From the NCBI GenBank assembly GCA_947564835.1, contig CANOET010000005.1:1-47556 (forward strand): a stretch of 47,556 nt of DNA, read 5' to 3'. The stretch's first letter is position 1. Each line of letters starts with the position of its first letter. The translations under genes were made by a program, and so were the position numbers. Shown here piece after piece: positions 1 to 47,556 of the stretch. Below the pieces are notes generated by a model. The model did no database searches, was not told where the DNA came from, and saw only the letters and a list, made by a program, of their open reading frames with translations. The stretch comes from an uncultured Eubacterium sp. Lineage in GTDB: Bacteria; Bacillota; Clostridia; Lachnospirales; Lachnospiraceae.

Positions 1-650
1 AATGGGAAAAAGGGCACCGGATTGTCAGCGGCGTGAAGACAAGCAGCCGGGAAAATAAAGCGGTATATTTTTTGCGGACAATATACTACAGGATCATTAA
101 AAATATGTCCGCAGCAGAGATGATCGAACACTTTACCGGGTTTGGGTTGTATGACCAGTCGTTTATCCGGCTTTTAAGGGAACTGGATGACCCGGTGCCG
201 TTCATCCGCGGGATTGTGGCGGAGTACGGAAAGGGATTTAACCGGGTGGAAGTGCCGTACCGGCAGGAGAAGCGGCGTGCGGGAAAGACGCACAATAGTT
301 TTTACAGTCTTTATGATGCGGCGATGCTGAGTTTTACTTCATACACCAAGGTGGGGCTGAGGCTTGCGACGTTTCTGGGGTTCGGGGCTTCGGCGGTGAG
401 CCTTTGCGTGGCATTGTTTTATCTGGTGTATAAGCTGACGCACTGGTATACGTTTCAGGCAGGGAATGCGCCGATGGTGATCGGGATTTTCCTTCTGGGG
501 TCGGTGCAGCTGTTTTTTATCGGACTGCTGGGGGAATACATCCTGAATATCAATACAAGGGTGATACACAGGCCGCTGGTGGTGGAGGAAAAAAGGCTGA
601 ACTTTGAGGAAGAGGCAGGGACGGATCCGGAAATTGAAAAAGTGGAATAA
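1..650 (+). CDS. GT2 family (GtrB/DPM1-like) glycosyltransferase, C-terminal part
   Basis: The frame is open from the first base of the window (codons from position 3 read WEKGHRIVSGVKTSS), so the N-terminal catalytic half lies outside. What remains is the end of the GT-A domain, with the W..G.RIVSG.K.SR stretch that follows the DXD region in polyprenyl-phosphate sugar transferases, then two membrane segments (around LRLATFLGFGASAVSL and MVIGIFLLGSVQLFF) and a short charged cytoplasmic tail. Family members transfer a sugar from a nucleotide donor to undecaprenyl phosphate for use by GT-C enzymes. A GTG at 33 could be mistaken for a start, but no ribosome binding site precedes it. Another GT2 of the same architecture lies at 31635. 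The donor sugar cannot be told. Confidence 0.85.
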   Translation, partial: WEKGHRIVSGVKTSSRENKAVYFLRTIYYRIIKNMSAAEMIEHFTGFGLYDQSFIRLLRELDDPVPFIRGIVAEYGKGFNRVEVPYRQEKRRAGKTHNSFYSLYDAAMLSFTSYTKVGLRLATFLGFGASAVSLCVALFYLVYKLTHWYTFQAGNAPMVIGIFLLGSVQLFFIGLLGEYILNINTRVIHRPLVVEEKRLNFEEEAGTDPEIEKVE

Positions 651-713
651 AAGGATAGTTTCAGGTGGACAAAAAGCAGGACGATTGCATAACCAGGCAG
701 AGAAAAAGAACGT

Positions 714-920
714 GACAGGGAAAGAAAACTGCTGAGAAAAAAGAACATGACAGGAGAGAAGAAAGCTGCAGAGAGAAAAAGGAACATGACAGAGAAAGAA
801 AGCTGCGGAGAGAAAAAGAACACGATAAGGAAAGAAAACTGCAGAGAGAAGAACACGATAAGGAAAGAAAACTGCAGAGAGAAGAACACGATAAGGAAAG
901 AAAACTGCAGAGAGAAAAAA
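714..920. repeat. Purine-rich minisatellite, about six units of 33-39 bp
   Basis: The gap between the first GT2 and the cytidylyltransferase fusion (651-982) is filled by degenerate tandem units, each with the core GAAAGAAAACTGCAGAGAG and ending in GAACAC or GAACAT. Units begin at about 714, 749, 788, 824, 857 and 890. The last three are nearly identical 33-mers, which suggests recent expansion. I see no promoter or terminator in the gap. Minus-strand reading frames through it give low-complexity Phe/Ser/Leu repeats and are not believable proteins. Confidence 0.85.
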
Positions 921-982
921 TGACAGGATATGGATCACAAGCGGATCCATAAAATAAAAAGCAGGCAGGGAAAGACGCAGAG

Positions 983-2356
983 ATGAAAAAAGTGATTACG
1001 TATGGCTCTTTTGATCTGTTTCATGAAGGGCATTACAATCTCTTGAAAAGAGCAAAAGCATTAGGGGATTACCTGATTGTCGGTGTAACGACGGAACAGT
1101 ATGATGAATCCCGCGGAAAACTGAATATCGTGGATTCTCTGGATAAACGGATCGAAAATGTCAGGCAGGCCGGGTTTGCGGATGAAATTATCGTGGAAGA
1201 CCATACCGGGCAGAAAACAGAGGATGTGCAGAAGTATGGGATTGATATTTTTACGGTGGGTTCTGACTGGCTTGGAAAATTTGATTATATGAAGAAATTC
1301 TGCGAGGTTGTTTATCTGGAACGGACCAAAAATATTTCGTCTACGCTGATCCGGTCACAGCAGTATGCAATTATCCGGATCGGTATCATTGGTTCCGGAC
1401 GGATTGCGGCCCGGTTTGTGCCGGAAGCCAAATATGTCAGCGGCGTGATCGTAAACAGCGTTTACAACCCGACACGCGGCAGCGCGGAAAGGTTCCGGGA
1501 GAGGTTTGAGCTGAATCTGGCTACGGATAACCTGGATGAGTTTCTGGACGCCGTGGATGCGGTTTATATAGCGTCGCCGCACGAGACGCATTATACGTAT
1601 GCAAAACTGGCGCTGGAACACGGGAAGCATGTCCTTTGTGAAAAGCCGATGGCATTTCGCAGGGAGGAAGCTGTGGAGCTGTTTGCGTTGGCCGACGGAT
1701 CAAAGCTTGTCCTGTCGGAAGCAGTGAAGACGGCATACTGTCCCGGATTTGTGCAGCTGGTGGGTATTGCAAAGAGCGGCGTCATCGGGGAAGTCTGTGA
1801 CGTGGAGGCGTGCTTTACAAGGCTGACACCGCAGCATCTGCGGGAGCGTACAGACACGTTATATGGGGGCGGGTTTACAGAGTTTGGGAGCCATACGCTG
1901 CTGCCGGTTATGAAACTGATGGGGACGGAATACCAGTCGCTGCGTTTTGACAGCATTTTGGATGAGAATGGGATTGATCTGTATACAAAAGCGTCTTTTG
2001 TCTATCCGAACGGAATGGCGCTTTCCAAAAGCGGCGTTGGTGTGAAATCGGAAGGGCAGCTTTTGATCTCCGGCACGCAGGGGTATATTCTGGCGGAATC
2101 GCCCTGGTGGAAGACGCAGTATTTTGAGGTGCGTTTTGAAAATCCAGCCAAAAAAGAACGGTATTTTACAAAATTCCTCGGAGATGGGATAAGGTATGAA
2201 ATCAGTGATTTTGCGCTGCGGATCCAGGGCAGCCAGACCAGGGCATATAAGTTTACGGCTGCGGAGTCTGTTGCGATTGCAGGCGTGATGGAAGAGTTTT
2301 TAAGAAAACGTAATTTGGATCAGAAGAAACATGCAAACAGTTTAGGGAAGATATAA
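983..2356 (+). CDS. Cytidylyltransferase fused to Gfo/Idh/MocA oxidoreductase
   Basis: This 457-residue bifunctional protein has two domains. Residues 1-125 are a TagD/GCT-like nucleotidyltransferase with the HEGH motif (14-17) and an ISSTLIR motif (118-124), so it probably makes a CDP-linked polyol or glycerol. Residues about 130-445 are a Gfo/Idh/MocA dehydrogenase: the NAD(P) loop GIIGSGRIA at 134-142, the CEKPM motif at 219-223, and GGG at 295-297. The fusion would couple oxidation or reduction of a sugar or polyol phosphate to its activation, by analogy with other CDP-polyol pathways; the substrate is inferred only. An AGGGAAAG ribosome binding site precedes the ATG. The gene abuts the LicD gene directly, so the two are likely cotranscribed. 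Both domains look intact. Confidence 0.88.
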   Translation: MKKVITYGSFDLFHEGHYNLLKRAKALGDYLIVGVTTEQYDESRGKLNIVDSLDKRIENVRQAGFADEIIVEDHTGQKTEDVQKYGIDIFTVGSDWLGKFDYMKKFCEVVYLERTKNISSTLIRSQQYAIIRIGIIGSGRIAARFVPEAKYVSGVIVNSVYNPTRGSAERFRERFELNLATDNLDEFLDAVDAVYIASPHETHYTYAKLALEHGKHVLCEKPMAFRREEAVELFALADGSKLVLSEAVKTAYCPGFVQLVGIAKSGVIGEVCDVEACFTRLTPQHLRERTDTLYGGGFTEFGSHTLLPVMKLMGTEYQSLRFDSILDENGIDLYTKASFVYPNGMALSKSGVGVKSEGQLLISGTQGYILAESPWWKTQYFEVRFENPAKKERYFTKFLGDGIRYEISDFALRIQGSQTRAYKFTAAESVAIAGVMEEFLRKRNLDQKKHANSLGKI

Positions 2357-3184
2357 ATGATGGAACTGGATCATATTACTCTGCGCAGGCTGCAGCTGAC
2401 AGAGCTGGAACTGTTAGCAGAGGTACACAGGATCTGCACAAAATGCAGAATCCATTACAATCTTATCGCAGGCACGCTTCTGGGCGCAGTCAGGCATGGC
2501 GGATTTATTCCATGGGATGATGATGCGGATGTAGCGCTGCTGCGGCCGGAGTATGAACGGTTCCGCAAGGCATGCCGGACGGAATTGGATCAGGCCAGGT
2601 TCTATTTCCAGGACCAGAGGAATACGCCCGGGTACCGGTGGGGATATGGAAAGCTGCGCAGGAAGGATACGCTGTTTTTGCGGGAACACCAGGAACATAT
2701 GCCTTATCGGCAGGGGGTGTTTATTGACATCTTTCCGCTGGATTATGTACCGGAAAATTACACTTTGCGGCGGATACACAATCTGCAATGTTTTTTCTAC
2801 CGGAAATTTTTCTGGGCGGAAGCAGGCAGGAAAGCAGACCCGGATCCGGTTATGCGGCTGCTGTACCGTATGATGGCAAAGGTACCGGAACAGGCACTGA
2901 AAAAAAGTTTTTACAGGTTTATTCAAAAGAGCAACCGTAAACAGTCCGGGTGGGTGCGGATTCTTACGTTTCCAACACCGAACAGGGCTTACGGCTACCG
3001 GGTGGAATGGTATTTGCATTCGGCGGATGTTTTGTTTGAGGGTTTGACGTTTCGTGGAATAAGGAATTACCAGGAATACTTATCGTTTAAATTTGGAAAC
3101 TACATGGAACTGCCTCCGGAGAACGGGAGAAAGGTGCATCCGGTCAGCAGGATCAGGGTGCCGGAAAGGAATGTAAGCAGATGA
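2357..3184 (+). CDS. LicD family phosphotransferase
   Basis: LicD proteins transfer phosphocholine or other phospho-alditols from a CDP donor onto surface glycans. The family signature is clear: GTLLGAVRH at 39-47 and PWDDDAD at 53-59, the acidic cluster being the metal/nucleotidyltransferase-fold active site. The 275-residue length is normal. Two ATG codons are adjacent at the start (2357 and 2360). The stop overlaps the next start as ATGA at 3181, showing translational coupling to the radical SAM gene. The neighbouring cytidylyltransferase fusion could supply the CDP-activated donor, which is an inference from position. A second LicD lies at 30561. Confidence 0.9.
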   Translation: MMELDHITLRRLQLTELELLAEVHRICTKCRIHYNLIAGTLLGAVRHGGFIPWDDDADVALLRPEYERFRKACRTELDQARFYFQDQRNTPGYRWGYGKLRRKDTLFLREHQEHMPYRQGVFIDIFPLDYVPENYTLRRIHNLQCFFYRKFFWAEAGRKADPDPVMRLLYRMMAKVPEQALKKSFYRFIQKSNRKQSGWVRILTFPTPNRAYGYRVEWYLHSADVLFEGLTFRGIRNYQEYLSFKFGNYMELPPENGRKVHPVSRIRVPERNVSR

Positions 3185-4359
3185 GGCTGACAAGATCATT
3201 TCAAAAAGAAGATTGGGACGGCAGCCAGAAAATTATTATATATGGCGCGGGCCGTTATGGCGAGATTGCGCTGCGTGGTTTGGAAAAAACAGGGCTGCGG
3301 GCGGATTTTTTTGCAGACAGGGGATATCCGGGGAAGGAATATTTTGGTGTGCCGGTGATTCGGCCTGCGGAATTAGTAAAATACCGTTCTGAAATATTTC
3401 TCCTTGCATCCTTGAATTATTTTTATGAAATGTACCGGGAGCTGCAGCAGATCAAAGCAGAAAATATATATGATATCGAATCCTTTTTACTAGAGGAATT
3501 GGAGGAAAGCCAGCTGTCTGAATATGCACTGGATGAAAAGAAGAATTTCCACAAGTATCAGGATATGATTTGCCTGGGCGACGGGAATGGGCTGATGATC
3601 AAGCATGTAGAGCTGGTAGTGACAGAAAAGTGTACCTTAAAATGCAGGCATTGTGCAAGCCTTATGCCATATTACAAGCATCCGTCGGATTTGGCATGGG
3701 GGGGGGTAATTGAGGAATTTGACCAGTTTCTTTCAGCTGTTGACCTGCTTTTGGAATTGAGGATTTTGGGAGGGGAACCGTTTTTATACAAAGATCTCCA
3801 CAAACTGGTCAACAGGTATGCGAAATGTGAAAAAATAAAAAGGATCACTATTTACACGAATGCAACGGTTGTACCGGATCAAAAAGCAGTACAGGCATTG
3901 CATGCCGCAAACGTATCCGTACATATCTCAGATTATGGGCAGCAAAGTAAAAAATTAAAAGAGCTGCAGCAGATATTTACAGATCGGGGCATTTCCCATA
4001 CGGTGCATCATTATGAGAAATGGTACGATATGGGGCCGGTTACGAAAAGGGATTATGAGGAATGTCAGCTAGAGACAATGTATGATGGGTGCTATGCCGC
4101 GAAATGCCATACATTTTTGAACGGTAAGCTGTATATATGCCCAAGGGCGGCACATGGCGAAAGCCTGGGATTTTTCCGCAACGGGCCGGGAGAGACGGTT
4201 GATTTTAAGGAAGGCCGGACAGATCGAAACGAAAAAAAGCAGCAGCTTTTACAGATGCTGGATGGAAAAAAGCGATTCGAAGCATGCCGTTATTGCAAAG
4301 GGTGCGGCAACCAGTCGCCGGAAGTAAAGGCGGCGGAACAGATGGAGAAAGACAGATGA
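3181..4359 (+). CDS. Radical SAM protein with N-terminal Rossmann-like module (poly-G gene 1)
   Basis: Residues about 17-100 form a Rossmann-like module beginning IIIYGAGRYGEIAL, which recurs in many proteins of this cluster. The radical SAM core follows: CTLKCRHC at 151-158 (CxxxCxxC for the 4Fe-4S/SAM cluster) and GGEP at 197-200 for SAM binding. The C-terminal part carries further cysteines (around CYAAKC, ICPR and CRYCKGC), suggesting a SPASM-like auxiliary cluster. The substrate is unknown; the context suggests modification of a sugar or polyol intermediate of the surface glycan. A G9 tract at 3698-3706 encodes W173-G-G-V and is in frame here, so the gene is ON. It is coupled at both ends by ATGA overlaps. 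Confidence 0.88.
   Translation: MRLTRSFQKEDWDGSQKIIIYGAGRYGEIALRGLEKTGLRADFFADRGYPGKEYFGVPVIRPAELVKYRSEIFLLASLNYFYEMYRELQQIKAENIYDIESFLLEELEESQLSEYALDEKKNFHKYQDMICLGDGNGLMIKHVELVVTEKCTLKCRHCASLMPYYKHPSDLAWGGVIEEFDQFLSAVDLLLELRILGGEPFLYKDLHKLVNRYAKCEKIKRITIYTNATVVPDQKAVQALHAANVSVHISDYGQQSKKLKELQQIFTDRGISHTVHHYEKWYDMGPVTKRDYEECQLETMYDGCYAAKCHTFLNGKLYICPRAAHGESLGFFRNGPGETVDFKEGRTDRNEKKQQLLQMLDGKKRFEACRYCKGCGNQSPEVKAAEQMEKDR
3698..3706 (+). repeat. Poly-G tract (G9), in frame, in radical SAM gene
   Basis: Nine consecutive G residues sit inside the radical SAM gene just after its CxxxCxxC motif. They are read TGG GGG GGG GTA, so the downstream frame is preserved. Gain or loss of one G would truncate the enzyme soon after its cluster-binding motif. 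Confidence 0.9.
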
Positions 4360-5339
4360 AAATACTGCAGTTTCCGATTGCGGATTCTTTCGGGGGAATT
4401 ACGCATTATGTCCTGGATAACTGGAAATGGATTGACAGGGAAAAATTTCAGTTTGATTTTGCGACAATGAGCAAAAAACTTGATTTTGCAGACCAGATAC
4501 TTTCCTCCGGCAGCAAAATTCATTATATTTCATGCTATGCGGAAGATGACAGCAGGCAGTTTGCCAGAGAAATACACCGTATTCTGGATGAAGGGTATGA
4601 TGCTGTGCATCTGCATACGAAGCAGTGGAAAAGTTTATTGGTCGAGAAAATCTGCCTGGAACGTAAGGTTCCCAAAATAATCGTCCATTCCCACTCGACA
4701 CAATGTGATGCCGATGATGCTCATGTACGCAGGAAGGAAACAGAGAGGCATGAGCAGATGAAGAAAGAATTTAACAGCTCTCTGGCTACAGACTTTTGGG
4801 CATGTTCCGATGCCGCAGCCGACTGGCTGTTTGGAAATCAGGTTCCGCGGGAAAAGGTCCGGATGATGAGGAATGCCATTGAGGTAGAGAAATTTTCATA
4901 TCATGAAAAAATAAGGAGAGAAGTCCGGCAGAGGCTGGGAGTGGAAGGGAAGTTTGTACTTGGGAATGTGGGGCGTATGGTTTACCAGAAAAACCACAGA
5001 TTTTTACTGCAGGTTTTCTCAGAAGTATGCAGGATCAATGAAAATGCAATATTGCTTTTGGCCGGAAACGGACCTTTGGAACACGAGAAAGGAAAAAATT
5101 CGGACATTACGCTGCGCCAGATGGCAGAAATGACTGTAAAGCTGGCCGGAACACAGGTCGTATTTCAAAAGCCAGGCGGGGAGCCGGAAATAGCCGGATA
5201 TACAACGGCTGTAAACGCATTGCTGGACGGGACAAAAATGGAAAGGCTCGGATGGACAGCCGGTACATCGTTGATGGAAGGAATGAAAAAAGTATTTCTG
5301 ATACATGGCGGGAAAAGCAGGCAGCAGGAAGAGGTGTAG
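4356..5339 (+). CDS. Chimeric GT4 glycosyltransferase / NAD-dependent epimerase C-terminus
   Basis: The start ATG overlaps the previous stop (ATGA at 4356). Residues 1 to about 244 are a GT4-type glycosyltransferase: a GT-B N-terminal domain, then the start of the donor domain with VGRMVYQKNHRFL (205-217) and LLLAGNGP (233-240). The reading then switches, around KGKNSD, to the C-terminal end of an NAD-dependent epimerase/dehydratase: ITLRQMAE, TTAVNALLDGTKMERLGW and SLMEGM resemble that family's end. The donor-binding half of the GT4 (with its E-x7-E region) and the Rossmann core of the epimerase are both missing. This looks like an in-frame deletion joining two former neighbours. The product is probably not a working glycosyltransferase, though the frame is open. 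Confidence 0.75.
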   Translation: MKILQFPIADSFGGITHYVLDNWKWIDREKFQFDFATMSKKLDFADQILSSGSKIHYISCYAEDDSRQFAREIHRILDEGYDAVHLHTKQWKSLLVEKICLERKVPKIIVHSHSTQCDADDAHVRRKETERHEQMKKEFNSSLATDFWACSDAAADWLFGNQVPREKVRMMRNAIEVEKFSYHEKIRREVRQRLGVEGKFVLGNVGRMVYQKNHRFLLQVFSEVCRINENAILLLAGNGPLEHEKGKNSDITLRQMAEMTVKLAGTQVVFQKPGGEPEIAGYTTAVNALLDGTKMERLGWTAGTSLMEGMKKVFLIHGGKSRQQEEV

Positions 5340-5341
5340 AT

Positions 5342-6386
5342 ATGGTACCTATACAAAAAAAGATTGCAGATATTTATTCCAGACTGGGAGACGATACATC
5401 CAAAATGATTTATGCCAACCGGCTGTTATACAGCCTGACCGGTGATCAAAAATATTTGCAGGCCATAATAGGCATGACTGCAGAAGGCAGGGAATTTTAT
5501 AACCGGCTGAAAGACGGCAGATGCAAAGTTATTTTCGGAGCCGGTGTATGGGGAAAGGAAATTATAAAAACTTATACAGATGTACCGTTTGCATGCTTTG
5601 TGGATAACCAAAAGGCAGGCGGAAAGCTGCTGGGACTGCCTGTGATTTCTTTTGCGGAATATATACAGCGATACCGGGAAGATCTGGCTGTTATTGCCAC
5701 GCGGCTGTATTATGAAGAGTTTTATCAGCAGCTCAAAGAGCATGGCATTCCTGATTCCAATATTATAAATATTGGAAAAATCATTGATGGATTGAGCAGA
5801 AAACAGTATTTTGATTTGCCAGAATTGAAAAGTGCCATATGCCGGAAAGAAAATTTTGTCGATGCAGGCAGCTTTGACGGCAGAACTTCGATTTTATTTT
5901 CGGAGTGGGCGAAGGAAAAGTGCGGGAAAATATGGGCGTTTGAGCCAGAACCAGATAATGCAGCCTGCTGCAGAAAAAACCTCTTAAAATCTTTCGGGGG
6001 GGGGGTATATCCAATATGAAGTAATCCAAAAAGGGTTATGGGATTGCAGGAAACAGGTATCTTTTGCGTCCGGAGCCAAAGGAGCTTCCAAGATTGGCGA
6101 TATGGGAAACAGTACGATCGAAGTGGATCAGCTGGATGCCGTGCTGCCGGAAGGAGAGCCTGCGACATTTATAAAAATGGATCTGGAAGGCGCTGAGTAT
6201 CATGCACTGGAAGGTGCAAAACAGACAATTCAAAGATATAGGCCGAAGCTGGCCATCAGCGTTTATCATAAGCCGGAAGATATCTGGGAGATACCGGGGG
6301 TTATTTTGAATATCCATCCGGGTTATAAGCTGTATCTCAGACATTATTCCATTGCAGCGGCAGAAACAGTGGTGTATGCGATTTAA
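5342..6386 (+). pseudogene. FkbM family methyltransferase, frameshifted at a G10 tract (phase OFF)
   Basis: The first reading frame (5342-6019) gives a Rossmann-like module (GAGVWG at 66-71, FVDN near 87) and then an FkbM methyltransferase start: FVDAGSFDGRT at 172-182 and FEPEP at 200-204. It ends prematurely 14 bases after a run of ten G. The second frame continues without a break from the tract to 6386 and holds the FkbM C-terminus (FIKMDLEGAEYHALEGA, PKLAISVYHKPEDI). With nine G the two parts join into one protein of 347 residues. FkbM enzymes O-methylate sugars or polyketides. A start at 5342 is chosen over upstream codons because it sits just after the preceding stop. Because both halves are otherwise undamaged, this reads as a reversible OFF state rather than decay. 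Confidence 0.88.
5996..6005 (+). repeat. Poly-G tract (G10), out of frame, in FkbM gene
   Basis: Ten consecutive G residues mark the exact point where the FkbM coding potential changes frame. One G fewer restores TTC GGG GGG GGG TAT and the full-length protein. Confidence 0.92.
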
Positions 6387-6431
6387 AAAAGCTTTGGCTG
6401 ATTGATTTGTAACAAACAGGTGGAAAAGCAG

Positions 6432-7535
6432 ATGATTAAAATAATAAATGCAGGAATTAACAATTTTTATAAGGAACTAGAGGGTAAAAAGTTTTTTATG
6501 TTTGGAGCTGGAAGGCGGGCATTTATTCTTTATGAAGAATTGGAGTTGGATGGAAGAATTACTGCAATTGTAGATAATAATGAACAATTATGGAGAAAAG
6601 GAGTGTATCTTGGAAAAGAATGGATACCTGTGATAAGTGTAGGAAATTTTTTAAGACAGATTTCCGAGAATGGATTGTCAAAGATTTTGCTGTTAATTAC
6701 ACCTACGTTTTATACATGGGAAATTATACAGCAACTGGATCAATTGCCAGAATTAGATGGCTTAAGATGTTATCTTGGCGATTTTTTAATTTATCAGTAT
6801 GAAAAGAAAGAATTTATTTTTACAAATGGCAATCCTAAGATACCTAAAAAAATACACTACTGTTGGTTTGGAAAAAAAGAGGTACCTTCTCATTTGCGTG
6901 TATATATGGATTCATGGAAGAAGAAATGCCCGGAATATGAAATTATCCGTTGGGATGAAAGTAATTATGATGTTACAAAGAATAGGTATATGCAAGAAGC
7001 ATATGCGTGTGGAAAATGGGGATTTGTGCCGGACTATGCGCGGTTGGATATTATTTATCAGGAAGGTGGTATTTACTTAGATACAGATGTAGAGTTGCTG
7101 TCATCCCTGGATCCTTTATTGTGTGATGAAATGTTTTGTATCGCTGATAATAATATAGCTATTAATTTTGGGTCTGGATTCGGAGCAGTGAAAGGACATG
7201 CTGCGATAAAAGAATTAAGGGATGCTTATGACGGAAAGACTTTTTATAATACGGATGGCAGTATGAATTTGATGCCGTGTTATACCTATCAGAATCCTGT
7301 TTTAAAAAGATTAGGTTTTAAAATAAAAAATGAATATCAGAAAATAGATGATATGGTGTTATACCCATCAGAAATTAGTGAAAATATGAGGATGAAATGG
7401 GTTCAGAATAATTTTACAAAAAATACGGTTATGCGCCATCATTCGGAATTGAGCTGGATCAGTCAGGAAGAAAAGAGGAATATGCAAAATTATATAAAAA
7501 ATATACAGAATAGAAAATGCAATCATGAGAAGTAA
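6432..7535 (+). CDS. GT32/capsular polysaccharide synthesis glycosyltransferase with Rossmann-like module
   Basis: The N-terminal module (FGAGRRA at 24-30, IVDNN near 46) is followed by a GT32-type catalytic domain: IPKKIHYCWFG at 137-147, WGFVPDYARLDIIYQEGG and the metal-binding YLDTDVE around 215-221. The family transfers hexoses from nucleotide donors in capsule and surface glycan synthesis. I chose ATG 6432, preceded by AGGTGG, over a TTG at 6402. This gene opens the AT-rich cassette; base composition drops sharply here compared with the FkbM gene. It is a paralogue of the next gene, sharing the same two-domain layout. Confidence 0.88.
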   Translation: MIKIINAGINNFYKELEGKKFFMFGAGRRAFILYEELELDGRITAIVDNNEQLWRKGVYLGKEWIPVISVGNFLRQISENGLSKILLLITPTFYTWEIIQQLDQLPELDGLRCYLGDFLIYQYEKKEFIFTNGNPKIPKKIHYCWFGKKEVPSHLRVYMDSWKKKCPEYEIIRWDESNYDVTKNRYMQEAYACGKWGFVPDYARLDIIYQEGGIYLDTDVELLSSLDPLLCDEMFCIADNNIAINFGSGFGAVKGHAAIKELRDAYDGKTFYNTDGSMNLMPCYTYQNPVLKRLGFKIKNEYQKIDDMVLYPSEISENMRMKWVQNNFTKNTVMRHHSELSWISQEEKRNMQNYIKNIQNRKCNHEK

Positions 7536-7583
7536 TAAAGGAAATAGTACGCAGTAGAATGCCAGAGTGAAGGAGAAGATTGG

Positions 7584-8687
7584 ATGTTGCTTATAAATGG
7601 GACAATCTATCAATTTTTGGAAATGATAAATGGAAAAAAATTGATCTGCTTTGGGGCAGGTCAAGCGCTGAATAATTTTTTAGAACATTATGCTGATCTT
7701 TATTTGGAAAAGAAAATAGTTTGCATAGCAGATAATATGAACAGCAAAATTGGAAAAAAGGTGCGGGTTGGAAATACAGAATGCTCTGTAATAAGTGTGA
7801 ATGAGCTAGTAAACATGAAAAATATCATAATTTTGATAACTTGTCATGCCGTCTATGATGTATATATACAGCTTAGCAAGTATCGACAGTTAAAAGATGT
7901 GCATTGTTGGGCTGCAAATTATATTCGCAGTGAGACAAATCAGTATTTGAACCTAAAGAGACAGTATCCGATTCATTATCGATTAACGAAAGAACAGTTA
8001 ATACCAAAAAAGATACACTATTGTTGGTTTGGAAAGAATCCAATACCGAAAAGAAACAGAGAATGGATGGACAGCTGGAAAAAATACTGCCCGGATTATG
8101 AAATTATCAGATGGGATGAGACTAATTATGATATTTCTAAAAATGATTATATGTATCAGGCATATAAAGCAGGAAAATGGGGGTTTGTGCCAGATTTTGC
8201 AAGATTAGATATTATTTACCGTTATGGAGGTGTTTATTTAGATACAGATGTAGAATTGGTTAAAAATATTGATGAATTACTATATCAAAAAGCTTTTGCG
8301 GGTATCGAAGGAACACAATATGTTAATTTGGGTTTGGGGTTTGGTGCGTATCCAGGATGCCAGGTAATCAAAGAAATAAGAGATACATATAAAGAAAAAA
8401 AATTTATAAAGGAGGATGGCACTTGCGATATGACGCCTTCTCCTGTTGTCCAAAAAAAATTTTTTAGGGAAAATGGCTATATCAATAACGGTGATTATCA
8501 GGTTATTAAGGATATGACAATTTATCCAGAAAAAGTATTATCTGCAAAGTGTCTTTGGACAGGAAGAATCCAGATTACAGAGCATACATTTGCAATTCAT
8601 CATTATGATGCCTCCTGGACTTCAGAACACTTGAAAAGGGAAACATTATTAAATAAACAATTGTTTCATCATTTATGCCAGACTTAA
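7584..8687 (+). CDS. GT32/capsular polysaccharide synthesis glycosyltransferase (second copy)
   Basis: This 367-residue paralogue of the preceding gene has the Rossmann-like module (CFGAGQA at 22-28, CIADN near 47) and the GT32 core IPKKIHYCWFGKN (from 140), WGFVPDFARLDIIYRYGG and YLDTDVE at 218-224. A GGAG stretch precedes the ATG. The two proteins have diverged enough in the N-terminal module to suggest different partners or acceptors, and they probably add successive residues to the same repeat unit. Codon use is AT-rich as in its neighbours. Confidence 0.88.
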   Translation: MLLINGTIYQFLEMINGKKLICFGAGQALNNFLEHYADLYLEKKIVCIADNMNSKIGKKVRVGNTECSVISVNELVNMKNIIILITCHAVYDVYIQLSKYRQLKDVHCWAANYIRSETNQYLNLKRQYPIHYRLTKEQLIPKKIHYCWFGKNPIPKRNREWMDSWKKYCPDYEIIRWDETNYDISKNDYMYQAYKAGKWGFVPDFARLDIIYRYGGVYLDTDVELVKNIDELLYQKAFAGIEGTQYVNLGLGFGAYPGCQVIKEIRDTYKEKKFIKEDGTCDMTPSPVVQKKFFRENGYINNGDYQVIKDMTIYPEKVLSAKCLWTGRIQITEHTFAIHHYDASWTSEHLKRETLLNKQLFHHLCQT

Positions 8688-8756
8688 AGATGAAGATACA
8701 AAACAGAAAGAAATAGACGCTTTTGTTTTTATTATATTCAGAAAGAAGGAGAGTTA

Positions 8757-9449
8757 ATGGTAACGGAGTATATAGATTATGCAAAATATAATAATGGTTG
8801 GATTATTTCTAAAATCTCAGGCCATGCCAGAAAAAAGATGTTTAAATATTTCATGCATAATTTTAGGCCGATAAAAAATGACAGGATACTTGATGTTGGC
8901 GTTACGCCAGATAATGCAAAGGAACCAAATAATTTTTTTGAAAAGATGTATCCTTGGAAAAGCAGCATTACGATGTGTACAGTTGAAAATGCAAAAAATC
9001 TTGAAAAAGAATTTCCTGGAAGTAAGTTTATTCAAAATGAAGCAGGAAAACCGCTGCCTTTCAAAGATGGACAGTTTGATATTGTATTTTGCAGCGCAGT
9101 ATTGGAACATGTTGGAAATAATAAAGAACAAAGATTTTTTTTAAGGGAGTTAATCCGGGTTGGAAAGAGAGTATATTTGACAACACCTAACAGATGGTTT
9201 CCTTTTGAGGTACATACAGTATTACCATTTATCCATTGGCTTCCGCAATTTCAGCATCAAAGAATTTTGAAGTTATTAGGTAACAATATGTATGCGGATA
9301 CAAAGAATTTGAATTTGTTAAGCAAAAGAAAACTTACTGTTATGCTTCAATCAATAAAAATACCAATGAAATGGAAATTTTCATCGTATAAATTATTTGG
9401 TTTAACATGTAATATCTTACTTTTTGTGGAAAGGGAGGAGGAAAAATAG
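8757..9449 (+). CDS. Class I SAM-dependent methyltransferase
   Basis: A 230-residue methyltransferase with ILDVGVTPDN at 44-53 (motif I, with the usual GxG varied to GVT) and FDIVFCSAVLEHVG at 107-120, followed by TTPNRWFPFEVHT at 142-154. The ribosome binding site GAAGGAGAG is well spaced from the ATG. It ends three bases before the GT2 gene and is surely cotranscribed with it. Such enzymes often sit beside GT2 enzymes acting on polyprenyl phosphate. The methylated substrate is unknown; a glycan or lipid-linked sugar is the natural guess. Confidence 0.85.
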   Translation: MVTEYIDYAKYNNGWIISKISGHARKKMFKYFMHNFRPIKNDRILDVGVTPDNAKEPNNFFEKMYPWKSSITMCTVENAKNLEKEFPGSKFIQNEAGKPLPFKDGQFDIVFCSAVLEHVGNNKEQRFFLRELIRVGKRVYLTTPNRWFPFEVHTVLPFIHWLPQFQHQRILKLLGNNMYADTKNLNLLSKRKLTVMLQSIKIPMKWKFSSYKLFGLTCNILLFVEREEEK

Positions 9450-9451
9450 AA

Positions 9452-10606
9452 ATGTGTGAATTGACTATTTTGATGCCATGTTTGAATGAATCAGAAACAT
9501 TAGGGATATGCATTCAAAAAGCAAAGAAGTTTCTGGATGAAAATCATATTGAGGGAGAAATTTTAATAGCTGATAACGGAAGTACGGATGGAAGTCAGGA
9601 AATTGCGTCAAGGGGGGGGGCAAAAGTAATTTCAGTAGAAAGAAAGGGGTATGGAAGCGCATTGATTGCTGGCTGTAATGCGGCAAAGGGAAAGTATGTA
9701 ATTATGGGAGATTCTGATGATAGTTATGATTTTTCAAATTTAATGCCATTTATAGAGAAATTAAGGGCGGGATATGAACTTGTTATGGGCAACCGGTTTG
9801 CTGGCGGGATAGAGGATGGAGCCATGCCATGGCTGCATCGGTATATTGGAAATCCAGTTCTCTCGTTTGTGGGAAGGGTTTTCTTTAAAAGTTGGATTAA
9901 TGATTTTCATTGTGGATTAAGAGGGTTTAATCGTGAAAGTATTATGAAACTTGATCTTAAGACAACAGGAATGGAATATGCAAGTGAGATGGTAGTAATG
10001 TCAGAACTAAATCATTTGAAAATAACAGAAGTTCCGACAACTTTGAAAAAGGATGGAAGAAGCAGGGCTCCACATTTAAGAAGTTTTCGTGATGGCTGGA
10101 GACATTTAAAATTTTTATTTATGTACGCACCAAACTGGCTTTTCTTATACCCAGGTATTGCCCTGATTATGATAGGAATTATAGGAAGTATATTTTTAAT
10201 GCTTGGACAGCTGCCTTTGTTCCATGTTGTTCTCAGCATTCATTCGCTGTTATATTGTATGTCTTTTTTGCTAATTGGATTTACCATAATTAATATGTTT
10301 TTTATTGTTAAACTTTATGCATATAATCATCATTTTATTCCAGAGCAGCAATCAGTGAATTGGAATGAAAAACTAAAAGAAGACAAATTTATATTTGGAG
10401 GAGGAGCGCTTGCCTTTTTAGGTATGTTGCTATCTGGTTGTGCATTATTGTATTGGAAAAATTCAGGGTTTTCAGAATTAGTACCAGAAGTTGTGATGCG
10501 TATAACGATTCCAGCTGTAACTTTAATCGAATTGGGGCTGCAGTTAATATTTTTTGGTTTTATGATTGGTATTCTAAAAATTAAAGTGATAGAAACAAGC
10601 ATATAG
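9452..10606 (+). CDS. GT2 polyprenyl-phosphate glycosyltransferase, membrane-anchored (poly-G gene 3)
   Basis: The GT-A domain shows PCLNE at 9-13, DNGSTDGS at 41-48 and the DXD-type DSDDSYD at 87-93, as in dolichol/undecaprenyl-phosphate sugar synthases. The C-terminal third has about four membrane segments, anchoring the protein at the inner face of the membrane. The G9 tract at 9612-9620 encodes R54-G-G-A and keeps frame, so the gene is ON; a slip would stop translation before the DXD motif. AGGGAGGAGG precedes the ATG. The next gene encodes a likely GT-C enzyme that could use its lipid-linked sugar product. Confidence 0.88.
   Translation: MCELTILMPCLNESETLGICIQKAKKFLDENHIEGEILIADNGSTDGSQEIASRGGAKVISVERKGYGSALIAGCNAAKGKYVIMGDSDDSYDFSNLMPFIEKLRAGYELVMGNRFAGGIEDGAMPWLHRYIGNPVLSFVGRVFFKSWINDFHCGLRGFNRESIMKLDLKTTGMEYASEMVVMSELNHLKITEVPTTLKKDGRSRAPHLRSFRDGWRHLKFLFMYAPNWLFLYPGIALIMIGIIGSIFLMLGQLPLFHVVLSIHSLLYCMSFLLIGFTIINMFFIVKLYAYNHHFIPEQQSVNWNEKLKEDKFIFGGGALAFLGMLLSGCALLYWKNSGFSELVPEVVMRITIPAVTLIELGLQLIFFGFMIGILKIKVIETSI
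9612..9620 (+). repeat. Poly-G tract (G9), in frame, in GT2 gene
   Basis: Nine G residues in an otherwise AT-rich gene, read AGG GGG GGG GCA. The tract lies early in the gene (codons 54-57), so a one-base slip removes nearly the whole protein. Confidence 0.92.
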
Positions 10607-10669
10607 ATAAAGTAAGTTACTTAGCAGCAAGACAAGATTATCAATCATAACGAAGGATAGGGGCAGAAG

Positions 10670-12445
10670 ATGGAAGATATAAAAAATAAAAAAAACTTGT
10701 TTCATGTGTATTATTTTATTGCTATGATAACAAGTTATCTGACAATGAGACAATTAAATCGACAAATGTCGGAAAGTATTCGTTTGATTTTTTATATGCT
10801 ATTATTTTTTTCACTAGTTCATTATGAGAAAAACATCCAAAAAATAAATTTTATTTTTTATAAGCCATGGCACAAAATGATGCTTTTGTTATTAGAGTTT
10901 TATATCACATTTTCTATTACAGGGGTTTATGTATTAGACTCAAGTGTAGAATATGAAATGGCATACATAGATATAGTTTATGTTATATTATCGTTCATTT
11001 GGGTACATCCAATTGCTTTATTACTTTTGGAGAAAATACTCTTTATTGGTAATCCCCAAAATATAGGGAAGCAGAAATTTAATAGGAGTATACGATGGCA
11101 ACTAGTCATTTTGATGATGATTCCTTGTATTTTATTTTGTATAGGTTTTAATCCTGCAATAACTAGTTCTGATTCTGAGTATTGTTTTGACCTTGCCCAT
11201 AAGATTTGGGAAACAGAAGTTGTTATGGAAGATTGGCAGCCTCCATTTTATATTTTTATATTAAATATCTTGATTAAAATATATGATTCTGTTTCATTTG
11301 TCATTATTATACAATGTATTTGTTTTTCATTGGTTTTTGTAGACGGGATTTTATATTTTAATGAAAAAGGTGTTTCTAGAAAATTATTGGTGATCATATA
11401 CTGCTTTATTTCATTTGGAATAAGTAATTTAATACAATTATCGACACTTTGGAAAGATATTCCATATATGATTTCCATGATGTGGCTGACGATATTAATA
11501 ATAAAATTTGTATTAGATAAAGATTTATATCAGAAAAAATGGAGCTGGTATATCCAGCTGGTATTTGCATCTGTTTTTTCAGCATTATTCAGACAGAATG
11601 GGATACTTCCGGTATTTGTTATTATTATTTTGTTTCCACTTATATCAAAAGAATCTAAAAAAGTTTTATTAGCGTGTATAATGAGTTTTATTTTGATTTT
11701 ATTAATTAAAAATCCATTATACCAGGCAATGGGGGTGTTAGAAGCGCCACAGTTAAAGTTCTTTTCTCTTGCAAATGATATTATGTATTCATATTACAAA
11801 GGCAATACAATATCGGATGAAGCTATGGATATAGTTAATAAGGTTACATCGAATGATCCTGAAAACTTTGAATATAATGCCTATTTTGTTAATTATAAAA
11901 ATAGTGAACCGAAAGGATATTCTGTAATAGAATTTATGAAAATCTATTTAGAAAATGCCTTAAGGAATCCAAGAGACTCTATAATGGCAGTTTTAATAAG
12001 AAGTTCTAATATATGGAGTATTGTAAAGCCATATGATGAAGTAGCAGGATCGGTTAATTATACTGGGGAATGTATTTCATATACTGAGAATGTATATCCA
12101 TATAGGAAAGTAAATAGAATTACGGTTTTTTTGACAGATATCTGTAGAGCCGTCACAGGAAATAGTGTTTTATATGTGATATATTGGCGGACAGGAATAT
12201 ACAATATTTTGATATTTTCTATGCTAGGAATAATATTAATTAAAATTGGTATTAAAGATCTTATATTTTATATAATGCCTTTTATTCCTATTGTATGCAA
12301 TTTGTTTGCTCTGTTTATTACATCAGGATGGCCTGAATACAGATATTTTTGGCCAAGTATGACAATTAGCTTGTTATTGCTATGCTATTTTATTTTATTA
12401 AAAATGTCTGTAAACTTAGATGAAGGGGGTAAAAATGTTTACTAA
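10670..12445 (+). CDS. Polytopic membrane protein, GT-C-like glycosyltransferase
   Basis: A 591-residue, very hydrophobic protein with roughly a dozen membrane segments. A conserved-looking extracellular loop reads ITSSDSEYCFDLAHKIW followed by DWQPPFY (about 164-194); an acidic S-D-S plus a D-W-x-P-P element is typical of GT-C enzymes that use lipid-linked sugars outside the membrane, and resembles the uncharacterised DUF6020 group. I infer that it transfers a sugar made by the GT2 just upstream. The C-terminal end overlaps a small remnant reading frame. The exact family assignment is unsure. Confidence 0.7.
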   Translation: MEDIKNKKNLFHVYYFIAMITSYLTMRQLNRQMSESIRLIFYMLLFFSLVHYEKNIQKINFIFYKPWHKMMLLLLEFYITFSITGVYVLDSSVEYEMAYIDIVYVILSFIWVHPIALLLLEKILFIGNPQNIGKQKFNRSIRWQLVILMMIPCILFCIGFNPAITSSDSEYCFDLAHKIWETEVVMEDWQPPFYIFILNILIKIYDSVSFVIIIQCICFSLVFVDGILYFNEKGVSRKLLVIIYCFISFGISNLIQLSTLWKDIPYMISMMWLTILIIKFVLDKDLYQKKWSWYIQLVFASVFSALFRQNGILPVFVIIILFPLISKESKKVLLACIMSFILILLIKNPLYQAMGVLEAPQLKFFSLANDIMYSYYKGNTISDEAMDIVNKVTSNDPENFEYNAYFVNYKNSEPKGYSVIEFMKIYLENALRNPRDSIMAVLIRSSNIWSIVKPYDEVAGSVNYTGECISYTENVYPYRKVNRITVFLTDICRAVTGNSVLYVIYWRTGIYNILIFSMLGIILIKIGIKDLIFYIMPFIPIVCNLFALFITSGWPEYRYFWPSMTISLLLLCYFILLKMSVNLDEGGKNVY

Positions 12446-12557
12446 ATTATTTCATGATAAAGTAGTTTATTCCCGAAGAATGGAAAGATTAACGGAATTA
12501 ATTTCTGAAATGATGCGGGGATGGACATGGGAAATGAGGGAGAAGAATTATGGATAA
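12435..12557 (+). pseudogene. N-terminal stump of a class I SAM methyltransferase
   Basis: A 40-codon frame with its own GGGGGT ribosome binding site overlaps the end of the membrane gene. It reads MFTKLFHDKVVYSRRMERL then LTELISEMM and RGWT, which matches how many surface-glycan methyltransferases begin, just before the missing LDVGCGDG motif. The frame then stops inside the start of the radical SAM gene. The best explanation is a deletion that removed the catalytic part and brought the radical SAM gene next to the stump. It may still serve as a leader coupling translation of the radical SAM gene. Confidence 0.5.
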
Positions 12558-13488
12558 TTGTATAGAATTGCCACGTATGAACCATATAGATTTAAAAATA
12601 ACATACAACTGTAATTATAAATGTGAATATTGTTATCAGAATGATAAAGAAGGGAAAAGATGTAGTACGGACTTTCTCTCTAAAGAAAATGCTAAGTATT
12701 TTGTTGAATTTTGCAGGAGATTGGGAGAACCTTTTCATATTACTTTAGCTGGAGGAGAACCTTTTGTTTATCCGTATTTACATTATTTGGCAGAAAATTT
12801 AACTTTAATGGGAAACATTATAAATTTAATTACCAATTTTTCTGCGCCTGAAGAGAAGCTTTATGAATTTTTTGAAAGCTGTAATAATAAATTGGAATGG
12901 TTTAATATATCTGTGCATTTAAGTCAATGGGAGAAGATTGAAGAATTTTATGAAAAACTTGATAAAGTCTTACAATATAAAAAGAATAAGAATAAGAGTT
13001 TTCATATAAATCTTACCAGCGTTGTTACGTTGGAAAATTTTGAGGAGGTTAAGCAGCTGGTCAAAACGATAGAGCAGAGATATGAGGACGTTCCAATTCA
13101 TTTACAGAGAGTAAAATATTGCGGGAAATATGCTCTTTATCCAGAAGAAATTGAAAAATATTTATTGGATAAAGGGGTGACTGTATCAAAAGAAGAAGCT
13201 AATCATATTAATTTTTACGGTAGAAAATGTTGGGGGGGGGTAAAATTTTTTTATGTAGAATCAAATGGGGATATTAAACGATGTTATACAAAACAAAAAA
13301 ATCCTATGGTATTTCATTTAGGAAATTTAAGCAATTTAGATCAAGTAAAAATTTACAAAGAACCATATCCATGTTTGTCTGAAAAAAATGGGGCATGTAT
13401 TTGTCATCCACATTTTGTAAATGAGAAATTTGTTACACAAGTTATGTCTTCGGAACAAGAAATTGCTGATTGGAGCATTAAGGTTTGA
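12550..13488 (+). CDS. Radical SAM protein (poly-G gene 4)
   Basis: A 312-residue radical SAM enzyme: CNYKCEYC at 21-28 binds the 4Fe-4S cluster and AGGEPF at 67-72 is the SAM-binding motif. C-terminal cysteines at about 227, 245, 275, 283 and 285 resemble an auxiliary cluster domain. It is a close paralogue of the radical SAM domain encoded at 15889 but lacks that protein's N-terminal Rossmann-like module. A G9 tract (13232-13240) encodes W228-G-G-V just after C227; the frame is intact, so the gene is ON. A slip would remove the last 80 or so residues including the C-terminal cysteines. The substrate is unknown. Confidence 0.88.
   Translation: MDNCIELPRMNHIDLKITYNCNYKCEYCYQNDKEGKRCSTDFLSKENAKYFVEFCRRLGEPFHITLAGGEPFVYPYLHYLAENLTLMGNIINLITNFSAPEEKLYEFFESCNNKLEWFNISVHLSQWEKIEEFYEKLDKVLQYKKNKNKSFHINLTSVVTLENFEEVKQLVKTIEQRYEDVPIHLQRVKYCGKYALYPEEIEKYLLDKGVTVSKEEANHINFYGRKCWGGVKFFYVESNGDIKRCYTKQKNPMVFHLGNLSNLDQVKIYKEPYPCLSEKNGACICHPHFVNEKFVTQVMSSEQEIADWSIKV
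13232..13240 (+). repeat. Poly-G tract (G9), in frame, in radical SAM gene
   Basis: Read TGG GGG GGG GTA. At the equivalent position the paralogue at 15889 has CWAGSKFF with no G run, so the tract is not forced by protein function. Confidence 0.92.
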
Positions 13489-13535
13489 TAACGATTTGCT
13501 TTGGAGCCATGATGCTGTAATAAATAGGAGAGGCT

Positions 13536-14586
13536 ATGTGTCAGAGTAAAAGAATAGGATATATTAATTCATTAAAAGGGATTGCGAGCGTTAATATTGT
13601 ATTACATCATTTTGTGTTAAATATTGGTATTCCAGAAATACCAATAAGTATGATACAGCAATATATGGCTTGGTGTGGAAAATACGGGTATTTAGGCGTA
13701 GAACTTTTTTATTTTCTGTCCGGTTATCTGATATTAGAGCATTATAACAGCAGGATCAGAAAAATGTCTTTGTATTCATTTCTAAAAAAGAGATTTTTGA
13801 AGCTGTATCCGGTGTTATTCATAAATACATTACTGATGTTTGTATATGCTAAGCCTTCTATATTGAAAGTGGTTAGGAATCTGTTGTTTCTGCAGGCAGG
13901 TTATTATGCTGCGTATGATTCATATGGAAATATAACTTTTATGGATGACTGGGGGGGGAGCGACATGGTTTTTAGCGCCGTTAATAGTATGTTATGTGGG
14001 ATTTTACTATATTACAAAATATTGTCAGGAGGAAACCTGTATGGTGTTATATGTAATATTAACATTGACAGGGACAATCACTTTGGAAGCTGGTTGGGAG
14101 TATCCTTTTTTTAATACAATGACTGCGAGAGGATTGTCAGCTTTCTTTTGTGGGGCGTTATTTTGGAAAATATGGGAAAAAAACCGTTATTTTTTAAAGG
14201 ATATTCCGACAGGAATTGTTTCGGCTTTAATTTTGAGCAGAGTAATATGGGAAATTTATAATAATTGTTCATCTAATTTGACGATTATTTCCAGCATGAT
14301 TATCATGCCTAATATTCTTGTTATATGCGATAAAGTTGCAGTTGTCAGAATATTTATGGAAAATCCGGTATTTCAATGGTTTGGAAGACAATCTTTGATG
14401 ATATATCTTTTACATATGCCTATTCGCCGATGGATGGAAGTTGGATATTTAAAATTTGCAAGTGGCAATCTAAACAGTGAAAATTTTCTTTTTGGATATT
14501 TATTGATCTTATTTGCTGTGTCAGTGATATATGCAAGGTGGGGAAATAAATGCAGAGATATTATAAAAAAAATATTTACAAATTGA
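13536..14586 (+). pseudogene. Acyltransferase 3 family protein, frameshifted at a G8 tract (phase OFF)
   Basis: The first frame (13536-14114) begins like an acyltransferase-3 membrane protein: a start near GYINSLKGIASVNIVLHHF with the catalytic-type histidine, and LGVELFYFLSGYLI. It leaves the family at DDWGG and ends in unrelated residues. Another frame carries on from the tract as GATWFLAPLIVCY to 14586, with further membrane helices and an LLHMPIRRW motif. Removing one G (G7) or adding two (G10) joins them; the G7 version has 349 residues. These enzymes O-acetylate or otherwise acylate exported glycans. Both halves are otherwise clean, which argues for a switchable OFF state. A GGAGAGG ribosome binding site precedes the ATG. 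Confidence 0.88.
13951..13958 (+). repeat. Poly-G tract (G8), out of frame, in acyltransferase gene
   Basis: Eight G residues mark the frame switch in the acyltransferase gene. G7 gives TGG GGG GGA GCG ACA TGG, restoring the family's TWFL region. Confidence 0.9.
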
Positions 14587-14631
14587 TTGTAAATATAGAA
14601 TTATTGTACGGAAAATTGAATGGGTGATAAA

Positions 14632-15870
14632 ATGACAGATATTAATATTATAAAAGAAACATTGAAAAGTATAATTGAATCCGGCAAGAAAAAATTTGTT
14701 ATTTTGCCATATGGAAAATTGGGAAAATTTGTACAAAGAGAATTAAGAGAGCAATATGGGATTCAGGAAAAAATGTGCCTGGATAGCGCGGGGGGGGGTA
14801 AAAATACAGAAGGTGCAATTAAAATGAGCGAGGTTACGTGGAGTGTTTTTGAAGATGACTGTTATTTCTTGTTAGTATCTGCAAGGGAACAAATCCGACA
14901 GGAATTGACAAAAAGTTTATTAGACCATCAAATTGGCAAAAATAGAATTATTGATATATTTGCTGAAGAAAATTTTAATGTGAAATTTACAGATGTGAAA
15001 TTAGATTTTTTATGTGTAGGATTTCAAAAATGTGGTACTACTTCATTAGATTTTGCTTTAAAAGAAAACAGATATATTTATACTCCTCCAGAAAAAGAAA
15101 CACTATATTTTAAATGGTATAAAAATTTCAGTAATTCAGGAGAGATGTTTGCAAAAAGTTTTCCGGAAGAAAAGTGTCGTGGAAAGGTGGTAGGTGGGAT
15201 AGAACCATCTTTTTATAATAATGCCCAGCAAGTATATCAATGTTTTGGTGATAAAATTAAAATACTATTTATGGTGAGAAATCCGATTGAGAGTACAGAT
15301 TCTTTTTTTAGAATGATTATGAGAGAAGTTGTTGATGAATCAAATCTTACATATTATAAATTATATGAAAAAGTATCACCTATCATGTTTGATGCCTGGG
15401 TGAAGGATAATGAGCATTTATATAGTGAATTTAGATATATGAATTATATAGAAGAATATTTGAGATATTTTAAAGCTGAAAATATAAAGGTAATTATATT
15501 TGAAGATTTTTTACATGATACGCGTAAAGTAATGGATGAGATTCAACAATTTATAGGATTAAATAATAATTTATGTAAAACCTATGCATCAGTCCCACAT
15601 GAAAACATCGGTACGTTAGTAAGTAAGAATTATGCTTGTGCGATGGTTAATCATGCACTAAATAATAAAATAAATGAAATAAGGTCAGAAGGGAGTCAAT
15701 TGATGGAAGAAGTGAAAGAAATCAAATCACAAATGGGGATATTTACAAGAGAGCCATATCAAGAATCTATATTGCGGGAAACATTTGAAAGATTAAATGC
15801 TTATTTTGAAAACAGTAATCTTCGCCTGGAAAAATTTTTAAACCGAAAAATGAACTGGTCACAAGAATGA
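14632..15870 (+). CDS. Sulfotransferase with N-terminal Rossmann-like module (poly-G gene 6)
   Basis: Residues about 20-110 are a variant of the cluster's Rossmann-like module (FVILPYGKLGKFVQ). The sulfotransferase domain follows: FQKCGTTSLD around 131-140 is the 5'-phosphosulfate loop and RNPIESTDSFF at 216-226 the 3'-phosphate motif for PAPS. The enzyme would sulfate a hydroxyl of the glycan or its precursor, rare in Firmicutes surface polymers. ATG 14632 follows a GGTGAT site; an in-frame ATG at 14620 is the alternative. The G9 tract at 14790-14798 encodes A53-G-G-G-K inside the module and is in frame, so the gene is ON. No PAPS synthesis genes are in the window. Confidence 0.85.
   Translation: MTDINIIKETLKSIIESGKKKFVILPYGKLGKFVQRELREQYGIQEKMCLDSAGGGKNTEGAIKMSEVTWSVFEDDCYFLLVSAREQIRQELTKSLLDHQIGKNRIIDIFAEENFNVKFTDVKLDFLCVGFQKCGTTSLDFALKENRYIYTPPEKETLYFKWYKNFSNSGEMFAKSFPEEKCRGKVVGGIEPSFYNNAQQVYQCFGDKIKILFMVRNPIESTDSFFRMIMREVVDESNLTYYKLYEKVSPIMFDAWVKDNEHLYSEFRYMNYIEEYLRYFKAENIKVIIFEDFLHDTRKVMDEIQQFIGLNNNLCKTYASVPHENIGTLVSKNYACAMVNHALNNKINEIRSEGSQLMEEVKEIKSQMGIFTREPYQESILRETFERLNAYFENSNLRLEKFLNRKMNWSQE
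14790..14798 (+). repeat. Poly-G tract (G9), in frame, in sulfotransferase gene
   Basis: Read GCG GGG GGG GGT AAA. It lies in the N-terminal module, ahead of the PAPS-binding motifs, so a slip would abolish the enzyme. Confidence 0.9.
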
Positions 15871-15888
15871 TAGAATGAGGAGAATAGT

Positions 15889-17172
15889 ATGTGGAAGATC
15901 AATAATTATATCAATCAAATAGTGAGTGAGGGAAGAAAAATATATATTTGGGGGACAGGGAGAGCCTGCAAGAATTTTATATTTTCTTTCAGAGGAAAAG
16001 ACGTTCCAATAACAGCTGTTATTGATGATTTAACTGTATCAAAAGAGGAGATTTACTTAAAGAAATATGCAATTATTACTTCAGATGAATTTTTGAATAA
16101 AAAAGATAATGCATTTGTTATAGTGACGACAGAAGAAGAAATGATATCTAAGAAGCTGAAATTAAATGGATTCAGGGAAGATTTGGATTATATTGTTTTT
16201 TCAAAACTTATTGTTTGGGGGTTTACAGAGAAGATTTCAGATAAGCAAATAAACAAACCTCTCATCAATCAAATGGATGTCAAAATAACCTATGCGTGCA
16301 ATTTTAAATGCGAGTATTGTTATCAAGCAGACGAAAATGGAAATCATCAATCTAAATTTTTATCAAAAGAAAATGCAGAAAGATTGATTGAATTTGTAAG
16401 AAAATTGGATGACATTTTTTATATTACCTTAGCAGGCGGAGAACCTTTTGTCTATCCATATTTACAGTATTTGGTGGAAGAATTGACTAGCCTGGGAAAC
16501 TATATAAGCATTATTACAAATTTTTCAGCCGCTTATGAAAAAATAAAAGCCTTAATTTTAACGGCGAAAGATAAACTGGCTGTGTTTAATATTTCCGTTC
16601 ATTTATCGCAATGGAAAGATATACGGGAATTTTATGCAAAGTTACGGCAGGTGCTGAATCTCTTAGAGAAAGAAAATATACAGTTATCCATACGCGCTAC
16701 ATGTGTTATAACAGAACAGAATTTTGAACGTGTCAAGAAATTAGACAGAGCAATGAATGAAAAGTTTCCGGAAGTGTCTTTTGAGATTCAACGAGAATAT
16801 CATAATAGTGTGTATGTGATATATAGTGAGGAAATTGAACAGTTTCTAAAACAAAGGGGGTTGGATGTTCCGGTTGAAAGTGCTAATAAAATAGATTTTT
16901 ATGGTCAGAAATGCTGGGCTGGTTCAAAGTTTTTTTACATCGAAGCTGATGGAGAGGTTAGAAGGTGCTATACAAATCAATTTAATAAAAATTCTTATAA
17001 ACTAGGTAATTTATTAAATATTGAAGAAATTAAGGTCTATAGCGAAGCTATGCCATGCCTGTCTGTACATGGTGGCGATTGCATTTGCCATCCTAATTTT
17101 TCAGCTTTAAAAATAGTAAGTGAGCAGCTTGCATCCAAGGAAGAGCTTGGTAAATTTTATAATAATTTCTAA
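15889..17172 (+). CDS. Radical SAM protein with N-terminal Rossmann-like module
   Basis: This 427-residue protein joins a Rossmann-like module (IYIWGTGRACKNF from 18, VIDD at 44-47) to a radical SAM core with CNFKCEYC at 137-144 and AGGEPF at 182-187. The C-terminal cysteines (CWAGSKFF, RRCYTN, PCLS, CICHP) match those of the enzyme at 12550, so both belong to one subfamily. It has no poly-G tract and would be constitutive where its paralogue is switchable. GGAG upstream of the ATG fits a normal site. Substrate unknown; a sugar or alditol linked to the cluster's product is the likely class. Confidence 0.88.
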   Translation: MWKINNYINQIVSEGRKIYIWGTGRACKNFIFSFRGKDVPITAVIDDLTVSKEEIYLKKYAIITSDEFLNKKDNAFVIVTTEEEMISKKLKLNGFREDLDYIVFSKLIVWGFTEKISDKQINKPLINQMDVKITYACNFKCEYCYQADENGNHQSKFLSKENAERLIEFVRKLDDIFYITLAGGEPFVYPYLQYLVEELTSLGNYISIITNFSAAYEKIKALILTAKDKLAVFNISVHLSQWKDIREFYAKLRQVLNLLEKENIQLSIRATCVITEQNFERVKKLDRAMNEKFPEVSFEIQREYHNSVYVIYSEEIEQFLKQRGLDVPVESANKIDFYGQKCWAGSKFFYIEADGEVRRCYTNQFNKNSYKLGNLLNIEEIKVYSEAMPCLSVHGGDCICHPNFSALKIVSEQLASKEELGKFYNNF

Positions 17173-17190
17173 TAATGAAGGAGAAGAGTT

Positions 17191-18513
17191 ATGATTAGAG
17201 TAGTTTATTGTTTTGATGGAAATTTAGCAAAACATAGTTGTGTGGTTGTTTCAAGTTTGCTGCAGTCTAAAAGAGGTAAGGATATTCATTATGAGATAAT
17301 TTGTATATGTACAAAAGAAGCTATATGGGTCAAAAATTTATTAAATGATATTATCCAAACTGCAGATCCGCAATCGAAACTTACATTTATTTCTGTGCAA
17401 AATGCTTATGATAATGCGCATGAAACCCGTGGCATAACAAGCGCTACATATATGCGGTTTATGCTGCCTTCCTTGCTGCCCAATATGGACAAAGTAATTT
17501 ATATGGATGTTGATTTTGTTGTAAATGGTAATTTGAAAGAACTATGGGATTTAGATATGGATCATACGCTTTTTGCTGGTGTAAAAGCAGATGTAAATAT
17601 TCAGTCGGAATGGGAATGGGTTTCTAATCATAACCGTTATTGGAAGATGCTTGAGAATTGGAAAGGAAGATATATCAACGCCGGAATATTAATTATGAAC
17701 TTAGATTTGATCCGGAAGAGTCATATGGTTGAAATTTGGGATGAATTGGTTAAGGAAAAGTTCTATTACCAGGATCAGGATATTATTAATATTACCTGTC
17801 AGGGATATAAAATGGAATATGATGAAGAGCAGGGAAAAATGGTTTGTAAAAGTTTAATCCAATGGCTTCCATTAAAGTATAATTTTATGACTTTTATGAA
17901 TGAAGTCAAGCTTGAAAAATTTGTTAATGAAGGAATATATACAAAAGAAGAAGTGAAAGAAGCTGCGGAAGAACCAATAGGGATTCATTATGCGGGAGTT
18001 AAACCATGGATGGATATTACAGTAAAGTTTGCAGATGTTTGGTGGAAATATGTGTTACATAATGAAGAATTGAGAAAACTATTTAGAAAGGAACTTGAAA
18101 AATGTGTTGTAAAAGTTAACAATAAGGCGAACAAAAACTTAGTATTCGATCATGGAAAATTACATGAATTAAATAATTTAGAAAATCGTGCAAGAAGAAA
18201 TAATGCTAACTTTCTTCTGCTAAACAATTGGATAAGATTAATTCAATCAGAAAAATCAATCGGAAAGTATATAAAAAAGAAAGGTTATAAAAAACTTGCA
18301 ATATATGGAATGCATTATATTGGAGAAAGATTATATACGGAATTAGTTAGTAATGGGATACAAGTAGCATACGGAATTGACCAGAATACAGTCAGCCTGG
18401 ATTTTGATTTACAAGTTTTTCATCCGGATGATAAACTACCGAAGACGGAGGCTGTGATTGTTACACCAATTTATTGGTTTGATAGTATTAAAGAAAAAAT
18501 GAGTAAAAAATAA
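17191..18513 (+). CDS. GT8 family glycosyltransferase with C-terminal Rossmann-like module
   Basis: The first 280 residues are a GT8 domain like LPS galactosyl/glucosyltransferases: VVYCFDGN at 4-11, SATYMRFMLPSLLP, the metal-binding YMDVDFV at 104-110, and INAGILIMNLD. The last 80 residues repeat the cluster's Rossmann-like module (LAIYGMHYIGERLY, YGID), here at the C-terminus rather than the N-terminus. The frame ends at 18513 within an A6 run. One extra A would extend it to 18569, adding CPIISLQDIVEELMEEI, which looks like the natural end of the module. So the gene may carry a small 3' frameshift that probably leaves catalysis intact. Confidence 0.87.
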   Translation: MIRVVYCFDGNLAKHSCVVVSSLLQSKRGKDIHYEIICICTKEAIWVKNLLNDIIQTADPQSKLTFISVQNAYDNAHETRGITSATYMRFMLPSLLPNMDKVIYMDVDFVVNGNLKELWDLDMDHTLFAGVKADVNIQSEWEWVSNHNRYWKMLENWKGRYINAGILIMNLDLIRKSHMVEIWDELVKEKFYYQDQDIINITCQGYKMEYDEEQGKMVCKSLIQWLPLKYNFMTFMNEVKLEKFVNEGIYTKEEVKEAAEEPIGIHYAGVKPWMDITVKFADVWWKYVLHNEELRKLFRKELEKCVVKVNNKANKNLVFDHGKLHELNNLENRARRNNANFLLLNNWIRLIQSEKSIGKYIKKKGYKKLAIYGMHYIGERLYTELVSNGIQVAYGIDQNTVSLDFDLQVFHPDDKLPKTEAVIVTPIYWFDSIKEKMSKK

Positions 18514-18577
18514 AATGTCCTATTATATCATTGCAAGATATTGTAGAGGAATTAATGGAAGAGATATAAGGTGAAAT

Positions 18578-19519
18578 ATGGAGAAGAAGCCTAAAATCAG
18601 TGTTATTGTACCACTATACAATGCAGAAGCTTATATTGAAAGAACTTTGAATTCTATATTGAATCAGACGTACACGAATTATGAAATACTGCTTATTAAT
18701 GACTGTCCGGCAGATAAGACAATAGAGATTGCAAATACTTATAATGATAAACGTATAAGGATGATACATAATGTTGAGAATAAAGGGATTGCTTTTTCCA
18801 GGAACAGGGGGATTGAATTTAGTAACGGAGAATTTATTGCTCTGATGGATCATGATGACCTTGCTTTGCCTGAGCGATTTGCAAAGCAAGTGGCATTTCT
18901 GGAACAGCATAAGGATATAGATATAGTGGGAGGCGCAACACAATGGATTAATACGAAAGATCAGCCATTGATGGAGCCTACTATTGTATCTGCTAATCCA
19001 AAAGAATTACGGGCAAAGATTCTATTTTACAATGTTTACTGGAACTGTGAGGTGATGTTTCGAAGGAGCGTTATTGAAAGCGGGATATGTTATCATAGCG
19101 GCTGCTATGGCATGGAAGATTTTTGCTTTTGGATAGATGCATCAGTAAATTTTAAAATGTCTAACATACCAGAGTTAGTTCTTCAACACCGAGAAGTTGA
19201 AACAAGTGAGACAAACAGAGTAAAACGAATGGAAAATGAACAAAAGACAAAGATGTTTGAAGAACTGAGAGCAAAATCATTCATGCAGAGTGGATATCGT
19301 CTTAGCGGTATGCATTTGAATATTTTAAATAAGATTTTAACGGAAGATAAAACAGGTATCTGCCAAAGTGAATCTGAAGAAGCAGTTTTTTTAGATTGTA
19401 TGAAAGAAATTATCAAGCAAGCTTCGGAAATGCAAGCAGAGTATTTGGAGGAATTGAAAAGTTTATGTAAAGAATTTATAAAAGAAAAAACCGGTAAAGA
19501 GGTAATTTTTTTCTTTTAA
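18578..19519 (+). CDS. GT2 family glycosyltransferase
   Basis: A soluble 313-residue GT-A enzyme: ISVIVPLYNAEAYI at 7-20, the NDC stretch at 41-43 in place of the usual DDG, and DHDD at 91-94 as the DXD motif. The acceptor side includes a YGMEDFCFW segment, as in many repeat-unit glycosyltransferases. It has no membrane segments. AAGGTG precedes the ATG and overlaps the possible extended end of the GT8 gene. It probably adds one sugar of the repeat unit; donor unknown. Confidence 0.88.
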   Translation: MEKKPKISVIVPLYNAEAYIERTLNSILNQTYTNYEILLINDCPADKTIEIANTYNDKRIRMIHNVENKGIAFSRNRGIEFSNGEFIALMDHDDLALPERFAKQVAFLEQHKDIDIVGGATQWINTKDQPLMEPTIVSANPKELRAKILFYNVYWNCEVMFRRSVIESGICYHSGCYGMEDFCFWIDASVNFKMSNIPELVLQHREVETSETNRVKRMENEQKTKMFEELRAKSFMQSGYRLSGMHLNILNKILTEDKTGICQSESEEAVFLDCMKEIIKQASEMQAEYLEELKSLCKEFIKEKTGKEVIFFF

Positions 19520-19589
19520 ATATACTGTGCATGATATATTTTCTGAAATTATAAAGAATACTCTAAAGAAAAAGAAGGGAGAATTAATT

Positions 19590-21143
19590 ATGAGAACATA
19601 TGAAGATAAAAGTAATAAAAAAGATGAGAAAAACCCAATCTCTGTAATGTTTATCATAGCTGGCGCTGCTATTACAGGAATAGTTTCAGTGGCATCTGTA
19701 TTGTTTTTAATAGCCCTTCTGCCAATAAAATCTTATAAGGACAAGACAATAATAGTTTTATTCTTGTGGATAGTGGTTTTTATGGCTGCAATTAGCAGTT
19801 CAAATTTAATTTCATCATGGAAAAATTTTATAAAAATAGCGAATAGTTTGTCTATTCTATCGATTTTGTGTTTACTGTTTCTTATAATACCTATAAATGG
19901 CACAGCGTCTATGTCAGCACGATTGGTATATGTATCAAGTAAATGCTTTAGTTTTTTTAGTGTAAATAGTCATGCAAAGATGGCTGTTGAAGAAGCAATG
20001 TCTTTAAATTCTAAACAATATTTATACCCTGCAGAAGCGGGGCGTTTATATTATGAAGAAAAGGATTATCAGAAAAGTATAGACTATTATAGTAAGGCGA
20101 TAGAGTTAAATCCGGATTTAGATATGCTCTATTTTAAAAGGGGACGCGTATATATGGATAATCAAGATCCATTTTCTGCGCGTGATGATTTTAATAAAAT
20201 CATACAAAATCATCTGGATGACGAGAAAAATAATCCAGATGACGAGGAATATAATTATTGGCTTGCGAAAGCATATTTGGAATGCGGATATAAATCCGGT
20301 GAAAATGAAGATTATGAAAAGGCTATAGAATACTTTGGGAAAGCAATTGACGTAAATCAAAATAATGATGAGTATTACTATCAAAGGGCTCGCTCCTATA
20401 TTGAAATGGGAGGAAGTGAAAATAATACAAATGCGGTTGAAGATCTTACAAAAGCCATTGATATAAATGATAATAATGAAGAGTATTATTATCAGAGAGG
20501 TATTACATATTATAATCTTGGAGGATACAACGATTATACAAATTCTATAAACGATTATACAGCTGCTATAAAAATAAATGATAATATAAAGGAATATTAT
20601 TATTGGAGAGGAGTGTCATATTTTGGACGTGCATCTCTCAGAAAAAATGATAATGATGCATTGGAAGACTATCAGGAATCAATCAATAATTTTGATATTG
20701 CTATAGAAATAGATCAGGAATATGCAACGTGCTATAATGAAAGGGCATGGTCATATTACTGGTCCGGTAATTATGAAGATGGATTAATGGATATGAAACA
20801 GGCTGTAAATCTTGATGAGAACAATATAGATTATCATTGTAATCTTGGAAACTTTTATTATAATGGGGATGAATTTAAGAAAGCTATAAAAGAATATCAA
20901 ATTGCTATCGAATTGGAGCCAAATGGTAATTGTTATTTTAATCTGGGAGATGCGTATTATAAGCTTAAAAATTATGAGGAAGCAATAGAGGCATATACAA
21001 ATGCTTTGGAATATAATGAAAGCAATGTGCTGTATTTATCCAGAAGAAGTTTATGTTATTCGCTGATGGGCAATTATGAAAAATCACGTGATGATCTTAA
21101 GTCCATTATGCAATTACAGGCACGAGGAAAAGAGATATTTTGA
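19590..21143 (+). CDS. Membrane-anchored tetratricopeptide repeat protein
   Basis: Three hydrophobic segments near the N-terminus (VMFIIAGAAITGIVSV, TIIVLFLWIVVFMAAIS, ILSILCLLFLIIPI) are followed by about nine TPR-like units, with repeated signatures such as DYQKSIDYYSKAIELNP and EEYYYQRG. Some units are longer than the canonical 34 residues and are spaced irregularly. TPR arrays bind proteins, so a scaffold for the glycan machinery is possible, but this is inferred from position only. ATG 19590 is chosen for its GAAGGGA site. The stop overlaps the next start (TGATG), and this is the last gene of the AT-rich cassette. Confidence 0.85.
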   Translation: MRTYEDKSNKKDEKNPISVMFIIAGAAITGIVSVASVLFLIALLPIKSYKDKTIIVLFLWIVVFMAAISSSNLISSWKNFIKIANSLSILSILCLLFLIIPINGTASMSARLVYVSSKCFSFFSVNSHAKMAVEEAMSLNSKQYLYPAEAGRLYYEEKDYQKSIDYYSKAIELNPDLDMLYFKRGRVYMDNQDPFSARDDFNKIIQNHLDDEKNNPDDEEYNYWLAKAYLECGYKSGENEDYEKAIEYFGKAIDVNQNNDEYYYQRARSYIEMGGSENNTNAVEDLTKAIDINDNNEEYYYQRGITYYNLGGYNDYTNSINDYTAAIKINDNIKEYYYWRGVSYFGRASLRKNDNDALEDYQESINNFDIAIEIDQEYATCYNERAWSYYWSGNYEDGLMDMKQAVNLDENNIDYHCNLGNFYYNGDEFKKAIKEYQIAIELEPNGNCYFNLGDAYYKLKNYEEAIEAYTNALEYNESNVLYLSRRSLCYSLMGNYEKSRDDLKSIMQLQARGKEIF

Positions 21144-23356
21144 TGGAAAGGAATGAGTCTGGAAGTTTTATGGAAAGACAAGCACTTATATTACAGGAAT
21201 TTGCCCACAGATTCCGCACCTGCAAAAACAAAAGAATCGTTTTCTATCTCCGCGAATACGACCCAACCCCCATTTTCCAAAACTTCCCAGACTACCATTT
21301 TATCGGTGTGATGGACAAATACATGGATTCCGGCACTGCTTACGGAAAAGAAATCCTCTCCTTCGAGCGTGTATTGGAGCTTCAGGCAGACGTAATCATC
21401 ATTGCATCAGACCCCGCATTTTATGAACTGATCCGCAGCCGGATCGCTGGTTTTTGCAGAGACAGCGGGATCCAGCTGTATACCGTTGACGGGGCAAAGC
21501 TGTCGTTAGACAGTAACGCCGCGTATGCGGATTCCGCTTACCATCAGCTTCATGCAGATCAGGTAAAACGCTGCATTGATTCCGCCGACAAAGTTATTTT
21601 TCAAATCTACGGCGCATTGTTCATGAAAAAAGTCCTGTCAGAAACAGTATTATATGAGCTTATGTGTGAGCAGTTCAAAAGACGGGAACAGATTCAGGAA
21701 GCTTTTCGGCAGGCTGGTTTTTCCGGCGTCACTTTTCCGGATATCCGCAGGCAGTGCCAACAGGAGCTGGCAGAGCAAAAAGAAAAAGAGGGGGCAGCGC
21801 AGGGAGCAGGCCCAAAGACAGGTACAGATCCGGCATTAGAGCAGATCTACGAAAGAATCCGCAAAAAAACGGGCATATCCTCCGATTGTGCCGCACATCT
21901 GCTGGAAATGGAACGGAACCTTTTAAGGAAACTGACAGTTCCAAGATATGACATGCAAAGCCTTTTTGCATATGCAGTGCAAAAAGGAAAATATGTCATT
22001 CTGCTGGAAGACACCTGTTTATCACGCAGGGATACCAAAGAACTTTTAAACAGGTACGGCATATCCGGGTATCAGCACATCCGGCTGACCAGCGAGGAAG
22101 GGGAAAAGCGGCTGTACGAAAGGCTTTCCGAAGAAGGGCGCAAGAACTCTGTTTTATATATTGGCACCGCGGGCGAAGCGAAACGGGGGATTTTTCAAGC
22201 GTGCGGAATCGAAGTATGCTGTATCCCTAGCGCGAAAGAAATGATGGAGATTTCCGTCTACAGCAGGATGGCCGGGCAGGGAAACGGCTGGTATGCAGAT
22301 CTGAAAGCAGGTTTTTTTGCCGCGGCGATGTTCAATTCCCCGTTTGCGCTTTTTCAGATGAGGGGAAAAGGCAGGGTTTCACGGGCTGAAGAGATCGGAT
22401 ATTTGTTTCTGGCGCCGCTTGTTATGGATTTTATGGTCTGGTTTATGAATCAGGTCAGGCAGGACGGCGTACAGTGGATTTTGTTTGGCGCACGGGACGG
22501 GTATCTGGTGGATAAGCTCTATCACAGGATCCTGGAGCAGACCGGCATGGAAGGATATCCGCAGGGCGTTTATTTTCCGGCGTCCCGGCTGCTGTGTTCG
22601 ATGGCGGGGATGTTTGATATCGAAGATCTGAAAGAGGTATTGCAAAAACCATTCGGCGGGCCGGTGCAAAAGCTGCTGACGGAGCGGTTCTTACTGCGCG
22701 GGGAGGAGCTGCTTGCGTATCAGGGGGAAGCTTTCGAAAGCCGGGAATCCTATGTGCTGCGTCATTCTGAAAAGATCCTGGCCAGGGCGGAGCAGATTCG
22801 GGAGCAGTACCGGCTGTATGGACGTGCATGCGGAATCGGAACGTATGGGAAGACAGCATTTTTTGATTTTTTTGCATCCGGGACGAGCCAGTACAGTTTG
22901 CAGAAGATTTTTCAGATGCAGTTGTACGGTTATTATTTTTACCGGTTTTTCTCGGGTGATTCCCGCAAAGATACGATGCAGGTGCGTTCTTTTGTCAGCC
23001 GGAATGCAAAAATTATGGAAAATTCGCTGTTTATGGAATGCGTTTTTACATCGCCGGACCCTCCGGCGGCTGCATTTGACCAGGAAGGCAATCTGGTGTA
23101 TGCGCAGGAGAAAAGAAGTAAGGAAGAGGTTGCATACTGCGGGAAGCTGCAGGAAGGTGTTTTTGCATATGTCAGCCAATTGGCGGATGTGGCAGGCAGT
23201 TTGGAAGGGCTGGATGTGACGGAGGCGGATGACAGTTATCTGGATTATCTGTACCCGGATTTTACAGAGATCCAGAATGAGATATTCCATCAGTACATAG
23301 TAAAAGATGAATTTCTGGGGTATGAGTCACATGTAGGAAGGCTGTATCGTTATTGA
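21143..23356 (+). CDS. HAD-like protein with degenerate active site and N-terminal Rossmann-like module
   Basis: A 737-residue protein that parallels the middle and end of the next gene's product. Residues about 28-115 are another Rossmann-like module (RIVFYLREYD, GVMDKYMDSG). Then comes a HAD-type region where the nucleophile motif FDIFDTL is replaced by FQIYGAL (153-159), so both aspartates are gone. The later ISDMYLD and HAGDN elements are likewise changed (LLEDTCLS, IGTAGEA). The C-terminal third (ILFGARDGYLVDKLY) resembles the matching part of the next protein. It is probably a non-catalytic homologue with a binding or regulatory role. The first 80 or so bases are AT-rich and the rest GC-richer, marking the right edge of the cassette. 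Confidence 0.75.
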   Translation: MERNESGSFMERQALILQEFAHRFRTCKNKRIVFYLREYDPTPIFQNFPDYHFIGVMDKYMDSGTAYGKEILSFERVLELQADVIIIASDPAFYELIRSRIAGFCRDSGIQLYTVDGAKLSLDSNAAYADSAYHQLHADQVKRCIDSADKVIFQIYGALFMKKVLSETVLYELMCEQFKRREQIQEAFRQAGFSGVTFPDIRRQCQQELAEQKEKEGAAQGAGPKTGTDPALEQIYERIRKKTGISSDCAAHLLEMERNLLRKLTVPRYDMQSLFAYAVQKGKYVILLEDTCLSRRDTKELLNRYGISGYQHIRLTSEEGEKRLYERLSEEGRKNSVLYIGTAGEAKRGIFQACGIEVCCIPSAKEMMEISVYSRMAGQGNGWYADLKAGFFAAAMFNSPFALFQMRGKGRVSRAEEIGYLFLAPLVMDFMVWFMNQVRQDGVQWILFGARDGYLVDKLYHRILEQTGMEGYPQGVYFPASRLLCSMAGMFDIEDLKEVLQKPFGGPVQKLLTERFLLRGEELLAYQGEAFESRESYVLRHSEKILARAEQIREQYRLYGRACGIGTYGKTAFFDFFASGTSQYSLQKIFQMQLYGYYFYRFFSGDSRKDTMQVRSFVSRNAKIMENSLFMECVFTSPDPPAAAFDQEGNLVYAQEKRSKEEVAYCGKLQEGVFAYVSQLADVAGSLEGLDVTEADDSYLDYLYPDFTEIQNEIFHQYIVKDEFLGYESHVGRLYRY

Positions 23357-23446
23357 GCGATTTTTAGAGAAGGCTGGTGTATGCGCAAGGCTGGTGGTCC
23401 GGCATGAAACGATATGGCGCAGCTGACAGGGAGAGGAGTAACAGGG

Positions 23447-26335
23447 ATGGACAGGATGCTTTCTATTATTATACCGGTTTATAATACGGCGGCGTATCTG
23501 GAACCGTGCATTGACAGTGTACTGCGCCAGACAATGCGTCATTGGGAGCTATTGATTGTGGATGACGGATCGGACGATGGATGCCGGGAAAAGATCCGTC
23601 TCCTGGCTGCGAAAGACCCGCGGATCCGGGTGGTCCGCCATCCGAAGAACTGGGGGCTTTTTGCGGCGCGTGTGACCGGCATGGAGCATGCGCTGGGGGA
23701 TTATATTACGTTTTTGGACAGTGACGATCTGCTGAGCATGGATTATTGCCGGGTGATGCTGCAAAAAGCTGTTTTGGAGCAGCCGGATCTGGTGATCGGA
23801 CAAACGGCGGAAGAGGAAGAATTTCTGCATGTGAAAAATCTGCACGATGCGGCATTTTCTTTTGAGAAACTGGAAGGGGAAGAACTTCAGGAACAATTCT
23901 GGGGGCAGGAAGGGAATTGTTTTGCATGGCATACCGTGTGGAACAAGCTGTACAGCCGCAGGCTGGTCGGCTGCTGCCTGCCGTATTTTCAAACGCTTGA
24001 CAGGCATCTGGTTATGACGGAAGACCTTGCGTTTTCCGGGGTTTTCTTTTTATTTGCAAAGGATGCCTGTTTTGTACACAGCGGCGCTTATTATTATATC
24101 CATCACAAAGGCAATGCTACGGATGCGGAAGGGATGACGCTGGAAAAGTATAGGAAATGCATCCACGATTTATGCATCTCCTTTGATTTTGTGCAGGATG
24201 TATTGGAAAAAACCGGACAGCCGGAATGGAAGATGCGCAGCCTGGCAAGCTTCCGTGCGTTATATGCGAGGCGGTGGAAAGGGGTTCAGGGCTGCCTGGC
24301 ATCCGGGGAAGAGCGCGGGCAGGCGCAGGAAGCGCTGGAATCGTTTTACAGGCAGGCGCCGGATTTAAAAAGAAACGATTATTTTTATCATGAATGCAAA
24401 ACCGCCTGGGATAACCGGATGGAGGAATGGAAAGAGCAGGTGGTAAACGGGGCTTACCGGTATATCAGCTTTGATATTTTCGATACCTTGCTGACCAGGC
24501 CGTTCCTAAGGCCGCAGGATCTGTATCATTTGATGGACCGGCAGTTTCATTTGCTGTATTCTTCCAATGCGGATTTTTATGAAATCCGTATGCATGCGGA
24601 ACGGGGGTGCAGAGAAGCGTATATGCAGACACATCCGGACTGGCAGGATGTATCCATAGATGAAATCTATGGCTATATGCAGAGGGCCTATGCGATTCCG
24701 GCCAAAGTCTGCGGGGAGCTGCTGCAGCTGGAACGGGAGCTGGAATACAGGTACTGCGCATGCAGACAGGCAGTCAGGGAAGTGTATGACCTGGCGCTTG
24801 CTGCAGGGAAAAAAGTTATTTTTATTTCGGATATGTATCTGGATGAGGAAACGGTGATCAGGCTTTTAAACAAGGCAGGCTTCGGGAAATACGAGCGGCT
24901 GTTTCTCTCGTCCAAAGACCGGAAAGTGAAGTGGACGGGGGACTTGTACCGGCTGGCGCTTCATGAGCTTGATGCAGAGCCGTCCCAGCTGCTGCATGCC
25001 GGAGATAATCTGTCGACAGACATAGAAATAGCGCGGCAGCTGGGGATTCATACATGCTATGTGCCGCGTACCCTGAAGCTGTTTGAGGAACACTGTACGA
25101 AACCAGCTAAGTATTTCTGCACAAATACGATCAGCAGGAATTTGGATGATTGTTCGGTCGGATTCGGCTGTATGCAGGCGCTGGCTGCAAATAAATACTT
25201 TGACCAGCCATTCCGGCCGTTCCACCCGCAGACGGATTATAATATGGACCCGTATCTGATCGGCTATCATGCCGTCGGTATGCATCTGGCTGGCCTGGTT
25301 GCCTGGCTGGCCGGGATTGCAGACAGGCAGCCGTACCAAAGGATCGTGTTTACTTCCAGGGACGGGTGGCTTGTGATGGCTGCTTATGAAAAGTACCGCA
25401 AGTACCATCCGAAGCTTCCGCAGGCGGCATACTTATATGTATCCAGAAAATCGCTGCTTCCGGTTATGCTGAAAGAAAAGGCAGATTTTTATGAGCTTCC
25501 GCTGATTGCGGAGTTCTATTCGCCGGACAGCTGGACAAAACTACTGAAATTCTGCATGCGGGAGGATGGCCAGGAGGTTCTAAAGGCCATGCAGACGGAT
25601 CTTTCACAGAAATTTACCAGCAGGTACGGGTATCATCAGTTTGTGTCATTTTTTTTAGAACATTTGTATTCTGAGAAAAAACACCGGAAGAAAGTGGAGG
25701 AGATCCGGGCGTACTGCAGCATGCTGCGGGAGGACGACCTGTTGTTTGACATGGGATACAGCGGCCGGATGCAGGGGGCTGTCTGCGATGCGGCCGGAAA
25801 AAAGCTGGACGCAGCGTATGTGTATGGCAGCCGGGAGCTGGGGCAGCGGCAGGCAAACCATAAGTATCCGTTTACGGTCTGGAAATTTTATGAACTGCGG
25901 CCGGATGCACCTGATTTTTTCAGGGAATATTTGCTGTCGGAGCCGGGGCCGTCCTGCGTGGATTACCGGGTATCTGAAAAGGGGGTTATTCCGGTATTTG
26001 ATGATATCCGGATGGAGGCGGATGAAAGGTTTGTCAGAAAGACAATCCAGCGGGCAGCAATGGATTTTTTGGATGATTTTTATGAGCGGTTCGCGGATGC
26101 CGCGGATGCGGTGACGTTTTCCCCGCAGGAAGTGTCGCTGCCGCTGGAAGGCTTTCTGCGGTTTTCTTCCAGGATGGACAGGCATATGTTCAGTGCGTGT
26201 TATGGGGAGGATCAGGTATACAGCGCCAGATCCTGCTTTAATATGGAAGATTTTCTGGCAGGGCAGTATGGGGAACGAAAAAGCATGCAGGAAGTTTTGG
26301 AGGAATTGGATCAAACGAAGATCAGGAGGGATTAA
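23447..26335 (+). CDS. Fused GT2 glycosyltransferase and HAD-superfamily protein
   Basis: The 962-residue protein starts with a GT2 domain (LSIIIPVYNTAAYL at 5-18, VDDGSDDG at 38-45, DSDD at 91-94). A HAD hydrolase domain follows, with an intact nucleophile motif FDIFDTL at 342-348, FISDMYLD and HAGDNLSTDIEIA. The C-terminal 400 residues contain VFTSRDGWLVMAAYEKY and LLFDMGYSGRMQGAV, typical of the large HAD proteins found in glycan clusters (COG5610-like). A role in making or trimming a phosphorylated glycan is plausible but unproven. ATG 23447 follows GAGAGGAG; earlier in-frame codons lack a site. It overlaps the next gene by one base (TAATG). Confidence 0.82.
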   Translation: MDRMLSIIIPVYNTAAYLEPCIDSVLRQTMRHWELLIVDDGSDDGCREKIRLLAAKDPRIRVVRHPKNWGLFAARVTGMEHALGDYITFLDSDDLLSMDYCRVMLQKAVLEQPDLVIGQTAEEEEFLHVKNLHDAAFSFEKLEGEELQEQFWGQEGNCFAWHTVWNKLYSRRLVGCCLPYFQTLDRHLVMTEDLAFSGVFFLFAKDACFVHSGAYYYIHHKGNATDAEGMTLEKYRKCIHDLCISFDFVQDVLEKTGQPEWKMRSLASFRALYARRWKGVQGCLASGEERGQAQEALESFYRQAPDLKRNDYFYHECKTAWDNRMEEWKEQVVNGAYRYISFDIFDTLLTRPFLRPQDLYHLMDRQFHLLYSSNADFYEIRMHAERGCREAYMQTHPDWQDVSIDEIYGYMQRAYAIPAKVCGELLQLERELEYRYCACRQAVREVYDLALAAGKKVIFISDMYLDEETVIRLLNKAGFGKYERLFLSSKDRKVKWTGDLYRLALHELDAEPSQLLHAGDNLSTDIEIARQLGIHTCYVPRTLKLFEEHCTKPAKYFCTNTISRNLDDCSVGFGCMQALAANKYFDQPFRPFHPQTDYNMDPYLIGYHAVGMHLAGLVAWLAGIADRQPYQRIVFTSRDGWLVMAAYEKYRKYHPKLPQAAYLYVSRKSLLPVMLKEKADFYELPLIAEFYSPDSWTKLLKFCMREDGQEVLKAMQTDLSQKFTSRYGYHQFVSFFLEHLYSEKKHRKKVEEIRAYCSMLREDDLLFDMGYSGRMQGAVCDAAGKKLDAAYVYGSRELGQRQANHKYPFTVWKFYELRPDAPDFFREYLLSEPGPSCVDYRVSEKGVIPVFDDIRMEADERFVRKTIQRAAMDFLDDFYERFADAADAVTFSPQEVSLPLEGFLRFSSRMDRHMFSACYGEDQVYSARSCFNMEDFLAGQYGERKSMQEVLEELDQTKIRRD

Positions 26336-27984
26336 TGGCTGAGTGGTATGGAAGGGCATGCGGGGAGGATCTGCAGGCGGACGAAGCGGATCAGGCAGTT
26401 GCAAGGCTGATTGCAGGCAATGCATCCGAAGATTATGACCGGGCGCTTGGAAATGTGGAAGCGTGGCAGCCGTTTTACCATTTGAGCAGTATGCGCAAGG
26501 GGCTGTTTTACTGGTATGAATTTAAGGAAGACGCTGCCCTTTTGGAGGCAGGGGCAGCATTCGGCGCACTGACGGGGCTGTTTTGTGACAGATGCAGGCT
26601 GGTCGTTGCAGCGGAAGCAGATGATTTCCGGGCGGTATGGCTGCGGAAAAGATACAGCCGCAGAAAGAACCTGTGTGTGTATCACGGAGATATTTCAGAG
26701 CCGGGCTTTACAGTGGATTTCCCGGAAAAATTTGATTATATCGTTGTGGCGGATCTCTTTGGGGAACGGTTTGCGGGCAGCAGCTGCATGGATTTATATG
26801 CCGGGTATGTGAAAGAACTGACAAAATTGCTGAAACCGGACGGGCATTTGCTGTTGGCGGTGGATAACCGTTATGGAATCCGGTATTTTTGCGGTGCGCC
26901 CGATCCGCATACCGGACGGCCTTTTGATGGGATTAACCGTTATCCATTCGGGACCAGTGGATATTCTTTCAGCAGGCAGGAGCTGATTTCGGTTATGGAG
27001 CAGGCCGGGCTGCGCTGGAAATTATATTATCCGCTTCCGGACCACAGGCTTGCGCAGCTGATTTATTCGGATGCGTATCTGCAGGGAAGCAGCATCCAGG
27101 AACGCCTGGTGCCGTATTATACGGACAGCTCCGGCCTGGTGGCATATGAAAAAAACTTGTATGCGGATCTGATGGAAAACCAGGTGCTGCCGTTTTTTGC
27201 AAATGCGTTTCTTGCAGAAGGTACCGTGCAGGGAGATTTTTGTCCGGTGATTTATGCAGCCGTGTCTTCAGACAGGGGCAGGGAACACGGATTCGCGACA
27301 ACGATACGGGATGACGGAACAGCAGAAAAAGTCTGTCTGGATCAGGCGGGGCGAAACAGCCTGCAGAAGATCCTGGAGCATATCGGCCAGCTGAAACGGC
27401 AGGGGATTCAGGTGGTGGAACATCATTTGTCCGATGGCAGGCTGTCCATGCCTTATATCAAAGCGCCGACACTTTCCAATGTGCTGCATGCATGTGTATT
27501 CGCCCAGCCGGAGGAGTTTCGCGCATGGCTGGATCTGCTGTATCAAAAAATCCTGCAGTCTTCAGAGCATGTTCCGGAAAAGGATAATTTCTTTATAAAA
27601 AAATACGGCGGAGGTATCAGGTATGGCACGGTTTTAAAAAGGGCGCTGACCGATATGGTGCCGGTGAATTGTTTCTGCATACACAATGACTTGTATTTTT
27701 TCGATCAGGAATTTGCGCTGGATAACTGTCCGGCCGGATATGTGATGTACCGTGCATTGATTTATACCTATATGTATCTGCCCAAAATCGGGCAGGCAGT
27801 CCCGATGCAGGACCTTATCCAAAGATACCGTCTGCAGGATGCCTGGCAGGTTTATGAACAGGAAGAACAGGCATTTATTGCATCAAACCGGAATATGCAG
27901 ATCTATGGGCAGTTTTACAAGTGGTCACAGGTAGATCAGGACCGTATTTATCAAAAGATGATGGCGAAGAAAGGAAATACATGA
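26335..27984 (+). CDS. Large class I SAM-dependent methyltransferase
   Basis: Residues 60-250 form a methyltransferase with motif I LEAGAAFGALTG (70-81), FDYIVVADLFGE and LLKPDGHLLLAVDNRYGIRYF. The last 300 residues are an extra domain with no clear signature; its HNDLYFFDQEF stretch recalls the HxD/DxE elements of kinase-like folds, which I note without claiming activity. Proteins of this two-part shape occur in clostridial polysaccharide clusters next to HAD proteins and ABC exporters. It may modify or cap the chain before export, an inference from position. AGGAGGG precedes the ATG; the stop overlaps the permease start (ATGA at 27981). Confidence 0.8.
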   Translation: MAEWYGRACGEDLQADEADQAVARLIAGNASEDYDRALGNVEAWQPFYHLSSMRKGLFYWYEFKEDAALLEAGAAFGALTGLFCDRCRLVVAAEADDFRAVWLRKRYSRRKNLCVYHGDISEPGFTVDFPEKFDYIVVADLFGERFAGSSCMDLYAGYVKELTKLLKPDGHLLLAVDNRYGIRYFCGAPDPHTGRPFDGINRYPFGTSGYSFSRQELISVMEQAGLRWKLYYPLPDHRLAQLIYSDAYLQGSSIQERLVPYYTDSSGLVAYEKNLYADLMENQVLPFFANAFLAEGTVQGDFCPVIYAAVSSDRGREHGFATTIRDDGTAEKVCLDQAGRNSLQKILEHIGQLKRQGIQVVEHHLSDGRLSMPYIKAPTLSNVLHACVFAQPEEFRAWLDLLYQKILQSSEHVPEKDNFFIKKYGGGIRYGTVLKRALTDMVPVNCFCIHNDLYFFDQEFALDNCPAGYVMYRALIYTYMYLPKIGQAVPMQDLIQRYRLQDAWQVYEQEEQAFIASNRNMQIYGQFYKWSQVDQDRIYQKMMAKKGNT

Positions 27985-29318
27985 AAAAAGAGAAACCGAT
28001 CAAAAGAAAAGCCGCAGGGATTATGCTGATTATTTTGTTTTTAGTCCTGTCAGCGGTGACAGCGCTTTATCCGTTTGATAACCGGGATCTGACTTACCGG
28101 TTTACGACGGATCAGGGGGAGTATACGGTTTTCAAAACCAACCTTGAAATTGCGCAGGGAGGCGCGTGCGAATTTCTGTTTGACCAGACAGACCAGATGG
28201 ACATCAGGGAAGTGGCTGTTTATGGGCAGGTCAAATCCATGCTGCTTGCAAAATGGGAAGAATATGAGTTTGCAAATTATGTGGACGCTGCAGGGGAAGG
28301 AGAAAAGCAGTATACGCCGGACGGAGTGGTGTATACCGGGGCGGGCGGTGTCCGCTTGTTGATGAATGAGGCGTTTCAAAAGAAAAGCCAGGAATTGTCT
28401 GCTTCCTTTTTTCTGGAAAGAATGATTTTGGAGGGGATTCTGCTGGCTGCCTTCTGTGCAGGCTGGATGTGCCTGAAGGTGTTGGAGGAAAAAAGCAGCG
28501 AAGGATACGGGGATAATCATGGCCCGTTGTATGAAATGAAGAAGTTTGTCTGCGACATTGCCAATTACGGCCAATATATGGTTTATGCAGCCAGGACGGA
28601 TTTAAAGGCAGAGGTGGCAAACTCCTATCTGAACCGCCTGTGGTGGCTGCTCGAACCTTTTTTTAATATGATCGTGTACGTGATTGTGTTTGGGCAGGTA
28701 ATGGGAAATTCCATCCGCAATTATGCAACGTTTGTGTATTCTGCACTGCTGATGTGGAATCTGTTTAACAAGACTGTGAATTACAGTGTAAAGCTTGTGC
28801 GGAATAATAAGGATATTGTTACGAAAGTGTATGTGCCGAAGTTTATCCTGTTATTATCGAATATGATCTTAAATATTTTTAAACTGTTATTTTCTTTTAT
28901 TGTGCTCGTTGTGATGATGGTTATTTTCAAGATCCCGGTCGGGCCGGCAACGCTGCTTGTGCTTCCGGCTTACTTCGTACTGCTGCTGTTTGCGTTTGGA
29001 ATCGGGATGATTTTTCTGCATTTCGGCGTTTATGTGGATGACCTGTCTTATGCAGTGGGGATCCTTTTAAATATGCTGATGTTTTTATCAGGAGTATTTT
29101 ATGATGTTATGACGACGCTGCCGGAGCCGTTAAATATGTGTATGATGGTACTGAATCCGGTGGCAATGCTGGTCAGTACCATGCGAAGCGCCCTGCTTTA
29201 CCATACGGCTGTAAATGTGCCGGTTCTGGTGATCTGGGGGATCCTGTCAGTGTTTTTGTGCTGCGTGGGTGTACATATCGTGTATAAGAATGAGAACAGC
29301 TATGTAAAGGTGGTGTAG
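27981..29318 (+). CDS. Polysaccharide ABC exporter permease (TagG/Wzm type) with extra N-terminal ectodomain
   Basis: The C-terminal 250 residues are an ABC-2 permease (around LRLNRLWWLLEPFFNM-like entry at 218-229, six membrane segments), as in teichoic acid and O-antigen exporters. Unusually, about 185 residues precede it: a membrane segment at 11-30, a roughly 115-residue outer domain, and a second membrane segment at about 148-167. TagG and Wzm proteins are normally about 260-280 residues, so this 445-residue form has an added extracytoplasmic domain that might hold the exported chain. The ATG overlaps the previous stop, and the ATPase gene follows directly. Confidence 0.87.
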   Translation: MKKEKPIKRKAAGIMLIILFLVLSAVTALYPFDNRDLTYRFTTDQGEYTVFKTNLEIAQGGACEFLFDQTDQMDIREVAVYGQVKSMLLAKWEEYEFANYVDAAGEGEKQYTPDGVVYTGAGGVRLLMNEAFQKKSQELSASFFLERMILEGILLAAFCAGWMCLKVLEEKSSEGYGDNHGPLYEMKKFVCDIANYGQYMVYAARTDLKAEVANSYLNRLWWLLEPFFNMIVYVIVFGQVMGNSIRNYATFVYSALLMWNLFNKTVNYSVKLVRNNKDIVTKVYVPKFILLLSNMILNIFKLLFSFIVLVVMMVIFKIPVGPATLLVLPAYFVLLLFAFGIGMIFLHFGVYVDDLSYAVGILLNMLMFLSGVFYDVMTTLPEPLNMCMMVLNPVAMLVSTMRSALLYHTAVNVPVLVIWGILSVFLCCVGVHIVYKNENSYVKVV

Positions 29319-29319
29319 G

Positions 29320-30054
29320 ATGATGCGTGAAATTGCTTTGGAAGTCAGCCATGTCAGTATTGATTATAAAAACCTGATGCATATGTCACTGCACCAGAGC
29401 CTGTTAAATAAGGATATAAAAAAAGCAGAGACGATACGGGCGGTCAGCGATGTTTCTTTCACGGTCGGAAAGGGAGAGATTCTGGGTATCGTAGGCCGCA
29501 ATGGTTCGGGGAAAACGACATTGCTGCGTTCCATTGCAGGAATCTTCCGGCCGGATGAGGGGAGGATTGATACGAAGGGGAACCGTGTGTCTTTGATGGC
29601 GATCGGAATCGGCTTCAATGGAAATAATACCGGACGGGAGAATATCCTAAAGTCGGGGATGCTGTTAGGGTGCAGGCTGGATTATGTGAAGGCGCATATG
29701 GATGAAATTATTGCGTTTTCGGAACTGGGCGAGTTTATTGACCGCCCGGTCAGGACCTATTCCAGCGGAATGTATTCCAAGCTGTCTTTTGCGGTGACGG
29801 CGATTCTGGATACAGATATTATGCTGGTGGATGAGGTGTTGAGCGTGGGAGATGAGCATTTTAGGAAGAAAAGCTATCAGAAGATGAAGGAACTGATGAT
29901 GAGCAACCGGACAGTGCTGATTGTTTCACATGCGACCGAAACGCTGAAAAAATTTTGCGACAGGGTGTTCTGGATTGACAATGGAACGTTTATGGAGATT
30001 GGGGAGACAAATGAAGTTTTAGAACATTACAATGCATTTATGAGTACGCTTTGA
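29320..30054 (+). CDS. Polysaccharide ABC exporter ATPase (TagH/Wzt type)
   Basis: A 244-residue ABC ATPase with Walker A GRNGSGKTT at 59-67, signature YSSGM at 147-151, Walker B IMLVDE at 167-172, and the switch histidine in VSHATE. The N-terminal 40 residues and YSSGM signature are typical of the teichoic-acid/O-antigen exporter subfamily. It lacks the long C-terminal carbohydrate-binding domain of some Wzt proteins, so chain recognition may lie elsewhere, perhaps in the permease ectodomain. It would power export of the lipid-linked polymer made by this cluster. Confidence 0.93.
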   Translation: MMREIALEVSHVSIDYKNLMHMSLHQSLLNKDIKKAETIRAVSDVSFTVGKGEILGIVGRNGSGKTTLLRSIAGIFRPDEGRIDTKGNRVSLMAIGIGFNGNNTGRENILKSGMLLGCRLDYVKAHMDEIIAFSELGEFIDRPVRTYSSGMYSKLSFAVTAILDTDIMLVDEVLSVGDEHFRKKSYQKMKELMMSNRTVLIVSHATETLKKFCDRVFWIDNGTFMEIGETNEVLEHYNAFMSTL

Positions 30055-30091
30055 AAAGGGCAGAATTGCGAAAGGCAGGGTCAAGAAGTCT

Positions 30092-30529
30092 ATGGGAGAA
30101 AAAAAGAAAAAATATAAGACAGGCTATGTCCCGGGTGTGTTTGATTTATTTCATATCGGGCATCTGAATCTGATTCGGAATTGCAAAAAATACTGCGAAT
30201 ATCTGATTGTCGGGGTGCTGTCTGATGAGCTGGCAGAGTTTTATAAAGGGAAACGGCCGTTTATACCATATGAAGAGCGGATAGCGATTATAGGCGCACT
30301 GTCGGATGTGGACCAGGCCGTGCGGGTGGATTTTTCCAATACGGATAAAATTGACGCATGGAAACAGCTGAAATACGATGTGCATTTTTCGGGTGATGAT
30401 CATCTGCATGACTGGCAGGAAGAAAAGATCAGGTTGCAGGAGCTCGGGGCTGCAATGGAATTTCTTCCATATACAAAGAGTACGAGTTCTTCGCAGATAC
30501 GCAGGCTGATCGAAAGGGCGCTTGTATAA
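30092..30529 (+). CDS. TagD-like cytidylyltransferase
   Basis: A stand-alone 145-residue nucleotidyltransferase of normal family length: GVFDLFHIGH at 15-24 with the catalytic HIGH, and STSSSQIR at 130-137. Enzymes of this type make CDP-glycerol or a related CDP-alditol for teichoic acids. It differs from the fused copy at 983 and may act on another alditol phosphate. It sits between the exporter and the second LicD gene, the enzyme most likely to use a CDP-linked donor. The specific substrate cannot be read from sequence. Confidence 0.88.
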   Translation: MGEKKKKYKTGYVPGVFDLFHIGHLNLIRNCKKYCEYLIVGVLSDELAEFYKGKRPFIPYEERIAIIGALSDVDQAVRVDFSNTDKIDAWKQLKYDVHFSGDDHLHDWQEEKIRLQELGAAMEFLPYTKSTSSSQIRRLIERALV

Positions 30530-30560
30530 TACGATAGAAAGATGAAAACAAGGAGAGGTT

Positions 30561-31478
30561 ATGGAGCATTTGGAAATGGATATTCATACGCAAAAACAGC
30601 GGGATATTTTGAAAAAGGCGCAGGAATGCAACCGGGTGTTGTTACGGGAGCTGGACCGGGTCTGCAGGAAATACAGGCTGAAATATTATCTGATCTGCGG
30701 GACGCTTCTCGGCGCTGTCAGGCATAAGAGCTTTGTGCCGTGGGATGACGATGCGGATGTTGCGATGACGAGGCGGGATTTTGAGATTTTGAAGAAGCAT
30801 GCAAAAGAAGAGTGGGATGGAAAGGAATTTTTGTTTGTCGATTATTGCGATATGAAACACGGCGCCTTTTTGGATTACATGTCAAGGCTTGTCTATATGA
30901 AGGAGGAGGTACCGGTCATTACCTTTCAGAAAATACGCGGCAAAGGGCGCAGCGATATTGATAACCATATTCCGCTGGATATTTATATTCTGGACAACGC
31001 ATCCGATGATGAAAAAAAACATGGCAGGCAGGCGAAACTGCTTCAGGGGCTGTACGGGCTTTGCATGGGGCACAGGGCCTATGTGGATTTCAAGGAATAT
31101 GCAGATCAGCCAGTGCAGAGGAAACGGCTGATCAAGCTGCTGGTATCGGTTGGAAAATGGATACCGTTAAAGCTGCTGTTTGCTGTATATGAGATCGTTA
31201 GGAGATGGTATAACCATAAGGAGACAGAGGCTTATATTATGTCGAACGGTTTTATTTTCTGCCTTCCGTGGAAATTTGAAAAGAAATGGTTTGCAGGGGG
31301 AAGCAAGGTTGTGATTGACGGAGAGGTGTTCCGGGGGCCTGCGGATTGGGATGCGTATTTGCGTCAGCAGTATGGGGAATACCGGAATCTGCCGCCGGTG
31401 CAGTATCGGCATCCGACGCATACATATGGGGCGAGCGGGATTTATCATACGGTGGATTATTCTAAGAATGTTACCTAA
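30561..31478 (+). CDS. LicD family phosphotransferase (second copy)
   Basis: A 305-residue LicD protein with GTLLGAVRH at 47-55 and PWDDDAD at 60-66, the same motifs as the first copy. AAGGAGAGG gives a strong site for the ATG. The pairing TagD-like enzyme then LicD mirrors the arrangement at 983-3184, so the cluster has two cytidylyltransferase/LicD sets and may attach two different phospho-substituents. An apparent pause in the operon follows it: an imperfect stem-loop and about 150 bases without genes. Confidence 0.9.
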   Translation: MEHLEMDIHTQKQRDILKKAQECNRVLLRELDRVCRKYRLKYYLICGTLLGAVRHKSFVPWDDDADVAMTRRDFEILKKHAKEEWDGKEFLFVDYCDMKHGAFLDYMSRLVYMKEEVPVITFQKIRGKGRSDIDNHIPLDIYILDNASDDEKKHGRQAKLLQGLYGLCMGHRAYVDFKEYADQPVQRKRLIKLLVSVGKWIPLKLLFAVYEIVRRWYNHKETEAYIMSNGFIFCLPWKFEKKWFAGGSKVVIDGEVFRGPADWDAYLRQQYGEYRNLPPVQYRHPTHTYGASGIYHTVDYSKNVT

Positions 31479-31480
31479 AA

Positions 31481-31580
31481 TAGCCACATCCCCTAGCTAA
31501 TCAAGATCTTTCGGGAAACCGTTCCCCGCAAGTATACCGGACGTGTTTTGATGTGCGGTTGCGGGACGGTATCTTTATTA
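31481..31580. repeat. Dispersed-repeat fragment and imperfect stem-loop
   Basis: 31481-31500 (TAGCCACATCCCCTAGCTAA) is a diverged minus-oriented copy of the repeat found at 39295 and 46294-46516; the match continues loosely into CTTTCGGGAAA. Just after, 31518-31530 and 31560-31570 can pair (ACCGT..CCGCA with TGCGGGACGGT) and are followed by a weak T stretch, so this could be a leaky terminator for the upstream operon. Confidence 0.4.
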
Positions 31581-31634
31581 TAAAAATGTCTGACAATTAT
31601 GGGGAACGGATCTATGTGCAAGGAGGAATGGCTT

Positions 31635-32618
31635 ATGCTGCTGTCAATTATTGTTCCCTGCTACAACGAGCAGGAGGCCATACCTGTATTTTACCAGGAA
31701 TTTAGAAAAGCGGTGCAGGACATGCCTGCGGAGTATGAACTGCTGTTTATCGACGACGGTTCTAAGGACGGTACGCTGGATATCCTGCGCGGCCTGGCGA
31801 AAGAGGACGGCTATGTGTCGTACCTGTCGTTTTCGAGGAATTTCGGAAAGGAGGCGGCGATGTACGCGGGGTTTTGCCATGTGCGCGGGGATTATGCGGC
31901 GGTGATGGATGCGGACCTGCAGGACCCGCCGCAGATGCTGGTGCAGATGCTTGAGATCCTCCGGTCGGGGGAGTATGACAGCGTGGCGGCGCGCAGGGTG
32001 TCCAGGAAAGGGGAGCCTGCGGTCAGGAGCTGGTTCGCCAGGCAGTTTTACCGTCTGATCAACCGGATTTCGGATGCGGATATCGTGGACGGTGCGCGGG
32101 ATTTCCGGCTGATGAAGCGGGAAATGGTGGATACGGTCGTCAGGATGGGGGAATACAACCGGTTTTCCAAAGGGATCTTCGGATGGGTCGGGTTTCGGAC
32201 GTACTGGCTGGAGTACGAGAATACGGGCCGGGCGGCGGGTACGACGAAATGGAGCTTTTGGAAGCTGTTTTGTTATGCCGTGGATGGGATTATAAACTTT
32301 TCCCAGGTGCCGTTGAGCCTGGCCTCGTGGTTCGGGCTGGTGATGACGGCGGTGTCTTTTCTGGCGGTGGCGGTGGTCGCGGTGCGCAGGCTGGTGTGGG
32401 GCGACCCGGTGGCCGGGTGGGCGTCGACGGTCTGCGTGGTTACACTGATCGGAGGGATCCAGCTGTTCTGTATGGGGATTATGGGGCAGTATATCTCAAA
32501 AATCTACCTGGAAGTAAAAAAGCGGCCGCATTATATCGTGGCGGAGAGCAGCCCGGGCATAAGCGGAATGCGGGAGCAGGCAGGGAAGGCGGACGGACGG
32601 GATGGGAACCGGAAATGA
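31635..32618 (+). CDS. GT2 (GtrB/DPM1-like) polyprenyl-phosphate glycosyltransferase
   Basis: A 327-residue enzyme with SIIVPCYNEQEAI at 4-16, IDDGSKDGT at 39-47 and the family's DADLQDPP at 92-99. Two C-terminal membrane helices (around LASWFGLVMTAVSFLAV and VVTLIGGIQLFCMGIMG) complete the GtrB architecture. It would place a sugar on undecaprenyl phosphate at the cytoplasmic face. ATG 31635 is preceded by AGGAGG at 31621-31626, better than upstream candidates. The YfhO gene that follows is the likely user of the lipid-linked sugar outside the membrane. The window's first gene fragment is a homologue. Confidence 0.9.
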   Translation: MLLSIIVPCYNEQEAIPVFYQEFRKAVQDMPAEYELLFIDDGSKDGTLDILRGLAKEDGYVSYLSFSRNFGKEAAMYAGFCHVRGDYAAVMDADLQDPPQMLVQMLEILRSGEYDSVAARRVSRKGEPAVRSWFARQFYRLINRISDADIVDGARDFRLMKREMVDTVVRMGEYNRFSKGIFGWVGFRTYWLEYENTGRAAGTTKWSFWKLFCYAVDGIINFSQVPLSLASWFGLVMTAVSFLAVAVVAVRRLVWGDPVAGWASTVCVVTLIGGIQLFCMGIMGQYISKIYLEVKKRPHYIVAESSPGISGMREQAGKADGRDGNRK

Positions 32619-32623
32619 GACGG

Positions 32624-32734
32624 GTCTGTATGAGCCTGCCTGTCCGGAAGGTATCTGCAGGTCTGTATGGGCCTGCCTGTCTGGAAGGTATCTGCAGGTC
32701 TGTATGGGCCTGTCTGTCCGGAAGGTATCTGCAG
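32624..32734. repeat. Three 37-bp tandem repeats
   Basis: Units at 32624-32660, 32661-32697 and 32698-32734 differ by only a few bases and share the end GGAAGGTATCTGCAG. They begin six bases after the GT2 stop and end about 48 bases before the YfhO start, so copy number would change the spacing between the two genes. A long upstream frame in the YfhO phase runs through them but has no ribosome binding site. Confidence 0.88.
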
Positions 32735-32781
32735 GGCGCCTGGTGTATATAAAAAAATTCGGGATAAAGGAGGAAGGTCCG

Positions 32782-35781
32782 ATGGGAAGGACGGGGGTTG
32801 GAAATGTGTGCAGCAGGTTTGTAAGGAATGTGTTTGCCGGACAGCCGCTGCATACGAAAGCGGGAAGGAGGAAGCTTTATGCCTGTTATACGATGTTATT
32901 TGCGGCAGTGTCCCTTTTTGTGTTTTCCTGGTATTTTTTCAAGGGGAGGACGCTGATCTGGAACGGTGACGGCTGGGTGCAGCATTATAAGGCGCTTGTA
33001 TATTATGCCAGATACCTGCGCGCGGTTTTAAAAGAGCTTCTTGCCGGGCATGGTCTGGCCTTTCCGGCGTGGGATTTTAATATCGGGGAAGGCAGTGATG
33101 TGCTGCAGGCGTTCCATTATTATGCGGTCGGTGACCCGTTTACGCTGGGGGCTGTTTTCGTTCCGGTGCGGTACATGCACCTGTATTATAATGCCATCAT
33201 TCTGCTGCGCCTTTATTTTGCGGGGCTGCTGTTTTGTATGTTCTGTCTGGAGGCGGGCAGCCCGGCAGCAGACCGCCCGGGGACAGGTTGCTTGGAAATG
33301 TATGGCATACTTGCCGGTTCTCTGACGTATGTCTTCTGCTATTGGGCGCTTTTTAATGCGCAAAGGCACTCGTTTTTCCTGAATCCGATGGTCTTTTTCC
33401 CGCTGCTGCTGACCGGGGTGGAGAAGGTGCTGAAAAATAAAAACGGCCGGCTGCTGGCCTTTGCTGTTTTTCTGTCTGCCGTCAGTAATTTCTACTTTTT
33501 CTATATGCTGGCCATGCTGACGGCCCTATATGTGCTGATACGCCTGGCAGTGTGTTACCGGGGGAGCCGTGAAAAAAGGAGGGAGGCACGGCTGTTGTTT
33601 TTGCGGATTGGCGCGGCATCTGTGCTGGGCGTGCTGCTGGCGGCGGGGATTTTCCTGCCGGTATGCATGCTGTTTTTCTCGGATGCGCGTGTTTCCAGCG
33701 GGGATGAGGGGAGCCTGTTTTATTCTTATGCGTATTACAGCAGGCTGCCTTCCCTGCTGATTTCCACGGGGGATGACTACTGGACGTGCATGGGGTATGC
33801 CGCCCCGGTGCTGCCGGCGGTTGTACTGTTGTTTCGGAGAAAAAAGAATGATCTACTCAAGGCGCTGTTTCTGGCAGGTATCCTGATTATGTGCGTGCCG
33901 TTCCTTGGCCGGGCGCTGAACGGGTTTTCGTATGTGACAAACCGCTGGTCCTGGGCGTTTGCGATGCTTGGCGCCTATATACTGGCAGTGATGTGGCAGC
34001 CGCTGCTGGAGCTTGTGCCGGGCGGGAAGGACAGCCGGGCGGTGACGGCGGGCGAGGCTGTTTATTTTGCCGTATGCATGGCTCTGGAGCGTTCCCGGAC
34101 GGTTATGGCCTTTACGGCTGTGTGCCTGGCGCTGCTGTTTGTGGCCCTGCCAGCCTGCCTGAGCGGGCAGGATGGAAAACGGGCGGGCCGGGTGCGGCAG
34201 GCGGCGGGGCTGGCGCTTGTGGCGGCCAGCATCTGCACCAACAGCTTCTGGTTTTATGCAAACGCGCCGGGCGCGGGGAATTATGCGGCCCAAAGCTGGG
34301 GATCCGGCCATGTGCTGGAAGATCTGACAGCGAATGAGACAGCGGCTGTGCGGGATGCGGCCGCGGCGGACGGGGCGGAGGATTTTTACCGTTATAGCGG
34401 GCGGGGGCTGACGTTAAACGCAGGGATTCTGGAAGGCCCTTCCTCGACGCAGTATTACTGGTCCCTGTCGAACCCCTTTGTGCAGGAGTTCCGCAGGGTT
34501 ATGGGGCTGGAAATGGAAGAGGTGGCGGTGAATTACACCGGGTATGATGACCGGACGGCACTGACGGCGCTGGCAGCCGTCCGGTACTATGCGGCCCCTG
34601 TCTGGGACGCCGGTTTTGTGCCGTACGGCTACTCCCATGCGGCAACCGTCAACCTGAAAGGCGCTGCGAGGGAGGACGCGCTGGAGCGTCTTTGCATGGA
34701 GCTGGGCGTGGAAGCGCTGACCGAAGACCAGATCCGGATGGCGGAAGGCCCGTTCCTGGATGAACGCGCGGTTTTCCGGAATGACCATGCACTGCCGCTT
34801 GCTTATACTTATGACGGCTGTATATCAAAAGAAGTGTGGGAAACGCTTACAGCCGTGCAGAAACAGGAGGCCCTGCTGCAGGGGGCCGTATTGGAAGGCT
34901 ATGCGGGCGGCGCAAAAGAGGCGCAGCTGTCACTGCACAGCGAAGAACGGGCACATTCCATACGGTGCAATGACAGCGGGGTGTCCATCCAGAAGGACAG
35001 GTTTGTCGTAACGCAGGCGGGCGCGTCCGTGACATTGGAGTTTGAGGGCCTGGCGGACAGCGAAACATACCTTTCCATAGACGGGCTGGATTTCGAGGGG
35101 GTGCCCGCGTACGACCTGTATTTCGGGGCGGAGGAGAATGACCCGCTGCGGCTGTATAACCGCACCAACTGGGAAAACCTGTCTGAGACGGAGCGGGAAA
35201 ACATCCGCAGGGAAAAGCGGTTCTGGAAAGCCCCGCCGGATACCCGCCTGACAGTTGCCGCATCTGACGGGCGCCGGAAGGTGCTGACGTATTATAACAA
35301 AGAACACAGCTGTTACAGCGGGCGGCATGATTTCACGGTCAACCTGGGCTATGCGCAGGAAGCGCGGACTTCGGTCACGGTGTCTTTTGGCCGGGCAGGG
35401 ATTTATCCGCTGCGCGCATTGCGGGTGGAATGCCTCCCGATGGACGGCTATGCACAGCAGCTGTCGGCACGCGGGGAAACCGTGCTGGAAAAGGCAGAAA
35501 TCGGGACGGATGAGGTTACGGGGGAGATTTCGCTTGCCGCGCCGAAGCTGCTGAACCTGGCAATCCCCTATTCCAAAGGGTGGAGCGCATTTGTGGACGG
35601 CAGGAAGGTAAAGCTGTACCGGTCGAATGTGATGTATATGGCGCTGGACCTGGATGCAGGAAGGCATACTGTCCGGCTAACCTACCATACGCCGTGGCTG
35701 AAAGAGGGAATGTATATTTCCGTATTCACGGGGCTGGCGTGTCTGTGTGCTGCGCTGATAAGAAAGTTCAGGCGGAAATAA
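32782..35781 (+). CDS. YfhO family membrane glycosyltransferase
   Basis: A 999-residue protein with about a dozen membrane segments in the first half and a large extracytoplasmic part ending in PYSKGWSAFVDGRKV and HTVRLTYHTPWLKEG, then a last membrane helix and a basic tail: the standard YfhO layout. YfhO proteins (GT-C fold) glycosylate lipoteichoic acid or other surface polymers with lipid-linked sugars. GDGWVQHY early in the protein matches the family's acidic loop. AAGGAGGAAGG precedes ATG 32782, which I prefer to the in-frame start 180 bases upstream because that stretch is tandem repeat. It pairs with the GT2 upstream. GC-rich codon use contrasts with the AT-rich cassette. Confidence 0.9.
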   Translation: MGRTGVGNVCSRFVRNVFAGQPLHTKAGRRKLYACYTMLFAAVSLFVFSWYFFKGRTLIWNGDGWVQHYKALVYYARYLRAVLKELLAGHGLAFPAWDFNIGEGSDVLQAFHYYAVGDPFTLGAVFVPVRYMHLYYNAIILLRLYFAGLLFCMFCLEAGSPAADRPGTGCLEMYGILAGSLTYVFCYWALFNAQRHSFFLNPMVFFPLLLTGVEKVLKNKNGRLLAFAVFLSAVSNFYFFYMLAMLTALYVLIRLAVCYRGSREKRREARLLFLRIGAASVLGVLLAAGIFLPVCMLFFSDARVSSGDEGSLFYSYAYYSRLPSLLISTGDDYWTCMGYAAPVLPAVVLLFRRKKNDLLKALFLAGILIMCVPFLGRALNGFSYVTNRWSWAFAMLGAYILAVMWQPLLELVPGGKDSRAVTAGEAVYFAVCMALERSRTVMAFTAVCLALLFVALPACLSGQDGKRAGRVRQAAGLALVAASICTNSFWFYANAPGAGNYAAQSWGSGHVLEDLTANETAAVRDAAAADGAEDFYRYSGRGLTLNAGILEGPSSTQYYWSLSNPFVQEFRRVMGLEMEEVAVNYTGYDDRTALTALAAVRYYAAPVWDAGFVPYGYSHAATVNLKGAAREDALERLCMELGVEALTEDQIRMAEGPFLDERAVFRNDHALPLAYTYDGCISKEVWETLTAVQKQEALLQGAVLEGYAGGAKEAQLSLHSEERAHSIRCNDSGVSIQKDRFVVTQAGASVTLEFEGLADSETYLSIDGLDFEGVPAYDLYFGAEENDPLRLYNRTNWENLSETERENIRREKRFWKAPPDTRLTVAASDGRRKVLTYYNKEHSCYSGRHDFTVNLGYAQEARTSVTVSFGRAGIYPLRALRVECLPMDGYAQQLSARGETVLEKAEIGTDEVTGEISLAAPKLLNLAIPYSKGWSAFVDGRKVKLYRSNVMYMALDLDAGRHTVRLTYHTPWLKEGMYISVFTGLACLCAALIRKFRRK

Positions 35782-35860
35782 ATGGCCGGATGGGGCACTG
35801 GCACACTGCGCTGTGCAATGGACGTCGGCTACAGCGCCTGAATGATGTGCCGGCAATGCA

Positions 35861-36040
35861 GTATCAGATCCAGAAATGCAGTACCAGATCCAGCAATGAA
35901 ATACCAGATCCAGAAATGCAGTACCAGATCCAGAAATGCAGTACCAGATCCAGCAATGAAATACCAGATCCAGCAATGAAATACCAGATCCAGCAATGTA
36001 GTACCAGTTCCGGCAATGTGGCACCAGGACGAGAAATGCA
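35861..36040. repeat. 20-bp tandem repeats, nine units
   Basis: The 308-base gap between YfhO and the cytidylyltransferase gene contains nine successive 20-mers of the type GTACCAGATCCAGAAATGCA, the last two degenerate, followed by shorter partial copies to about 36066. Units alternate between two variants (AGAAATGCA and AGCAATGAA). There is no spacer sequence, so this is a minisatellite and not CRISPR. Reading frames through it are artefacts. No promoter is obvious in the gap. Confidence 0.92.
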
Positions 36041-36089
36041 GTACTAGCAATGCAGTACCAGAAATGAAAAAAGAAGGGGAATATCCAAA

Positions 36090-36869
36090 ATGAAAGTCGT
36101 AATACTTGCAGGCGGCTACGGCAGCCGCATCAGCGAAGAAAGCCACCTAAAGCCGAAGCCAATGGTGGAGATCGGGGGCAAGCCGATCTTATGGCACATC
36201 ATGAAGCTGTATTCGTTTTACGGGTTCCGGGAATTTATCATCTGCGCAGGCTACAAACAGCATGTCATCAAGGAATGGTTCGCGGATTATTACCTGTACA
36301 ACAGCGATATCACCATTGATTTCAGCAAAGGCGGGGAACTGACCGTACATAACAACGCGGCGGAGCCTTGGAAAGTAACCGTCATAGATACCGGCCTGGA
36401 TACGATGACGGGCGGCAGGATCCGCAGGGTAAAGGACTATATCGGGGATGAAACGTTCCTGATGACCTACGGGGATGGGGTCAGCGACGTGGACCTTTCA
36501 CAGCTGGTCAGGTTCCACCGGGGGCATGGCAAAACAGCCACGTTAACGGCAGTGCATGCCGGGCAGCGGTTCGGGGTGCTGCAAATCGCGGGGGCGCAGC
36601 AGCGGGTGCTTTCGTTCCGTGAAAAACCGGAAGCGGACGGGGCGCGGATCAACGCCGGGTATATGGTGCTGGAGCCCGGGATCTTCCGTTACCTGGAAAA
36701 TGACCAGACGGTATTCGAACAGGAGACGGTACAGCGGCTGGTGGCGGACGGGGAGCTGTGCGCCTACCTGCATGACGGGTTTTGGCAGTGTATGGATACG
36801 AAGCGGGAGAAGGAGAAGCTGGAGGGGATGGCAGCGGCGGGGAGGGCGCCGTGGATGGTTTGGGAATAG
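36090..36869 (+). CDS. rfbF: Glucose-1-phosphate cytidylyltransferase
   Basis: A 259-residue sugar nucleotidyltransferase: LAGGYGSR at 6-13 binds the nucleotide, KPKPMVEIGGKPILWHIM at 21-38 is characteristic of RfbF, and TYGDGVSDV carries the metal-binding aspartate. It makes CDP-glucose from CTP and glucose 1-phosphate, the first step to CDP-3,6-dideoxyhexoses. The usual partner, CDP-glucose 4,6-dehydratase (rfbG), does not follow; the next gene is unrelated and a terminator intervenes. Either the partner lies elsewhere or the pathway was cut. The ATG is preceded by AGAAGGGGA. It closes the glycan cluster. Confidence 0.92.
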   Translation: MKVVILAGGYGSRISEESHLKPKPMVEIGGKPILWHIMKLYSFYGFREFIICAGYKQHVIKEWFADYYLYNSDITIDFSKGGELTVHNNAAEPWKVTVIDTGLDTMTGGRIRRVKDYIGDETFLMTYGDGVSDVDLSQLVRFHRGHGKTATLTAVHAGQRFGVLQIAGAQQRVLSFREKPEADGARINAGYMVLEPGIFRYLENDQTVFEQETVQRLVADGELCAYLHDGFWQCMDTKREKEKLEGMAAAGRAPWMVWE

Positions 36870-37040
36870 CGGGAAAGGGCCTGGCTTCCGGCTCCTATCA
36901 TTACCATGTGCGGCTGGCCGCCCTGGCGCAGATGACGGGCGGGGAAATCTGGGGTTCACACCTTGTTCAAGCACTTGCTGCTTGGACAAGGCCAAAAAAT
37001 GTGGCCTGCCAAGCATCCAGCCTTTTTCTGTTGTTGAGTA

Positions 37041-37069
37041 TTGAAATATGCGAAAAAGTGGCATATAAT
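37041..37069 (+). promoter_or_regulatory. Sigma-A-type promoter, TTGAAA-N17-TATAAT
   Basis: The -35 hexamer TTGAAA (37041-37046) and a perfect -10 TATAAT (37064-37069) are 17 bases apart. The nearest coding start downstream is at 37374, but a strong terminator begins only 70 bases after the -10. The promoter therefore drives either a short RNA or an attenuated transcript. Confidence 0.75.
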
Positions 37070-37075
37070 ATGCTT

Positions 37076-37177
37076 ATCAAGGCAGCTGGCACGATAGCTG
37101 ACACCTATCCGTTTCCGGCGGAAGTGGTTCATAAAAAAAGCGCCTTCGCTTTGCTGGAGCGGGGGTGCTATTTTTTA
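37076..37177 (+). ncRNA. Candidate small RNA or attenuated leader of about 100 nt
   Basis: Bounded by the promoter at 37041-37069 and the terminator at 37139-37177, with no open frame that has a ribosome binding site. The internal sequence can form local pairs (GGCAGCTGGC region). I do not recognise a known RNA family. It could also be the leader of the gene at 37374. Confidence 0.4.
37139..37177 (+). terminator. Rho-independent terminator, probably bidirectional
   Basis: A 12-pair stem with two G-T wobbles (AGCGCCTTCGCT with AGCGGGGGTGCT) and a 7-base loop is followed by ATTTTTTA. Seven A precede the stem, so it could also end transcripts from the other strand. Confidence 0.8.
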
Positions 37178-37225
37178 TGTGTATCATTCAGGGCCGCAAC
37201 AATCAACCCGGCTGTCCAGGTAAAC

Positions 37226-37289
37226 ATATGATACTGCCATGGTGCAGCAGTTTTATGATATGATATTGCGATAGTGCAGCAGTTCTACG
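37226..37289. repeat. Two 32-bp direct repeats
   Basis: 37226-37257 and 37258-37289 are near-identical 32-mers (ATATGATACTGCCATGGTGC and on). A third copy starts and fades at 37290. They lie between the terminator and the start at 37374 and contain TATGAT-like hexamers that could serve as promoter elements for that gene. Confidence 0.75.
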
Positions 37290-37373
37290 ATATGATATCG
37301 AAAAACAGGCTGCAATTAGGTACCAGTGACTGCCGCAGGATCAGATGGCAGCAAGAAGAAAGGAACAAATAGG

Positions 37374-37838
37374 ATGTCAGAAAAAGGAAAACAGGCAAAA
37401 GCATTTTTTATGGAAGGATATAACTGCACGCAGTCAGTAGCGCTTGCGTTTTGCGATGAGATTGGGATCGAAAAGGAGAAGCTGCTGCGCATGGTGTCGT
37501 CGTTTGGCGGCGGGATGGGGCGTTTGCGTGAAGTGTGCGGCGCTGTCAGCGGCATGTTCCTGGTGGCAGGGGCATTATATGGATATGATGACCCGAAAGA
37601 CATGCAGGCCAAAAAAGAACACTACGCCAGAATCCAGGAGCTGGCCGCACAATTCCGGGCGGAGACGGGATCGATTGTCTGCCGGGAATTGCTGGGGCTG
37701 GAAGGGAAAGATAAAAGCCCGGTGCCGAGTGAGCGCACAGCAGAGTATTATAAAAAACGTCCCTGCCCGGAGATGATTGAACTGGCAGCGGATTTGATGG
37801 AAGCATATATCTGCCGGCAGAATTGTTTGACGGATTGA
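37374..37838 (+). CDS. C_GCAxxG_C_C family protein
   Basis: A 154-residue member of the small C_GCAxxG_C_C family, often annotated as a putative redox-active protein. The conserved cysteines are in GYNC (C18), VCGAVSG (C55), IVCREL (C103) and CPEMIE (C131), with the invariant glycine run SFGGGMGRLREVCG. Its biochemical role is not established. ATG 37374 is preceded by AAGAAAGGA. It is a stand-alone gene between the glycan cluster and the antiporter, with compositional features of the GC-richer host backbone. Confidence 0.88.
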   Translation: MSEKGKQAKAFFMEGYNCTQSVALAFCDEIGIEKEKLLRMVSSFGGGMGRLREVCGAVSGMFLVAGALYGYDDPKDMQAKKEHYARIQELAAQFRAETGSIVCRELLGLEGKDKSPVPSERTAEYYKKRPCPEMIELAADLMEAYICRQNCLTD

Positions 37839-37888
37839 CAAAAAACAACAGCAGAGATAAAATATCGTTTGGAGCTTAGAAAAAAGAA

Positions 37889-38024
37889 GTAACAGTTCAG
37901 GCAGGTCTGCGCATTTACTGCGCTGACCGTATGAAAACATAACGGCTGCAGGTATCCGGCCCATCGCGAAGCGATTTTAAATGGCCGGATACGTAACAGT
38001 TCAATGGGTTATCTGAACTGTTAC
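37889..38024 (+). promoter_or_regulatory. Structured leader before the antiporter gene
   Basis: Several perfect or near-perfect inverted repeats lie in 136 bases. Hairpin A pairs 37904-37912 with 37920-37928. Hairpin B pairs GTATCCGGCC (37952-37961) with GGCCGGATAC (37983-37992). The 11-mer GTAACAGTTCA occurs at 37889-37899 and again at 37993-38003, and its complement TGAACTGTTAC at 38014-38024 can pair with either, giving a three-way junction or a local hairpin. The ribosome binding site lies just after. It could be a conditional RNA switch or a dispersed palindromic element. Confidence 0.55.
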
Positions 38025-38045
38025 AAAAAGAAAGAGGAAAAAGTT

Positions 38046-39215
38046 ATGGAATCTTATCTTGTATTCAAAGACCTGGCGATCATTATTATAGCCGCCAAGC
38101 TGTGCGGCATTGCAGCCAGGAAATGCAAAGCGCCCCAGGTAGTGGGGGAGATTGTTGCCGGGCTTTTGATCGGCCCAAGTATTTTAGGCTGGGTAGACCA
38201 GTCCGAATTTCTGATCCAGATGGCAGAGGTCGGCGTAATCCTGCTGATGTTTTCAGCAGGGCTTGAGACGGATTTAAAAGATCTGATGAAAACAGGGCCG
38301 ATCGCCGCGCTGATTGCCTGTGCCGGCGTGTTTATCCCATTAGCCTGCGGCGCTGTACTCTATATGGCATTTTACGGCGCTGCCCCGTGGGGGTCAGAGG
38401 AGTTTTACAAGGCGGTATTCGTCGGCACGATCCTTACGGCTACCTCAGTCAGCATTACCGTAGAATCACTGAAAGAAATGGGCAAGCTAAAAGGCAGGGT
38501 CGGTACGACGATTTTAAGCGCAGCAATTATCGACGATGTGATCGGTATTATTGTTCTTACGTTCGTGATTGGATTTAAAAGCCCGGATTCCGATCCGGTG
38601 GGGGTACTGGTCAATACGGTGCTGTTTTTTGTATTTGCGGTCGTGGTCGGGCTGGTCAGCTACAAGATTTTTAAAAGTGTGGATACCAGATATCCGCATA
38701 CGAGGCGTATTCCGATAGCCGGGCTGGCATTCTGCCTGGCAATGGCGTATATTGCAGAAAAATACTTTGGAATCGCAGACATAACAGGCGCGTATGTTGC
38801 GGGCATTATCCTTTGTTCCATCCGGGATTCAGAATACATAGCGGAAAAAATGGATACGAATTCCTATATGCTGTTCGGCCCGGTCTTTTTTGCAAGCATC
38901 GGCCTAAAGACAAATGTAGAAAGTGTCAGCATAGGCATCCTGATTTTCTCGGCGGCATTTGTGGCAGTCGGGCTGATTTCAAAGATTATCGGATGCGGGC
39001 TGATGGCGCGGATCTGTAAGTTTAACCGGCTGGATTCGCTGAAAATCGGTGTGGGCATGATGACCAGGGGGGAAGTGGCTCTGATCGTGTCGCAAAAGGG
39101 GCTGTCAGCCGGGTTGCTGACACCAGTGTATTTTACGTCAGTTATTTTGCTGATTATTGTATCTTCGATATTGACGCCGATTATTTTGAAAGTGTTATAT
39201 GCAAAAGAAGGATAA
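38046..39215 (+). CDS. CPA2 family cation:proton antiporter (KefB/NapA-like)
   Basis: A 389-residue integral membrane protein with about 12 hydrophobic segments. The start VFKDLAIIIIAAKLCGIAARKCKAPQ-like region (split here: APQVVGEIVAGLLIGP) is the classic CPA2 signature, and TATSVSITVE followed by AAIIDDVIGI holds the paired aspartates of the transport site. It exchanges Na+ or K+ for protons across the membrane. No C-terminal TrkA-N/RCK domain is present. ATG 38046 follows AAAGAGGAAAAAG. It is a single-gene unit behind the structured leader and ahead of a terminator. Confidence 0.92.
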   Translation: MESYLVFKDLAIIIIAAKLCGIAARKCKAPQVVGEIVAGLLIGPSILGWVDQSEFLIQMAEVGVILLMFSAGLETDLKDLMKTGPIAALIACAGVFIPLACGAVLYMAFYGAAPWGSEEFYKAVFVGTILTATSVSITVESLKEMGKLKGRVGTTILSAAIIDDVIGIIVLTFVIGFKSPDSDPVGVLVNTVLFFVFAVVVGLVSYKIFKSVDTRYPHTRRIPIAGLAFCLAMAYIAEKYFGIADITGAYVAGIILCSIRDSEYIAEKMDTNSYMLFGPVFFASIGLKTNVESVSIGILIFSAAFVAVGLISKIIGCGLMARICKFNRLDSLKIGVGMMTRGEVALIVSQKGLSAGLLTPVYFTSVILLIIVSSILTPIILKVLYAKEG

Positions 39216-39241
39216 TCGGGGAAAAATTTTGGATATGCGGA

Positions 39242-39282
39242 CGCCGGATGAAGGGGGATGGCCTGGATTCCGGCGCTTTTTT
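39242..39282 (+). terminator. Rho-independent terminator after the antiporter gene
   Basis: A perfect 7-bp stem CGCCGGA/TCCGGCG (39242-39248 with 39269-39275) followed by C and six T, 27 bases after the stop codon. Confidence 0.75.
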
Positions 39283-39294
39283 GGATATGCGGGC

Positions 39295-39327
39295 AGGGGA
39301 TGTGGCTAACCGGACGACTCTGCGGGC
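39295..39327 (+). repeat. Dispersed repeat copy (GATGTGGCTAACCGGACG type)
   Basis: This 33-base stretch is nearly identical to copies at 46294-46334, 46335-46366 and (inverted) 46476-46516, with a weaker inverted copy at 31481. It sits directly behind a terminator, as an extragenic repeat would. Confidence 0.85.
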
Positions 39328-39358
39328 AGGGGATGCGCCGGCCCGCCACACGCAGAGC

Positions 39359-39470
39359 CGCCCGCGCATCCGCACCCCGGCCCGCCGCCCACAGAGCCGT
39401 CCGGGCATCCAAAACCCCCAGCCCACCACCCACAAATCCATCCGGGCATCCAAAACCCCCAGCCCGCCAC
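39359..39470. repeat. GC-rich tandem repeats of about 41 bp
   Basis: 39400-39429 and 39441-39470 share a 30-base block (TCCGGGCATCCAAAACCCCC then AGCCC), one base different; a more degenerate unit precedes them. They run exactly to the stop codon of the convergent lacI-type gene, so they may have altered its 3' end. Confidence 0.75.
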
Positions 39471-40466
39471 TCACCCCGCAGCCTTCCCCGCAGACCCGCG
39501 CTCCACCAGCTCCGCCCGCAGCAGCAGCGAACTGATAAACGTCTGGTTCAAAAGGCTGTTCAGCGCATAATACCCGCACCTCCCAAGCGCATTGCGGTCC
39601 TGGCGGATCGTCGTTAACGGCGGTGAAGTAAACGCACTGAACGCCGCATCATCAAATCCGATAATACTCACATCATCCGGTATTTTATACCCCAGCTCAA
39701 TACAATGCGTCATCACCGAAGTGGCCAGGCCGTCATGTTCGCACAGGATTGCCGTAGCCTTTTGTTCCAGCAGCGCGGGCAGGTATTTCTGTACACATTC
39801 CGATACAAAATAAGAATGCCCGGTCAGGCCGGGTTCCGCACAAAGGCTGTGCTGCTGCATGGCATGCACATAGGCCATATACCGCTCCCGCCCAATCATA
39901 GAATTCATATCGCCGCCAAGATACCCGATCCGGGTATGCCCTAGCTGTTTTAAATAGGCGATAGCCATATCATAGCCTTCTTTGTTGTTTGCCCCCACAT
40001 ACGAAACCAGCGGGTTTTCCTGAATATAGTTGTCATAAAGCACGGTCGGTGTCCGGGCTGTTTTTAGATCCTGCATCCAGGGGTCCAGCAGGGAAAATCC
40101 CAGGATAAAGGCTCCTTCGTATTGATGGCTTAACATAAATACATCATAGGAAGATTCTTTTTGCGCTTCCTCTGTCAGCCGTATGGTATCTACGGACCAT
40201 CCAGCGGGGACTGCCATCTGCTCAAATCCGAGTACGATATCATGCCCGAATCCCGAAGCGCTCTCGTAATCCATATTTTCTACCAGTATGCATAGTTTCT
40301 TTGGATCGCTTTTTCGGTTTCGGGTTTTTTCGTAACCGATCTCCACGGCAGTCTCCAGTACCTTTTTGCGCAGGGATTCCGAAATATCATCTGCGTTGTT
40401 CATTGCCTTGGAAACAGAACTTTTGGCGATGCCGAGCCTGGTTGCTATATCGTTGATCGTTGGCAT
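39471..40466 (-). CDS. LacI family transcriptional regulator
   Basis: A 331-residue repressor: helix-turn-helix at 3-22 (TINDIATRLGIAKSSVSKAM), hinge region, then a periplasmic-binding-protein-like sensor domain with GYDMAIAYLKQLGHTRIGYLGG and DDVSIIGFDDAAFSAFTSPPLTTI. It is divergent from the sugar-binding lipoprotein gene and presumably represses it, releasing on a maltodextrin-type ligand, which is a family-based inference. A strong AGGAGG site precedes the ATG. The C-terminal end (ERGSAGKAAG) abuts GC-rich repeats. Confidence 0.93.
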   Translation of the reverse strand: MPTINDIATRLGIAKSSVSKAMNNADDISESLRKKVLETAVEIGYEKTRNRKSDPKKLCILVENMDYESASGFGHDIVLGFEQMAVPAGWSVDTIRLTEEAQKESSYDVFMLSHQYEGAFILGFSLLDPWMQDLKTARTPTVLYDNYIQENPLVSYVGANNKEGYDMAIAYLKQLGHTRIGYLGGDMNSMIGRERYMAYVHAMQQHSLCAEPGLTGHSYFVSECVQKYLPALLEQKATAILCEHDGLATSVMTHCIELGYKIPDDVSIIGFDDAAFSAFTSPPLTTIRQDRNALGRCGYYALNSLLNQTFISSLLLRAELVERGSAGKAAG

Positions 40467-40591
40467 AAGAACCCTCCTTTAGTGAGTTGCGCTGCCGGCA
40501 GGGGCCAACGGCCGGCAGCATATTGTAAGTTATTCCAATTATACAAAAGCAGCTGCGAAAACGCAAGTTTGCACAGAAAATTCAGCGAAAA

Positions 40592-40617
40592 CACGAAAAA
40601 TTCAGTTATGTTTCGTG
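40592..40617. promoter_or_regulatory. Inverted repeat in divergent promoter region, possible operator
   Basis: CACGAAA (40592-40598) and TTTCGTG (40611-40617) form a 7-bp inverted repeat with a 12-base spacer. Related ACGAAAC half-sites recur three times at 40704-40724, overlapping the expected transcript start. These are the best operator candidates for the LacI protein. Confidence 0.45.
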
Positions 40618-40667
40618 GATTTACAGTAGACAGAGAGAAAAAACAGCTCAATTAGTCAAAAAACATA

Positions 40668-40696
40668 TTTACAAAACGGATAACTTGTGATATTAT
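40668..40696 (+). promoter_or_regulatory. Promoter TTTACA-N17-TATTAT for the sugar transport genes
   Basis: The -35 TTTACA (40668-40673) and -10 TATTAT (40691-40696) are 17 bases apart, about 50 bases before the lipoprotein start. Tandem ACGAAAC boxes follow within the presumed initiation region, fitting repression by the divergent regulator. Confidence 0.7.
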
Positions 40697-40744
40697 ACCA
40701 ACAACGAAACTAAACGAAACGAAAATCCAAGAGGAGGAAAAGCT

Positions 40745-41995
40745 ATGAAAAAGATGCGGAAAAAACGGTTGGCTCTTTTGCTGGCAGCGGTCTTTGGCAT
40801 TTCTGCCTTAAGCGGCTGCGGCATGGCCGGGACGTCAAATTCTGAGCGGGGAGGGGTAGAAACGATGCGGCTGATGGTCTGGGCGCCGTCCGGAGACCAG
40901 TCCAAGGAAAAAGGGGAATGGCTCCAGACCTGCTGCAAGAATTTTGCAAAACAGCATCCGGAATACGATATTGATTTTGTATACGGCGTGGCGGATGAAG
41001 CGACGGCGGCGGATTCGGTGACACAGGATGCGGAAGCGAGTGCGGATGTATTTATGTTTGCCAATGATAATATTACGAAGCTGACTAATGCCAAAGCAGC
41101 TGCGAAATTCGGCGGCATCTATGCGGATCAGATTATGGAGACCAATTCAGAGGCGGTTACGGATTCTGTGCGGGTGGACGGATTTATTTACGGGGTGCCG
41201 TTTACGACGAATACCTGGTTTATGTATTATGACAAGCGTGTGTTCAGCGAGGACGATGTGAAAAATCTGGACTGTATGCTGGAAAAAGGCGTGGTGTCTT
41301 TTCCGTTTACAAACTCCTGGTATCTGCCGGCATTTTATATCGGTAACGGCTGCACCCTGTTTGAAGACGGGACGGTGGAAGAGGCCGGTGTGGATTTTTC
41401 CGGGGAAAAGGCCGAAGAGGTGACCGATTACCTGATAGATTTGATGGCAAATCCGAACTTTGTCGTTGACGCGGACGGCTCGGGGATCGCCGGGATGCGT
41501 GACGGAAGCGTGAATGCGATGTTCAGCGGTTCCTGGGAAGCGGGCAATCTGCAGGAAATCCTCGGGGAGCATATGGGCGTGACAGCGCTGCCGACGTTTA
41601 CCCTGAACGGGGAAGAAAAGCAGATGATGTCATATGCAGGATCTAAGGTCGTCGGGGTCAATTCCAAATCCAAACATATGGTGGCTTCCATTCAGCTGGC
41701 TATTTATCTTGGGTCTGCCGAGGCACAAAAGCTGCGTTATGAGCTGGAGACAGTCGTGCCCTGCAATTTGGAACTGCTGGAACAGCCGGAAATCGCGGCG
41801 GATGAGCTGGTCAGCGCGCAGAACGACACGTTTAACCGCACATCCATCCTGCAGCCGACGGTAAGCAAAATGTCCAACTGCTGGGTGCCGGTGGAAAATA
41901 TGGGCAAAGGGATCCGCAACAAATCTGTCACACATGAAAATTCCAAAGAGCAGACGCAGGCCATGCATGACGCGATGAACAGTGACGGAATCTGA
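40745..41995 (+). CDS. Maltodextrin-type ABC transporter substrate-binding lipoprotein
   Basis: A 416-residue extracellular solute-binding protein (MalE-like family 1). The N-terminus is basic (MKKMRKKR), then a hydrophobic stretch and a lipobox ALSGC with the acylated cysteine at 25. The mature part has the family's YGVPFTTNTWFMYYDKRVF and MFSGSWEAGN segments. It would be lipid-anchored outside the membrane and deliver malto-oligosaccharides to the permeases; substrate inferred from the debranching enzyme nearby. GAGGAGGAAAAG precedes the ATG. The gene looks intact although both permease genes are broken. Confidence 0.92.
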   Translation: MKKMRKKRLALLLAAVFGISALSGCGMAGTSNSERGGVETMRLMVWAPSGDQSKEKGEWLQTCCKNFAKQHPEYDIDFVYGVADEATAADSVTQDAEASADVFMFANDNITKLTNAKAAAKFGGIYADQIMETNSEAVTDSVRVDGFIYGVPFTTNTWFMYYDKRVFSEDDVKNLDCMLEKGVVSFPFTNSWYLPAFYIGNGCTLFEDGTVEEAGVDFSGEKAEEVTDYLIDLMANPNFVVDADGSGIAGMRDGSVNAMFSGSWEAGNLQEILGEHMGVTALPTFTLNGEEKQMMSYAGSKVVGVNSKSKHMVASIQLAIYLGSAEAQKLRYELETVVPCNLELLEQPEIAADELVSAQNDTFNRTSILQPTVSKMSNCWVPVENMGKGIRNKSVTHENSKEQTQAMHDAMNSDGI

Positions 41996-42021
41996 TCAAA
42001 AAAAGGAGATGAGGTGAGAAA

Positions 42022-43213
42022 ATGGAATTGCTGAAAAAAAGAGTCAATGAGTTTCCGACGCCTTATACGATAAAGGCTGCGGCGGCGCAGGGAGGGCCGG
42101 AGACAAAGCTGTCCATGCTGGTCATGGGGCTTGGAAACCTGTTACATAAACAAGCTGCAAAAGGGCTGGTATTCCTGGCAGTGGAAATCTTATACCTGGT
42201 TTTTATGTTTACGAATGGCTTTCATTGCCTGTCGATGCTGCCGTCGCTTGGAAGCGTAGAGCAGGAAGAGGTCTGGAACGAGACACTGCAGATCTATGAG
42301 TATACGAAAGGGGATAATTCTGTGCTGATCCTTTTGTACGGCGTAGCGACCATCCTGCTGACGGGGCTTATGATCTGCTTTTGGGCAGAAACCGTACGCA
42401 GTCGGCAACCATCTGGTGTTATTCGACTGGGTGGGGCTGGAAAACTTTGTGACACTGTTTGATTCGACGAGTATTTTAGGAAGCACGTTTTGGTCTGTGC
42501 TGACCTGGACCATTGTCTGGGCGTTTTTTGCAACATTTACGAATTATATTTTCGGCATGATTTTAGCGATGGTCATTAACCGTCCGGGGACGCGGGCAAA
42601 ATCTTTCTGGAGGTTTTGTTTTGTATTATCCTGCGCGGTGCCTTCCTTCGTATCGCTGCTTATTATGCGTACGATGCTGCAGCCGGACGGTGCGGTCAAT
42701 GTGCTGCTGCGCAACCTTGGATGGATTGCGCAGGACAGCTCGCTGCCGTTTTTCACCGATTCCCTTTGGGCAAAGGTAACGATTATCGTGATCAATATCT
42801 GGGTTGGCGTGCCGTATACGCTGCTCCAGCTGACAGGCGTGCTGCAGAATATTCCGGGAGAACTGTATGAGGCGGCCAAAATCGACGGTGCAAATGCCAT
42901 GCAGATTTTTTCCAAAATTACACTGCCGTATATGCTGTATATCACAACTCCGTATTTAATTGCGACCTTTACCGGAAATGTAAACAACTTTAACATTATT
43001 TACCTGCTTTCCGGCGGCGACCCGGTAACTGACCTGGCGTCCACCGCGGGCAGTACGGATTTGCTCGTAACCTGGCTGTATAAGCTGACGATCGATAAGC
43101 AGTATTACAATGTCGGCGCGGTGATCGGCATTCTGACCTTTATGATTCTGGCAGCTGTTTCCCTGCTTGCCTACCGCAACAGTAAATCTTACAAAGAGGA
43201 AGGAGGATTTTAA
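42022..43213 (+). pseudogene. malF: MalF-type permease gene, internal deletion with frameshift
   Basis: The first frame (42022-42462) gives a normal MalF-like N-terminus to CFWAETVRS, then runs into unrelated residues and a stop. The rest of the permease is read in another frame (NHLVLFDWVGLENFVTLF onward to 43213), including the EAA loop YEAAKIDGANAMQIF. Around the junction at about 42395-42405 the segment that normally holds a cytoplasmic linker and the next membrane helix before FDWVGLENF is absent. So a deletion, not a one-base slip, broke the gene. A functional permease is unlikely unless a shorter product starting near 42416 is made. Confidence 0.82.
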
Positions 43214-43215
43214 AA

Positions 43216-44087
43216 ATGGCGGAAAAGAAAATGAGTTCGGCGTCCCAAAAGAAAAAAGTAACCGATGCGGCCGTACATGTGATCCTGGCGGTTCTTGCCG
43301 TAATCTGGGTATTTCCAATCTTTTGGGTAGTGCTGACCAGCTTTCGTGCAGAAAAAGGTTCCTATGTGTCGTCATTTTTTCCGAAGGGCTATACGTTTGA
43401 TAACTATATCAAGCTGTTTACAGATACGACACTGTTAAATTTTCCGAAAATGTTTATGAATACGCTGATCATTGCGATTTGCTCCTGTATTCTGGCGACG
43501 TTATACGTACTGGCGGTATCTTACTGCCTGTCCCGGCTGAAATTCAAGCTGCGCAAGCCTTATATGAATATGGCAATGATCCTCGGCCTGTTTCCTGGAT
43601 TTATGTCAATGGTAGCGGTATACTTTATTTTAAAGGCGCTGGGGTTGTCAGAAGGCGGGCTGATCCGCCTGGCGCTGATCCTTTGCTACTCCGGCGGCGC
43701 GGGGCTGGGGTTCCAGATTGCAAAAGGGTTTTTGATACGATCCCGCTGGCAATTGATGAGGCGGCATTGATTGACGGGTGTACGAGATGGCAGATTTTCT
43801 GGAAAATTACACTGCCTTTGAGCAAGCCGGTCATTGTGTATACGGTGCTCACGTCATTTATCGGGCCTTGGGTAGATTTTATCTTCGCAAAGGTAATCTG
43901 CCGTGCAAATGCGGATTATTACACCGTTGCGATCGGGCTTTGGCGGATGCTGGAGAAGGAATATATTGATAACTGGTATACTTGCTTTGCGGCAGGGGCT
44001 GTGCTGATCTCGATACCGATTGCGGTGCTGTTTATGTTTTTGCAGAAGTATTATGTAGATGGAATGTCTGGGGCCGTGAAAGGGTAG
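43216..44087 (+). pseudogene. malG: MalG-type permease gene, single-base frameshift
   Basis: The frame from 43216 encodes a MalG-like permease to GLGFQIAKGF and then goes out of phase, ending at 43770. The remaining sequence continues in another frame: DTIPLAIDEAALIDGCTRWQ with the EAA motif, then the last helices, ending KYYVDGMSGAVKG at 44087. The switch lies in a T5 run at 43729-43733; six T would restore GGG TTT TTT GAT and a normal 290-residue protein. Together with the damaged malF gene this suggests loss of the transporter, though a sequencing error at the T run is possible. Confidence 0.82.
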
Positions 44088-44150
44088 ATTGGCTCTGCGC
44101 TCACCAGCCGGAAACGTGGGTCGGGTGCGTGTACCGCGGCCCATAAATCT

Positions 44151-44159
44151 GGGGGGGGG
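44151..44159 (+). repeat. Poly-G tract (G9) in the intergenic region before the debranching enzyme
   Basis: A seventh long G run, outside any gene I can support, about 130 bases upstream of the debranching enzyme start. The surrounding 187 bases have no clear promoter. Length change here could alter spacing of regulatory elements. Confidence 0.85.
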
Positions 44160-44289
44160 CCAGCTTAATGATGCTGTTTCCCGTTGCCCCCCACACGTCT
44201 GGGAAACCAATCACATTTAGCCGGTTCAAAATGAAAAGTTCCATTTCTAAAACAAGATGTAAGGAATAACGAAAGTGGTGGTATATCAT

Positions 44290-46287
44290 ATGAGATTTAT
44301 TTATGGCAAACAAAATTGGCCAACCATGGAGCGCGGCCAGGAAAACTGTTATTTGCTGACGAACGGCCTGGGCGGATTTTCAAGTGCGTCTATGATCGGT
44401 TCCAATACAAGAAATGACCATGCGCTGCTGATGGCGTGTACACATGCGCCGAACCGCCGTGTGCATATGATTCACAGGCTGGAGGAACAGATTCTGTGGA
44501 GCACGGGGGAATGCGGGGAGGAGTTGCTTCCTTTGCCGGGGCAGGACAGTCCGTCCCTGCATTTGTCCAGCCAGGATTATACCGCAAAGGAGCGCAGGGA
44601 AGAGGGATATTTGTATCTTTCTGCCTTTTGTTTTGAGGATTATCCGGTGTGGACGTATGATGTAAACGGCGTGGAGGTTGTTAAAAAGGTTGCTATGAAG
44701 CAGGGGGAAAATCTGGCCGCTGTAAAGTATGAGGTGGATAATCAAAGCGGTAACGATATCTGGCTGAAAGTGACGCCGCATCTGCTGTTTAGGCCAAAGG
44801 GGATGGCTGCAAAGCGCAGCCAGGTATTTATTCTGGAAAAAGGGATGATCCGGGCTGACGGGCTGACGGTTTTTTATCAGACGAATGGTATCGTGCAGCA
44901 GTTTTCCCAGCGTTTTACAGAAGGGCTGTATTACGCGTACGATGCGTGCGACGGCAGGATGAGTGAAGGGAACACGCATACGAATCACTGTATTTTAAAG
45001 AAAGTGCCAAAGCATACGTATCAGGAGCTGGAGATTTTGTATAGTATGGAAGAAATCCGGATTTCTGCGGACCAGGCGCTTTGGGAGGCAGCTGCTTACC
45101 GCAGGGAGCTGGTGCGTGTTTCCGGAATGAAGCAGGAAGCGGCAGGAATGCTGGTAAAAAGCGCAGGACAGTTTATTGCTGAGCGGGCATCTACGGGCGG
45201 GAAGACGATTTTGGCCGGATACCCGTTTTTTGAAGATTGGGGGCGGGATACGATGATTGCGCTGGCAGGGTGCTGTATTACGGCCAGGCAGTTTGAGACG
45301 GCAAAGAGTATTCTGCGTACGTTTGCGTCTTACTGCAGGGACGGGCTTATGCCGAACCTGTTTCCGGAGGGCAAAGATGAGCCGCAGTATAATACCGCTG
45401 ATGCGGCGCTGCTGTATATCCAGGCAGTGTACCTGTATGTGCAGAAGACGGACGACTTAGATTTTTTAAAGGAAGTCTGGGCTGTAATGGAAGATATTAT
45501 CAGGTGTTATAAGAATGGGACATCTTATGGCATCCGTATGGATACAGATGGCCTGCTGCTTGCCGGGCAGGATTTGGATCAGGTCACCTGGATGGACGTG
45601 CGCATCGGGGAAATACTGCCGACGCCGCGCCATGGCAAGCCTGTGGAGATCAATGCGTACTGGTATAATGCGCTTTGTATTATGGATCTGTATGCACGGA
45701 AGCTGCAGCGGGAAGGGGCGGCTGTCTATGCACAGATGGCAGAGGCAGCGAAACAGAGCTTCCGGGATAAATTTTGGAGCGCGAAAAATGGGTGCCTGAA
45801 AGACGTGCTGTCCGGGACGAAAGCAGATGAGCAGATCCGGTGCAACCAGATCTGGGCTGTGTCTATGCCGTTTACGATGCTGGAAGAAGCACAGGAGCGG
45901 CAGGTGGTGGATACGGTGTTTGAAAAGCTGTATACACCGTATGGACTGCGTACGCTGGATATACAGGATCCACAGTTTTTGGGGCGTTATGGCGGGAGCC
46001 AGATGGAGCGTGACCTGGCGTATCATCAGGGGACGGTGTGGGTATTTCCGCTGGGGGCGTATTATCTTGCTTATGGAAAGACGAGAAAGTATGCAAAAGA
46101 TGCACTCAGGAAGGTGAGGCATCAGCTGGAAGTGCTGGAAAGCGCGATGGGCGAAGGGTGTATTGGGCAGCTGCCGGAGATTTACGATGGGGAAAACCCG
46201 GATTTTTCCAGGGGGTGTTTTGCGCAGGCATGGAGTGTTGGGGAAATTCTGCGGGTGTATGAGATGTTGGAGGTTTATGGAGGGTAG
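44290..46287 (+). CDS. Glycogen debranching enzyme (amylo-alpha-1,6-glucosidase)
   Basis: A 665-residue enzyme. The N-terminal half starts ENCYLLTNGLGGFSS, typical of bacterial GDE_N domains; the catalytic (alpha/alpha) half includes ILAGYPFFEDWGRDTMIALA with WGRDT at 317-321, and later DVRIGEILPTPRHGKPVEIN and DLAYHQGTVWVFPLGAYY. It removes alpha-1,6-linked glucose from glycogen or branched maltodextrins in the cytoplasm, fitting a maltodextrin uptake locus. I chose ATG 44290; a GTG at 44275 is possible. Both halves look intact. Confidence 0.93.
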   Translation: MRFIYGKQNWPTMERGQENCYLLTNGLGGFSSASMIGSNTRNDHALLMACTHAPNRRVHMIHRLEEQILWSTGECGEELLPLPGQDSPSLHLSSQDYTAKERREEGYLYLSAFCFEDYPVWTYDVNGVEVVKKVAMKQGENLAAVKYEVDNQSGNDIWLKVTPHLLFRPKGMAAKRSQVFILEKGMIRADGLTVFYQTNGIVQQFSQRFTEGLYYAYDACDGRMSEGNTHTNHCILKKVPKHTYQELEILYSMEEIRISADQALWEAAAYRRELVRVSGMKQEAAGMLVKSAGQFIAERASTGGKTILAGYPFFEDWGRDTMIALAGCCITARQFETAKSILRTFASYCRDGLMPNLFPEGKDEPQYNTADAALLYIQAVYLYVQKTDDLDFLKEVWAVMEDIIRCYKNGTSYGIRMDTDGLLLAGQDLDQVTWMDVRIGEILPTPRHGKPVEINAYWYNALCIMDLYARKLQREGAAVYAQMAEAAKQSFRDKFWSAKNGCLKDVLSGTKADEQIRCNQIWAVSMPFTMLEEAQERQVVDTVFEKLYTPYGLRTLDIQDPQFLGRYGGSQMERDLAYHQGTVWVFPLGAYYLAYGKTRKYAKDALRKVRHQLEVLESAMGEGCIGQLPEIYDGENPDFSRGCFAQAWSVGEILRVYEMLEVYGG

Positions 46288-46293
46288 GGAGTT

Positions 46294-46516
46294 GGTTGGC
46301 CAGGGGATGTGGCTAACCGGACGGCTCTGCGGGCGGGGATGTGGCTAACCGGACGGCTCTGCGGGCTGCGGGCAGGCTTTACAATATCTGAAATTCAGCT
46401 TCATATAAAGCCATATCCCACTCATCGAATGATTTTCGATAGCTATAAATGAAACGCATATTCGGGTGTTGTAAAGCCCGCAGAGTCGTCCGGTCAGCCA
46501 CATCCCCTGGCCAACC
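46294..46516. repeat. Large palindromic element with 41-bp inverted arms
   Basis: The arm at 46294-46334 and its inverted partner at 46476-46516 match at 39 of 41 positions. A second plus-oriented 32-base copy follows the left arm (46335-46366), and an inner pair GGCTTTACAA/TTGTAAAGCC (46375-46384, 46469-46478) extends the symmetry. The roughly 84-base centre has no supportable gene. The same arm sequence occurs at 39295. This could be a MITE-like or REP-like element, or a very strong transcript-end hairpin after the debranching gene. Confidence 0.85.
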
Positions 46517-46622
46517 AAACCCTTTCGGGAAAACAAAAAAATACAACGCAATGTCATTCGTACCTTGTGGGCTTTTATAAATGAAACAACTCTTCAAAGC
46601 TAGTACTGCATTGTAGAAATAA

Positions 46623-46741
46623 CAGTGAATACAGCACCCGCTATTTGTGCCATCGCTGCGTTGTCGTCGGTCAACGATGCACCCGGCATCGCTTCCTTCC
46701 CCCCGCCTTGCGCTGACACAAAATTCAGGCACTGTATTCAC
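46623..46741. mobile_element. Small element with 12-bp inverted ends inside a Uma2-family gene
   Basis: CAGTGAATACAG at 46623 and CTGTATTCACCG at 46732 are inverted repeats (11 of 12 match) bounding about 119 bases. The left-over Uma2 reading frame on the minus strand runs up to the right end and stops just inside. The content has no gene. I read it as a possible non-autonomous insertion; I cannot see a clear target duplication. The 46517-46622 stretch beyond it holds nothing I can name. Confidence 0.4.
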
Positions 46742-47146
46742 CGTTTGTTGTGCCATCCTCTTTTCCATCATTTAAATAAATTTCAACCTTTTTTTTCTCT
46801 AATCTACAATCCAATACTTAGAGACACCAACTTTTTGACAGATATCCATTTTTTCACCACGGTCATATTCTTCCGTTGCATGAGATAATACTTCCATAAC
46901 CATCCGGGGAATACCTGTTAAAGAAACATTTTTTCTGTCCCGGGTATTACAATTGATAGAAACGTCAGTTATCACTATTTTGTTATCATTTTCATGCCAT
47001 TGATATTGTACGCTATCGCCTAATACACGGCATAGGGAATTTTCGGTTTGCTTTCCGATCATAAACAAAATACCTCTGGCTGTTTTGGAAAATGGTACTG
47101 AAAATTTAAAAATAATAGAACAATCTTCCAATGAAATTATTTTCAT
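46742..47146 (-). pseudogene. Uma2 family endonuclease-like protein, decayed
   Basis: Reading on the minus strand from ATG at 47146 gives MKIISLEDC, then VSINCNTRDRKN and the Uma2 core MVMEVLSHATEEYDRGEKMD and GVSKYWIVD. This PD-(D/E)XK-like family is widespread and mostly uncharacterised. A TAG codon follows IVD at 46799-46801, where relatives usually have a tryptophan; after it the same frame continues with family-like RKKKVEIYLNDGKEDG before a repeat-bounded insertion. So the gene has a nonsense mutation and a disrupted 3' end. The frame also extends upstream to 47281 without clear homology. No good ribosome binding site is visible. Confidence 0.7.
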
Positions 47147-47401
47147 TGTATAATAAAGCTGATATATAGGGTAGCTTTTTCGTTTTGTGTGCAAACGGAA
47201 TGATATATTAGAATGTGCCCTATGTATGATTTTATTGTCAAAATGGTTGATTATCTCAAAAAAGCCTTGATTTACGGGCATACAAGCAGGATTTCAAGCT
47301 GAATTTACTACCAATTTACTACTTTTGAGGGAAAGAGCCTTGATATGCCGCCCGGAACCCTGCCAGCCCAGCCACCAGCACACAGCATTGAGAAAGAATA
47401 A

Positions 47402-47556
47402 ATGAAAACTGAATACGACGCAAACGCGGCGTTTCTCTATCCCTACACGGGAGAACAGGAACGCCGCTTTTTTTATGCCCTCATGTTACGCAGTAGGGGC
47501 GAAAAGAGCCTTGCTATATGCGGCTTTGCGGGCGCACTTTTGCCGGGGACAGGGAT
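47402..47556 (+). CDS. Unidentified partial ORF at the window edge
   Basis: An ATG at 47402 opens a frame that is still open at the end of the window (51 codons, MKTEYDANAAFLYPYTGEQ at the start). I do not recognise it. A hairpin with a T run lies within it, which argues that the frame could be chance. The sequence between 47282 and 47401 includes TTTACTACCAATTTACTACT, a short direct repeat, and nothing else I can name. Confidence 0.3.
   Translation, partial: MKTEYDANAAFLYPYTGEQERRFFYALMLRSRGEKSLAICGFAGALLPGTG
47426..47474 (+). terminator. Terminator-like hairpin
   Basis: GCGGCGTT (47426-47433) pairs perfectly with AACGCCGC (47460-47467), followed by seven T. The 26-base loop contains a further TCTC/GAGA pair. 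It overlaps the partial ORF at the edge, so only one of the two is likely to be real. Confidence 0.5.

What the first reader, a model, noticed from the sequence alone, without database searches (positions are those of the whole stretch)
3698..14798. Six poly-G contingency tracts in one Gram-positive surface-glycan cluster
Runs of G8-G10 occur inside six glycan genes: radical SAM (3698, G9), FkbM methyltransferase (5996, G10), GT2 (9612, G9), radical SAM (13232, G9), acyltransferase (13951, G8), sulfotransferase (14790, G9). All lie on the coding strand and mostly encode Gly-Gly. Four of the six are in a stretch so AT-rich that G runs stand out strongly. Four genes are ON and two OFF. Slipped-strand phase variation through poly-G is well known in Campylobacter and relatives; a multi-gene set combining radical SAM, sulfation, acylation and methylation in a Lachnospiraceae-like genome would be a new combinatorial surface-variation system.
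Basis: partly seen in the sequence, partly recalled or inferred. Interest (0 to 1): 0.95.

Follow-up and report, generated by a model that had tools for sequence, protein, structure and literature searches.

The report
Poly-G switches in gut-bacterium glycan genes
A relative of the mouse-gut bacterium Eubacterium plexicaudatum carries runs of eight to ten Gs inside six genes predicted to build or decorate its surface sugars, two of them out of frame in this assembly, and such runs likely act as random on/off switches that would let a population vary its coat, a tactic best known from Campylobacter.

Summary
All six tracts are at the stated coordinates on the coding strand. Four G9 genes are in frame; the G10 and G8 genes are out of frame. 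The cluster has no run of six or seven G, and a chance model predicts about 0.3 runs of eight or more. Of 182 tracts examined in three genomes, 98 lie sense in long ORFs and 20 antisense. Genes with a recognised domain are largely methyl-, acyl-, sulfo- and glycosyltransferases and radical SAM enzymes. Both phases occur at one site: the window's FkbM gene is out of frame, but a database protein identical over 221 and 94 residues reads through the tract; near relatives show both states, as do an ASF492 sulfotransferase family and a permease. Slipped-strand phase variation is well supported by comparison; switching rate and glycan phenotype are untested. The mechanism is known. Its scale in a clostridial commensal, the TA after 60% of genic tracts and the common G9 ON length appear new.

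The parts
3698..3706 (+). G9 tract, in frame, in radical SAM gene 3181-4356 (tract about residue 173 of 392); next bases TAA
   Evidence: PF04055
3181..4359 (+). radical SAM gene, ON in the assembly
5996..6005 (+). G10 tract that splits the FkbM methyltransferase gene; next bases TAT
   Evidence: read-through protein P0071
5252..6386 (+). FkbM-type methyltransferase gene, OFF: first part 5252-6016, second part in another frame to 6383
   Evidence: PF05050 in second part
9612..9620 (+). G9 tract, in frame, in glycosyltransferase family 2 gene; next bases CAA
9452..10606 (+). GT2 gene, ON
   Evidence: PF00535
13232..13240 (+). G9 tract, in frame, in second radical SAM gene; next bases TAA; relatives have the same residue spacing here without a G run
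12550..13488 (+). radical SAM gene, ON
   Evidence: PF04055
13951..13958 (+). G8 tract that splits the acyltransferase gene; next bases AGC
13536..14586 (+). acyltransferase family 3 gene, OFF: pieces 13536-14111 and 13945-14583 in different frames
   Evidence: PF01757 positions 2-95 and 123-321
14790..14798 (+). G9 tract, in frame, in sulfotransferase gene (about residue 57 of 416); next bases TAA
14620..15870 (+). sulfotransferase gene, ON
   Evidence: PF00685 and PF13469
983..31478 (+). predicted surface-polymer cluster around the six genes: cytidylyltransferase/oxidoreductase fusion, two LicD genes, glycosyltransferases, methyltransferases, ABC-2 exporter 27921-30054, cytidylyltransferase 30092
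   Evidence: Pfam; role inferred
44151..44159 (+). seventh tract, G9, not in a long ORF; role unknown, probably not part of the set

Best explanation
Six genes of a predicted surface-glycan cluster each contain a run of eight to ten G on the coding strand, four in frame and two out of frame, and these runs likely act as contingency loci that gain or lose a G by slipped-strand mispairing during replication and so would switch each enzyme on or off at random. Shown: positions, frames, excess over chance in the cluster, sense-strand bias, the genus-wide set, and both phases at the same site in relatives. Inferred: that the indels arise by replication slippage, that they are frequent and reversible, and that the output is variation in methylation, acylation, sulfation, sugar transfer and radical-SAM chemistry of a surface polymer (up to 64 states from this cluster). 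G9 is the commonest ON length in the genus; the TA that often follows the run (TAA or TAG in about a third of genic tracts) would end one of the two wrong frames at the tract.
For: Cluster excess and empty G6-G7 classes. 9-151 runs of G8+ in all 13 congeners against nine or fewer in 41 of 47 other family members; in the own genome 83 runs of G8+ but 23 of exactly G7. Sense 98, antisense 20 of 182 tracts, p 1.5e-13. Where both flanks are open for 60 codons or more: 53 sense, 10 antisense; 23 of the 53 in frame, 30 shifted. Tract length divisible by three in 19 of 23 in-frame and 7 of 30 shifted genes, p 2e-5 (hand tally). FkbM: window out of frame, P0071 identical over 221 + 94 residues and in frame, P0074 and P0075 in frame, P0072 and P0073 shifted after GGG. 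ASF492 sulfotransferase family: P0031-P0034 in frame, P0035 and P0036 shifted after GGG. Permease: own and ASF492 G9 in frame, G004 G8 shifted; other 79 loci write the same glycines without a run of eight G.
Against: No read data, clone or phenotype. mutS and mutL are intact in the own genome, which would be expected to lower slippage. P0071 comes from a 1,257-base contig with no source shown and an unmatched 14-residue tail, so it could be another assembly of the same sample. The ORF rule is mechanical and some 'sense' ORFs are probably not genes. Two congeners (G001, G008) have more G7 than G8+ runs. The ASF492 FkbM copy (six G, plus a 24-base gap) may simply be decayed. Whole-window excess is modest.
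Confidence: 0.85

Rival explanations
1. Assembly or sequencing error: G runs are hard to read, and the two OFF genes are miscounted runs in intact genes.
For: The genome is in 385 contigs, and by hand count about 24 of its 83 tracts lie within 150 bases of a contig end. Tract counts in databases can be wrong (PMC9187656, passages).
Against: Explains neither why long runs exist, nor their sense bias, nor function bias; independent assemblies and ASF492, held as a 6.35 Mb contig, show the same. Protein fragments ending at the run recur in separate relatives.
Confidence: 0.07
2. Programmed slippage in expression: RNA polymerase or ribosome slips on the run, so both frames yield some full-length protein at a fixed tract length.
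For: A run of G could in principle allow it; shifted genes stay open on both sides.
Against: Length varies between copies at one site, and in-frame genes cluster at lengths divisible by three; expression slippage needs neither.
Confidence: 0.07
3. Mutational accident and decay: the lineage makes G runs for another reason (repeats, weak repair), and shifted genes are pseudogenes.
For: Many non-genic tracts of the own genome lie in repeated elements. ASF492 mutS and mutL are interrupted and G008 has no hit over either cut-off. The ASF492 FkbM copy looks degraded. G076 has many runs without sense bias.
Against: Sense bias, function bias and long open frames on both sides of shifted tracts; intact copies occur beside shifted ones; mutS and mutL are intact in the own genome.
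Confidence: 0.05

Closest known systems
Campylobacter poly-G phasome (PMC6321876, passages seen; cgtB G8/G9 switch, PMC6437147, passages seen)
   Same: Coding-strand poly-G tracts, mostly in ORFs, lengths peaking at 9 and 10, many in surface-modifying genes, tens of loci per genome, ON and OFF copies at one site.
   Different: Unrelated phylum; here 43-51% of the own and ASF492 tracts aside, many tracts also lie in intergenic repeats; TA follows 59 of 98 sense tracts (whether this holds in Campylobacter was not tested); radical SAM genes among the targets; switching not shown experimentally.
Bifidobacterium breve pilus G-tracts (PMC9187656, passages seen)
   Same: Gram-positive gut commensal, G tract in a coding sequence splits a gene into two ORFs, mixed lengths in culture, enrichment of a productive length in mice.
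   Different: One or two tracts per genome in pilus genes; here tens of tracts, largely in enzymes that would modify glycans.
Neisseria phasome (PMC5953494, search listing and start of abstract only)
   Same: Many simple-repeat switches in surface genes.
   Different: Gram-negative; I did not compare tract by tract.
Invertible capsule promoters of Bacteroides (recalled, not looked up)
   Same: Gut commensal varying its surface polysaccharide.
   Different: DNA inversion of promoters, not frameshift; switches whole loci.

Membership tests
Simple-sequence contingency locus (slipped-strand phase variation) | Homopolymer tract long enough to slip (G7-G8 or more), above chance, inside a gene | tested here: met
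   G8-G10
Simple-sequence contingency locus (slipped-strand phase variation) | Change by one unit moves the downstream part out of frame | tested here: met
   Frames read
Simple-sequence contingency locus (slipped-strand phase variation) | Tract length or phase differs between copies of the same locus | tested here: met
   FkbM; sulfotransferase; permease; methyltransferase pair
Simple-sequence contingency locus (slipped-strand phase variation) | Frequent reversible switching within a clone | not testable with these tools
   No reads or cultures
Simple-sequence contingency locus (slipped-strand phase variation) | Switched phenotype | not testable with these tools
   No glycan data
Campylobacter-type phasome (whole-genome set) | Many coding-strand poly-G tracts per genome, length peak at G9 | tested here: met
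   27, 52 and 19 sense tracts in three genomes, G9 the mode in two and G8 in ASF492
Campylobacter-type phasome (whole-genome set) | Weak mismatch repair as background (recalled; not a strict requirement) | tested here: not met
   Intact mutS and mutL in the own genome; broken in ASF492, no hit over cut-off in G008

The most novel reading that the evidence does not exclude
The Eubacterium plexicaudatum genus has convergently evolved a Campylobacter-style phasome: tens of genic poly-G switches per genome with a stereotyped unit (ON at G9, then TA/TAA that stops one shifted frame), which shuffles methyl, acyl, sulfo and radical-SAM decorations of a teichoic-like coat. A prophage-like fibre array in the same genome carries the same G9 unit, as expected of an arms race over that coat.
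Probability: 0.5. Interest if true: 0.88.

Novelty: new variant of a known kind. Interest (0 to 1): 0.8.

Why it matters
Slippage phase variation is studied mainly in Gram-negative pathogens. A dense set in a Clostridia commensal genus that includes ASF492, one of the eight strains of the altered Schaedler flora, could be watched in gnotobiotic mice of known composition. It would make testable whether commensals hedge against phage, IgA or lectins by random decoration of their coat, and why a G9 switch arose in unrelated phyla.

Tried and rejected
Genome-contig scan with the window's sulfotransferase confirmed no relative; the second scan, with the permease, named ASF492. Relatives of the second radical SAM gene (15 of 30 aligned) have the same spacing but other residues where the window has its glycines, so no phase comparison was possible; P0001, 91% identical, differs at its N-terminus, not at the tract. 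The fibre-start pattern gave 0 hits in viral contigs and the fibre protein none in the phage records; in the genus the pattern hits four times in the own genome and once each in G003 and G012, the latter two not inspected. A mismatch-repair defect as general cause is not supported. Outside the genus, tract orientation was examined in G076 only: 7 sense, 9 antisense, 5 neither of 21 tracts (about 102 in that genome), so sense bias was not found there. Papers: 0 for E. plexicaudatum with phase variation; searches showed no paper on slippage switches in Lachnospiraceae or other Clostridia among the rows listed. One search listed 15 of 749 and one search listed 20 of 73; most subscription papers and all preprints are outside the library.

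Full report
Observation. The six G runs exist where stated, all on the coding strand. In 2357-15870 the G-run spectrum falls from 108 (G3) to 24 (G4) and 6 (G5), is empty at G6 and G7, and then shows one G8, four G9 and one G10. Markov-1 simulations give a mean of 0.29 runs of eight or more, maximum 3 in 1000. For the whole window the excess is modest (7 against 2.1, maximum 8 in 300). The four in-frame genes are all G9; the two shifted genes are G10 and G8.

Setting. The cluster holds a cytidylyltransferase/oxidoreductase fusion, LicD, several glycosyltransferases, methyltransferases, radical SAM genes, an acyltransferase and a sulfotransferase. An ABC-2 permease and ATPase, a cytidylyltransferase and a second LicD follow at 27.9-31.5 kb. 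A teichoic-acid-like surface polymer is the natural reading, but it is inference.

The genus. The own genome has 83 runs of G8 or more and 23 of exactly G7. The 12 congeners have 9 to 151; counting the own genome, 11 of 13 have more G8+ than G7 runs, G001 and G008 do not. Of the 47 other family members, 41 have nine or fewer and six have ten or more (G025 25, G028 19, G039 10, G041 33, G050 13, G058 11). Some genomes elsewhere in the order are also rich (G063, G076, G085, G097). Congener G003 is Eubacterium plexicaudatum ASF492: its permease tract has the same contig coordinate as in NZ_AQFT02000001.1.

Where the tracts sit. I examined 81 of 83 own tracts, 71 of 81 from G004 and 30 of 30 from ASF492. 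By the longest stop-to-stop ORF of 120 codons or more, sense / antisense / neither is 27/11/43, 52/7/12 and 19/2/9: 98 against 20, p 1.5e-13. The rule is mechanical and some 'sense' ORFs are probably not genes. Many of the other own tracts lie in repeated intergenic elements. Where both flanks are open for 60 codons or more, 53 are sense and 10 antisense; of the 53, 23 are in frame and 30 shifted. In-frame genes have a length divisible by three in 19 of 23, shifted ones in 7 of 30 (hand tally; p 2e-5). G9 is thus a common ON length across unrelated genes.

What the genes are. Own genome, ten proteins from six loci outside the window: PIG-L, radical SAM, TylF and FkbM methyltransferases, GT8, acyltransferase, another methyltransferase, MBOAT, a GDSL-like enzyme just below its cut-off, and one without a family. 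ASF492, 16 of 19 sense genes scanned: eight have a family over its cut-off, namely sulfotransferase, MBOAT, two acyltransferases, two methyltransferases, a LytTR response regulator and GmrSD. G004, 49 of 52 scanned: up to 15 match one methyltransferase family; GT2, pyruvyltransferase, acyltransferase and LytTR match two each. So not all targets are glycan genes, and many have no family.

Both phases at one site. FkbM: the window is out of frame at G10; P0071 is identical to the window over 221 residues up to and including the glycines and over 94 after them, and reads straight through. P0074 and P0075 read through; P0072 and P0073 carry on in another frame for 20 and 3 residues after GGG and end. 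The ASF492 copy has six G there, is out of frame, and also has a 24-base gap further on. A roughly 50% identical gene in G010 has an in-frame G9 at the equivalent place. Thirteen of 111 FkbM hits lack the FkbM domain; eight of these, by eye, break frame after a Gly-Gly pair, four are partial or unclear, one (P0152) was not inspected. Sulfotransferase of ASF492: P0031-P0034 read through, P0035 and P0036 end 9 and 4 residues after GGG, and P0040-P0045 lack the GGG. Permease: Gly-Gly-Gly is kept in 78 of the 80 loci (two have Ser-Gly-Gly), but only ASF492 among them writes it as nine G; the own genome does too, and G004 has eight and is shifted. In G004 two 95% identical methyltransferase loci differ by one A and one G at the run; this may be two strains in one bin.

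A signature. TA follows the run in 59 of 98 sense tracts, against 70 of 945 runs of G3-G6 in the same ORFs and 16 of 83 other tracts outside the window. In 35 of 98 the next triplet is TAA or TAG, so one wrong phase stops at once. Whether this is selected or a trace of how the runs arise is open.

Against. No reads, no clone, no phenotype. Mismatch repair looks intact in the own genome; mutS and mutL hits over the cut-off occur in 11 of 12 congeners, though the ASF492 genes are broken, and G008 has neither. P0071 has no listed source and an unmatched 14-residue tail. In G076, also rich in G runs, 7 of 21 examined tracts were sense and 9 antisense, so the case rests on orientation and site comparison, not on numbers of runs.

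Verdict. The finding is real and larger than stated. It is a known mechanism (Campylobacter, PMC6321876; Bifidobacterium pili, PMC9187656; passages read) in a setting for which my searches found no paper.

Noticed in passing
L088 (G000:C351, 3,318 bases, - strand): Four tandem genes share a start coding for MGIYLQKN-like residues followed by a G9 run, and with G9 the start-codon frame does not continue into the long downstream frame; one downstream part has weak tail-fibre matches (PHROGs, best E 7e-6), two have none. Perhaps a prophage fibre array with its own G switches.
   Followed up: partly
intergenic tracts of G000 and G004, e.g. L046, L068, L084; L106, L112, L123: Many non-coding G runs sit in repeated intergenic elements of at least two kinds, some with flanks like GGTTAGCC and GGCTAACC around the run.
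   Followed up: partly
L293 (G003:C1:1556500-1563600): In ASF492 mutS is interrupted by about 1.4 kb with weak DDE transposase matches and mutL is split in two frames; the break is not at a G run.
   Followed up: partly
G008: The one congener with no mutS1 or mutL hit over the cut-off also has more G7 (77) than G8+ (27) runs.
   Followed up: no
L248 (ASF492) and two G004 proteins: LytTR response regulators carry G runs, in ASF492 at the very end of the gene, so regulators may be switched as well as enzymes.
   Followed up: no
L032, L233, L127: A carbohydrate ABC permease writes a conserved Gly-Gly-Gly as a G9 or G8 run in this genus, so a nutrient transporter may be switched.
   Followed up: partly
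L236 (ASF492): A G9 run lies near the start of a GmrSD-type endonuclease gene, which could make a defence gene switchable.
   Followed up: no
G063, G085, G097 (one other family of the order) and G076: These genomes also have 39-102 runs of G8+; only G076 was looked at, without sense bias.
   Followed up: partly
contig ends of G000: By hand count about 24 of 83 G runs lie within 150 bases of a contig end, as if assembly stopped there; mixed lengths or poor reads could do this.
   Followed up: no
window 44151-44159: A seventh G9 run lies between a permease gene and a glycogen-debranching-like gene; no role assigned.
   Followed up: no
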